Shown piece by piece: positions 1 through 64,000 of a stretch of DNA of 64,000 nt (within the stretch, counting starts at the first letter, position 1; each line of letters opens with the position of its first letter). Made by a program: the position numbers and the translations under genes. Source of the DNA: Costus lasius (Eukaryota > Streptophyta > Magnoliopsida > Zingiberales > Costaceae); the NCBI GenBank assembly GCA_027563935.2, contig CM050454.1:77148596-77212595 (forward strand), read 5' to 3'. A model generated the notes under the pieces. The model saw nothing but the letters and a program-made list of their open reading frames with translations. It ran no database searches and was not told the DNA's origin.

Positions 1-454
1 TACCGATTTTCCTGCACTTTCCGAAGTGTTTTTCCTTCCCTCGTCTCACGACCCTCTCCCGTTTTAAGTGCATTGTGTAACATCCCTAGAGTACGGCTTA
101 AGGACCCTCCCTCCTATTAGATGCTACATCACCGATGGAATAGTTTGATCGAATCCAGATTCTTCAGATCACCCTACACCACCTCGAAACTTTTGATATC
201 TGATAACTCCTGCACTTGTTTTAAATCTAATCTGATTATTGTTTTTCTTGCAGGTATTTTGGGCATTCGGTGAAGCACAAGTTTATAAGTGTCACACGGT
301 TAAGAAGAACATAACTTGTTCTGTCATTTGGATGAGATGGGCCAAACCAAGATTCAACAGATTATCCTAGGCGCCCTGGCAACTTTTGACAAATGATACA
401 TTTCCTGTAATTGTTTCATCGACTAATCTGACTAGCCCTCTTTGTGCAGGTGTT
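1..454. other. Unassigned sequence left of the nested stack
   Basis: No convincing coding region or recognisable domain is seen. The stretch has several splice-acceptor-like pyrimidine-AG sites but no reading frame to go with them. TSD logic (TTAAG at 455-459 and 16772-16776) implies that this DNA was once continuous with the sequence starting at 16777. It is therefore the host sequence of the oldest copia LTR here, probably itself an old repeat. Confidence 0.5.
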
Positions 455-459
455 TTAAG

Positions 460-646
460 TGAAAGTACCCCTTTCATGAGGGGGGCGAAACCCTAATAGG
501 AGGCGCATATAAACTTTGATAGCGGAAGCAAGGATTTTTAGGGTTTCATAAGATCGCATGTGGTATAGCCATATGATCAACTTAATTTTAACTTAAGATC
601 AAGATGTGATCTTACCATTGCCATGGATGTGATCTTACCATTGCCA
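460..646 (-). repeat. 3'-terminal fragment of an old copia LTR, inverted
   Basis: Read on the minus strand, this matches the last ~185 bp of the LTR ending at 5220, with many substitutions and small gaps. The terminus TGAAAGTACCCC at 460 is the complement of the family LTR end. It is preceded by TTAAG (455-459), which recurs at 16772-16776 just beyond the other half of the LTR (15905-16771). The two halves are inferred to be one solo LTR split by the copia element at 647-15904. About 640 bp of its middle is missing at the left junction. Confidence 0.8.
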
Positions 647-648
647 TA
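603..648 (+). repeat. 23-bp tandem duplication at a deletion junction
   Basis: A unit starting GATGTGATCTTACC occurs twice in a row (603-625 and 626-648), directly against the point where the truncated 5' LTR begins (647). The parallel LTR at 10976 shows that 355 bp of 5' LTR is absent here. A short local duplication at a breakpoint is typical of end-joining repair with filler DNA; that mechanism is inferred. Confidence 0.75.
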
Positions 649-3600
649 TTGGTTAATTAAGTCCTTATTGGATTTCGGTTAAGTGAATGGTTAATGGTTA
701 AGTTAATTAAATTAATTGGTTAACTATGGGTTATTGGGTTTGAAAAATTCGAAATTATGAGTTAAATGGGTTAAACCCTATTGGAATTAATTGGTTAATG
801 GGTTTAAAATTTAAAAACCCAAAGTTTAAGTGGTAATATCGACTAGGGTGAGATTGTGGGCGTTTTTTTTTGGCTTGAGGAAATCTTGGGGCGGCTAGGG
901 CAAAGAAGAAGGCGATTCTTGGAGTTGTTGAGGTGATTTTCTTCATCTTCTTCCCCTTGGCGATTTTTCCTTGAAGTGAAGAAATTTCCTTGGTGTTTGG
1001 TGGTGACATCAAAGGCTTTGAACGATTTCTTTTGTGGAAAATTTTCGGTTTAAGAGGTGAGTGGATTTTCTCTTCCACTTAATCCATGTATGCTTGAGAT
1101 TATTGCTTAGAAACATGGCATGAACCCTTAATTTCAATTTTTGTACATGTTTCTATGTTTTCCCTAAAATTTCGAAAACCCTAGATTGTATGAGAATTAG
1201 GGCTTTTCATTTTTAAGGCTTCTAATCATCAATTAGACCTTGTTTAAGCATGTATGTAGCTTTAGTTTTTCAATTGCATGAAGTTTAGGGCTTGAATGAG
1301 AATTTCGACCCTTCTTCATGAAGTTACGCCCAAATGCATGGGTAAAATTTGGGGAAAACTTGATATTCATGAAATTAGGTATATGAGGACTCTACTGTAA
1401 TTTTTTGAGAATTTTTAGAAATAAAAGTTTCTGTTGACTGACATTGACCTAGGGGTAATTCGGTAAATTTTCTAGTTAAAATTGGGGAAAACTTGAAATT
1501 TCGAATCTAGGGATCATGAGGGATGTAATGAATATTTTTACGAAATTTTTGGATAACTTTTCCTGCATGACTTAAACTTTGAACTAGGGGTATTTCAGTC
1601 TTTTGTTATCAGAACTAGTAGAAAACTATGAAGTTGTGATATTCTACATTTATGTTAATTGTGAACGAAATTTGGTGAATTTTCTGTATTATTATGTATT
1701 TTTAATTGAATGGTGTATGTAGAAAGTAATGACATGAAATATTGATAGAGAACATTGGTTGATAACTTAGCAAAATTACACTGAACTGACCAGCCTGAAA
1801 TTTAAGGACTACACTATGTTATGTGATTTTTAAATATTGTGATTTGTGATTTTTGGCATGTTAAGTGATCTTTGAATATGTGAATATTATGTGGTTATGT
1901 GAAATTCGAAAATTATGTGGTTATGAGGTTCGAATATTATGTGTTGTGATTATGTGATGGTTAGGACTAAGGCTAGGTGTAACTATGAACTCAAGGGGAT
2001 AGCCCTGTTATGTGATATGTTAAGGGTTTGAATTTCAGCCCTGTATTGTGATATGTGAGGAGGTTGATGTTCAGCCTGCCTATTGTGATTATTGTGATGG
2101 GGGTTGATGTTCAGCCTGCCGATGTGATTTTGTGATGGCTATCCTAGAGTCTAGTTGACACTTAGGAGTCCACCTTTGTGAAATGTGAAATAAGATATGT
2201 GTGTTGTCCAGTAGGAACCTTTTGGGAGAACGGGTTTTGACCCAAAGTGCCATGTCTTGGTCAGACAGGGGCCACCTCTTGATGTCATTACTCTTTTATG
2301 TGTTGGGAATGGTATAAGACCCAAAGTGCCATGTCTTGGTCAGACAGGGGCCACCTCTTGATGTCACCATTCTCGTTTTGTGTTGGGAATGATATAAGAC
2401 CCAAAGTGCCATGTCCTGATCAGACAGGGGCCACCTCTTGATGTCATCATTCTCGTTTTATGTTATGGCGGGATAGACCAGCGTGCCACGTCGTGACCTG
2501 ACGGGGGCCACCTCCTGATTCTATTCTCGTTTTATGTTATGGCGTGATAGACCAGCGTGCCACGTCGTGACCTGACGGGGGCCACCTCCTGATTCTATTC
2601 ACTGTCCATGTTTATGTGTTGCACGAGATTTTGCAGCTCCCAGTGCTTTGGCCAAGCCGGGTTAGACCATATTGGTCACTTATGATATGCTGGACAACTA
2701 GGTTAAAAATGTGTTGGTGTGTTTAGTTGGTTTAGAATATGTGTGTTTAGTTGGTTTAGAGTATAACTCTAGAACCTGAGTTTGTTTAGAACCTGAGTTG
2801 ATTATGTTAGTGTGTACATCTGACTGTTTATGTGACTTCTGTATATTTAATCTGGTGATATGTTGACATTATGTTCCTGTTAAAGATTTTTAAAACAATC
2901 TGCCTATATTTTTGAGTGTATGTTATGGATGGTCAATTAGACTATCCACTCACTGGGCTGTGTAGCTCACCCCTCACTATTTTCAGGTATAGAGCAGGAG
3001 CGCAGTTAGCATGATATTGATGTTGTGATTTATGCTTATGATGTCGGTTGTGGCCCCATGTTTATGCTTAATTAATTTGAGGCTGGCTGTGGCCGAATAT
3101 GAATTTTATGATTTATGTGAACCATGTGATGTGAACCATGTGAACTATGAAAAATTGTGTTGCCAGACTGTGGCAGTTAAATGATGTTGATTCTTGTGTC
3201 ACCGCGGGCTTCAGCCTGGTTTCGGTGTTTGGTATTAGTTTATAAAATCGATTTTGTGGATTTGTTTTGAAATTGGAGTTGATGTGTATTTTTGCAATCG
3301 GTTTTGATACAACTGTAACGTGCATATGTCTAGTGCACGTATTGCGTGGTGGCAGGTACCTTTATGAGATTTATGATTTGTGATTCGAAGATTTTATGTG
3401 TTTGGAGTTTTGAAAATTTTCAGATCGTGTTTTCTTGAACTCGGTTTTACCTAGCATTTGATCGATCTTATATGAAACATCCTATTCCCTTTGTGATTGT
3501 GTTCTTTGTTTGGGGTTAAGAATGTGGGATGTTACAGTATGCCCTTAAGGCTAATGTTTGAGGCCTATGGGAATGTAACAAGTATCATGTAATAAACTCT

Positions 3601-5220
3601 ATGTGTTTATAAAGGCATGGTTGTTATTCAGTTAGCTACATTGTCTGCTGCAATATATGTTCTTCTGAATAATGTCTCAAAGCTGTTCAGCTGGGCTGAC
3701 ATGCTATTATGTCCTTAGTCGATATATCTTGGTAAACATGAGACAGCCTCGATATGGTTAAGACTAATATGTGTTCTAATCTTATAGGATGCTTCGAGCA
3801 TGGAATAAGATGTAGACTCATGGGTACATGGGATGTACTGGACAGACCCTACTAGGATGTTCAATTGTTTGTCACAATGTGAATATTCCTTGATTAAGAC
3901 AAGTGGCACATTTCCTCTGACTTGAGATCACTTGTGTTTTCTAAATGATGATTGTCATTGTTTTGAGGTAGTTCAATATCATTTGAAACATAATGATTAT
4001 AGACTATCTTGGATGGTGAGCTTGAATCAGGTTAGAGCACTAGTGATAGACATAGGATTGCCGTCTCCTTGTTTAAGGAGTGTGATGTTCTAAAGGGGCC
4101 CCCTGGATGAGATGATTGAGAGAGTGTATGGCCATACCCAGGTGACAGTGCTCATCTGTTCTAATCATGCTCATCATATTGGAGTTACGAGCTTGACAGG
4201 CTTGTCCAATAAGAACATCCAGTGGCAAAGGAAATATGTATGCTTTGTGAATTGATTCACACTTGTGCTGTTTTTGGGTGAAGTCTTGGAAGACTCTTTC
4301 CTTGATATCGGGAGACAGTGATGTGTTGCTAGATACCCCTCACTGGTTGTGATAATGTAAATTATCGTTACCGATGTTTTAAGGAAACCCTCAGGGTCGC
4401 ACAATTGATGATATGGCTTACTTAAGTCAGATCGTGTGGACTGAATTGTTTCGGGTTCAGTTTAAAGGGATTTAATCTCTGATTGTGAGTGAGATCTGGT
4501 CTGATCATGTTTGATTGATTAGGGCTTGAGATCGGTAAGCTTCGATCGAGAGAAGAGATGCTAGATCGGTCAGATCAGGAGCATCATAGAGATCAACGGC
4601 TAGATCTGGAACCTTAGGGTTTTAATATGATCTAGGCCATGTCGTTTGGTTTATTTGGTAATTGAACCAAAATTAAATTAAACCAAAATGGTTCAAGCAT
4701 TGGCGACAAGTTCACTTGGCGTGAACATGTTGGGCGGTTAGTGGTGCTATTTTTAGCAACCATGATCTCCACTTGGAGACACTCACGTTCGAAAGAGAGT
4801 GCTCTCTCTATTCTCGCCACTTGAACGCATTCCTCTTTTTTTTTGTTTTTCCGTGGGTAACGACGCCTTGGATTTGGAGGAGAAATCGGCAAAGAAAAGA
4901 TCTCTTCATCCCTTTCTCATTTTCGATCAAAGACTTCTTTGGATCTTGCTAGCACAAGGATCGCAAAGAGGAGTAGGCGACATCAACTGTGTGCGTCACC
5001 TCTGGAGAAGATCTGCTTTGATCTTTGCTTCCTAGGCGCCATTCGAAATGGCTATGGTATGAGTTTTATCTCTTACATGCAATCGTTTCCATTTGGTTGA
5101 TCATATCACATGAACCGATTCTTGAAACCCTAATCCGCTGCCCAAAAATTTTATGCGCCACTGCCTAGGGTTTTCGCTCCCCCTAGAAGGGGACCCCCCT
5201 TAGTTTAAGGGGTACTTTCA
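647..5220 (+). repeat. 5' LTR of the copia element, left end missing
   Basis: It matches 11331-15904 base for base wherever compared. The first 355 bp of the LTR, including the left terminus and about 340 bp of the embedded gypsy LTR, is absent. The gypsy portion runs to 3536 (GATGTTACA). Copia sequence resumes with the TSD copy GTATG at 3537-3541 and ends in TACTTTCA at 5220. A TATAAAGG at about 3610, some 75 bp into the copia part, is a possible promoter element of the original LTR; that is only a motif match. Confidence 0.9.
2239..2602 (+). repeat. Minisatellite inside the gypsy LTR (5' copy)
   Basis: There are five diverged tandem units of about 75-80 bp. Each has a core resembling AAGTGCCATGTC, a CAGGGGCCACCTC-type segment and a TGATG/GATTCTA-type end. 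Three units are of one subtype and two of a second (CGTGCCACGTCGTGACC). The same array is at 12923-13286, and shorter relatives lie in the other gypsy LTRs at 22861-23137 and 30896-31172. Confidence 0.85.
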
Positions 5221-5222
5221 AT

Positions 5223-5236
5223 TGGTATCAGAGGCT
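5223..5236 (+). other. Primer binding site, initiator tRNA-Met
   Basis: TGGTATCAGAGGC lies 2 bp after the LTR end at 5220. It is the usual plant copia/gypsy complement to the 3' end of tRNA-iMet and fixes the LTR boundary. Confidence 0.9.
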
Positions 5237-6153
5237 GATGTTTCATGCTTGTTTATGATTGCCATGATATGTCATATGATCCATGTATGCGCATTATAAT
5301 AGATCTATAGGTTACATGCGATTATCTAAGTTGGCGAAAATTCATGATTTGTATAGATGTTATTTTCTCCATTGCGCATGTTGTTGTTGGCGCATGTTTT
5401 TGTAAGTTTTTCTAAAACCTTGATCACATGCGCGTTTCACCTTAGATCTAATGCTCCTACATTAAACCCTTAGATGGGTTATTAGGGTTGAAGTCACCCC
5501 CTAGGTTAGATCCAAACATGTCTGATCAGACTATCTGACAGCCTGAATGGGTCGACCAGTTAGCACCTTGGCGCATGCCTGTGGTGGCTATAGGTCGACT
5601 GCAGACAGGTGTGTAGCGATGTCTGATTGAGACAACTGATGAACGCACCTGAGTTAGGCCCGGGGTCACGCCCGCTTGCCAGACCTCAGTGTGGTCGTTC
5701 AGCCTTGGTGCATGCATGGTTGACCTTTTGGTCGACTCAAGTCAGTTAGGACTTGGTGCATGCTAGGGCAGTGGATCTGACTAGGTTGGATGAGTGGATC
5801 CCTAGTAATGGACCATTGTAAGGTTGTGGGGCAAATAAGGAAAAATTAAAAAAAAAAAAAAATCGATCCCAAGGGGTTTTTTTAAAAATTTATTTTTCCT
5901 GACTGGATCACATGATGGTTGTTGCATCTGCTTGTTTATTTAGTCTTATGTGGGCTGCCCGTTTTTAATGTGTGCTGTGCTGGGGCCTGCGTGCCTGGAT
6001 TATATGTTGTAAATTAATTTTCTTTATGTGATCTGCGTATCACAATTTTAATTAATTTATAATGTGAAAGTGACCTGCGTGTCACTCTTGTCTAGATAGT
6101 TAAATTTGTAATTTAATTAGACAAGAGCACAATGCACACTTGGCAGAAGCGCA

Positions 6154-6196
6154 TGCAGCAGTGGCTGGACCAGGTGGGAGGTCTAGGGTTCGACCC
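6154..6196 (+). promoter_or_regulatory. tRNA-like pol III A/B-box pair
   Basis: GGGTTCGACCC at 6186-6196 is a near-perfect B box and sits in a perfect 7-bp hairpin (CTAGGGT-TCG-ACCCTAG) like a T-arm. A weaker A-box-like TGCAGCAGTGG lies about 32 bp upstream. The spacing fits a tRNA or tRNA-derived SINE head. No complete cloverleaf was found, so this is either a SINE relic inside the leader or chance plus element biology. Confidence 0.4.
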
Positions 6197-7073
6197 TAGG
6201 ACCAGGCGCAAATTCCTGGTGGGCGCACCAGAGCTGCAGTTGGCGCTTGGGCCCAGGTTTGGGCCAGATGAGCAGCTAAAGACCCATAAAGAGCAAGTGT
6301 AGACTTAAGTTAGGTTAAGGTCTCACTAGGGCTATGGGCCTTTACCACAAAAGACACATGCTTTCTTTTATTGCTTTATATTAGAATTGCATGAGTAAAT
6401 TTATCTTCTGCTATCACCATAGGAATTGCATGATAGGCAAGAAGATAAAAGACCGTTAAAATCCAACGATTAAATATCAAGCTCGTAAGCCTTCTGACGC
6501 GAAACCTCACTGTTCTGATTATCGTTGGAGCCGTGTTGTACCCACTCAGTGGGCACGTCCATCTATCTTCAGACGGTGCGGGATTACACCTGTGTGTTAC
6601 AGAGCAGGGATTTATCCCTTCTCGTTGCTCAGCATAGCACATGGTGGTCCAGGGAGTAGGTCGGGTCAGCTTGACCGTGTAGGCTACATATGTGGCGCAT
6701 ATGGTAGCACATGGAGGCAGCCATCTGTGGGGTCAGAGATTGTGTTGTACCAACTCAGTTGGCACAGTCTGCTGGACTGCCCAGATGAAGGGGAATCGCA
6801 CGGGTTGGCGATCGGCAGGGACTGCCTACCAGAAACTAGTGCTTGTACTCTCTGTGCATCTTATCTCGCCTGAGCGGGACGCGGAGACCAAGTATGAAAT
6901 CTGGATCCCATCTCACTAAAAGAGTTCTACTCTTTCGGGCTGTTTTGCTGGATTTTTCACGCCTGATAAAATAGTGAGAAAAAGAATCTTTCTTAAGTCC
7001 TGATTGATTCTTATACATTGATACTGACCTTGCTGTTCTTGCATTGTTGTAGATACCTGCAGCAACGAACACC

Positions 7074-10000
7074 ATGAACTTCAATGTGCGATCCCTACTG
7101 GAAAGAGAGAAGTTTGCTGGGCCGAACTTCTCTGACTGGTTTGGACACCTTAAGATCGTTCTTAAGGCAGAGAGGAAACTGTATGTCCTCGAGACGGCGA
7201 TACCGCCGCAGCCCGCTCCGAACGCCGCAAGGGCGGTTCGGGAAGCCTATGAAAAGCACGTCAATGATAGCATTGATGTCGCTTGCCTGATGTTAGCGTC
7301 TATGACGCCACCGCTGCAGCGTCAGCATGAGGACATGTCGGCTAGAGACATGATTACAAACCTCAAGATGTTGTATGCTGCACAGGCGAGGACTGAACGC
7401 TATAATTTGACGAAGCTCTTCTTTCAGAGCAAACTGGCTGAAGGGAGCCCAGTGGGAGCTCACGTGCTCAAGATGATTGGGCACAAGGAGGCTCTAGAGA
7501 AACTGGGGCATACCATCAACCAGGAGCTTGCTGTGGACATTATTCTGCAGTCTCTCCCGCCATCATTCGACGCGTTCATTATTAATTTTAATATGAACAA
7601 AATCGATTGTACTCCGGCAGAGCTGCTGAATATGCTCTTGACCACTGAGGAAACTCTGAAGGGTAAGCCTTCAACCTCTGTCTTGATGGTTCCTTCCAGG
7701 AACAAGAAGAAGGGGAAGAAGGGCAAGGCCCCGGTCAAGAATTACAGCAAGGCTCTGAAGCAGAAGGTGAAGCGGTCTAAGGAATACAGGTGTTTCCAAT
7801 GTGGCCAGCTGGGTCACTGGAAAAAGGACTGTAAAGCGCTCCAAGGAGATAAGAGGGGAAGCTTTGCTTCTGGCTCAGGTATATTCGTGACTGAGGTCAT
7901 GTATTCTTCTTCTGTATCATGGGTGTTGGACACTGCATGTGGAGTTCACATTTGTTCAAATGTGCAGGAACTCAAGAGAAGAAGGCAGGTGGGACAGCAT
8001 GAGGTGGACCTACGCGTTGGAAACGGGGCACGGGTTGCTGCTGTTGCTGTAGGAGACTACTTCATTACTTTACCATCTGGAATTGTATTGGAACTAAACA
8101 GTTGTTATTTTGTTCCCAGTATAACTAAAAATATTATCTCCATTCCTGCTCTTGTCAGGAAGGGGTTTTCCTTTGAATGCAATATTTCAAAGTGTGTTTT
8201 GTCATATGATAATATTGTTTATGCAACTGGTTCAATTAATAATGGGTTATTCATGTTGGACATGGAAAGTTCTATACAGAATGTTGATATTAAGAAAGCC
8301 AAGTATGCTGATGACAGCACCTTGCTATGGCATAGTCGTTTAGGCCATATTAACGAGAAACGCATTAAGCGGTTGCATGATCATGGACTGCTGGGATCAT
8401 TCTCCTATAAGGAGATTGATACATGCAAAGCTTGTTTGATGGGTAAAATGACGAAGTCACCTTTTCCTAATAAAGGTCAAAGGGCTTCAGGTTTACTTGA
8501 CCTCATACACAGTGATGTGTGTGGGCCATTTAGTAAACATGCCAGAGGTGGCTATCAGTACTTCATTACATTTACTGATGATTTCAGTAGATATGGGTAT
8601 GTCTATCTGATGAGACATAAGAGTGAATCTTTTGACAAGTTCAAAGAGTTCAAGAATGAAGTACAAAATCAGCTAGGCCGTAATATCAAGGCACTTCGCT
8701 CAGATCGAGGTGGTGAATACCTAAGTCATGCATTTACTGACTATCTAAAGGAGTGTGGGATTATCTCACAGCTCACTCCACCTGGAACACCGCAATGGAA
8801 TGGTGTGTCCGAGAGGAGAAATAGAACGTTACTTGATATGGTTCGTTCTATGATGAGTCAGGCTACTCTTCCATACTCCTTTTGGGGTTTTGCGCTGGAA
8901 ACAGCTGCAAAGGTACTAAACCGAGTGCCATCCAAGGCAGTTTCAAAGACGCCATATGAGTTATGGTATGGGAAACAGCCGAGCTTGACATTTATCAGGA
9001 TCTGGGGTTGCGAGGCTTATGTTAAAAAGCTCGCCTCTGGGAAACTAGAGAGCAGATCTGACAAATGTATCTTTGTCGGTTACCCTAAGGAAACTAAGGG
9101 TTATTATTTCTTCGATCCCAATGAGAACAAGGTTTTTGTTGCTCGGACGGCCATATTTCTTGAGAAGGAGTTTCTTCTGCAAGAGGCCAGTGGGAGAGAA
9201 ATAAAGCTGGATGAGAATCCAGAAGAAGGACAAAGTGATCAAGCACAGTTGGATGAGCCTGAGCCGGTAGAACAGGTTATTGAACAACCTGAGGCTCAGA
9301 CATCACGGGAACCGCGAAGATCGGGTAGGATTCGTCGACAGCCTGAGCGCTATGACGGAGTCTACATCATTGGCAATGATGAACCCCTTACTTATGCGGA
9401 TGCGGTCAGTGGACCAGAGTCAGCGAGATGGCTTGAGGCTATGCGCGCCGAGATGGACTCCATGTCAGATAACCAAGTCTGGGATTTGGTTGATCCGCCT
9501 CCGGGAGTTATCCCTATAGGCTGTAAATGGATCTTCAAGAAGAAGATTGACATGGATGGTAACGTAGTTACCTATAAAGGCAGGCTAGTTGCGAAAGGTT
9601 TCAAACAAATCTACGGGATAGATTATGATGAAACTTTCTCACCTGTAGCCATGTTTAAGTCTATTCGGATTCTTTTCGCGATAGCTGCATATTATGATTA
9701 TGAGATTTGGCAGATGGATGTGAAAACAGCTTTCCTTAATGGAAATCTGGATGAGGATGTGTATATGACACAACCAGAAGGTTTCACTAATCCAGCAGAT
9801 CGTCATAAAATATGCAAGTTAAAGAAGTCCATTTATGGACTTAAACAAGCATCAAGAAGCTGGAATATTCGTTTTGATGAATCAGTTACTGAATTTGGTT
9901 TCATCAAGAACGAGGATGACCCGTGTGTATATAAGAGGTTTAGTGGGAGCGTGATTACTTTCCTAGTCCTCTACGTCGATGATATCTTGATCATTGGAAA

Positions 10001-10955
10001 CGACATTCCTGAAATGCATGCTGTTAAGGCATGGCTGAGGAAATGTTTCCAGATGAAAGATCTAGGAGAAGCAGCCTATGTGTTAGGTGTGAAGATCTAC
10101 AGGGATAGATCTAAGAGGCTTCTCGGGCTGTGCCAGAGTACTTACATCGATAAGGTCCTGGAGAGATTTCACTTAGAGAATTCTAAGCGAGGATATCTTC
10201 CAGTCAGACATGGTCTGAATCTTTCTAAGAGTCAGTGTCCACAAACACAGACTGAGAAAGATGAAATGAACAATACGCCTTATGCTTCGGCTATTGGTTC
10301 TATAATGTATGCGATGTTGTGTACTCGCCCAGACGTTGCTTACGGGTTAAGCGTAACCAGTCGTTACCAGAGTAATCCAGGTATGGCGCACTGGATTGCA
10401 GTCAAGAACATTTTAAAATATCTGCGAAGGACCAAAGATATGTTCTTGATATATGGTGGTCAGGAAGAACTCAGTATTGAAGGATATACTGACGCTTCGT
10501 TCCAGTCTGACCAGGATGATTTCCGATCGCAATCAGGCTATGTTTTTAGCTTGAATGGAGGTGCAGTGGTGTGGAAAAGTTTCAAACAGTCAACTGTTGC
10601 TGATTCCACAACAGAAGCCGAGTATGTTGCAGCCTCGGAAGCATCCAAGGAGGCAGTGTGGATTCGTAAGTTCGTGAGAGAACTTGGTGTCGTTCCTTCG
10701 TGTGCAGATCCTTTGGTTATCTTCTGTGATAACACTGGAGCAATCGCACAGGCAAAGGAACCACGGTCGCACCAGAAGTCCAAGCACATACAGAGACGGT
10801 TTCATTTGATCAGGGAGATCATAGATCGTGGCGAGATCAAAGTATGCAAGGTTCATACAGATGACAATCTGGCAGACCCGCTTACCAAGCCTCTGGCGCA
10901 GCAGAAGCATGAGAAGCACTGTAATAATATGGGTTTGAGATTTCTCAACCATTAG
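7074..10955 (+). CDS. Copia gag-pol polyprotein, 1293 aa, intact
   Basis: This single frame encodes everything needed for copying and integration. GAG includes a CCHC knuckle (CFQCGQLGHWKKDC, residue ~240). The aspartic protease has VLDTACG (~286); DTA in place of DTG also occurs in the second copia here and in plant elements such as Tnt1, so it is not read as a defect. Integrase has an H-H-C-C zinc site (~420-455) and a core starting near HSDVCGPF (~480), with the GTPQWNG..ER region following. Reverse transcriptase has the YVDDILI catalytic box (~967). RNase H starts YTDASFQ (~1140) and ends near DPLTKPL. The start MNFNVRSLLEREKF follows the leader and aligns with the family start in the second copia (residues after MATNNG). 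No stop or frameshift is visible, so the element looks potentially autonomous. Confidence 0.96.
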   Translation: MNFNVRSLLEREKFAGPNFSDWFGHLKIVLKAERKLYVLETAIPPQPAPNAARAVREAYEKHVNDSIDVACLMLASMTPPLQRQHEDMSARDMITNLKMLYAAQARTERYNLTKLFFQSKLAEGSPVGAHVLKMIGHKEALEKLGHTINQELAVDIILQSLPPSFDAFIINFNMNKIDCTPAELLNMLLTTEETLKGKPSTSVLMVPSRNKKKGKKGKAPVKNYSKALKQKVKRSKEYRCFQCGQLGHWKKDCKALQGDKRGSFASGSGIFVTEVMYSSSVSWVLDTACGVHICSNVQELKRRRQVGQHEVDLRVGNGARVAAVAVGDYFITLPSGIVLELNSCYFVPSITKNIISIPALVRKGFSFECNISKCVLSYDNIVYATGSINNGLFMLDMESSIQNVDIKKAKYADDSTLLWHSRLGHINEKRIKRLHDHGLLGSFSYKEIDTCKACLMGKMTKSPFPNKGQRASGLLDLIHSDVCGPFSKHARGGYQYFITFTDDFSRYGYVYLMRHKSESFDKFKEFKNEVQNQLGRNIKALRSDRGGEYLSHAFTDYLKECGIISQLTPPGTPQWNGVSERRNRTLLDMVRSMMSQATLPYSFWGFALETAAKVLNRVPSKAVSKTPYELWYGKQPSLTFIRIWGCEAYVKKLASGKLESRSDKCIFVGYPKETKGYYFFDPNENKVFVARTAIFLEKEFLLQEASGREIKLDENPEEGQSDQAQLDEPEPVEQVIEQPEAQTSREPRRSGRIRRQPERYDGVYIIGNDEPLTYADAVSGPESARWLEAMRAEMDSMSDNQVWDLVDPPPGVIPIGCKWIFKKKIDMDGNVVTYKGRLVAKGFKQIYGIDYDETFSPVAMFKSIRILFAIAAYYDYEIWQMDVKTAFLNGNLDEDVYMTQPEGFTNPADRHKICKLKKSIYGLKQASRSWNIRFDESVTEFGFIKNEDDPCVYKRFSGSVITFLVLYVDDILIIGNDIPEMHAVKAWLRKCFQMKDLGEAAYVLGVKIYRDRSKRLLGLCQSTYIDKVLERFHLENSKRGYLPVRHGLNLSKSQCPQTQTEKDEMNNTPYASAIGSIMYAMLCTRPDVAYGLSVTSRYQSNPGMAHWIAVKNILKYLRRTKDMFLIYGGQEELSIEGYTDASFQSDQDDFRSQSGYVFSLNGGAVVWKSFKQSTVADSTTEAEYVAASEASKEAVWIRKFVRELGVVPSCADPLVIFCDNTGAIAQAKEPRSHQKSKHIQRRFHLIREIIDRGEIKVCKVHTDDNLADPLTKPLAQQKHEKHCNNMGLRFLNH

Positions 10956-10961
10956 ATTAAG

Positions 10962-10975
10962 TGCAAGTGGGAGAT
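10962..10975 (+). other. Polypurine tract of the copia element
   Basis: GCAAGTGGGAGAT lies immediately before the LTR start TGTTGGGG at 10976. AAGTGGGAGATTGTTGG is the usual plant copia plus-strand primer/LTR junction. Confidence 0.85.
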
Positions 10976-10987
10976 TGTTGGGGTATG

Positions 10988-13900
10988 TGTAAGATCCAAG
11001 GATCTTAAGTTCTGGTAAGCATTATTTTCTATGATAAATTATGATAAATTATTGATGTAAATAAAATTATTAACTGAGTTATTATTCCTGAGTATTGATT
11101 GTTAATTTATGATAAATTAACTAGAGATTTTGTTGTTAATTAACTGATTTATTGATTGTTAATTTGTAATTAATGGATTTGAGTTTATTTGGTTGTTAAT
11201 TTATTGTAAATTAATTAGAGATTATTGATTTGATTATTGGCTGTTAATTTATGATAAATTATTATTGGTTGTCCATGATAAATTAATTAGGATTTATGGG
11301 TTGTAAATTGTAAGTTAATTAATTAGACCTTATTGGTTAATTAAGTCCTTATTGGATTTCGGTTAAGTGAATGGTTAATGGTTAAGTTAATTAAATTAAT
11401 TGGTTAACTATGGGTTATTGGGTTTGAAAAATTCGAAATTATGAGTTAAATGGGTTAAACCCTATTGGAATTAATTGGTTAATGGGTTTAAAATTTAAAA
11501 ACCCAAAGTTTAAGTGGTAATATCGACTAGGGTGAGATTGTGGGCGTTTTTTTTTGGCTTGAGGAAATCTTGGGGCGGCTAGGGCAAAGAAGAAGGCGAT
11601 TCTTGGAGTTGTTGAGGTGATTTTCTTCATCTTCTTCCCCTTGGCGATTTTTCCTTGAAGTGAAGAAATTTCCTTGGTGTTTGGTGGTGACATCAAAGGC
11701 TTTGAACGATTTCTTTTGTGGAAAATTTTCGGTTTAAGAGGTGAGTGGATTTTCTCTTCCACTTAATCCATGTATGCTTGAGATTATTGCTTAGAAACAT
11801 GGCATGAACCCTTAATTTCAATTTTTGTACATGTTTCTATGTTTTCCCTAAAATTTCGAAAACCCTAGATTGTATGAGAATTAGGGCTTTTCATTTTTAA
11901 GGCTTCTAATCATCAATTAGACCTTGTTTAAGCATGTATGTAGCTTTAGTTTTTCAATTGCATGAAGTTTAGGGCTTGAATGAGAATTTCGACCCTTCTT
12001 CATGAAGTTACGCCCAAATGCATGGGTAAAATTTGGGGAAAACTTGATATTCATGAAATTAGGTATATGAGGACTCTACTGTAATTTTTTGAGAATTTTT
12101 AGAAATAAAAGTTTCTGTTGACTGACATTGACCTAGGGGTAATTCGGTAAATTTTCTAGTTAAAATTGGGGAAAACTTGAAATTTCGAATCTAGGGATCA
12201 TGAGGGATGTAATGAATATTTTTACGAAATTTTTGGATAACTTTTCCTGCATGACTTAAACTTTGAACTAGGGGTATTTCAGTCTTTTGTTATCAGAACT
12301 AGTAGAAAACTATGAAGTTGTGATATTCTACATTTATGTTAATTGTGAACGAAATTTGGTGAATTTTCTGTATTATTATGTATTTTTAATTGAATGGTGT
12401 ATGTAGAAAGTAATGACATGAAATATTGATAGAGAACATTGGTTGATAACTTAGCAAAATTACACTGAACTGACCAGCCTGAAATTTAAGGACTACACTA
12501 TGTTATGTGATTTTTAAATATTGTGATTTGTGATTTTTGGCATGTTAAGTGATCTTTGAATATGTGAATATTATGTGGTTATGTGAAATTCGAAAATTAT
12601 GTGGTTATGAGGTTCGAATATTATGTGTTGTGATTATGTGATGGTTAGGACTAAGGCTAGGTGTAACTATGAACTCAAGGGGATAGCCCTGTTATGTGAT
12701 ATGTTAAGGGTTTGAATTTCAGCCCTGTATTGTGATATGTGAGGAGGTTGATGTTCAGCCTGCCTATTGTGATTATTGTGATGGGGGTTGATGTTCAGCC
12801 TGCCGATGTGATTTTGTGATGGCTATCCTAGAGTCTAGTTGACACTTAGGAGTCCACCTTTGTGAAATGTGAAATAAGATATGTGTGTTGTCCAGTAGGA
12901 ACCTTTTGGGAGAACGGGTTTTGACCCAAAGTGCCATGTCTTGGTCAGACAGGGGCCACCTCTTGATGTCATTACTCTTTTATGTGTTGGGAATGGTATA
13001 AGACCCAAAGTGCCATGTCTTGGTCAGACAGGGGCCACCTCTTGATGTCACCATTCTCGTTTTGTGTTGGGAATGATATAAGACCCAAAGTGCCATGTCC
13101 TGATCAGACAGGGGCCACCTCTTGATGTCATCATTCTCGTTTTATGTTATGGCGGGATAGACCAGCGTGCCACGTCGTGACCTGACGGGGGCCACCTCCT
13201 GATTCTATTCTCGTTTTATGTTATGGCGTGATAGACCAGCGTGCCACGTCGTGACCTGACGGGGGCCACCTCCTGATTCTATTCACTGTCCATGTTTATG
13301 TGTTGCACGAGATTTTGCAGCTCCCAGTGCTTTGGCCAAGCCGGGTTAGACCATATTGGTCACTTATGATATGCTGGACAACTAGGTTAAAAATGTGTTG
13401 GTGTGTTTAGTTGGTTTAGAATATGTGTGTTTAGTTGGTTTAGAGTATAACTCTAGAACCTGAGTTTGTTTAGAACCTGAGTTGATTATGTTAGTGTGTA
13501 CATCTGACTGTTTATGTGACTTCTGTATATTTAATCTGGTGATATGTTGACATTATGTTCCTGTTAAAGATTTTTAAAACAATCTGCCTATATTTTTGAG
13601 TGTATGTTATGGATGGTCAATTAGACTATCCACTCACTGGGCTGTGTAGCTCACCCCTCACTATTTTCAGGTATAGAGCAGGAGCGCAGTTAGCATGATA
13701 TTGATGTTGTGATTTATGCTTATGATGTCGGTTGTGGCCCCATGTTTATGCTTAATTAATTTGAGGCTGGCTGTGGCCGAATATGAATTTTATGATTTAT
13801 GTGAACCATGTGATGTGAACCATGTGAACTATGAAAAATTGTGTTGCCAGACTGTGGCAGTTAAATGATGTTGATTCTTGTGTCACCGCGGGCTTCAGCC

Positions 13901-14220
13901 TGGTTTCGGTGTTTGGTATTAGTTTATAAAATCGATTTTGTGGATTTGTTTTGAAATTGGAGTTGATGTGTATTTTTGCAATCGGTTTTGATACAACTGT
14001 AACGTGCATATGTCTAGTGCACGTATTGCGTGGTGGCAGGTACCTTTATGAGATTTATGATTTGTGATTCGAAGATTTTATGTGTTTGGAGTTTTGAAAA
14101 TTTTCAGATCGTGTTTTCTTGAACTCGGTTTTACCTAGCATTTGATCGATCTTATATGAAACATCCTATTCCCTTTGTGATTGTGTTCTTTGTTTGGGGT
14201 TAAGAATGTGGGATGTTACA
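10988..14220 (+). mobile_element. Gypsy solo LTR embedded in the copia 3' LTR
   Basis: It starts TGTAAGATCC and ends GGGATGTTACA, the same ends as the LTRs of the complete gypsy element at 20951-24204 and 28986-32239. It is 3233 bp and flanked by perfect 5-bp TSDs GTATG (10983-10987 and 14221-14225). Sequence similarity to those LTRs is obvious throughout, with many substitutions and indels, so it is an older member of the family. A second copy, missing its first part, sits at the homologous place in the 5' copia LTR (647-3536). Confidence 0.95.
12923..13286 (+). repeat. Minisatellite inside the gypsy LTR (3' copy)
   Basis: This is the same five-unit array as at 2239-2602, shifted by exactly 10684 bp. 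Retention of an identical, slippage-prone array in both LTRs supports very recent common origin of the two LTRs. Confidence 0.85.
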
Positions 14221-15904
14221 GTATGCCCTTAAGGCTAATGTTTGAGGCCTATGGGAATGTAACAAGTATCATGTAATAAACTCTATGTGTTTATAAAGGC
14301 ATGGTTGTTATTCAGTTAGCTACATTGTCTGCTGCAATATATGTTCTTCTGAATAATGTCTCAAAGCTGTTCAGCTGGGCTGACATGCTATTATGTCCTT
14401 AGTCGATATATCTTGGTAAACATGAGACAGCCTCGATATGGTTAAGACTAATATGTGTTCTAATCTTATAGGATGCTTCGAGCATGGAATAAGATGTAGA
14501 CTCATGGGTACATGGGATGTACTGGACAGACCCTACTAGGATGTTCAATTGTTTGTCACAATGTGAATATTCCTTGATTAAGACAAGTGGCACATTTCCT
14601 CTGACTTGAGATCACTTGTGTTTTCTAAATGATGATTGTCATTGTTTTGAGGTAGTTCAATATCATTTGAAACATAATGATTATAGACTATCTTGGATGG
14701 TGAGCTTGAATCAGGTTAGAGCACTAGTGATAGACATAGGATTGCCGTCTCCTTGTTTAAGGAGTGTGATGTTCTAAAGGGGCCCCCTGGATGAGATGAT
14801 TGAGAGAGTGTATGGCCATACCCAGGTGACAGTGCTCATCTGTTCTAATCATGCTCATCATATTGGAGTTACGAGCTTGACAGGCTTGTCCAATAAGAAC
14901 ATCCAGTGGCAAAGGAAATATGTATGCTTTGTGAATTGATTCACACTTGTGCTGTTTTTGGGTGAAGTCTTGGAAGACTCTTTCCTTGATATCGGGAGAC
15001 AGTGATGTGTTGCTAGATACCCCTCACTGGTTGTGATAATGTAAATTATCGTTACCGATGTTTTAAGGAAACCCTCAGGGTCGCACAATTGATGATATGG
15101 CTTACTTAAGTCAGATCGTGTGGACTGAATTGTTTCGGGTTCAGTTTAAAGGGATTTAATCTCTGATTGTGAGTGAGATCTGGTCTGATCATGTTTGATT
15201 GATTAGGGCTTGAGATCGGTAAGCTTCGATCGAGAGAAGAGATGCTAGATCGGTCAGATCAGGAGCATCATAGAGATCAACGGCTAGATCTGGAACCTTA
15301 GGGTTTTAATATGATCTAGGCCATGTCGTTTGGTTTATTTGGTAATTGAACCAAAATTAAATTAAACCAAAATGGTTCAAGCATTGGCGACAAGTTCACT
15401 TGGCGTGAACATGTTGGGCGGTTAGTGGTGCTATTTTTAGCAACCATGATCTCCACTTGGAGACACTCACGTTCGAAAGAGAGTGCTCTCTCTATTCTCG
15501 CCACTTGAACGCATTCCTCTTTTTTTTTGTTTTTCCGTGGGTAACGACGCCTTGGATTTGGAGGAGAAATCGGCAAAGAAAAGATCTCTTCATCCCTTTC
15601 TCATTTTCGATCAAAGACTTCTTTGGATCTTGCTAGCACAAGGATCGCAAAGAGGAGTAGGCGACATCAACTGTGTGCGTCACCTCTGGAGAAGATCTGC
15701 TTTGATCTTTGCTTCCTAGGCGCCATTCGAAATGGCTATGGTATGAGTTTTATCTCTTACATGCAATCGTTTCCATTTGGTTGATCATATCACATGAACC
15801 GATTCTTGAAACCCTAATCCGCTGCCCAAAAATTTTATGCGCCACTGCCTAGGGTTTTCGCTCCCCCTAGAAGGGGACCCCCCTTAGTTTAAGGGGTACT
15901 TTCA

Positions 15905-16771
15905 ACCCTGAGGGTTTCCTTTAAATGTCGGTAACGATAACTTACGTTATCACGATCAGTGAGGGGTATCTAGCAACACATCACTGTCTCCCGATATAAA
16001 GGAAAGAGTCTTCCAAGACTACACCCAAACCACAGCACAAGTGTGAATCAACTTCACTAGGCATACATGTTTCCTTTGCCACTGGATGTTCTTATTGGAC
16101 AAGTGTGTCAAGCCTGTAGCTCCAATATGATGAGCATGATTAGACCAGATGAACATAGTCACCTGGGTATGGCCATACACTTTCTCAATCATCTCATTCA
16201 GGGGGGCCCCTTTAGAACATCACACTCCTTAAGCAAGAAGACGGCAATCCTATATCTATCACTAGTGTCCTAACCTGACTCATGATCATTATCCAAGATA
16301 GTCTATAACCATTATGTTTCAAATGATATTGAACTACCTCAAAACAATGACAATCATCATTTAGAAACACAAGTGATCTCAAGTCAGAGGACATGTGCCA
16401 CTTGTTGCAAACAAGGATTATTCACATTGTGACAAGCAATTGAATATCCTAGTAGGGTCTGTCCAGTACATCCAATGTACCCATGAGTCTACATCTTATT
16501 CCATGCTCGAAGCATCCTATAAGATTAGAACACATATTAGTCTCAATCATATCAAGGCTGTCTCATGTTCACCAAGATATCTCGACTAAGGACATTACAG
16601 CATGTCAGCCAAGCTGAACAGCATTGAGACATTATTCAGAAGCACACTTATTGCAGCAGACAATGTAACATACTGAATAACAACCATTGCCTTTATAAAC
16701 ATAAGAGTTTATACATGATACTGAAAGAATCCCAAGGCCTCAAACATTAGCCTTAAGGGCATACCCCAACA
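15905..16771 (-). repeat. 5' part of the old inverted copia LTR, with the empty gypsy site
   Basis: On the minus strand this starts TGTTGGGGTATGCCC at 16771 and follows the copia LTR to a point equivalent to 4397, diverging moderately. The LTR reads straight from GGGGTATG into CCCTTAAGG, where the young element carries 3.2 kb of gypsy LTR. It is therefore a pre-insertion allele of the family. TTAAG at 16772-16776 matches 455-459. Confidence 0.88.
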
Positions 16772-16776
16772 TTAAG

Positions 16777-17185
16777 CAATCGGTTTAACAAAGGTCTTAA
16801 ACTTTGGTCAGATAATGACGCACACACCTTGCTCTTTCATGTGGACTAGTTGATGCAATCTCAGGTTCAACGATTCAACCGATGAGGCATTGCAACAATT
16901 GCTATCTGAAACAATTCTGTGCAGTTTTAACTTTCCGATCTGACTAGCTATATTGGTTGTAGATAATCTACATGCTCAAATAGGAATTTACCCTGCATTT
17001 TGATACGCATGCAAAGAACTTATTTAGTTCAACAATGTGGTTTATTTAGTTTGAATATTGGATGACTAGAACCCACTCTCTGACATTGCTACAATTGGTA
17101 AATGATAATTCTCTGAATCCTAAATTCTGGCTGTTTCGTGAAATTTGGCATTTTCTAAAAAAATTAAAAAATAAATAATTGAGTT
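16777..17185. other. Unassigned A/T-rich sequence
   Basis: I see no gene or domain. By TSD logic it is the continuation of 1-454. It borders the truncated end of the gypsy protease fragment to the right, so the element that owned that protease was cut here or interrupted by unrelated DNA. Confidence 0.5.
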
Positions 17186-18641
17186 TTACATCAGTAGTTT
17201 TGTCACACTCTTCCCCCCTACATCAATCAATGACGATCTTGCATGAGTATCCGTTACACTAATGTAGGCATAAAAGATACTCGTACGCCTCCAATCTTTT
17301 GAAGGCGGGGTTTGGACTAACGTGCAATGCACAACTGCCATAGTGGGTTGGGGTTTGTTATCTTCACTCAACTAGCACTCAAGGTCAACATCGTGCTTAG
17401 ATGGTGCATAATACGGGGTGGGGCAATTACGGGCCTAGTTGTTATGCAAAGCCCACTTGGGGCAGTCTCTAATGAAATGACCTGGTTATTGACAGCGGTG
17501 GCAAACAACACGGTTTGTTGGGATTCTAGTAGGGACTTCCCCTTCTCCTCCCACATCAAGCGATGGGGTTGGGCCTCCACGGGAGCAAGCCTAGGTGAGG
17601 TACGCATAGCAGGAACCCTACATGACTCCAAGGTTTCTTGGTGGACTGGGCTACTCCAAAGGCCCGACGAGTGGGTACAAACTCCGGTTGGCGCACGTGA
17701 CCCTTAAAGTCCTGCTCAAGCTCGAGAGCATGCTGGAAGGTTTAGTCAAGGGACTCCAAAGTATAGGCAGACAATGCACGCCTAATCTCAGAACGGAGAC
17801 TGTTCTTAAATCGCGATAAGGTAAAGGCTGAGTCCTCTCTAAGGTTGCACCTAATCACTAACTCGTCGAACCGAATCATGTATTCAGATACAGTATCGAA
17901 CCCTTGGGAAATACTATTGTATTGGTCCAAAATATATTGCCAGTAAGACAGCGGAATGTACATCTCCTCCCAACGTATGATCAGAGGGAGATTCTGGTAG
18001 TCATTTTGCTGCTCCACATTAGTCCAATGTAGGCGGGCTAGACTGACTAGTAGGAGATGCGCGAAGTTAATGCGCTAACACTCAAGCATGTCGCTCCAGT
18101 CAAAGTAGTGGTCGACACCCATGGTCTAGTCAAGGAAGGCTTTCAGGTCAAGACTACTATCAAAGGGTGGGGGTGAGATCTCAACAAGACCACAAAAATC
18201 ATTGTCTTCATGAATCCTACCGAACCTAGGCCTGGGCCGAGGCCTTTTCATGGTTCGGGGCCTTTCTTTGGCCTAATCAACATCATCCTCATATGGCACG
18301 TCCTCATAGGCCGGGCTACCATAATGGCGATGCCCATGGTCGGCTTTAAGGGACTCATGTACATGACGTGTGTCCTCGGTCGGCACCCTTGGTGGTGGGG
18401 GTAGTCGGACAACGCGAAGTTGGGGCCTCGACTCAGATGGTTCAGAGCAATCGGCCAATAGTCGGATTGTTGTGGCAACTTGCTGAACTGAGTTAGTAAG
18501 TTGTCGCATCATGTGCTCCAAATCGTCTAATCGCTTAGATGTACAATTGCTCGACCCTACCAGGTCCTTAGTTATGTCCGTAGTGGGATTAGGGTCTTGG
18601 GGAGAAGAAGGTTGGTAACTAGCTCCTGATCTAGTTGCCAT
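17186..18641 (-). pseudogene. Ty3-gypsy-like gag-protease remnant
   Basis: Reading leftward from the ATG at 18641 (MATRSG...), a hydrophilic N-terminal region with a predicted helix (LDDLEHMMRQLTN) runs to a stop at 18273. The retrotransposon gag core follows in another frame (17742-18017; WEEMYIP..YWQYILDQYNSISQG..SVSEYMIRF-like pattern). A zinc knuckle at 17462-17503 reads C-x2-C, then an in-frame TAA, then PGHFIRDC. A protease-like end (17186-17371; SLIDVGGKSV, resembling the IDGGS motif of some gypsy proteases) is followed by a stop. Several stops and frame changes show it is dead. Reverse transcriptase and later domains are absent. The lineage within gypsy was not settled. Confidence 0.72.
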
Positions 18642-18742
18642 GAACAAATGGTGAGATTCGACCAAAATGCTGAAAGGCGAAAATCCATAAAAACCGCATG
18701 CAACGGGAAGGACACAAGTAATACGAATTACCGTGAACCTCA

Positions 18743-18753
18743 CTCTGATACCA
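18743..18753 (-). other. Primer binding site of the gypsy remnant
   Basis: On the minus strand this reads TGGTATCAGAG, complementary to tRNA-iMet, about 100 bp upstream of the gag start at 18641. It places the 5' LTR end (…GCGTCA) at 18758 and confirms minus orientation. Confidence 0.75.
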
Positions 18754-18757
18754 GATT

Positions 18758-20155
18758 TGACGCAGACTGATTATAGGATAGATGTCCTTAGCTCCGACTC
18801 TAGGCTTTGGGTGACAATGCAATGATTAAAGCTGGGAGAGGGTCTTTAGATGAGGGAGGTAAAACTGCATTCGGAGGGGAAACTGATCAAGAAAGCAATG
18901 CTGAAACCCATCGAGATACGTATCCAAGAAACACCGATAAACGACGAAGAACAACAACACTCAACTACTGGAATTAACTCACTTACCTCAAGCGAACAAG
19001 CTAATCGTTACTCCTTGCATGTACGTTAGGGTAGCCACATAGTTTGGCGAATAGCTCGGTGCCTTAACCCTAGATGCACAAATGAACAAGAACTATCTCG
19101 CGCCTCTGGCAAGCAGAAGAATGAGGGGTAAACAAAAAAATCAAACACATGAAGGGTAGAAAACAGGAGTTACCCTGACGCATGAAGCGTGATTTACTTC
19201 TTTGATTAAACAGGAATTGAGACACCACTAGGATGGGCCTCGTAGGTTATACGCCTCTCCGACTACAACAAGAATTGAGATACTACAAGGCTGGACCTCG
19301 GAGGTTATACACCCCTTCAACTATAACTCTCACAACTCTCCACAAGTGAGCTTCTCCTTCCTAAGCAATCTGAAAACTATTTCTCCCTTGCCCTTCTTTT
19401 ATAAGCTAAGCGGGCATGGGTGGTTATAACAACTCTATGGCATAGTTATTGGAAGGTTCTAACTACCCCAACAATCTAAAAGCTGAAAACAAGTACAGGG
19501 AACAAAATCCCAACAACTAAAGTAGCTGGTCCAAGCTTTGAATGGGCTGTGCTTGGAATTGGACACCTTGGGCTGAATGGGCTGCCTAAACCATTTCTAA
19601 ATAGGCCACGACAAAGCAACAGAAGCGGCTAATGATAGGTTGTTTCATGGTGGTGTGGGCAAACTCCTACACCGAGTTGGATAGCACGTTGTTGTATTGG
19701 GCAGGTGGCGGTTCTTCAGGCCTTTGTGGGAGCAAACACATGGGCTGGATGGGCTTTGTGTGGATGGAGGTAGTACTTATAATGCCCATATATTGCTCCG
19801 AAGGCATGCTCGAACATTGGGAGCGTCGAAGGGCCTTTGAATTCATTGGTTTGGCACTTCTGGCCACTTCATGATCTGGCTATGATCATGATCATCTCGG
19901 CATGATGATTTCTTCACTTCGGCTAGAGTTACGGCTCAGTCATGATTTCTTCACTTTGGCTAGAGTGATGGCTCGCCTGGACTCACCGGAGCTCGCTTGC
20001 ATGATTCGCTGCTGGCTTGCGTCAGCAGCACTACTGCCACATGCTCAAACATCATTGCCCCGACACTCGTGTGCTCTAGCCCTTGCATGAGTCACTTTTA
20101 GGCTGATTTTAACTTGGTCAATGGCTTAAGTTGATTATGTCAATCAGGCCTAACA
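18758..20155 (-). repeat. Putative 5' LTR of the gypsy remnant
   Basis: The sequence right of the primer site should be the LTR of the gag-protease fragment. Its inner end is TGACGCAG on the plus strand. The outer end could not be fixed because no second LTR copy is in the window. It contains no coding sequence. A 37-bp unit containing ATTTCTTCACTT is tandemly repeated at 19904-19977. The right edge abuts the TSD CTAGG (20156-20160) of the next element. Confidence 0.5.
19904..19977 (+). repeat. Two-unit 37-bp tandem repeat
   Basis: Both units contain GATTTCTTCACTT followed by GGCTAGAGT and a GGCTC motif, with several substitutions between them. No function is apparent. Confidence 0.7.
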
Positions 20156-20160
20156 CTAGG

Positions 20161-20950
20161 TGTGATGCTTAAATCATTTGGACCAGGCCAAAAGGGGAGG
20201 CCCTAGTCGTCCAACGCGGACAGCCTAGATCCAGTCCCTCTGCCCGATTTCGTATGCACGTGGAAGAAGATGAAATCGGGCTTGTCGATGCAACTCTCGA
20301 CGGAATCTTTGGTGATGTTCTTGGCGACGACAACGGCGGCGACTCCGGGCGAAATCCTCGGCAATGTCTTCGGAATGATCAGCGGCCCCTCTCCGGCGAG
20401 GACTACGGGTGGACGTAGTCAGAAGAGGAATTCGGCTGGCAAAGGCATGCGAAGGAAGGATCGGCAAAATCACGTATGGTGGTGTGATTCAGGGAGTCTG
20501 AAAATGGTAGGATCAGCTGGAGAGCCGATCCCCTTCCATAGGCAGCACCCTTTGTCCCCTTCAAGAACCGGAGTGGACAAGCGAGATGGGGTAGAGCAGG
20601 CGAGCGCGACTTCCCCACTTGGGAGTCTTTGGCAACACTCTTCCCAGCCTCCGTCCAAGTAGAAGAGAGGGGGAGGTGGGTCTAGAACCACGGTGACGTG
20701 GTTCTACTGCCTCCCCCATGCGAGTTCGGCGGCTTGGTCAACGACGAGAGATTCTAGCGAGGTTAGGGAGAGAACTGTAGTCGACGGCGAGGGGCCGTCG
20801 ACATGGGAGAGCGAAACAGAGAGGGTTTAGGTAGGTTTGGATTAATGTAAATGGAAATTTCCCTTATTATCTCTGTCTTCCCCGGTGAACTCCTACTCCT
20901 TTGTGTTTCCCGGTGAAGGTCTTCTTCACCATCCCCGGCGGCATGGAAAG
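20161..20950 (+). repeat. 5' LTR of the small element, part 1
   Basis: It matches 32963-33756 with scattered substitutions. Compared with the 3' LTR it lacks about 14 bp containing the TATA-like CTATAAGG (3' LTR ~33627). The last five bases, GAAAG, are the TSD of the inserted gypsy element. The 5' LTR resumes at 32245. Confidence 0.85.
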
Positions 20951-23900
20951 TGTAAGATCCAAGGATCTGAAGTCCTGGTAAGCATTATTTGGATTTAAAT
21001 AAAATCATTAGCTGTGATACTTTATTATGATTTAAATAAAATTATTGGATGCTAATTAACTGGCTTATTGATTGTTAAATTGTAATTATTTGATTTGTGA
21101 TTTATATTGGTTGTTAATTTATGGTAAATAAATTTGAGATTAATGGTTGATTATTGGTTGTTAATTTAGGATAAATTAATTAGACCTTATTGGATATTAA
21201 TTAAATCCTTATTGGATTTTGCGTTTAAGTGAAGTAATTAATTGGATGTTAATTTAAACTCTTATTGGATGTTCACTTAAACTAAGGGTTATTGGGTTAC
21301 ACTTAAATTAGATTTAAAATTCGAAATTTGTTAGTTAAATGGGTAAAACCTAATTGAATTAATGGGTCAATGGGTTAAGGAATTAAAAACCGAAAATTCC
21401 AATTAGTATTTCGGTTAGGGTGGAATTTTTGGGCGAGATTTTGGCTTGAGAGAAAACTTTGGGCGACGGCTAGGAAGAAGGAGGCGACTTTGGGTTCTTG
21501 GAATTTTGAGGTGATTTTCTTCATCTTCTTCCCTTGGTGATTTTCCTTGAAGTGAAGAAACTTCCTTGGCGAGTTCTTGAAGATTTTTGGGCGGCTTAAA
21601 GGCTTTAGACGAAATTGTTGGAGGGTTTTTCACCTTGGTGTTCACGGTTCAAGGTGAGTGGAATGTCTTGTTTGACTTATGAATTTAGTGGTGTTTGTGA
21701 CATGATACATTTGAGTTGTTGGAATTTTCATCTTGTTAAAACCAAATTTAGAACATAGAAACCGAAATTAATATGTTCTTCATGAAAACCAAAGCTAAGG
21801 TATTTTTCCATGAAATCGAATAGATATTCTTGTTCTTCATGAAAACCGAAATCTTGATGTTCTTGATAATTGTTTATGAAAACTGAATTTGATGTTTGTA
21901 GTTAACCTAAAAACCGAAATCTTGATGTTCTTGACAATTGTTTATGAAAACCGAATTTGATGTTTGTAGTTAACATGAAAACCGAAATCTTGATGTTCTT
22001 GATAATATGCATGAAAACCGAAATTTAGATGATTTTCTTTATGAAATCCGAAAGTTGGTAATATGAAATTTAAGGTATTAAATTATGGAAATTCGGAAGT
22101 TTTAGACCAATGGTTTGAGCATGAAATTCATGTTAATTCAAGGTGTAAAATTTAATAGATAGTATGTTATGTTAACCGTGGTTTATATGTAGAGGTTTGT
22201 AAAATAGTTGGTATGAATACATGTTTTAATTTTGTTAATTTTATGGATAGTTTGTATGACTACATGTTTTAGTTTTATGTTAATTTTTATGGATGCTTGT
22301 TAACTGCATTATTGAGAAGTTGTTTGAGAAATTTGGATGATAACCTAGTAAGGTTTGACTGAACTAATCAGCATGAAACCTAAGGACCACACTACATTAT
22401 ATGATTGTTAATATTATGTAATTATGTGATTTTTAAATATTAGGTGTTTATGTGATTTTTGGAATATTATGTTGTTATGTAAATTGTGAACATTATGTGG
22501 TTATGAGATTTTTGAAAATTATGTGATTATGAGAATTTTGAATATTATGTGTTATGTGATGGTTAGGACTAAGGCTAGGTGTAACTATGAACTCAAGGGG
22601 ATAGTCCTTATGTGTTATGTTAAGGGTTTGAATTTCAGCCCTGTATTGTGATATGTGAGGAGGTTGATGTTCAGCCTGCCTATTATGATTATTGTGATGG
22701 GGGTTGATGTTCAGCCTGCCCGATATGATTTTTGTGATGACTATCCTAGAGTCTAGTTGACACTTAGGAGTCCACCTTTGTGAAATATGTTCACCTATGT
22801 GAAATATGAAATAAGATGTGTCTGTTGTCCAGTAGGAACCTTTTGGGAGAACGGGTTTTTGACGCAAAGTGCCATGTCTTGGTCGGACAGGGGCCACCTC
22901 TTGATGTCATAACTCTTTTATGTGATGGGGTAATATAAGACGCAAAGTGCCATGTCTTGATCAGACAGGGGCCACCTCTTGATGTCATTACTCTTTATGT
23001 GATGGGGTGATATAAGACGCAAAGTGCCATGTCTTGATCAGACAGGGGCCACCTCTTGATGTCATCACTCTGATGTGTTATGGAGTGATAGAGCAAAGTG
23101 CCACGTCGTGACCTGGCGGGGGCCACCTCTTGATTCTACTCACTATCCATGTTTATGTGTTGCATGCGGCTCCCAGTGCTTTGGCCAAGCCGGGTTAGAC
23201 CATATTGGTCACTACTGAATATGCTGGACAACTAGGTTGCTTATGTGTTGGTGTGTTTAGTGGTTTAGAGTATAACTCTAGAACCTGAGTTTGTGAACCT
23301 AAGTTGTTATGTGTTTAGTTGGTTTAAAATATATGTGTTTAATTGGGTTAGAGTAAAACTCTAGAACCTGAGTTTGTGAACATGAGTTTGTTATATGCTA
23401 GTGTGTACATCTGACTGTCTATATGATTTCTGTTTCTTTATTTTGTTATATGTTGACATAATGTTCTTGTTAAAGATTTTTAAAATAATCTGCCTATATT
23501 TTTGAGTGTATGTTATGGATGGTCGATTTAGACTATCCACTCACTGGGCTGTGTAGCTCACCCCTCATTATTTTCAGGCATAGAGCAGGGGCGCATTTCA
23601 TGAGTAACATTGGCGTGGATATTATGTTTGCTGCTTAAGAACTTTTATGCTAAAATTTTCTGGAGCCGGTTGTGGCTAAACCATATGATTTATATGAACT
23701 ATGTGAACTATGTGATGTGAACCATGTGAACTATGTGAATTTGTGTTGCCAGATTGTGGCAGTTAACTGAGTTTGATTTTTGTGTCACCGCGGGCTTCAG
23801 CCTGGTTTCGGTGTTTGGTATGGGTTTATAAAATCGATTTTGTGATTTTGTTTTGAATTTCGGCTTGTTGTATATTCCGTGCAATCGGTTTTGATATACC

Positions 23901-24204
23901 CTGTAACTTGCATATGTCTAGTGCAAGTATTGCCTGGTGGCAGGTACCTTTATGGATTTTATGAATTTGAATCGGTTTTGATATAACTGTTGCCTTGCAT
24001 ATGTCTAGTGCAAGGATTGCGTGGTGGCAGGTACCCTTATGAGATTTGAGTTTTGTGAATTTGTGTGTATGGATTTATGAAATTTTTCAGATCGTGTTTT
24101 CTTGAACTCGGTTTTACCTAGCATATGATCGATCTTATATGAAACATCCTGTATCATTTGTGAATTGTGCCATTTGTTTGGGGTTAAGAATGTGGGATGT
24201 TACA
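20951..24204 (+). repeat. 5' LTR of the gypsy element
   Basis: TGTAAGATCC…GATGTTACA. It contains three roughly 65-bp tandem units rich in AAACCGAAATCTTGATG (about 21838-22020), a four-unit minisatellite (22861-23137), and two copies of a hairpin-capable segment around GCATATGTCTAGTGC (about 23908 and 23998). The small frames in it are not supported as genes. Confidence 0.95.
22861..23137 (+). repeat. Minisatellite in the gypsy 5' LTR
   Basis: There are four units of about 76-78 bp with the core AAAGTGCCATGTCTTG and GACAGGGGCCACCTC, the last diverged. It is homologous to the five-unit array at 2239-2602. The array differs in copy number between family members. Confidence 0.85.
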
Positions 24205-24207
24205 GAA

Positions 24208-24225
24208 TGGTATCAGAGCAGTTGG
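24208..24225 (+). other. Primer binding site of the gypsy element
   Basis: TGGTATCAGAGCAGTTGG begins three bases after the LTR end and is complementary to tRNA-iMet. Confidence 0.92.
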
Positions 24226-24353
24226 CTAGCTAAAACTTAGTTTGGGGGAAAACATGTTTGTGTATTGCTAGACACCTATTAGGTTTATGATTGTTTTCCT
24301 AACTATGATATGTGTGTGACTATGATATGTGCGTGTAGGAATTTGAATTTAAG

Positions 24354-25634
24354 ATGGTGCGAACCAGAGGAAATGCTAGTGATGAGGGCGAGCAGACCCC
24401 GAACCTCACGAGAACTATTGAGGCTCTGACTGGCATGGTTCAGCAACAAGGTGATATGATAGAAAGGCAAGCTCAGATGCTGCAGCAGCAGCAGACTCAG
24501 CACCAAGAAGCACAACAGCAGCTTTTGCAGCAGCTGACTCGAGAGAGACCCCAGACTACTACTCGAGCGGTGGGGGATGACTCTCAGGAGGGCGCTCACA
24601 GGCGCTATGCTTCACTTGTGAGTGAATTCCAGAAACTGGGTCCCAGCTCTTTTTATGGGGGCTCAGAATCCAGTAATGCCGAAAATTGGCAGCTGTGCTT
24701 GGAAAAGATTTTCCAAGTTATGCGTTGCTCGGACGAAGACAAGTTATGTCTGACCACCTACATGATGCGTGCTGACGCAGATGAGTGGTGGAAAGGCGTG
24801 GTGAGACTTGCCGAAGAAAGACATGAGACTGTAGACTGGCCTTACTTCTTGTCTCGATTTAACGAGAAGTATTTCCCAGATAGCTTGGTTGAGGACCGAG
24901 AGGTGGAATTTATTCACCTGGAGCAGGGTGATATGACAGTGGACCAGTATGAATTACAGTTCACGAAATTGGGAAAGTATGCTCCTCATCTGATAAACAC
25001 TGAAAAGAGGAGAGCTACCAAGTTTCTCAGAGGTCTCAGATGGGACATTAGAGAGCAGGTTGGTGCTCAACACTTGGAGACCTATGTTGAAACTGTTGGG
25101 CGAGCGCGCACCATTGAGAGGTATATATCTGAGAGGAGTTCTCATGTTGCCGTGACAGTAGTTCCTGCAGCTGAGGCGGCGGTTCCTCAGCATGGCAGTG
25201 GCGGCAAGGGTAAGAAGTACCCTAGGCATAAAGATTATAAGAAGAGCAGGTATAAGCCTTACTCCTACAAGGCACCGCAGCAGTCCAGGGATGCACCGCA
25301 GCAGTTCAGGGATGCCAGGGATGCAAGAAACGGTATCACTTGTAGTCATTGTGGGCTCAAGGTACATCTAGTGAAAGACTGCCATAGGAAGAATGGTGTA
25401 TGCTTCAGGTGTAAGAAACCAGGGCACATGGCTAAGGACTGCAAAGAACCTGAGATGCAACCTAGAGGCGCAGATAAGCCTACAGTCCAGACTAGAGTGT
25501 ATGCTGTGGCTGAGAAGGATACACGAGCTTCCCGATCTGTCGTGGAAGGTACTTTATTCGTATTTGATCAGTTAGCCCGCATATTATTTGACCCTGGTGC
25601 TGTTTACCTGTGTTACCTAAGGTGTATCTGTTAA
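24354..25634 (+). CDS. Gypsy GAG polyprotein with start of protease
   Basis: 426 codons. The N-terminus [12 protein letters not shown] is followed by a glutamine-rich coiled-coil region (residues ~30-65, [10 protein letters not shown]). The gag core is at ~85-230 ([19 protein letters not shown]…ADEWWKG…FNEKYFP). Two CCHC knuckles start near residue 329: [14 protein letters not shown], where a valine replaces the usual glycine before H, and [14 protein letters not shown]. The protease flap start FDPGA is reached near residue 415, then the frame runs off into VYLCYLRC and stops. In intact relatives gag and pol are continuous here. The break coincides with a 24-bp segment present twice (25601-25624 and 25645-25668). 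GAG itself looks usable for particle assembly. Confidence 0.92.
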
Positions 25635-28600
25635 GTTTGCTGCATGTTTACCTGTGTTACCTAAGGTGATGAATTATGCTGTGTCTGTGAGTACTCCCTT
25701 AGGAAAATCGTTATCTACAGATACTGTGTGTGCTGATTGTGTGGTACATGTAGAGGGTTATGAGTTTCTAGTGGATTTAATCCTCCTAGACATGCAAGAT
25801 TATGATATCATTTTAGGAATGGATTGGTTGTCTTCCCATCATGCCTCGGTGGATTGCTTTGAGAAAGTAATCACTTTGAATTTGTTAGATGGGAATCGAC
25901 TGTTTGTGAGAGGTCTAGTGTCAGACCAAGGACCGCATGTGATATCTTTCCTGCAGGCCAGGAAATTACTTGCTAATGGGTGCAAGGGTTATCTTGCGCA
26001 TGTTAAGGTGCAGGATGAGTCTACTTCTGATTTGACTCAGATGGCGGTGGTGAAAGAATTTCCTGATGTGTTCTCTGAAGAATTTTCAGGCTTGCCACCG
26101 ATTAGAGAAGTAGAGTTTGGCATTGAGTTGGCGCCAGGTACGGCACCTATCTCCAGAGCTCCTTATCGTATGGCTACTTCAGAGTTGGCCGAGCTTAAGA
26201 AACAACTAGAGGAATTGTTAGAGAAAGGATATATTCGGCCTAGTGCTTCTCCCTGGGGAGCGCCAGTGCTATTTGTGAAGAAGAAAGATGGAACCCTGAG
26301 AATGTGTATAGACTACAGGCAGCTTAACCAAGTGACTATCAAGAATAAGTATCCTCTTCCCAGAATTGATGATCTGTTTGATCAATTACAGGGAGCTACA
26401 GTGTTCTCTAAGATTGATCTGAGATCAGGGTATTATCAGCTTAGAGTCAAGGATGAGGATATATTTAAGACTGCTTTCAGGACCAGGTATGGGCATTTCG
26501 AATTTTTAGTTATGCCTTTTGGACTGACAAATGCACCTGCTGTCTTCATGGATTTGATGAACAGGGTATTCCATGAGTTGCTTGACTCTTGTGTGGTGGT
26601 CTTTATAGACGATATATTGGTGTACTCTCAGACTACCTCAGATCATGTCAGTGATTTGCGCAGAGTATTGGAGATCTTGAGGAAGAACCGGTTATATGCC
26701 AAGGCTAGCAAGTGTGAGTTCTGGCTAGAGAAGATCAGTTTTCTGGGTCATGTGATTTCTGGTCAGGGGGTGTCTGTGGATCCAGTTAAAGTGCAAGCCA
26801 TCCTCAATTGGGGAAGACCGACTAGTGCTACTGAGATCAGGAGTTTTCTGGGTTTGGCAGGTTACTACCGGCGATTTGTTGAGGGATTCTCCAAGTTGGC
26901 GGGTCCTTTAACTAAATTAACCAGAAAGGAGGCTAAGTTTATTTGGGATGACAAGTGTGAAGAGAGCTTCCAAGAGCTGAAGAGAAGGTTGACTAGTACA
27001 CCGATCCTCATTATTCCTAGTGATGGGGAAAGGTTTACTGTTTATACGGATGCTTCTGGCAAAGGGTTGGGTTGTGTCTTGATGCAGAAGGGTTCTGTAG
27101 TAGCCTATGCTTCGAGACAACTGATGGAGTATGAATTGAACTACCCTACTCATGATTTAGAGTTGGCGGCCGTAGTCTTTGCTTTGAAGATATGGCGTCA
27201 CTATTTGTTGGGTCAGGAGTTTGATCTGTTCACTGATCACCAGAGTCTCAAGTATATCTTCACTCAGAAGGAGTTGAACATGAGACAGAGAAGATGGATG
27301 GAGTTGATCAAAGACTATGACTTCTCCATTCAGTATCAGGCTGGAAAGGCCAATGTGGTGGCGGATGCTCTGAGCAGACATCCAGTTACTTCAGTAGCTG
27401 CTTTACGAGTCAGTGAGTGGCGGTTACTGCAGGAGTTCAGCGATCTCAGGATCAGTGTTTCTCCTAAAGTTCAGTGTGGTTATGTGGCTTTTCTCAGAGT
27501 ACAGTCTGCTTTGTTGCAGAAGATCAGAGATCAGCAGTCTGTGGATCCGAGATTAGGTCAGATCAGGGATAGTCTGGTTGATGGCGCAGTTCAGGATTTT
27601 AGCCTGTCTGATGATGGTATTCTTCGGTTTCGTGGAAGGGTATGTGTCCCTGAGGAACCAAGCTTGAGGAAAGAAATATTGGAGGACAGCCATAACTCCA
27701 AATATTCTCTACATCCTGGCGTGACTAAGATGTATCAGGACCTCAAGAAGAGTTTTTGGTGGCCGGGCATGAAGAAAGAGGTATATGATTTTGTCTCTAG
27801 GTGTTTAACCTGTCAGACTGTAAAGGCTAAACATCAGAAGCCTGGTGGTTTGTTGCAGTCTCTTCCTATTCCTGAGTGGAAGTGGGAATGTATCAGTATG
27901 GATTTTGTATGTGGTTTGCCCAGAACCAGATTGGGTCATGATGCTATTTGGGTGATTGTTGATAGACTTACTAAATCAGCCCATTTTCTTCCGGTTAAGA
28001 TGACTTATTCTTTAGAGAGGCTGGCCAGATTGTACATTGATGAGATAGTCAGACTGCATGGAGTTCCGGTTGATATTGTGTCTGATAGGGACTCTCGATT
28101 TTTGTCCAGGTTTTGGAAGAGTTTACAGGAGGGTTTGGGTACTAAGTTGAGTTTTAGTACAGCATACCATCCTCAGTCTGATGGTCAGACGGAGCGTACT
28201 ATACAAACTCTAGAAGATCTGTTGAGAGCCTATGTGGTTGATTGGAGTTCTGAGTGGAACCGGGATCTATCTTTGATAGAATTTACTTATAATAATAGCT
28301 TCCACTCCAGTATTCAGATGGCTCCTTATGAGGCTTTGTATGGGAGAAGGTGTAGGACTCCCTTGTGTTGGGAGGAAACTGGTGACAGAATGATTTTGAG
28401 ATCTGATGCAGTACAGGAGACTACTGATAAGGTCAGAGAGATCCGGGATAAACTGAAAATTGCTCGGGACAGACAGAAGAGTTATGCTGATGACCATCGT
28501 CGTTCCTTGGAGTTTATGGTAGGGGATCATGTGTTCTTGAAGGTGTCGCCTACTAAGGGTGTAATGAGGTTTGGCAAAAAGGGCAAGTTGAGCCCTAGGT

Positions 28601-28764
28601 TTGTAGGCCCTTTTGATATTATTGAGAGAATTGGTCCAGTGGCTTACCGATTAGCTTTACCTCCTGCTATGGATCATGTGCATAATGTATTCCATGTCTC
28701 TGCTTTGAGGAAATATCATCCTGATCCATCTCATGTGTTGGAGTTAGAACCTCTTCAGATTTAG
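25621..28764 (+). CDS. Gypsy pol: protease remainder, RT, RNase H, integrase
   Basis: This frame is open from 25621, in a different phase from gag, with no ATG that must be used; expression would need the ancestral fusion frame. The protease C-terminal part has [13 protein letters not shown]. Reverse transcriptase has [13 protein letters not shown] and the catalytic FIDDILVYS (~residue 327 from 25621). RNase H has [10 protein letters not shown] (~474). The integrase zinc region ([11 protein letters not shown]…CLTCQ) starts ~690. The catalytic core has MDFVCGLP (~760), DRDSRFLS and [13 protein letters not shown]-terminal GPF(D)[12 protein letters not shown] segment follows. All catalytic boxes are present. 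The frame ends at a TAG (28762-28764) that separates integrase from an in-frame chromodomain. Confidence 0.93.
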
Positions 28765-28956
28765 AGTGACTTGACATTCGAGGAAAGACCTCTCCGGATT
28801 GTGGATAGAAAAGATAAAGTCCTGAGGAACAAGACTATACCTTTGGTAAAGGTTATCTGGGAAAATCAGTCAGTTGAGGAGGCGACATGGGAGACTGAAG
28901 CTGATATGAGGAAATTTTATGCTTACCTCTTTGATGATATGGATGCTGAGCTTTAG
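28765..28956 (+). pseudogene. Chromodomain cut off from gypsy pol by one stop codon
   Basis: After the TAG at 28762 the same frame continues for 63 codons (SDLTFEERPLRIVDRK…) and contains VKVIWENQSVEEATWETE, the hallmark end of plant chromovirus chromodomains that guide integration to heterochromatin. Only one nonsense change separates it from the integrase tail (…LEPLQI). A CAG-to-TAG change would explain it, but the ancestral codon is inferred. Unless the stop is read through, new integrases lack the targeting module. Confidence 0.9.
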
Positions 28957-28971
28957 AGGACTAAAGCTTTA

Positions 28972-28985
28972 TAAGGAGGGAGGGA
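28972..28985 (+). other. Polypurine tract of the gypsy element
   Basis: AAGGAGGGAGGGA immediately precedes the 3' LTR start TGTAAGATCC at 28986. Preceding sequence is the end of the chromodomain frame (TAG at 28954-28956). Confidence 0.9.
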
Positions 28986-31900
28986 TGTAAGATCCAAGGA
29001 TCTGAAGTCCTGGTAAGCATTATTTGGATTTAAATAAAATCATTAGCTGTGATACTTTATTATGATTTAAATAAAATTATTGGATGCTAATTAACTGGCT
29101 TATAGATTGTTAAATTGTAATTATTTGATTTGTGATTTATATTGGTTGTTAATTTATGGTAAATAAATTTGAGATTAATGGTTGATTATTGGTTGTTAAT
29201 TTAGGATAAATTAATTAGACCTTATTGGATATTAATTAAATCCTTATTGGATTTTGCGTTTAAGTGAAGTAATTAATTGGATGTTAATTTAAACTCTTAT
29301 TGGATGTTCACTTAAACTAAGGGTTATTGGGTTACACTTAAATTAGATTTAAAATTCGAAATTTGTTAGTTAAATGGGTAAAACCTAATTGAATTAATGG
29401 GTCAATGGGTTAAGGAATTAAAAACCGAAAATTCCAATTAGTATTTCGGTTAGGGTGGAATTTTTGGGCGAGATTTTGGCTTGAGAGAAAACTTTGGGCG
29501 ACGGCTAGGAAGAAGGAGGCGACTTTGGGTTCTTGGAATTTTGAGGTGATTTTCTTCATCTTCTTCCCTTGGTGATTTTCCTTGAAGTGAAGAAACTTCC
29601 TTGGCGAGTTCTTGAAGATTTTTGGGCGGCTTAAAGGCTTTAGACGAAATTGTTGGAGGGTTTTTCACCTTGGTGTTCACGGTTCAAGGTGAGTGGAATG
29701 TCTTGTTTGACTTATGAATTTAGTGGTGTTTGTGACATGATACATTTGAGTTGTTGGAATTTTCATCTTGTTAAAACCAAATTTAGAACATAGAAACCGA
29801 AATTAATATGTTCTTCATGAAAACCAAAGCTAAGGTATTTTTCCATGAAATCGAATAGATATTCTTGTTCTTCATGAAAACCGAAATCTTGATGTTCTTG
29901 ATAATTGTTTATGAAAACTGAATTTGATGTTTGTAGTTAACCTAAAAACCGAAATCTTGATGTTCTTGACAATTGTTTATGAAAACCGAATTTGATGTTT
30001 GTAGTTAACATGAAAACCGAAATCTTGATGTTCTTGATAATATGCATGAAAACCGAAATTTAGATGATTTTCTTTATGAAATCCGAAAGTTGGTAATATG
30101 AAATTTAAGGTATTAAATTATGGAAATTCGGAAGTTTTAGACCAATGGTTTGAGCATGAAATTCATGTTAATTCAAGGTGTAAAATTTAATAGATAGTAT
30201 GTTATGTTAACCGTGGTTTATATGTAGAGGTTTGTAAAATAGTTGGTATGAATACATGTTTTAATTTTGTTAATTTTATGGATAGTTTGTATGACTACAT
30301 GTTTTAGTTTTATGTTAATTTTTATGGATGCTTGTTAACTGCATTATTGAGAAGTTGTTTGAGAAATTTGGATGATAACCTAGTAAGGTTTGACTGAACT
30401 AATCAGCATGAAACCTAAGGACCACACTACATTATATGATTGTTAATATTATGTAATTATGTGATTTTTAAATATTAGGTGTTTATGTGATTTTTGGAAT
30501 ATTATGTTGTTATGTAAATTGTGAACATTATGTGGTTATGAGATTTTTGAAAATTATGTGATTATGAGAATTTTGAATATTATGTGTTATGTGATGGTTA
30601 GGACTAAGGCTAGGTGTAACTATGAACTCAAGGGGATAGTCCTTATGTGTTATGTTAAGGGTTTGAATTTCAGCCCTGTATTGTGATATGTGAGGAGGTT
30701 GATGTTCAGCCTGCCTATTATGATTATTGTGATGGGGGTTGATGTTCAGCCTGCCCGATATGATTTTTGTGATGACTATCCTAGAGTCTAGTTGACACTT
30801 AGGAGTCCACCTTTGTGAAATATGTTCACCTATGTGAAATATGAAATAAGATGTGTCTGTTGTCCAGTAGGAACCTTTTGGGAGAACGGGTTTTTGACGC
30901 AAAGTGCCATGTCTTGGTCGGACAGGGGCCACCTCTTGATGTCATAACTCTTTTATGTGATGGGGTAATATAAGACGCAAAGTGCCATGTCTTGATCAGA
31001 CAGGGGCCACCTCTTGATGTCATTACTCTTTATGTGATGGGGTGATATAAGACGCAAAGTGCCATGTCTTGATCAGACAGGGGCCACCTCTTGATGTCAT
31101 CACTCTGATGTGTTATGGAGTGATAGAGCAAAGTGCCACGTCGTGACCTGGCGGGGGCCACCTCTTGATTCTACTCACTATCCATGTTTATGTGTTGCAT
31201 GCGGCTCCCAGTGCTTTGGCCAAGCCGGGTTAGACCATATTGGTCACTACTGAATATGCTGGACAACTAGGTTGCTTATGTGTTGGTGTGTTTAGTGGTT
31301 TAGAGTATAACTCTAGAACCTGAGTTTGTGAACCTAAGTTGTTATGTGTTTAGTTGGTTTAAAATATATGTGTTTAATTGGGTTAGAGTAAAACTCTAGA
31401 ACCTGAGTTTGTGAACATGAGTTTGTTATATGCTAGTGTGTACATCTGACTGTCTATATGATTTCTGTTTCTTTATTTTGTTATATGTTGACATAATGTT
31501 CTTGTTAAAGATTTTTAAAATAATCTGCCTATATTTTTGAGTGTATGTTATGGATGGTCGATTTAGACTATCCACTCACTGGGCTGTGTAGCTCACCCCT
31601 CATTATTTTCAGGCATAGAGCAGGGGCGCATTTCATGAGTAACATTGGCGTGGATATTATGTTTGCTGCTTAAGAACTTTTATGCTAAAATTTTCTGGAG
31701 CCGGTTGTGGCTAAACCATATGATTTATATGAACTATGTGAACTATGTGATGTGAACCATGTGAACTATGTGAATTTGTGTTGCCAGATTGTGGCAGTTA
31801 ACTGAGTTTGATTTTTGTGTCACCGCGGGCTTCAGCCTGGTTTCGGTGTTTGGTATGGGTTTATAAAATCGATTTTGTGATTTTGTTTTGAATTTCGGCT

Positions 31901-32239
31901 TGTTGTATATTCCGTGCAATCGGTTTTGATATACCCTGTAACTTGCATATGTCTAGTGCAAGTATTGCCTGGTGGCAGGTACCTTTATGGATTTTATGAA
32001 TTTGAATCGGTTTTGATATAACTGTTGCCTTGCATATGTCTAGTGCAAGGATTGCGTGGTGGCAGGTACCCTTATGAGATTTGAGTTTTGTGAATTTGTG
32101 TGTATGGATTTATGAAATTTTTCAGATCGTGTTTTCTTGAACTCGGTTTTACCTAGCATATGATCGATCTTATATGAAACATCCTGTATCATTTGTGAAT
32201 TGTGCCATTTGTTTGGGGTTAAGAATGTGGGATGTTACA
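28986..32239 (+). repeat. 3' LTR of the gypsy element
   Basis: It is a near-perfect copy of 20951-24204 at a constant offset of 8035 bp. It has the same internal minisatellite (30896-31172) and hairpin repeats. It ends GATGTTACA and is followed by the TSD GAAAG (32240-32244). Confidence 0.95.
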
Positions 32240-32244
32240 GAAAG

Positions 32245-32554
32245 CTTCCGCAAGGTTGAAGGCTGAGGCTTGGACGGGTCCGAGCCTGCCGCACGCTCTT
32301 CACCCATTCACCCCAGCAAAGGACAAAATCTGGCGACGAGCACAGGTGGCGCTCAGTTCGCCAACGTGTGCGTGGGAATGAAGCTTTGTGGTGTTCAAAA
32401 TGAGGTAGCGTCAACAGCTTGGTTAACATTGACGTGGCAGCGAACGAAATTGAAATCCGATTTCGATTTTGATTTTCGATTTCTGGTGAAAATTGGGCAT
32501 GCAGTCGAAGGTAAACACGGTGACATGGATAAACCGTATGGGTTGGGCATGACA
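32245..32554 (+). repeat. 5' LTR of the small element, part 2
   Basis: It continues the LTR interrupted at 20950 and aligns with about 33757-34057 of the 3' LTR (CGCAAGGTTGAAG versus TGCAAGGTTGAAG). It ends GGGCATGACA just before a tRNA-Met primer site. Confidence 0.85.
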
Positions 32555-32962
32555 ATAGGTATCAGAGCCAGTTTCTCAACGACATGGTGAAGCAGGTTTC
32601 TTGATGAGTTTGGTGATGCGGTTGCTGATGAGCATGATGATCTAGTGCGATAGGACGTGAACTCAATGACTACAGGTTGAGCGGAGCATCTGTGTGGATG
32701 ATGCGTTATGGACGTGACCCTGAGTGCATTGAGTTGGGCAGAACACTATGGCACGTTATGATGTTGGTTGAGACACAAGTGGTTGGGCGGAGTACCAAGG
32801 GTGGTGCATTAGTACGTGAGCCTGGTTGTGTCAAGTTGAGCGGAGTGTTGAATCCATGCAAGGTTGGTTCAGCAGCATTTACCATCAGATCGGAGACCCT
32901 GGAGGACGTTGAGGACCCTGAAGAGGACGTCGAGAGCGACGTCCAGATTTGGCGGGAGAGAA
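32555..32962 (+). other. Internal domain of the small element (408 bp)
   Basis: It begins with a primer site (GGTATCAGAGCCAG, 32558-32571, one mismatch in the usual first bases) and ends with the purine-rich GGCGGGAGAGAA before the 3' LTR. In between is a diverged internal repeat around GGTTGAGCGGAGCAT / GTTGGGCAGAACACT / GTTGGGCGGAGTACC / AAGTTGAGCGGAGTG, spaced about 50-60 bp. A 96-codon frame (32677-32967) covers most of it but shows no retroviral domain. I read it as non-coding or as the relic of a pol C-terminal tail. Confidence 0.75.
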
Positions 32963-34057
32963 TGTGATGCTCAAATCATTTGGACCAGGCCAAAAAGGGG
33001 AGGGCCTAGTCGTCCAACGCGGACAACCCAGATCCAGTCTCTCCGCCCGATTTCGCATGCACGCAGAAGAAGATGAAATCGGGTGATGTGACTCTCGGCG
33101 GAATCTTCGGTGACGTTCTTGGCGACGACAACGGCGGCGACTATGGGCGAAATCCTCAGCGATGTCTTCGGCATGATCGGCGGCCCCTCTCCGGCGAGGA
33201 CTACGGGTGGACGTAATCAGAAGAGGAATTTGGCTGGCAAAGGCGTGCGAAGGAAGGATTTGTGAAATCATGTATGGTGGCGTGATTCGGGGAGTCAGAA
33301 AATGGCAGGATCAACTGGCGAGCCGATCCCCTTCCATAGGCGGCACCCTTCGTCCCCTTCAAGAACTGGAGTGGACGAGTGAGATGGGGTAGAGCAGGGG
33401 AGCGCGGCTTCCCCACTTGGGAGTCTTTGGCGACACTCTTCCCAGCCTCCGTCCAAGTAGAAGAGAGGGGGAGGCGGTAGAACCACGCCGCCGTGGTTCC
33501 AGACCCGCCTCCCCCATGCGAGTTCGGCGGCTTGGTCGACGATGAGAGATTCCGGCGAGGTGAAGGAGAATACTATAGTCGACGGCAAGGGGCCGTCGAC
33601 ATGGGAGAGCGAAACAGGGAGAGCTCTCTATAAGGGTTTAGGTAGGTTTGGATTAATCTAAATGGAAATTTCCCTTATTATCTCTGTCTTCTCCGGCGAA
33701 CTCCTTCTCCTCTGTGTTTCTCGACGAAGGTCTTCTTCACCATCCCTGGCGGCGTTGAAAGCTTATGCAAGGTTGAAGACTGAGGCTCGGTCAGGTCCGA
33801 GCCTGCCACACGCTCTTCACTCGTTCACCCCAGCGAAGGACAAAATTCGGCGACGAGTGCAGGCAGCGCTTGATTCGCCGACGTGCGCGTGGGAACAAAG
33901 CTTTGTGGCATTCGAAACAAGGCAGCATCAATGGCTTGGTCAACATTGATGCAGCGACGAACGAAATCGAAATTCGATTTCAATTTTGATTTTCAATTTT
34001 GGGCACATAGTCCAATGGTGAAAACGCTGATGTGGGCGGTTGATTTAATGGGGCGTG
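32963..34057 (+). repeat. 3' LTR of the small element
   Basis: TGTGATGC start after the purine tract. It contains a TATA-like CTCTATAAGGG at 33623-33634, some 660 bp into the LTR. It is interrupted at 34057 by a minus-strand solo LTR. The last bases (ACA, 34959-34961) lie beyond that insert. Removing the insert gives the end GGGCGTGACA, close to GGGCATGACA of the 5' LTR. Confidence 0.88.
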
Positions 34058-34953
34058 TGTCAGGCCCTAATTAATCCTAAGCAGGGTTAATTACTCCAAT
34101 GCAGCTAATGTGCCACGTCAGCACCCAATTCCGCTGCGCAACTCTGATTTTCCAAATCGCTAAGCGCTGTTGACCGATTTTGACAGTTCCTTCACGCCTC
34201 AGGACGAACACCACTGTTCGTCTTACTCGCGTGACCTCCCGAACGCGCACACCGGCCAACCTGGTCGCCGGCCTGGGGCCTGCCGGCAGGGAAGAGGGTC
34301 GTACGCCCCTTCCCCTCAGCCGTCCTCGTCGGCGCCGCCGCTGAGCGCCGGAACCCTAAATCGGAGGTGGGAAAAGTCCGCCGAAGAAGACGATGGAAAC
34401 CCGCCGGAAAGCACAGCAAAGACGCCGGAAAAGACACCAGATAGGAGGGGAAAGCACACTATTATTTATCTCCAGGTACAGCCGCTCTAAAACCCCTCCC
34501 TCTCCTCTCTCTATACACGCTCACTGTACACACTCCACACTTCACTCCTTCGCTGGCCTCGCCGTCGCCGGACTGCTCGCCGGGACACTCGGAAGGTCGC
34601 CGCCTGAAGGAAGGAAGGATCGCTTGTACTCGCCGATGGTGGAGGAAGGTCGCTCGTGAGGAGGAAACTCGCTTGTCCGTGCCCTCGACCTCTCGTGCCT
34701 CCCTCCTCTGATGGTGTCCAGATTACGCCCCTTTTCTCCTCTCTGCTGCCGCCTGGGAACCCAACGTTGCCGCCTGCGTCCGCCTCGGGAGTCTGCATGC
34801 CATCGTCTCGCGCCTCCGCGCGCTGGCCCGGAGCCGGGTCGCTCGCCCGACTCCGCCTCCAATGGGCTGCTCAGCGTGAAGAAGAGCGGGCCTTGGGCCT
34901 GTGCCCAGGCCCAACGACGGTCTAGCCTGGCCCAAGCTCCTCCGGGCCTGACA
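34058..34953 (-). mobile_element. Solo gypsy-type LTR, inverted
   Basis: It is bounded by TGTCAGGCCC and GGGCCTGACA, a perfect 10-bp inverted terminus. It resembles the LTRs of the element at 39312-43264 in ends and layout, with a shared CCAAATCGCTA near one end and AAAACCCCTCCCTC in the middle. Flanks are GCGTG (34053-34057) and GCGTA (34954-34958), a TSD with one mutation. It is GC-rich and carries several open but unsupported frames on both strands. Confidence 0.8.
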
Positions 34954-34966
34954 GCGTAACACTAGG

Positions 34967-36202
34967 AAATGCATATCTTCCAATTTCAATGCAACATTAA
35001 ATAGCAGCAAAATTGGATGGTTGAGGTTTGACTATCATGAGTCATGACATGATTATTTTATTAAGAGAAAGAAAAATACAATAAACATTAAATATAATTA
35101 AATCCGTGGTTTTTTTATTCGTGAAGCAACTATTTTATTAGGTAGATACCTACTCTTCTAAGGCTAGGATACGGAGAGCGATGAGACCGAGGAGCACGAG
35201 ACGCTCCGATCTGACGTGGTAGTGAGGGTCAGGTCGCCGCCCCCAACGACTAGTCTGGACCATCTCTTTATCTTCTCTGACTGTTAGTTCGAGCACGTAC
35301 GTGAATTAAGTAACCACCGGGACCCACCCAATCTGCCCTCCCCTCCTCGTGACAAGAAACCAAACGGTCCAACTTTTTTTTTTTTATTATTATTATTATT
35401 TTTTATTATTTTTTATTATTTTTTTTAAAGGTCCAACTTTTAAAATACGTTTGAACAAGCTTCATGTACGTGCGTGCTAGCACATGCTTTAACCACGTTT
35501 TGAGGTGGGCCCTACATTTAAAAAAAATAAAAATAAAAATAAAAACGCTCTTAAAAAATATAAGATACAATTTATTAAATACTCCTTTATTAATTTAATA
35601 AATATCACATAAATGGGCAAGAGAGATCATCCTTTAACAAATTTAACATATCACATAATAAATATTTAATTCAGAAGTATCTATAAAGAGAAAAAACAAA
35701 ATCGAAGACATTTTGATTGAGGGTGCGAGATGGCATGAGGGAACAGGTGAGGCGGCGTCCACCACACCTTGTCGTGTTCATTGACCTTTTTCGGCCGTCC
35801 ATCAAGCCGTCATCACTCTTTTTCTTCGCCACGTGGTGGGACAGCACCTTTTTCAATTTATATCGAATAAATGGAAAAAAAAAAAAGGAAAAAAAAAACC
35901 ATCTGCGCCAGAGCGAAAGCAGGAGGGCAACCCAACGCCCGCCACTTCGCGATCGCCGAAGAAAAAGGAAAGATTTCTCTTGGCAAGCATCTCGCGCTCC
36001 CTTCTCTTCTCAATCATCAAATCTCTGTTAAAGGCAAATTTCTTTTGTTGGAAATCTAACAAAATTTCCGGCTGTTTGTCTCTGGTTTCGCAGATTTTGA
36101 TTCTTGGCTCTGGTTTTGTGGAATTGTGGGTTTCGATTGACGAGATCGGGCCTCCGATTTAGGTGCCCGGAAATTGGTGTAGGCGCTGCGTAGAAACCGA
36201 TC
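34967..36202 (+). promoter_or_regulatory. Upstream region and 5' UTR of the tetraspanin gene
   Basis: This A/T-rich sequence contains a T/ATT-rich simple repeat (35374-35426), an A-rich tract (35520-35545) and a TATAAA at 35682-35687, about 515 bp before the ATG. The stretch from about 35870 has an A-rich tract and then CT-rich sequence typical of plant 5' UTRs. No other gene is seen. Transcription start and any 5'-UTR intron cannot be fixed from sequence alone. Confidence 0.4.
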
Positions 36203-39200
36203 ATGGCGTGCAAGTGCTTCTGGGAATGTTTGTTGAAGCTTCTTAACTTTTTATTGATGCTCGCCGGGCTGGCGATGGTTGGGTATGGGGCGTACTTGCT
36301 GGTGGAGTGGAATAAGGCTGCTTCTGCCGACGACAGCGACGATACAGTTTCTCCGACGAGTTACGATCCAGAGTTATTGAAGCTAGGGCGGCCCATGATT
36401 ATTGCCGTATCACTTTCATCCAGTTTTCTAGATCATTTACCAAAAGCATGGTATGTAGAACATCTGACTCGTTCCCCTCTCGTGAAACATCTCGTTAATT
36501 TCACTCAAAGGTTTTTAAGTTTTGGTTCATTTATTCGTTGGTGGACATGACAAGTTTTATGCCTCTCCAAGGGCAAGTTGATGAGGATACAAAATTACGC
36601 TCCACATGATTTATACAATTGTTCATTTTTCTAAAAAAAATTTGAAATTTTTATCCATCATTTGTTACATACTGCCCAATTGTACCTTTAATTATTTTTA
36701 CCCTCTTTTCTTTTTTGCACTGATGCATGAATATTTTCTTATTTTGCATAGCTAGTGTAAATAGATGCTTAAATAGGTTCTGAATTATATCTAAACGATT
36801 GGTGAAACTAATCAGCATATCACTTCAATTTTTGTGCTAGAAATAATTTTTATACTTTTTGTTACAGATTCTACTTTGTTTCCGATGTAGCTGGTCGTGT
36901 ATTTCAATTTAATTTTCAAGATCCGATTCCCCTTTTCCTGCTTTGCTTTCATAGCTTATGTTTCGGCTGGTCACTGTTCTTGCATCACCACCTGGTGCAC
37001 CGAATTCCATCTGCCAAAATAAGAAGAATGAGATACCATTGGTCCGCAATTACCTTTTGTGCACACTAGTATTTTGGGATGCTAGACGTTTATGCTGTCT
37101 TTGTTGTTCATCCTGAGCACACAAGAAACACCACGACTTCTTGTTAAATTCCAATTACTGCTAATCTATGTATAATTGAAAACCTTCCAAATTCAACATT
37201 TCAAAATTCAAATTAAGAGAGCATGTGACCAGCTTAAAGAAGCCCTATAACATACATAGATAATACCAAAAACTCATGGAAACACCTTTAACAATAGCAA
37301 TAAGCATTGAAACAGAAAAATCATCTATAATCAAGAAAACATGACAACATTAAAGGGAGAAAATCTAACCAAAGGGAGAAATTGTACTTTTGTAACATGA
37401 TAAAATTTAATCTTATGCATGAGTAGTTTGACATCCACACATGATTAGATTAATTAATTTCTATTCCTCTCTTTAGTGTGAGTGTGAGTCATCTTTTCAC
37501 TCTTCTCGAGTCACACATAAAAAATTTTGTTCACGAAAACTGAATTGGTGTACATGAAAAACAAGTCATCCCTCTTTTTCAAAGGCATGAGACATGAAAA
37601 GTTAACATTCTTTTGTAAAATTATCATGGCAATTTTTATTATTACTAGAGGACATTCCATGTCTCCATTAGCTTGCAAATCCACCATAATTGGTTCACAT
37701 CACCATGCCTAACCTAGACAATATTTCCACCTCTATTTAGTGCAATTTTGAAACTCCTTTTGAAACAACTAGTGGGTTGTGACATAGGGGGACGACACGT
37801 GCGATGGGCTAGCAAATAAGATGAATCTAAAGAATGCAAACTAACATGCAAATTAAAAATATGTTTTTGTAAATTTTAAATAAAATGCCTTGATTATCAT
37901 GCAAATAAAACTAAAACTAAACTATTCATGCAATTTATAAAATAAGAAAAATTAAGGGTAAGCATGCAACTAATATGCAACTACTACTAAACATGCAAAT
38001 CTATAATTAAGAAGCAATAATGCATAAAATAATGACATTAAAATAAAAGGAGGCTCACCTTGTGATCCTTGAGAATATAAGGATCAACCATCCCATTCTT
38101 CAGTGGCCCTAGTCTATGGAAGAAGGTGTAGATGGTTGGCAATTACAAGCACTTCAACCCAACAAACCCAAACAAACTTGGGCATTAAAGTTATTACAAT
38201 GCAAATTAAGTGGCCTTTTTTACAATGCAACAAAATCAAGAGGGGAGGTTTGGCCTCCAAGTTCCTCTTCTTAACAATTTGATAAATTATCTAGATCTAT
38301 TTAACTTCAAAATAACAATTGAAACATGGTATTAGAAGTGTGGCGCCACCTCTTGCTTGAAGGAATCATTTGAGATGTGCCAACCATCTTGGTATTCCAT
38401 GAGTTCCGACATCTTCTTCCTTCAATCCTTGCGCAACCTTCATAAGCAAGTTATCACTTCAAAACAAAGCTAAAGACAAACACAAGGAAAGTTAGAGAGC
38501 TCTATTGAGTGATGTTCAAGGGTGTTGTGCTATTGTGTATGAAGTGCTCTTTGATGTTGAGGATGAGACACTTGATGATGAATGAAATTACTTGTGCCTT
38601 CTACACAAACAAACATTATGAACAGGTTAGAGATTCATGCACATAAAAGTAAGATAATAGATAGAACATGAGGGAAGAGTGCTTGTTTTTGAGATGAAGA
38701 TGATGTTGCTCCAAGCTAGTGATGAAGTGTTCCTTTGCACCATTTTTTTGGGAAAAAAGCTTGCACCACTTGATGAGAGAGGCGCCACCTAAGGTTATAG
38801 AATAAGGGCTTATGCCACTATGTAGAAGAGGAAGGTCTCTTGCGCAAGTTGATTGGGAGAGTTCTTGATTGAGAGGTTAGTAAAGGGAACCTTGGCTAAT
38901 AAGAGGAGAAAGATAAAGAAGAGTGACACAAGCACCCAAGAAAGGAGGAGAGCATAAGAGGGACAACTCAAACACCCATGGGATAGTGAGGAAACTACTA
39001 GACAAATTTTCATTATGCAACTAATGATGCATGAATGCATTTTACATGGTTATAGGAAAGTGGCTAGGGGTGGGGAAGGAAGTCATTTGCTTCCTTGTGA
39101 ATTTACAAATTTAGAGGTATTAATTTCTGAATTCAATGTTGAAGGGGTGCCCAAATCTTTCCCTTAACACTATGTTTCCTTGAAGAGACAGAAAACTAGA

Positions 39201-42200
39201 GGGAAAGAAAATAAGGAAGTGAAAGAAAAGTGAAAGGGAGAGAAAAATTAATCACGTGTAGTGCACGTGATTAATTTCTTCCTAGGTGAACTGCAGCTAC
39301 TGCACGGTAGGTGTCACGTTCTTTTTTTCACAAGCCTCCATGTAAGCACAACAGCCTCAAAATGGCGATGTTGACTGGTCCAAATCGCTATCTGTTGCCT
39401 CGAGACGAACGCTGCTCAACGCGTTCGTTCACTCGCCTTCTTCGCGAGAACGATGCCGCCTGCGTCCGTTCTCGCCGCCGCCTCCTCTCGACGCCGGAAA
39501 AGAGCGTGATGGAAGGGAGAGGTCCGCCTCTTCCCTCAGCCTCACACGTTGTCGGAAGCGCCGCCTACGCCGCTGTTGTCGAAGACGACTGGAAACAGGG
39601 GACCTCACTGGACCGCTGGGAACGGCTCGTCGGAGCCGGAGAAGAGGGAGAGGAACACACATAGTAGAAGGGAAAATTCCTTTTTATTCCACTCAGTGAA
39701 TAAAAACACATAAAACCCCTCCCTCACGTCCCTCTCACTCACGTCATTCCTCTCGTCGCTCCTCTCGTCGGCGGCAGACTCTGCCGCCAACTCACAAGAT
39801 ATCCTCTCTCTCTCTCAAACTCCGCTCCAGACTCAACTCTAGTTTCCTTGCTCGCAGGTTTTCGCCCTCCTCAAGCTCTCTGTCGTCCTGCCTCTAAATA
39901 GGGCAGGGGGCGCTCGCTCCGCTCAGCGCCCGATTCGGTCGCCGCTCACGTCCTCTACTCGAACAGTTGCCGAAGACGACGCCGCTCTGCGTCCTTCGCG
40001 TTGCTTGTGTCCGAGGAGGCTTCTGCGTCCACTTCCTCCACGAGCACCGCCGACTCCGATTTCTTCGTTGGAGTTGGTCGCTCGCCCTTTGCTCTGTGCG
40101 ACTCGGACGTTGCCTCCTCTGCGTCTGCATCGGCTGCTAAAGCCGTGCCTGGTGGAGTCGCCGCTCGCCCCGCGTCTAACGCTCCCGCTGGAGGCGACGA
40201 GGTTGCGAACGTCCCTTGGTCAAAATCGGATTTTGACCAGCTGCTTCCCTTAAACAGGGCTCCTCTTTGATCTTTGCGGCGTGGGCCTGGGCCACCGCCC
40301 AGCCCAGTCTCTTTTAGTCCAAGCCTGTAAATCTCGGGCCTGACAATTCTCCCCCGCCAAACTAGGACATCGCCCTCGATGTCTATTACGGGCATCTCGC
40401 TGCGATATGAGCATCTCGTGTTCGTACGGGCTCCGTCGCTCTATGTGTTCCCCGTGCTCTCGCAGTTGAGGTCATCGAATTACCTCACTGAATAATGGAG
40501 ATCCACCTTGATGCTCCCTCCTGAAGCACTTGGACTCCTTCCAAGTGTGGAATGATCGAAATCTTCGCTCGTCGAAGCAGTTCGATGCCGAGGACGACGT
40601 CGTAATTGTCTATCTTTGCCACTTGGACGTGGTGTCGGCCCGTCCAGTCTCCCAGCTTCACTGGAACATCATAGGAAACAGCCACCATCGGTTGCTCTGT
40701 GGCATTGACGGTTTTCATTCGAGTCGTCGTCGATGAAGTGTGCAAGCCAAGCTGTGCAACCATTCGTTCCGATACGAATAGATGAGTTGCGCCGGTGTCG
40801 ACCATCGCCTCCACCTCAACTCCATTGATCTGCATCGGAACATACATCAATCCTGCTTTACCTGAGACTGACACTGCCGTGATTGTGTTCAGGGTCATTC
40901 CCCGATGCATGTCACCACAGGGTCACCCTCGTCTCCTTTCTTCTCCGCCAACTCTCGCTCCACGATAGTTGCAATTGCCAAAATCCGTTGTCGGTTTGGG
41001 CATTCGTACATCTGATGTGGGCCTTTGCACAAAAAGCACTTCATCGGTCTCGGTTGTTCCTGCGCTTTATCTGCAGGTCGGTTTTGCTCCTGTCGTGCTG
41101 GCTGGCCATTACCTCGCTAGGGAAGGGGTCTCTCCCTTTCTAGTGTTCTTGCCCTTGCCGGAGAGCGACGCTTCGAAGGCGACCTTGATACTCTCGAAGT
41201 CGATCCTGAAGTGCGCATGTCCACCAAGGACTCGGCCACCAGTGCGGCCTCTCTCCAGTCTTGCGGTGCATGCCGCCGGACTTCTGCTTCAGCCCATGGT
41301 TGAAGATGACGAAGGAAGGTATGCTTCCGATCCGCCTCGGCCATATCTGGAATCTGCAACATCCGTGCAGAATAGGCTCGGACATATTCTTGAATCGGAC
41401 ATGTATGTCGGAGCCGATCCACTGCATCTCGTGCCTGGTCCACCGAGTTTCCGGGAAGAAACTGCCACTGCAGTTCCTCTCGGAACATATCCCAGGTTCA
41501 TCTCGGGGCTTCTGATGTAGAATCAACTTTGGTGCGCCACCAAAGTTTAGCATCATCGGTAAGGTACGCGGTGCACACCTGCACTTTCTCGCCGTCTGGG
41601 ACATGATTGGTGATAAAAAATTGTTCTACGTCCCAGATGAAATTGCCCAGTTCTTTTGATGATCGAGCCCCTTCGAAGGTCGAAGGTTCAGGGACCCGCA
41701 CCTTTACGTTTGGAGCCGCCTGCTCCGTATGTGCCGTTGTCGCTGGCGCTCCTCCTTGTGCCTCCGCTGCCAATGCCACGCGCAGCACCACGATTTCAGT
41801 CTGCATCTGCTATTGCGCCACTACTTGCCCTGCTACCTACTCTTGTAGCGCAGCCATCTCTCCCAAACTTTGCCGGAGTGTAGCCATTTCCGCCAAGGCT
41901 TGCTGGAGGGCAAGAATTTGCAACCTCTGTTGCTCCACCGTGCGCTGTAAATCCTCCACTTGGGGAACAACCGCATCGTTATTATTCCCCGTTAAGCCGA
42001 ACACCTGCTCAATGCGCGCTATGCGGTCTCCTTGATTCACCATATCGTTGAAGAACCTGCCTCTGATACCAGTTTGTCATGCCCTTTTTTTCACAAGCCT
42101 CCACGTAAGCACAACAGCCTCAAAATGTGCGCCAAGATGCCAAAAATCAGCCCCAAATTCTACGCACGCCCGAATTAATTTTGACCTCAGCCGCGTGAAT

Positions 42201-45200
42201 TTGAAATTGCCGCTATGAATTTAGGAATGCTGATGTCGTCCGACGTCAATCGAAGGATGGCGATGTTGACTGGTCCAAATCGCTATCTGCTGCCTCGGGA
42301 CGAACGTTGCTCAACGCGTTCGTTCACTCGTCTTCTTCGCGAGAACGACGCCGCCTGCGTCTGTTCTCGCCGCCGCCTCCTCTCGACGCCGGAAAAGAGC
42401 GTGATGGCAGGGAGAAGCCTCTCCGCCTCTTCCCTCAGCCTCACACGTTGTCGGAAGCGCTGCCTACGCCACTGTTGTCGAAGACGACTGGAAATAGGGG
42501 ACCTCACTGGACCGCTGGGAACGGCTCGTCGGAGCCGGAGAAGAGGGAGAGGAACACACACAGTAGAAGGGAAAATTCCTTTTTATTCCACTCGTGAATA
42601 AAAACACATAAAACCCCTCCCTCACGTCCCTCTCACTCACGTCGTTCCTCTCGTCGGCGGCAGACTCTGCCGCCAACTCACAAGATCTCCTCTCTCTCTC
42701 TCAAACTCCGCTCCAGACTCAACTCTAGTTTCCTTGCTCGCAGGTTTTCGCCCTCCTCAAGCTCTCTGTCGTCCTGCCTCTAAATAGGGCAGGGGGCGCT
42801 CGCTCCGCTCAGCGCCCGATTCGGTCGCTGCCTGCGTCCTCTGCTCGAACAGTTGCCGAAGACGACGCCGCTCCGCGTCCTTCGCGTCGCTTATGTCCGA
42901 GGAGGCTTCTGCGTCCACTTCCTCCACGAGCACCGCCGACTCCGATTTCTTCGTTGGAGTCGGTCGCTCGCCCTCTGCTCCGTGCGACTCGGACATTGCC
43001 TCCTCTGCGTCCGCATCGGCTGCTGAAGCCGTGCCTGGTGGAGTCGCCGCTCGCCCCGCGTCTAACGCTCCCGCTGGAGGCGACGAGGCAGCGAACGTCC
43101 CTTGGTCAAAATCGGATTTTGACCGGCACGTCCCTTGGTCAAAATCAGATTTTGACCAGCTGCTTCCCTTAAACAGGGCTCCTCTTTGATCTTTGCGGCG
43201 TGGGCCTGGGCCACTGCCCAGCCCAGTCTCTTTTAGTCCAAGCCTGCAAATCTCGGGCCTGACAGTAGGGTATGTGGGCTGTGATTGGATGGCGATGACA
43301 ACGGTGGGCTAGACGGTGATGACGAGCTAAATGGCTAAGTGGGCTATGACTAGAAGGCAACGGCGACGGCAGGCAGCTGGAAGGCGACGGCAACGGCGAG
43401 CTAGATGGCGAGGGCTAGCGTCGAGGGGCATCCTACTAGAAGGCGATGAAAGGGGAGTTTGGACAACGACGGCAATAGTGCGAGCGGCTAGACAGCGAAG
43501 GCGAGCGACAAGGGATGGCGACAGCAGACAAGCAGCTGGAAAGGCATGGGTCGGCGACGATGGGTAAGTGCTGGATGGCGGCGGCAGGTGAGCTTGGACG
43601 GTGAGGCAATGAGCTTAGAAGGTGACGACGATGGCGTGTGAGCGGCTTTGGACACCAGATTTTGTTCCGTGGAGTTTTCCGCCGATTTGGGCAAAAGACA
43701 AATGAAGGAAAAAAAAACTTTTTTCCGCCTCTAGTTTTCCTTCACCTTCAGTTTTCCCTTCAAGGAAATAAAGGAAAAAGTGATTTTTCTTTCTTTTCTT
43801 TTAGGTTTCCTTCCAAGGAAACACAATGTTAATGCTTTCAACGAATTTTCTTGTTGGTTTGGAGCTTTGAATTTCGAAAGTCCTTCCTTGAAGTGCTTGG
43901 AGACTTTCCTTCTTTATTCTGAACGCATGGAAACCTTGGATGAGAGAAAAATCTTTCCTTCTTCCTTCTTGATGTGTGATTTATTTGAATGTTGCTCCTT
44001 GAAGGTTTGGACGAATTTGGCTTGAAAAAAGGTGGCAATGTTTGCTTGAATATCTTGGACAAAAATCCTTTGTTGGGGTGAAAGGAATTTTGATTTTGAT
44101 TTGGCTTTTAATGCTTCAACCAATCACTCCTTAATTGATGGACTTGATGGAGAATATCTTGTGGGTTGGGGATTTTCATTGATTCCTTGAGTAGAGGAGG
44201 ATTTCTTAGACAATTGTTTTGCTTGATGGATGGTTTAACTCTTTAGGAAAGATAGTTGGAATTGCTTCAATCCAAGGACTTTCACTTGAACTAGTTTGAA
44301 GTAGTTGAAGTGGTACTTTCCAGCATGGGAGCTCGCTTAAGTGAAGTGAGTTTGTGAGCTAGCTAGCTTATCTTGAGCTATTGAAATGCTTGCCATATAA
44401 ACATGTTAGTGCAAGAATGAGGTGCCATGAGCTGACCTATCATGATGCATGAGTTAGATTCCATATTTGGAAGTTGGGTGCATGCATGATTTACAATGTA
44501 CAAACTTACCATATTTGGAAACTACATGATGCATATTATTCTTTTGGGTGAATTAACCTATGATGCATACAATGCAAGGAGGTGGTGCCTTAGGGTACCC
44601 TTAAACTACGGTAGCCTTATCTTCCATTTAAACCTTGTTTGATCGTTACTCCTACCTCCATCAAGTCATGAGAATTTGTGGCAGTCCAAATTGAATTAAA
44701 CCCCTTTAATTTGATTTTGCAAAAAGTGAAATCTCCATAGTTCAAAACTAGGACCTTAGCTAACTAACATCAAGTGTAATCATTTTGTTAACAATACTTG
44801 TTATTGTAAACTCTAATTCAATATTTATTCACATCCTAATAAGTTTGTATAATATCATAAATATTATAAAGAGTGTGGTGACTAGCAACACATTGCTACC
44901 ATCTAAATTACATAAATGTCATAATTCAACATAACCTTCTCTTTGCAATGTTATTGTATAGTTTGATCTCTTTGTCATTAATATCTTTATTGAACGCAAC
45001 TCTTGGAATGTGTAATGCCTGTATAGTTTACTTGTTATGTTTCTTGATTCTCAAGTAAATTAACATAATAGATGAGATTTATGTCCCTCATCAATTCAAT
45101 TTTGTCAAAATATGAGTTACTTATTTGAGTCAACTTTGCTACTTTAATCACTTTTTTATAATAAACTTGCTCTAACTTGTGGGTTAGCTGAAGATAATTG

Positions 45201-48200
45201 GTTAACTCGGATGAGTTTAGTCGATTTAACAAGTTAACTCAAGGACTATTTCTATAGTTTGCTTCATCTTCGAGTTTTCAAGATTAACCACAATATACTT
45301 GCATGCATGCAACTTTAGAAATTTAGAAAATCTTCAATCTTCATCATCTTTACAACTTGTTGCTATCCACGACACTTCTAATTTCACAGGTCATTATCAC
45401 ACATCTTTGTCTTCACTAGTCATTGCACTAACGATACTTCTAGCTTCATCGTCACTTGTCCTATAGCGTGAAGCTTCTTCATCTTTGCTCAGGAGAAGTT
45501 TCACTACTACTTGGAGAAACTTCAACAACTTGACATCATCGGAATAGTCTTCCATCACTGGATTCAATGACGATTTGAGTCTTCAATAGTTGACACAAAT
45601 GCATATGTCATAAGTTGAGCACAACATTGTACAATGCACACGCATAGTACCATACCACACGGTGAATGCACAGTGCATAGTGAACATGGAATAATACCAT
45701 ATTGTTACTATATGACTCTTGCCTATAACCCTATGCTACAAGCTACTGGATAAGCCTACACCACTAGGAAATATGTGATGTATAAAATATTATTATTTAT
45801 TATAGTTGTTGGATCTTATAATCCTAAGAGTCAACCCTGTTGAGCCTTATCATTCCTATGGAGGATCTAGATTCTAGCAACCATGAGTTAGTTCATTTAA
45901 GCATAGGCATGTAATTTTAGTCTTACTTGATCAAGAAGCTTAAGATATCACTCATGGAGGGATAGACTTTAATTTGATCACATATATTTCTCCACATGAT
46001 TTGTGGAACACTTGATTATCACTTCACGGTTTACATAGATATGCACTACATTTGACAGTATCAATGTACACAATTGGGTACTTGAGAATTTATAAAACCT
46101 CAAGTTTAAGGTTCAGGTACACTATTATCATTATGAAAATACTTAGTGCACTCATATAACAATTCATATAGTATACTTATAGCAGGTCTATCAAATATAT
46201 TAGTTCTTTAATATGTACTTATGTGTTGATTTGATTTTTACATTAGATGATAACATATTTTTCATCAATCACTATACATATTACTCTGTATGTATTATTT
46301 TTATCTCAATTCACAATAATACTTAACTTGGGATATTTAGAAATAATCATATTATTCTAGGGATTTTATTACAATTGCTTATATTATGGATATATGGAAC
46401 AAATATATTAATAAAAATGTTGAATTAAAATATTTAATTGAACATTATAAAATGTATACTAAACATTGTTATCCAATGATTGATCTATAGGGCATACACT
46501 AACAAAGTTATTTAGGAAAAAATAATGGTACAAAATTATATGTATTACTTGAGAGGACGAATTGGTTTCAAATAACATCTTATTATGACCAATAACAAAG
46601 AAAGAATAGTGATTAGAACCATTGTAGAGAGTATTTCAATCCAATGTTTGTATCTCATTTTAAAGGTATAGCCTTAGGGCAACCAAAGATATACTATAAC
46701 AGATCACCATGAATAAATTGCTCAAGTGAAAGACATGATGAACCTTGCATATAACTTGAAGGCTTTGGTTATGATCTCTTGGCTTCTCAATGATATACAT
46801 TGGTTTCTTTTATAATGCGATGCAGTAATTAAAGGAAGAGAAATCATATAATAAATGTTTTAATTTTAATTGTTTTCTTGCAAAATCCTAAGTGGAAATA
46901 TGCATTATCGTGCAGTTTGACATTCAGTATAAACTATCTTTTAGTTCAAAGCCTGGTATAAGCATGTGTTGAAGACAAGTATATCTTATTAGTTCATATT
47001 CCAATTACTCTAATCTACAAGGTATTCATAAACATACTTGTGTTTCCACATGCCCTTTTCCCTTATATTATAAAGTTACCATTGTCGTTTCTGATGTCAG
47101 AGTTATGGTGCACTTCTACCTGCACCTTTTAGGCCAGCAAAGGTACTAGTGATCTAAGATTTATTGAAATATCAATGAACAAATGGTATCTTATTTCAAC
47201 TACTATTTCATTATCAATTTGATGTTTTATTTGCCTTATCAAGTATTATGTTTTCTATCTATTAGAACAACAATGCTTTGTTTCTTGCAGGTTTATTTAT
47301 TTATTTATTGGTATTGGGGTTATTGTCTTTATCATATCATGCTTTGGATGCATAGGAGCTTTAACAAGGAACGGTTGCTGCCTATGTTGCGTATCCAGAC
47401 TTTTGAATGTTTTTTCTTTTATTGTACTCTACTATTTTTATGATGTAAGGGAGAAACACTTGCTGGGCTAACAAGTTTAGAAAATAGTTTTTTATATATT
47501 TTATAATAAAAACTAAAACTAAGCATGCAACACATAAATGCAATAAAATAAATTACTTCTATGAAACCTAAAAATTGCATGAATTAACTACCCACCTTAA
47601 ACCTCTTGAGAATGAAAGGGGTTCATCAATTCATTGGTTGATGTCTGCATCATACAAGTAGGCAATTATAAGCAATCATAAGGTCAGGATCTGTACATTC
47701 CATGGATTCAAATTATTACAACTTAAAGATAGAGGGGAGGATAAGCTTCCAAATTCCTCTACTAACAAGCTTAGACTAAACTAAAGAAAGGGGAGGGAGA
47801 GAAGGAAGGTTGTGCTGGTCCATGGATTATCCTTTTGATGGGATGCTGAGAAGAAATGAAAGAGGAAAGAAAGAGGAAAGCGCTGGCCACCTTTTGATAT
47901 CCAAGAGAGGATTCCAAGAACAAGAAGAGTGTAAGAAAATAGACATCATACCATAAGGCTCGGCTAGATTGAAGAAGTAGTGCCAATGATAAAGTCCTTG
48001 ATCTTGATGTTAGCCGAGAGGTTAGAGAAGTGCGCTAGCCTTTGTCCTTCATGTTGAAAAATGTCATGACCTACAAAGAAGAGAAGAGGCGTAAGTGAGA
48101 ATCTAAACTATAAGGTGCTAACTTACAAAGAGAGAAGATGAGATGAGGGCTCAGTTGATGTTTGAAGATGATGTGCCGATTTGAAGGTGATGTCTCCTTT

Positions 48201-51200
48201 TGTATGCTTGTGCCATCTTCATATAGTAGGGGAGTAATTACGTCACTTGAAGGAGGGAAATAGAGAAGAGGAGATAAGAGAAGAGTTGCATGGAGAGGGA
48301 AAGAGAAGGAGAGGAAGAAGAAGAGGAGACGGGGAAGGGTCTCACACTTAGAAGACGAGAGGGAGAAAAGGGAGAGGGGAAGATCAAAATACTATCAAGG
48401 GCTGGGAAACTAATTCATCCGTATGCTCTAATAATACATGAATAGATACAAGTATTTATTGGCTAGTGGGCATAATGGGCATTAAGGCTAGGAGGACATT
48501 TCCTTCTTGTACAATTTTTGGAGAATAATTTCAGAATTTATTTGGCTTGGCTACATTCTTTCACATGACTTCAATTTTAAATTCCTTCTAGTTGTCTTGT
48601 TGAGTTTCCTTTGTTGGTGTGAAAGGTCTATTAATTTTAAATTCTTTACTCCTTTGCTTTGACCGAATTAACTTAGCTTAGTGGAGAGAATTTTTAATTT
48701 TAAAATTTTTTTAATTGGTTGGACGATTTAAGGTTTACAGATGGAGCCTCTTTCTTTAGCTTCCTTAAATTATGGATTTTGACTAGCTTAATTTTGAATT
48801 TAAATTTCTTCTCTTTTCTTTAGTCTGCCAATGTGCTTATCTTCTCATTTAATAGTCGCTATAATTTGTGGATTTTGGTTAGTGCTTCCTTTGAATTTTG
48901 AATTATTTGAAGAATGGTTGGCACGCCCCCTTTCTTTGCTTGATTTTCGTGATTGTTGGCTAATTGCTTCCGACTGATGGGCATCCAATCTTCTAAAAAT
49001 TTCCTTGATTGTTGGCCAATTGCTTCAAATTGGTGGGCATCCAAACTTCTTTTGATGATAAGGTGAAGTGTTTCTGTCTTTTCTTTACTTGAACTAAGTA
49101 AAATGCTTCTTGCGTTATTAGGCATTAGCTTTGAGTGAGTAAGCTTGCTAGCTTACTTTTGCCACTTGAAGAACTTGCTAATAATACATTAAATGCAAAG
49201 ATAGAATGCTATGCATTAATATAGCATTAATCCTACCATGATTTATGAAATTACATTTTGATATTTTTTTGGTAGATCTATACATGAATTATAATGCACA
49301 CAGTCTACCATAAATAACACTACATGGATGCAAGGTGATTTATATCTACCCTATGATGATACATGAAAATGCAAAGATAGAGTCTTGGTAGGAGTAGTGT
49401 AGAGCATTCTATCTTTACATTACGATATATTATTGACAAGTTCATCAACTAGTAAAGGTAAGCTAGCAAGCTCACTCATAGCTCCCCAAGAAGGCAAGAC
49501 ATACTTCAACTAGTTCAAGTGAAGATCAAAACAAGGAAGTACTTCAACTCATCTTTCAAATAAGTTTGGTTGCCCATTTATTTGAAGCAATTGGCCGACA
49601 ATAAAGGAAATCAAGTAAAGAAGGGATCAGGCCAACCATTCCTTAAATAATTCAAAATTTAAAAGAAACACCAATCAAGATCCATGAATCATGGAGGACG
49701 AGGAGATAAGTATCTTAGCATGCCAAAAGAAAGAGAACAAAATTAAATTCAAAATCAAGCCAATCAAGATCCATAATTTAAAAAACCCAAATAAAGAAGC
49801 TCCATTCGTCAACCTCAAATTGTCCAAGCAATTGAAAAATATTTCAAAATTCAAAATTCTCTCTACCAACCAAGCCAATTCAATCAAAGCAAAGAGGGGA
49901 AAAAAATTAAAATTAATCAATCATCCACACCAACAAAGGTAGCTCAGCAAGACAATTAGAAGGAATTTAAAATTGAAGGTATGCTAAGGAATCTCACCAA
50001 GCCAAATAAATTTTAAAATTTTTCTTTAAAAATTATATAAGAAGAGAAATGTCCTCTTGCCTTTCACTCTCACTAGCCTATATATGCTTGTACTCATCCA
50101 TGCATCATTAGAGGATATGAATAAATTAGATTCCTAGCCTACTATGGTGTCTTGATCTTCTCCTATCCCTATTCTCCCTCTCCTCTTCCTCTTATTTTCT
50201 TTCCCTCTCTATGTAACTCTCCTCTTATCTCCTCTTTTATACTTCCCTTCTTAAGGCTGTGTATCCTTGGAAAAACACAGCGGACGGGGTGGAAAGCATT
50301 GCTTTCCCCCGTTTCCTTCGACCGAAAGAAAACAAGAGAAAGAAAACTAGCTAAAGTTTTCCGTCGATTCCATTAAAAACGTTTCGAATCGGGCGGAAAC
50401 CAAACTCACATCACGTTCACCTCTCCTTGCCGAGCCTTTTCCCCGCCCCTCCTCCTTCCCTCTCCCTCTTCGCCGGCGCCGTGTCACCCCTTCCCCTCCT
50501 CGCCGATGCCGCGTCGCCCCTTCCCCTCCTCGCCGGAGTTGCCCCCCTCCTTCCCTCTCCCTCCTCTCTCCTCCTGTCGCCGAGCTCACTAGTCACGTGC
50601 TTCGTCGAGCTCGCGTTGCCTTTGCCGAACCTCCCGTCTCCAGCCTCATCGAGCTAGCCAGCCTCGCCTCGCCTCGCCTCACGTTGCCAGCTCTGCCGAG
50701 CTCGCTCCGAGCTCGCGTCGCCTTGCCTCCCGTTGCCTTTGCTGAACCTCCTGTTGCTAGCCTCACCTCACGTCGCTGAACTAGCCTCATCGAGCCAGTC
50801 AGACTCGCCTCCCGTCGCCAACCCCGCCGAGCTCACATCGCCTTTGCTGAACCTCCGGTCACCAGTCTCGCCTCGCTTCGCCGAACCAACCAGTCTCCCC
50901 TCCCGTCGCCAACATCGGCGAGCTCACCTCGCCTCCCGTCCTACTATCGCGACGGACGAGCCCTCCTCGCCTCCTGTCGTCGACTTGGATGAAAATCTTT
51001 CACACATAAATATCCTCTCTTGTGTCCGGCGAGGAGAAGCGGCGGCAATCTCTCCCACGTCCGGTGAGGAGAAGCGGCGGCGAACTCTGCAACGAGCTCC
51101 GCTCGCCAAAAGAAATTTTTTCTATTTGCACATGATATACTTTCCCTCTGTGCCATTCTCCTTTCCATAGCTCTCTCCCTTCCCTTGTGCTCTCCATCCA

Positions 51201-53904
51201 TTGTAGGAAACAGGGTCTAAATGACGCAAGTGCTCTCAAACTATATCAAGACTATGCAAACATACAAAGGAGCCATAATCACTTTCAAATATGTGCATTA
51301 TCATCAAACATCAACCAAGCCCTCATCTCATCCTCTCGTTGTAAGGTGATATCTTAGGTTTAAATTCTCACTCACGCCTCCTCTTCTTTGATATTGAGAT
51401 ATGGATTCATTGCTTCTAGTGTCAAGAATTGAGTTAGACATCTTTGTACTCTTTTTTACTCTGCTATCTTCTAATATTGTATTCAACAGTATTAGAGGCT
51501 TTTTGATGTTGCTTGGAGTTGTCTGCAATAGACGGGCGTCCATGCTTGCCCTTTACTGTATAGGTTCATCAAAAGGCTCTCTGCTTGCACAAAGTTGTCT
51601 CATGGAGGAGTGGTCTTTTTGTGAAAAGTTGTCTCATGGAGGGAATGTAGAACCTGTTGTGCCTTTGTTTGTTGCCAACTCTTACTTTGTACTTTGTACG
51701 TTTTAAAGCCCCATTTTATTTATGCTTCAAAACGAAACTAATTTCTAACCCAAGGAAGGATTGGATTAACTTATTGCATTGAAGCTATCTAATATTCAAA
51801 TAAATCCGCTGGAGTTCAGTAGTTGGCTGAACCACTTAATAACCTTTAAAAATAATATCTAAAGTCTATACACTCCTGCATAGTGCATACCTCCATGCAT
51901 GCATCCAATATTAATTTTATGAAAAAAGTTGGCTAGCCGGCAAATTCTAAATGACTAAAGGAGTTACAACTTATGAATATAAGGCACGAAGTTTCCCTCT
52001 AGAGGTAGGCTATTTACAATACTTTACCCTTTCTAAATGTCCTTGAAGTACATCTGAAGTGGTATCATATTCAAAGTCTGTAAGCATCATAAATGCTAGC
52101 TTGTATATCTTGAGAAAACATATAACAGTTCATATTGAATAAATCCGTTCATAGTGGCAAATAAAAGAACACTAATGAGGCAGGGACCCAGGCCTTGCTT
52201 TTTATGCAGGATTGTTCTAGGCCTGTCTGATTGGGGCTTTTTATCTCACACTGAAAACGATAGAAATTTCCAAGCGCAGGATACTCCTTTATCCCGTTGT
52301 GATTTTGAGTGGGTGGCCTGAGATGAAAGCCGCTTGATTGGCAGCCCCTAGACAGCCCTATATGCAAATGCTAGGCATGCGGTCCTTGCCTAAGATTTTT
52401 ATTTCAAATAAATAATATAGTGTATTTTTTCTTTCCATTATGTTATTTTAATAGCATTCTTTGATAGATTTCAAGTTGGTGCTTTCCTTAACCACAATGT
52501 AGTATGCTTTATTTGTGATCTTGTTGATTCTAGTTGAGCTGGCTGCAGCAGCTTGCATATTCTTCGACCATAGCTGGAAGGATGTGAGTTTGTGTTTACC
52601 ATAACTTGTCTCTCCTTTTGTATTCATTTTATTTAACTCTATATCAATTTTCTTGCAGCTTATTCCTGATGATAAAACTGGGACTTTTCACAATATCTAT
52701 GAATTTTTGGATGATAACTGGAAGATAACCAAGTGGGTTGCTCTTGTAGTCGTTATTTTAGAGGTGAGCATTGTTAGTGAACTTTTCAAGTTCGTAAAGC
52801 AGTTGATAGTAGCCGTAGTATTGTTAGTTATTGTGGTCGACGTATCAATGCTTCATTTATATTGCCGCTTTTCTGTCAATTCCTTAATTATTTAGAATTA
52901 TATGTTGATATTTTCAGTGTTCTCTTATTGCTGTGTTGTAGAAATTCATACCTATTAATTTTTTGAGTCACAACAATACTCTTTCAGGAGAAGAGTATAT
53001 GAACAGTAGAATGCACAACGTTGTAACCTTCGATTCTTTTGTGACATTTTAAACGCTCCTCTTACAGTTCGTCGAGAAAGTATGTTTTCTTTTGTTAATA
53101 GATCACATCTGTAATTATTGCACATAATGATTCTTTTGCGTGAATGGACCTGTTATGGTCTGATTCAATTAATTGTCTATAGATGAATACTGGATAGGCA
53201 TGCTGTAGCCATATGGAGATCTGTGTAATTACTTGTTGGAAATAATTTTTTTCTGGTCCGTAGTCTTTGGAAATCAACAATGCAGGATTTCGCCACATTC
53301 CCAGATTTACCTCCTGCTGCATAATATCAAGCCATAATAGAGTAGCTAATCAATCATTCTACAATGATCTAGACTGCCTCGCAATCTTTTTTTCTTTTTC
53401 TTTTTCTTTGTATTTAGTTCCCTCTGCATTTTAATCCTATTTCTTCTAAGTCATTCGTTCATTTTCTTGTCATTTCAGAGTTCTATTTCTGACCCAGAAA
53501 TTATATAAATGTGACTTGCAGGCTTTAATATTCATATTAGCTCTTGTAGTAAAAGCTGCAAACAAACCTGCTGAATATGACAGCGATGACGAGTACATTG
53601 CTCCAAGATCTGGCATCCGGCAGCCATTAATGAATCGGCAAGGCGGACAAGCGACTGGAGTACCTGCGCTCGGCAGTCTTGACCATCGACCTAGTAGAAA
53701 TGATGCCTGGAGCCAACGAATGAGAGAAAAGGTAAAATCTGCTTCTTGTTCAATTTGTCACATGTGGTTTAACTACTGATTGTTACATGCATATAGTACG
53801 GCCTTGATACTTCCGAGTTCACATACAACCCATCAGACCCAAACCGATATCAACAGACTATTGCACCTCCGGCTGAAGAAAGGCGTCGCTGTACCATTCT
53901 GTGA
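36203..53904 (+). CDS. Tetraspanin, TOM2A-like (six exons, 283 aa)
   Basis: Exons: 36203-36450, 47291-47390, 52503-52583, 52659-52763, 53522-53731, 53797-53904, all with GT…AG introns and exact frame joins (a split TGG at the first junction, whole codons after). The product is a four-pass membrane protein. TM1 is at ~11-34 (LLNFLLMLAGLAMVGYGAYL), TM2 ~84-106 (FIYLFIGIGVIVF..SCFGCIGA), TM3 ~117-138 (ALFVILLILVELAAAA) and TM4 ~170-188. The second outer loop is short and lacks the GCCK motif of canonical plant tetraspanins. A ~95-residue charged cytosolic tail (YDSDDEYIAPRSG) ends in RRRCTIL, a CaaX-type prenylation box with terminal Leu (geranylgeranyl type). TOM2A is known as a ~280-residue four-pass protein with a C-terminal prenylation signal, found on vacuolar-type membranes and used by tobamoviruses as a host factor. 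Family assignment is firm; orthology within the TOM2A/TET18-20 group is inferred. Confidence 0.93.
39245..39277. repeat. Perfect 14-bp palindrome with two CACGTG cores
   Basis: AAATTAATCACGTG and its exact complement are separated by TAGTG. It can form a hairpin and carries two G-box hexamers, the usual bZIP/bHLH site in plants. Regulatory use is not shown; it lies 35 bp left of the retrotransposon insertion. Confidence 0.7.
39312..40345 (-). repeat. 3' LTR of the gag-protease element
   Basis: 1034 bp, plus-strand ends TGTCACG…CGGGCCTGACA. Compared with the other LTR it lacks about 130 bp (between AAAATG and GCGATGTTGACTGG near 39365), flanked by a short ATG match. A minus-strand TATTTAGAGG near 39890-39900 is a plausible LTR TATA element. 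Numerous open frames on both strands come from its high GC content. Confidence 0.88.
40346..40358 (-). other. Polypurine tract of the gag-protease element
   Basis: On the minus strand GGCGGGGGAGAAT directly precedes the LTR start TGTCAGGCCC. Confidence 0.88.
40485..40910 (-). CDS. Gypsy aspartic protease (end of the internal region)
   Basis: 141 codons. After MHRGMTLNTITAVSVSGKAG comes GLMYVPMQINGVEVEAMVDT with the catalytic D-T-G-A-T (~residue 37-41), then a flap-like stretch and YDVVLGIELLRRAKISIIPH near the end, the usual last strand of retrotransposon proteases. It stops at IIQ with only about 125 bp left before the purine tract, so no polymerase was ever joined in this copy. The frame is shifted relative to gag. 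The first residues may be read-through from gag; the ATG is only the first in frame. Confidence 0.85.
   Translation of the reverse strand: MHRGMTLNTITAVSVSGKAGLMYVPMQINGVEVEAMVDTGATHLFVSERMVAQLGLHTSSTTTRMKTVNATEQPMVAVSYDVPVKLGDWTGRHHVQVAKIDNYDVVLGIELLRRAKISIIPHLEGVQVLQEGASRWISIIQ
40905..42043 (-). pseudogene. Gypsy gag with four nonsense mutations
   Basis: One reading frame from 42043 carries an N-terminal coiled coil (MVNQGDRIARIEQVFGL…VEQQRLQILALQQAL). The gag core follows (STFEGARSSKELGNFIWDVE…AKLWWRT…FREELQWQFLPGN…YVRAYSARML) and then a CX2CX3HX4C knuckle (CFLCKGPHQMYEC, about 40998-41036). It is broken by in-frame stops at 41837-41839 and just before 41806 (both TAG), at 41498-41500 (TGA) and at 41117-41119 (TAG). 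All four fit C-to-T changes of CAG or CGA. A frame change near 40905 separates it from protease. GAG is structural, forming the particle. Confidence 0.88.
42062..42073 (-). other. Primer binding site of the gag-protease element
   Basis: On the minus strand ACTGGTATCAGA follows the 5' LTR end (GGGCATGACA, plus-strand TGTCATGCCC at 42075). It is complementary to tRNA-iMet. Confidence 0.88.
42075..43264 (-). repeat. 5' LTR of the gag-protease element
   Basis: 1190 bp, and longer than its partner because it keeps the ~130-bp segment (about 42128-42258). It also has a private tandem duplication of about 36 bp (CGTCCCTTGGTCAAAATC repeated at 43097-43155). Apart from these changes and scattered substitutions the LTRs match closely. 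Confidence 0.88.
43270..43660. repeat. GC-rich GGCGACGG-type low-complexity block
   Basis: Imperfect repeats of GGCGACGGC/GATGGCGA motifs. The related block inverted at 50420-51100, with a similar TTTTCCG..GAT-containing flank, suggests that it belongs to the intronic repeat family. The open frames across it are a by-product of composition. Confidence 0.5.
45777..46504 (-). repeat. Old inverted copia LTR in intron 1
   Basis: Read on the minus strand it starts TGTTAGTGTATGCCC at 46504, the family LTR start, and continues with low similarity to the LTRs at 58793 and 63475. A further match (TAGCAACACATTGCTACC near 44885) suggests the LTR once reached to about 44850, with unrelated sequence in between. 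It is much older than the other copies, and no TSD was found. Confidence 0.55.
47450..49400 (+). repeat. Left arm of the intron-2 inverted repeat
   Basis: It is related to copy 1 in intron 1 in the same orientation. It includes a short internal duplication (TTGGCTAATTGCTTC… and TTGGCCAATTGCTTC…, about 48955-49050). No open frame is supported. The right arm begins some 30 bp after its end. Confidence 0.65.
49430..51440 (-). repeat. Right arm of the intron-2 inverted repeat
   Basis: Its reverse complement follows the left arm in order: TGAGC/TGAG TTGCTAGCTTAC, CCAATTGCTTCAAAT, GAATTATTTNAAGAATGGTTGG, the AGAGGAGATAAGAG block, and farther out GATGAGATGAGGGCT. About 1 kb of GC-rich sequence (50250-51230) interrupts the match and has no counterpart in the left arm. 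Confidence 0.65.
50250..51230. repeat. GC/CT-rich block inside the right arm
   Basis: It begins GGCTGTGTATCCTTGG and contains imperfect GCCGAGCTC/CGCCTC-type tandem motifs (50420-51000). The composition gives overlapping frames on both strands with alanine/proline/serine or arginine/glycine runs, none resembling a protein family. A similar block in intron 1 (43270-43700) lies in the opposite orientation. Confidence 0.55.
52220..52357. mobile_element. Tourist-like MITE
   Basis: The ends GGCCTGTCTGATTGGGGCT and, on the other strand, GGCTGTCTAGGGGCTGCC form an imperfect inverted repeat. CTA flanks both sides (52217-52219, 52358-52360), as expected for PIF/Harbinger-derived MITEs. 138 bp, no coding capacity. 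Confidence 0.5.
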
Positions 53905-55008
53905 CCATTGTCGTCCTGTACGATATTTGCTTTTGAGTGCACAGTTGGCTAGTCGCTTCTTTTCAATGTGTGAAGCTTTTAAGAGATTCCCTGTTTCGAG
54001 AATGTGTTATCATTTAACTTCCCTTTACTTTTACTCTGGGATAAATTCTCATTGCACAATTGAGTATATTTTAATCTCATATCTAATTAGTGGGTGTTCG
54101 TTTTATCAAATTTCTGGAGCGTGCAATACTTTTGGGAGAGCCCTTAAGTGATGAGATAGCTTATGCTCTGTGAAAATGTGACTTTCACAATAGCATTGTA
54201 TTTGCAAAGGTTTTTATTTTATTTTAATTTTTTGATAAACCAATTATTCATTAATTGAAGAAAACTATTGCAACAGATTCTAAGTAGTACACTTGTATAT
54301 ACTTTGTCTGCTTTCCTATCAACAAATATAACATTTATCTACTAATTGCAAGTGCATAACACCAACAAAGTTATTGCGCTAGAAACTAAAAGTCTATACT
54401 CATTTAACCTCTATAACATCAATCCTTAGCAACAGAATCAGATCTAAAGGGGTATTATTAGATACGATCATCAAACCATTCTTCTCCAAGTATTCATGTA
54501 TGATAACGCTCGACTCAGTGGATCATCAAACCATTCATCTGTGGTAACACGACTATTGTATTTTGCTCTTTTTTTATTTTCTCTACATTAGTATTTTTAC
54601 CTTGCAATTTACTAATCTCAACAAGATTCCTAATGTACCTGATTATTTGGTTTGGTTACAAATCGAATTTAAAGTGATTTCCAAGTCAATATGGGCTTCT
54701 CCGGTTTTGCAGTACAGCCATTTCTTGCCCTATAAGCAGTGCCCAGAATTCAGATTCTGAATCTAAAACTAGATATTGCCCAGTTCTTCCTGAATCCATT
54801 CAACCATTCTCCTCTGAATCCCTTGCTACTCCAGCAAAGTCATGTTTCCCTCTCCCTTCATTATTTTGTCCCATATTGATTTTGGCCTGTCCAAATGGTG
54901 GAACATTTCATTTATTATTCCTGCCAATCTTCCAGTTCTCTTTAACATTTCTTACTTCTACAACGAACAAATATTTTTTGCCAATTGTTTTGCTACGACT
55001 ATTAGAGT

Positions 55009-55048
<40 letters not shown>

Positions 55049-55687
55049 TTCATAGTAAAAAAACTAAATATTTACTTTCTTTCATATTAATCAAAAACCT
55101 TATTAAGATATGTTTAAATATTTGTTATAATTCATCATATTCTACTTCATATTAAGATACATTTTTAATAAAATGACTATTTAAAGTCCATTTCGAATAA
55201 CTTCATCTAAGTGAAAATTTTATACTTTTATGACTTTTATATATGGTAGACAAAGAGCCCATTTGAGGACTTGTAAATTCCATTAATATATTTCTATGCA
55301 ACTTTTATGAGTTATTCTTAAGCCACGCAAACACACGAGCTAGGCCGCATTGGATTGTGTTCACCGCCACTAGAATAAATTCTAATCTCTCCATTCTGCA
55401 CATTTGCAATTTTATTTTAATAGCTTTTTAAAGTTTAAATTAAAAATATATTTGTTTAAACCATTCCATTATGTGATTCTTATAAAAAAAATTTTAATCA
55501 GCTACTGCACATCAAGTCATTTATGTTATTGACTTATTGTTCGTAAAACTTAATTAAAAAAAAACTCATATTAAGCTTTCTAAACATCTTCTTGGCCTTA
55601 CTCGGCACTTGTCTTCCCATTCTTTACTTTTTGTTCACTTATTTAAATTCATGTATTTTATATTTAGAATTCTTCCAAATTTTCAAG
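53905..55687 (+). other. 3' flank of the tetraspanin gene and intergenic DNA
   Basis: The 3' UTR should occupy roughly the first 200-300 bp; I could not fix a polyadenylation site. The rest is A/T-rich with a (CT)17 microsatellite at 55013-55046. No gene or recognisable domain was found on either strand. Confidence 0.5.
55013..55046. repeat. (CT)17 microsatellite
   Basis: An uninterrupted run of 17 CT units follows AA at 55011-55012. A typical plant dinucleotide SSR and a possible length marker. Confidence 0.97.
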
Positions 55688-57588
55688 TGTCGAAAACCCC
55701 AAAGTAATTTAAAATTTAAAATAAGGCAAAACCAATACCCAAAATAAGTTTCCACAAAACTACAGGGGAATTGAGGGAACCACCGGATGTGATAGAGATA
55801 GGTACCTTTTTATTATAATTTAGAACGAGTAGATGAGGATGATGAGACGCACAAGGGAACGTCATTTGTACTCTCACACACATGGACCCTTCGAGATATC
55901 TTCTTCCACGCCCAGTGCTAGTCTCGAGAAGAAGATCCATACCCCTTGATGAAGCCTCATTTGCTTGCACCAACTCCAAGAGGTGCACCTATAGCAAAAC
56001 GTAGGAGATGCGCCAAGGAGAAGAAGTTCTCAACTTGCGCCAAGTGATGCTGAGGTTTCTTCCTTGTGCCAACTTGGAGGAAGTCACACCAAGGAAGACT
56101 TGTCACCTTCAAGAAACCCTCATGCCTACAAGAGGAAGAGGAGAGATGACTATGAGGAAGAGGAGCGGCGTGGCTAGGACTCGAGAGCAAGGCTGCATGA
56201 ATCAATCATAAACCCAAAATAACTCCCTTATATATATAAGAATACATGGAGCTATTTTAAGATTAAATATATTAATATATTTAACTTAATATAGTATGCT
56301 TGAATTAATTAGGCACCTAGACTAATTGAATATATATGAATACATTTAATCATTTAAATATGTGTCTAGCCATAGTTTAGGAATAAATAAATAAATTTAT
56401 TTAATATCATATGCACTTAGCATGTAATTAGAATAAATATATTAATATACTTAATATAATTTGCACCTTGCCCTCTAATTAGTCAAGAGAAAATTACTCT
56501 TGCTAAAAATCAATTTTATTTACCCAATTGACTTAGGCACCAAGCTCACACTTGCATCTAGACCCTTGTTTGACTCAAGTTTGACCACCATGGTCAACTG
56601 AGGTCAAACATGATTTACTAGTGATCAACGGGCATAAATAAAATCTCCTCCTCATCAAGATAATCTCAAAGCATTAATCTCCCAAATAAATTTGAACCAC
56701 AATATGATTTGATCCTTAGGCTAGTTGATTAATACAAGATCTCAAGTACCTAGGTGTGCGTCCCTATAGGTTCTTCTGACGTTGACAATGATGAACTTAC
56801 ATCATTACAAGCAGTGAGTGGCACCTAGCAATACATCGCCGCTACCTAAGTCATCGGAATAGCTATCATCATCAATATTCCCTAAATCGCAACAAAGTAC
56901 CTTTGCACTATAGTCTCTTTGCCAGACTAATATCCTGATTAGACAAGCATGTCACACTTATTTAACCTAATATAATGGTCATGACTAAATCAAGCTTTCA
57001 CTTGAGTGTGGCCACACACTTTCAGTCATGCATCCATATGGGGCCTATGGACATCAAGCTTCCATTTAAGAAAGGGGCAAATCTTATCTTAGTCAGTTGA
57101 ACCTCTCATATGACTTATGATATACCCAATGACAACCGTTATGACCTTCCTGCTATGACAAGACATTAGTTTGCATTAAAGCATATAATTTACCATATAG
57201 AGATATCAACTACCTCAAGTCGAAGGACAAGTGAACTTCTATCACTATGTGATTTACTTGAGAGACTAAGTTGAATCCTCATAGCAGATCGATCTAGTAT
57301 ATCTACCTCGATATACCAATATGCATACGTTAGCAACCTGTGCTCAACTAGCGCATATACCTATCTCACGTGTACTATAATTGTCCCTTATCCACTATGA
57401 TACTCGACCGGGGATAAACTTTGAGACTAGATAGAATTTATCTCCAGGGATATTATTATGTAGATATACACAATCACAAATATATCAAAAGTATAACAAT
57501 GACGATATCAGGATATATAAATATCAAGAGTAAATGTAATACAAATATTGGACTAACAAGTGGTCCTAGGTCTGATACACAATTAGCT
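55688..57588 (-). mobile_element. Copia solo LTR, inverted
   Basis: On the plus strand it runs from TGTCGAAAACCCC (complement of the LTR 3' end) to GGTCCTAGGTCTGATACACAA (complement of the LTR 5' start). In order it is collinear with the reverse complement of 59201-61033, including the GAAGAAGATCC segment near 55925 and the CTTATCCACTATGA segment near 57385. About 1.9 kb. No internal element sequence adjoins it. TSDs were not identified with confidence. Confidence 0.75.
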
Positions 57589-57664
57589 TATTTCTTTAGA
57601 TAGTGCTATTAAAGATGTGATCTAGGTCTGATAGGACTCAATCTCAAGAACTTTTAAATTCATA

Positions 57665-57736
57665 TGCCCTTACACAGGATTGAACTATGGATCTTTAGTT
57701 TATAAGACTAACGCTCAGCCACTAAGCTATAAGGGC
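57665..57736 (-). tRNA. tRNA-Ile(UAU)-like gene, full cloverleaf
   Basis: Read on the minus strand, all four stems form: acceptor GCCCTTA/TAAGGGC (7 bp), D stem GCTT/GAGC, anticodon stem TTAGT/ACTAA with loop CTTATAA (anticodon UAU), 5-base variable region, T stem CATAG/CTGTG with loop TTCAATC, and discriminator A. Length is 72 nt, with no CCA encoded. Doubts: nuclear plant tRNA-Ile(UAU) genes usually have an intron and a TTCGA T-loop, and no T-run terminator follows within about 20 bp. It may be an organelle-derived or SINE-derived copy, or a pseudogene. Confidence 0.6.
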
Positions 57737-57739
57737 TAT

Positions 57740-58260
57740 GATTATTTATTATTATTTGATTGTTATTATAATATTTATAGTACTATAATATTTAAATATA
57801 TATTTTTTTAAAAATATTTTTATCCATTCAGTAGGATCATATAACCTTACCTTCTATCATTGGCAGTGAGCAATCAGTATCTATATCGTGAATCTGGATT
57901 TGGCAATGAGGAAATGGGTGTTTGCACGGTTAATGAAAACTTGACTATTCATGTGAACTCCTTAAAAGCCACAATCGTTATCGATGACTATGGACATACG
58001 CAATGATTCTTCTACTGCTGAAAATTTCATGCAAAATAGAAAAAAATAAATTAGAAAATTCAATCTAATCCAAAAAAATTACACTAGAAAATATTTTTAG
58101 AAATATTTTTACTATAATTTTTTTTATCACTATTAGAAATTTAAAATTATAAATAAATAAATAGCAAAAGAGAGCTTAGGCTACTTTCCAAGAAGTGCTT
58201 CTTTATGGTTACTAGCTTGAACCTTGTTCAATTTTCATACTTGTGGTTCAGTGAGATTTA
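57740..58260. other. A/T-rich sequence with no recognised feature
   Basis: There are long A/T runs and no open frame of note. It separates the tRNA-like gene from the integrase remnant and may include the decayed 3' end of the gypsy element that owned it. Confidence 0.5.
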
Positions 58261-58261
58261 G

Positions 58262-58792
58262 AATGGCCCCATGCTCAATCTACTTAGTAGTGAAATAATG
58301 TTTGAGCCTCCATCCATTGACCTTGAATTATCCCATTTTTCACAACTTATTTGAATAGCATCGTAAGGGTAGGCCTTGCATACTCGAAATGGTCCTAACC
58401 ATCTATATATGAATTTACTTAGAAATAAGTTTAGTCGAGCGTTAAATAATAAAACAAGGTCATTATCATGAAATTATTTTATGGAAATATATTTGTCGTG
58501 TCATCTCTTTGCCCTATCTTTGTAGATCTTAGCATTTTCATATGCTAAAAGTTTAATCTCATCATGCTCATTTATTTACAACATTCTTTACTCTTCTACT
58601 TTCTTTAAGTCATAATTTAGCAATTTGATTGTGTAGTATGCCCTGTGTTTAATTCAACAGGCAAGTGATAAGATTTACTATAAATTAATTGAAGTAGGGA
58701 CATACCAATGAGAGTTTTGTGTGCAGTTATGTTGCCCTTAAAGCTTCATCAAGCTTGAAAGCCCAATCTGTCCTTGCCCTAGGCATTGTTTT
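58262..58792 (-). pseudogene. Athila/Tat-type gypsy integrase C-terminal remnant
   Basis: Reading leftward from 58792, the frame gives TDWAFKLDEALRAT, then many stops, and near 58460-58340 FNARLNLFLSKFIYRW followed by LGPFRVCKAYPYDAIQI. This is the ordered signature of the integrase C-terminal region of Athila/Tat gypsy elements. Multiple stops and frame changes show long decay. It is interrupted at 58793 by the start of a copia LTR. Confidence 0.75.
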
Positions 58793-61033
58793 TGTTAGTG
58801 TTTATGCCCTAGGACTAATTGTTGATTCATCTTTGTACTAATTTACTTTGATATACATTCTAGCATTGTCATTTTTCCTGTGAGTTTTGACCTATGACAC
58901 CAAGTCAAACCCTCATGGCGGGTCGGTCCAGTATATCTACATTGATATACTCATATGCCTGTGTTAGCAACCTGTGCTCAACCAGCGCATATACCAATCT
59001 CAAGTGCATCATAGCTGTCCCTTATCCACTAACAATCCTTTGAGACTAGATAAAATCTATCTCTAGGGACATTTTATATGCAAATATACATATGACACAT
59101 AAGTACCAAATGCACAACAACGACCATGCTAGGATATATATCACAAATGAATGTGACACATATCGGACCAGCTATAGGTCCTAGGGTATATACACCAACA
59201 ATATTTACATCCATATCTTTGTCTATTTGCATAATAATGTCCTTGGAGACAAATTCTATCTAGTCTCGAAATTGTGTCCCTAGTTGAGTGTCATAGTGGA
59301 TAAGGAATAGCTATGGTCTATGAGAGACTGGTATATGTATTGGTTTAGCATGTGGTGTTAACGCAGACAAATGGGTATATTAGTCATGGATATTCTAGTC
59401 AACCCACCATAAGGTTTCACTTGGGTGTCACAAGCTAACCTCAGAAGTGATAAAGGAGCATTGATCCTCCGATGTGAGGTCATTGACACTCATATATGGA
59501 TAGGAACATGCTTTGATACAACCTAATGTTTTATCATGGTTGGAAGGTCATAACAGTTGCCATTGACATGTTACAACCCATATTAGAAGTTCAAGTGACA
59601 CATAGAGAATTTGCCCCTTCCTTAGGAAGCTTGATATCCATGGGCCCTTTATGGATGCATGACTGAAAGTGTATGACCATGCCTAGTTAAAAAGCCTAAT
59701 TTAGTCATGACCATGAGATTGGGTCAAAATAAAGTGTGACACACTTTGTCCAATCTAGATATCAATTTGGTAAAAGGATTAGAATGCATGGATACTTTGT
59801 TGCGTTTTAGGGAATGTCGATGTAGATAACCATTCTGATGACTTGGGTAGTAGTAATACGCTGCTAGGTGCTCCTCACTGGTTGTGATGATATGAAGTTC
59901 ATCACTACCAACGTCAAAGAAGCCTATAGGGTTGCACACATTGACACTCAAGTTCTTGTATTGATATGACAACATTTAGATCGAGTTATTTAGTTATTCA
60001 TATCTATTTGGGAGATTTTATCAACACAGATTTTTCTGATGAGATAGAGGACTTCTATTGGGGCTAGACTTTATTTTGTCTCAGTTGACCTCTGGTTGGC
60101 TTCGGTTGACCAAATTTGACTAGGTTAAGTCAATGAGGTTGCATCATATTGGATTCAATGGATTGTCCACTTGATTTATGATGTATAGTATGGTCCATTA
60201 CTTAGGCACCTATATGATTATGTTTATATTCATGTTATGAGGGTAACTTAAGTGATGGGACCCACCAATAAGTCATGGACTTAAGGGATTGGTGCATAAA
60301 GATATAATGGGCAAAAGTTGGTGCCTAAGACTTGGTCTTGGCTCATGAAGGAAAGCCTTGCCTCATTAGGCAAGGGCTAAGCGCTTAAGGCATCGCCTTA
60401 GCGCATATGGTAAGCCCTTGGCATGTAAGGCAAGTCCTTGGCACTTATGGCATGGCCTTGCCACTTGTGGAAAGAGCTTGGGAAATTTCCTTTGCTTCAT
60501 GTGGCCACAAGCCCTAGCCGCCCACCCCTTGTTGCCTCCACCAATAACATAGCCGCTCCTCTTGATGCTTGGCACTACTTATAATTGGAGATGGCTACCC
60601 CCCCTTGCTAAACCACCAGTCCTCTTCTTCGCACAAGAAAATCCTGTGAACTCCTTCCTTGGCACAAGCACTATCTCCTAGTAACAATCCTTCTCCTTCT
60701 TGGTGGCTTCTTCCTTGTTCTTGGCACATCATCGGAGGTTGGTGCAAGTGAAGGAAGGGCTCTCCCTCTAGGCGTGGATCTTCTTCTTGAGGCTAGCACT
60801 AGGCGAGGAAGAAGAGAACTTGATGTATCCATTGTGTGTGAGACTGCAGAGGGAACACGCTTGAGCACCTCTACATTGACTTTTCTTAGCACGCTCTCAA
60901 GGTATCTCATATATCTCATTGTGTTGATCCCCTCGCATGAGTAATCCTTTTAGGTTTTTGGGACAAGCCTATTTCAGGTAATTTCTTCCACTGTGTACAA
61001 TTAAAATTTAAAATTGCTCGGGGTTTTCCGATA
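58793..61033 (+). repeat. 5' LTR of the second copia element
   Basis: It starts TGTTAGTGTTTATGCCC. The first 85 bp are followed by an inverted fragment (58878-59200), then the LTR resumes at 59201 and runs to about 61033. It aligns with 63475-63730 at its start and, inverted, with 55688-57588. The last third carries GTGTGTGAGACTGCAGAGGG (60834) and a transcribed-looking pyrimidine-rich stretch. Confidence 0.75.
58878..59200 (-). repeat. Inverted LTR fragment nested in the 5' LTR
   Basis: On the minus strand it begins TGTTGGTGTATATACCC at 59200, an intact LTR start, and covers about the first 320 bp of the LTR before ending at 58878. Its sequence matches 59201 onwards in the opposite sense, so the pair can fold back on itself. 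Confidence 0.75.
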
Positions 61034-61643
61034 GTTGTATTAGAGGTGCTTGCGAGACTAGAACAATGTACTTATTTTCTTGTGTGCTCACATTCCATGA
61101 AGATTTTAGAATTTTATGGCACGTTTTTCATGTTTTTCTTGCTTAGAAAAATTGTAGGTTCATTATTGCTAGATAATCTATTTCAGTTTTTACTTTTTCT
61201 GAATTCTCCTTGCAAATCAAGGATAGACCAAATCAAGGATAGACCTTATTTGCAAGACCCGTGAAGGTTTTACAGAGTATGAACTGGGTGATTACTCTAA
61301 CCGTCACATGGTTTTACAGAAGTTAGGGTTTTATGCTGTATCCAGCCCTCGCTGGACATGAAATGCCTAGATTGTCTTAATACGGGTAGTTGCCAAGTGC
61401 AATCGGCTGGTGTGCCCATCTTAAGAAGCATGGGTCACTTTATGCATCTCATCCCACCCTCGTGGGACGCGAAACCTCATATGGAATAAGGATCCCATCT
61501 CACTAGGAAATCTTAGATTTCCCAATTGACTTTGTGGGTTGTCAATTCGATTAAAAAAGTGGGAGCCATAATCATTTAAAGCAAGTCCAGTTTAAATGAT
61601 TTGAAGTAGTTCTAATATGCTATTTTTTGGTTGTTGTAGAACA

Positions 61644-63474
61644 ATGGCAACGAATAATGGCAGATGGTCACTGCGATCTATCCTTGAGAAGGACAAGTTG
61701 GTTGGATCCAACTTGATGGATTGGTATATGAACTTGAGAATCGTGCTCATGCTCGAGAGGAAGCTTTATGTCCTTGAGCAACCTATTCCTGACCCACTTC
61801 CGCGCTCGGCCTCAGCGGCTAAGAAGGATGCTTATGATAAGCATCAGACTGATACTTTGGAGGTTGCTGATATGATGCTAACCAACATGTCGCCTGAGTT
61901 TCGAGGGCAATATGAATTGAAGAGTGCCTCTGAGATTATTTCTAATCTAAAGCAGCTCTTTGATGAATTGGTTAGGCTCAATCCTCCTAAAGTTGACATT
62001 CAGTGTGTTGAGTCGAAAAGGTTTAACTGATGAACTGAAATTGAAGATGGAAAGGATCAGGAATAACATGTGCTATTCATGTGGAGGGTCACCTCACATG
62101 TTGAAGGACATGGTACGACTTCAAAATGAGAAGAAGAGAGGCAAGGCTTCGTCTTCATGCTCAGGTATTTATGTTACCGAAGTCAACCTTTCTACTTGTA
62201 TGTCATGGGTATTAGATACCGCATGTGGAGCTCATATTTGTACAAATATGTAGGGGCTCAAGAAAAGTAGATCGGTACAGCCTGGAGAGATTGATCTACG
62301 GGTTGGAAACAGGGCACAGGTTGCTACTGTTGCTGTAGGAGTTTTAACTCTCTCCTTGCCTTCTGGACTTCAGTTAGAGTTTGATCATTAATATTATGTA
62401 CTTTCGCTTACTAAAAACATTGTATCCATTCCTTGCTTAGCAAAGACTGGATTTAAGTTTGAAATAAAAGAGAACTCTTATACTTTTTCATTTGCAAATA
62501 TGTTTTATGGGAAGGGCACTTTATGCAATGGTTTGTATATCTTGGACATGGATAGCTCTATCTGTAACATAAATAATAAGAGGATCAAACTGAGTGGTTC
62601 AGTTGGTGCTTTCCTATGGCATTGTTGATTAGCCCATATAAATAAAAATCACATTCAACAACTCCATGCAAATGGGTTGTTAGATTCAAGTTCCTTAGAG
62701 GAATTTGATACATGTGAACCTTGTTTATTAGGGAAGATGACGAAGGTGCCCTTCACCAAGACTGGTGAGAGGGCAGGAGGTTTATTGGATCTCATACATA
62801 GTGATGTGTGTAGGCCATTCAATAAACAAGCCAAGGGAGTGTACAACTACTTCATCATATTTACTAATGATTTCAGTAGATATGGTTATGTCCATCTAAT
62901 GAGACATAAGTCTGAATCCTTTGAGAAATTTAAGGAGTTCAGACATGAAGTAGAGAACCAGCTTGGTAGGTCAATCAAAACTCTTCGATCAGATCGTGGT
63001 GGAGAGTACCTGAGCGGTGAGTTCTTTGACTATCTTAGAGAGTGTGAGATCTTATCCCAACTCACTCCTCCGGGAACACCTCAATGGAATGGTGTGTTTA
63101 AAAGGAGAAATAGAACCTTATTGGATATGGTTCGGTCTATGATGAGTCATGCAACTCTACCTCCCTCATTTTGGGGTTTTGCACTTGAGACAACTTCTCT
63201 TATACTGAATAACATTCCATCTAAGAGTGTCTCCAAGATACCATACGAGGTATGGAGTGGGAGACGCCCTAACCCTCTTTTATCAGGATCTAGGGATGTG
63301 AGGCTTATGTCAAACATCAGGATTATAGCAAGGTAGAACCTAGATCTGATAAATGTGTGTTTGTGGGGTATCCTAAGGAAACTAAATGATACTACTTCTA
63401 TGTCCCTACCGAGAACAAAGTATTTGTTGCTCGGGGAGCTGTCTTTCTAGAGAAAGAATGTCTCATGAAGGAAG
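61644..63474 (+). pseudogene. Decayed copia gag-protease-integrase
   Basis: GAG begins MATNNGRWSLRSILEKDK at 61644 and parallels the start of the intact element, but about 100 codons of its middle are missing after LKQLF (near 61955). The knuckle reads CYSCGGSPHMLKDM with its last Cys lost. Protease VLDTACGAHIC is at 62210-62245, ended by TAG. The integrase zinc region has WHC followed by a stop, and the core frame is open 62677-63336 (HSDVCRPF, DRGGEYLS, GTPQWNG). The VFVGYPKETK segment is followed by TGA. At 63474 the pol sequence stops (…FLEKECLMKE) and the 3' LTR starts at once. Confidence 0.88.
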
Positions 63475-63730
63475 TGTTGGTGTATATGCCCTTGGACCCG
63501 TTGTTGGTCTATCTTGTACTACTTGACATTAATATTTAATATATCATTCTGGCATTGTCGTTATTATGCTATGTTTACATTTGTGATTATGTACATGGAT
63601 AATAATGTCCCTGGAGACAGATTGTATCTGTGCTCAAACAGTGTGTCCCCAGTCGAGTACCTGAGTGGATAAGGGGCAGCTCTGGTACATGTGAGACTGG
63701 TATATGGGCTGGTTACGCATGGGTTGCTAA
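63475..63730 (+). repeat. 3' LTR start of the second copia element
   Basis: TGTTGGTGTATATGCCC follows a purine-rich GAAGGAAG. It aligns with 58793-58877 plus 59201 onwards and is broken at 63731 (after GGGTTGCTAA) by the terminus of an inverted LTR. Confidence 0.82.
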
Positions 63731-64000
63731 TGTTGGGAAACCCCGGGGACATTTTACAATTTTCAGAGTCATAGACATACATATTACGTAGCGGAAGAAT
63801 GTCCCCGAAACAGGTCGGTCCCAAAAACCTAGTGAAGATCGCAAGCAAGGGAGTTGACACGATGAGTTAGGAAATACCTTAAGAGCAATTTGGAGTGATG
63901 CCGATGTAGGCGCCCAAGTGTGCGCCCTCTGCAGTCTCACACACACGGATCTCTTGAGTTATCTTCTTCCACGCCCGATGCTAGCCTCGGGAAGAAGATC
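63731..64000 (-). mobile_element. Inverted copia LTR running off the window
   Basis: The plus strand reads TGTTGGGAAACCCC at 63731, the complement of a copia LTR 3' end, and continues collinear with the reverse complement of 60750-61033 (GTCCCAAAAACCT; TCTCACACACACGGATC; GAAGAAGATC). It is the inner or outer end of another copia LTR or element in minus orientation, which extends past 64000. Confidence 0.72.

Follow-up and report, generated by a model that had tools for sequence, protein, structure and literature searches.

The locus described here raises the question of how one and the same gypsy LTR came to lie in both LTRs of a single copia element. It was found in a stretch of 64,000 nucleotides from Costus lasius (assembly GCA_027563935.2, contig CM050454.1, positions 77,148,596 to 77,212,595 of the forward strand), which as a whole is called the window below. 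The first-pass annotation had reasoned that one insertion event reaches only one LTR, which stands, and that presence in both would mean either passage of the chimeric LTR through reverse transcription or conversion between the LTRs. The features of the locus are collected in Table 1.

Table 1. Features of the nested copia element and of the old LTR that surrounds it, in positions of the window.
Feature	Position	Strand	Remarks
TTAAG, left TSD of old inverted solo copia LTR	455-459	.	
Old inverted copia LTR, outer part	460-626	-	starts TGAAAGTACCCC; assigned by terminus and TSD; similarity weak (E 0.001, 0.012)
Scar	604-647	+	21-bp unit ATGTGATCTTACCATTGCCAT at 604, repeated at 627, then broken insert
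Left copia LTR (truncated), inner 2,890 bp of gypsy LTR	647-3536	+	
Left copia LTR, GTATG and native part	3537-5220	+	identical to 14221-15904
Primer-binding-like site	5222-5234	+	TTGGTATCAGAGG
gag-pol open frame, 1,293 aa	7074-10955	+	Retrotran_gag_2, gag_pre-integrs, rve, RVT_2
Polypurine-type tract preceding 3' LTR	10965-10975	+	AAGTGGGAGAT
Right copia LTR	10976-15904	+	TGTTGGGGTATG, gypsy LTR of 3,233 bp, GTATG, remaining 1,679 bp native
Native head of right copia LTR	10976-10987	+	TGTTGGGGTATG; first GTATG at 10983-10987
Solo gypsy LTR, complete, 3,233 bp	10988-14220	+	starts TGTAAGATCC, ends GGGATGTTACA
Second GTATG and remaining right copia LTR	14221-15904	+	GTATG at 14221-14225
Old inverted copia LTR, inner part	15905-16771	-	92% (799/872) to young LTR; insertion site empty
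TTAAG, right TSD of old solo LTR	16772-16776	.	

The host of the insert was assigned to Ty1/copia by its gag-integrase-reverse transcriptase order with RVT_2, together with two LTRs, of which the left is truncated, a primer site and a polypurine tract. The primer site presumably matches initiator tRNA-Met. The copia family was identified through sibling elements and through the element at locus C1, described below. From the 5-bp duplication of this young copia, ACCCT was present at 15905-15909, while its left partner was absent, gone with the left edge. The insert of the right LTR was a whole gypsy LTR, bordered by GTATG at each end and lacking an internal region, i.e., a solo Ty3/gypsy LTR. 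That both copia LTRs hold the same gypsy LTR was confirmed: the segments 647-5220 and 11331-15904 agreed over 4,574 bp with zero differences, and the right junction (gypsy end followed by GTATGCCCTTAAGG) was present in the window at both 3537 and 14221. The sole mismatch given by BLAST between the copia LTRs, 646/11330, falls on the broken left edge. As the two 4.57-kb copies are identical, chance is no concern. The left LTR starts within the gypsy LTR and misses its outer 355 bp, and the left junction is preserved solely in the right LTR. The position claimed earlier for the insert, at the same base of each LTR, between GTATG repeats and 12 bp inside the native U3 end, was borne out at both edges in the right LTR; the left LTR has one edge, with GTATG at 3537, and none of the 12 bp. 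The empty site TGTTGGGGTATGCCCTTAAGG was found in the window's old inverted copia LTR and in all 10 sibling LTRs that were fetched, by which the gypsy insert is derived and GTATG is its 5-bp duplication. Two promoters and polyadenylation regions had also been proposed for the chimeric LTR; the motifs TATAAA (13925 and 14292) and AATAAA (11060, 12104 and 14275) of the right copy might hint at them.

The young copia sits within an older, inverted solo copia LTR (460-16771) with TTAAG on each flank, and by our estimate about 650 bp of this old LTR are missing at the left junction. The break at 647, together with the 21-bp unit at 604 and 627, presents the pattern of an aborted strand invasion followed by end joining, a pattern that a plain deletion may resemble. 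Elsewhere in the window we observed a pair of repeats 92% alike (39312-43264) that flank a minus-strand gag and a protease-like remnant, an imperfect palindrome (48351-50188) that across 1.9 kb is approximately 69% identical to its reverse complement, and a minus-strand tRNA-Ile with anticodon TAT (57665-57736, ARAGORN call).

The junctions were searched for in the genome assembly from which the window was taken (one assembly, 1.279 Gb in 269 contigs). With up to three mismatches allowed, the right junction gave 110 matches. The exact ones were the two of the window and one each at C1:44,932,062 and C3:52,618,987; none in the assembly had one mismatch, and the matches with two or three mismatches, among those listed, resembled ordinary LTR heads. 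The left junction, with up to two mismatches, matched at two places in the assembly, the right LTR of the window and C1. The copia at C1 is flanked by the duplication GAACC; its 5' LTR is empty, and its 3' LTR is filled at the same base, again between GTATG repeats. The gypsy LTR inserted there, 3,142 bp long, is a different one, with pieces 70-85% alike to the insert of the window and 73-95% alike to a second gypsy element of the window. At C3 the same base holds an LTR-like insert of 1,836 bp that matches neither gypsy LTR, and the LTR that carries it has a polypurine tract to its left and a primer site to its right. The two loci (L039-L040, C1:44921487-44933800; L043, C3:52617162-52618997) thus hold differing LTR-type inserts at one base of the copia LTR, in the orientation seen in the window. 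The second gypsy (20951-32239) has two LTRs that differ at 1 of 3,254 positions and the duplication GAAAG; it interrupts one LTR (20161-20950 and 32240-32482) of a short element, and the partner LTR (32963-33999) is empty, an ordinary contrast to the copia above.

Other loci with the same junction had been suggested as a check for propagation, and this check failed: C1, with both edges, and C3, with the right edge, carry independent inserts and are not copies of the chimera. Their reading as propagated copies was ruled out by the different inserts and by the empty 5' LTR at C1. At the level of the exact junction no parent or copy of the window chimera was found in the assembly; two or more loci with the same insert and junction between different copia duplications were likewise not found in this one assembly, and exact-junction scans of viral contigs gave 0 matches. 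Judged from these sequences, the same base of the copia LTR is one that was struck independently three times, in the window, at C1 and at C3. The LTR head CAGTATGCCCTTAAGGCT was matched at 2,501 places with at most one mismatch. Among 20 left flanks of gypsy copies 17 ended in G, and 9 of the 20 fell in the copia family of the window, 3 being within its LTR; the repeated insertions may be explained by a strong base preference, which would weaken a reading as hotspot. The end TTACA was absent from 14 of the 18 exact CAGTATGCCCTTAAGGCT places (CAGTATGCCC), which are therefore not of the window's gypsy type and may represent point variants or other inserts. One exact CAGTATGCCCTTAAGGCT pair (G000; C1:76,554,987 and 76,577,917, 22.9 kb apart) is possibly a single element with both LTRs changed.

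The age of the insert was approached through its relatives. At first look the best 40 of 2,657, the best 40 of 3,291 and the best 40 of 4,024 candidates were scored. From the best-scored or picked gypsy places 26 LTRs were fetched, and 4 of these were dropped since they had no complete LTR end, which left 22; in an earlier set 2 of 20 had been dropped for the same reason. The gypsy lineage is near-uniform: 16 of the best 40 of 3,291 places, two of them in the window, were identical over 801 bp. The insert carries one substitution (11072) that was absent from all 22 relatives, and a 22-bp deletion common to one of the 22, a two-LTR gypsy with duplication TATGT at C9:57.95 Mb on the same contig. 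From both LTRs of this element, the closest found, the insert differs by the substitution at 11072 and by one homopolymer base (11546), and such near-identity makes it young. The 22-bp deletion, situated near the left break, had been considered as a private event joining the two lesions, and was discarded as such because the relative at C9:57.95 Mb has it too. The native part of the copia LTR differs from 10 fetched sibling LTRs by 2-6 substitutions; the only clean private one, at 15543, occurs in both window LTRs and in 0 of the 10 siblings. Among the best 40 of 4,024 places, 13 sibling LTR pairs had a gypsy-free spacing of 7,411-7,448 bp; the corresponding distance in the window is 10,684 bp. 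At a rate of 1.3e-8 substitutions per site and year, taken from an excerpt of PMC7251063, 0 differences in 4,574 bp correspond to less than about 25,000 years and 0 differences across the native 1,684 bp to less than about 68,000 years (95% bounds). The LTRs of the C1 copia differ at 8 of 1,690 positions, approximately 180,000 years, a span that takes in both gypsy insertion and solo formation. Dating as a means to discriminate between explanations was dropped: the insert is too young for time to separate them, and so is the copia.

The account that we favour, and hold to be somewhat better than an even bet, is that the gypsy solo LTR was copied in place from the 3' to the 5' copia LTR by one-sided break repair that ended in end joining. 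A young gypsy would have entered the 3' LTR of the young copia, at a base also used by unrelated elements, and would have been reduced to a solo LTR. The right LTR would then have been the donor, the direction of copying being assumed. If the left LTR or its immediate flank was broken and resected beyond the 12-bp head, the exposed end may have entered the right LTR by pairing with native sequence, and leftward synthesis across the gypsy LTR would have covered 2,890 bp or more. With no homology past the head, it would have been joined with templated filler to the old LTR, at the cost of the roughly 650 bp noted above. Because just 12 bp of homology lie outside the insert, a conversion tract cannot close there by annealing, and an end-joined edge is expected on that side alone; the scar sits on the side predicted by this geometry, which supports copying in place. 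The lack of a parent or daughter at junction level in the assembly and the gypsy-free state of the closest siblings found count in the same direction. C1, with its empty 5' LTR and filled 3' LTR, has the state expected before copying, and the span given by its LTRs, taken with the near-identical insert of the window, makes the timing feasible. Against copying in place, identity over all 4,574 bp leaves no conversion boundary visible, and identical LTRs are equally expected from reverse transcription; the left truncation may be a later, unrelated deletion; the comparable duplications of nematodes, taken up below, are seldom seen in wild type; and a parent of the chimera may exist in another haplotype, as its absence rests on one assembly. 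From the original pair of reverse transcription or conversion, then, propagation finds no copy in the assembly to speak for it, and a conversion tract is unprovable where the LTRs are identical throughout. Copying in place is probably to be preferred over retrotransposition of the chimera; the odds that we attach are a judgement and were not computed, and neither is proved.

Retrotransposition of the chimera we regard as possible and clearly the less probable of the two. As reverse transcription takes U3 for both LTRs from the RNA's 3' end, an insert in the 3' U3 of a parent would have reached both LTRs of a daughter in one cycle; the daughter would have entered the old solo LTR, and its left edge would have been lost afterwards. 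The insert, 12 bp from the LTR start, does lie within U3; the LTRs are identical over the shared 4,574 bp, gag-pol has an open frame, the private substitution at 15543 is in both LTRs, and with TATAAA at 14292 downstream of the insert the copia core promoter may be intact. Double-copy retroviral and lentiviral vectors follow the same logic, as a 3' U3 insert appears in both LTRs after one cycle (PMC3025823, in the portion used here); these are engineered and take shorter inserts, and an insert of 1.2 kb in U3 already reduces vector output according to the same portion, whereas in the assembly the window has no natural propagated copy, neither parent nor sister. The RNA would also have to read through a full gypsy LTR with its own 3'-end signals, and the left scar requires a separate event. 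In the survey of nested plant elements, LTRs were the least nested region and none of 26 candidates among 1,491 nested pairs was judged co-retrotransposed (PMC6911290, as excerpted). A natural double-copy retrotransposon, i.e., a copia with a gypsy LTR and its promoter in U3 that replicated a 4.9-kb chimeric LTR via RNA, is put forward only tentatively. Unequal crossing over between LTRs of sister copies offers another route, by way of a three-LTR tandem that a deletion then shortened, taking away the leftmost LTR, an internal region and the margin of the middle LTR. It accounts for the broken left edge, and the middle LTR at C3, set between polypurine tract and primer site, indicates that such tandems exist in the genome; it calls for two large rearrangements, the sequence left of 647 shows no trace of a second internal region, and we think it improbable. 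Alternatively, each copia LTR may have received its own gypsy at the identical base, with solo formation following in both; the independent strikes at C1 and C3 and the near-uniformity of the gypsy lineage speak for this. It is nevertheless highly improbable: one element would have to be struck twice, each insert be reduced to a solo LTR, and both copies carry the shortened homopolymer at 11546. An assembly artefact is just as hard to credit, since the two copies have distinct, specific flanks and the locus lies within a 113-Mb contig.

Comparison with known systems places the locus between several of them. A gypsy solo LTR in a copia with a 5-bp duplication is like the nested LTRs and solo LTRs described for plants in the parts used of PMC1950507 and PMC6911290, and all three inserts fit this; the window differs in having an identical nested insert in each LTR of a single element. 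A limited look through titles and abstract openings found no natural example of an element whose two LTRs share a nested LTR. LTR-to-LTR conversion, scored as putative in 25% of plant LTR pairs in the excerpt of PMC7251063, likewise makes the paired LTRs of an element alike. What was scored there were converted stretches, whereas the window would carry a foreign insert of at least 2.9 kb and one-sided end joining. In Caenorhabditis elegans, aborted strand-invasion intermediates are end-joined after tracts of about 100 bp to 10 kb, in repair mutants and rarely in wild type, according to the available part of PMC8654963. These polymerase theta tandem duplications are alike in that copying from a homologous template is followed by a non-homologous join with microhomology or templated insertion; they come from nematode repair mutants, and the window is compared with them by sequence alone.

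The three independent inserts at one base of a copia LTR provide natural before and after states, with C1 set against the window. Copying of the insert in place, if correct, would mean that LTR identity is not always a date for integration, and that one-sided break repair can move a long foreign insert between the LTRs of an element, an idea that the 12-bp outer homology arm makes testable. If the chimera was retrotransposed, the locus would be a natural case in which one element gained the promoter and control region of another in both of its LTRs within a single cycle.
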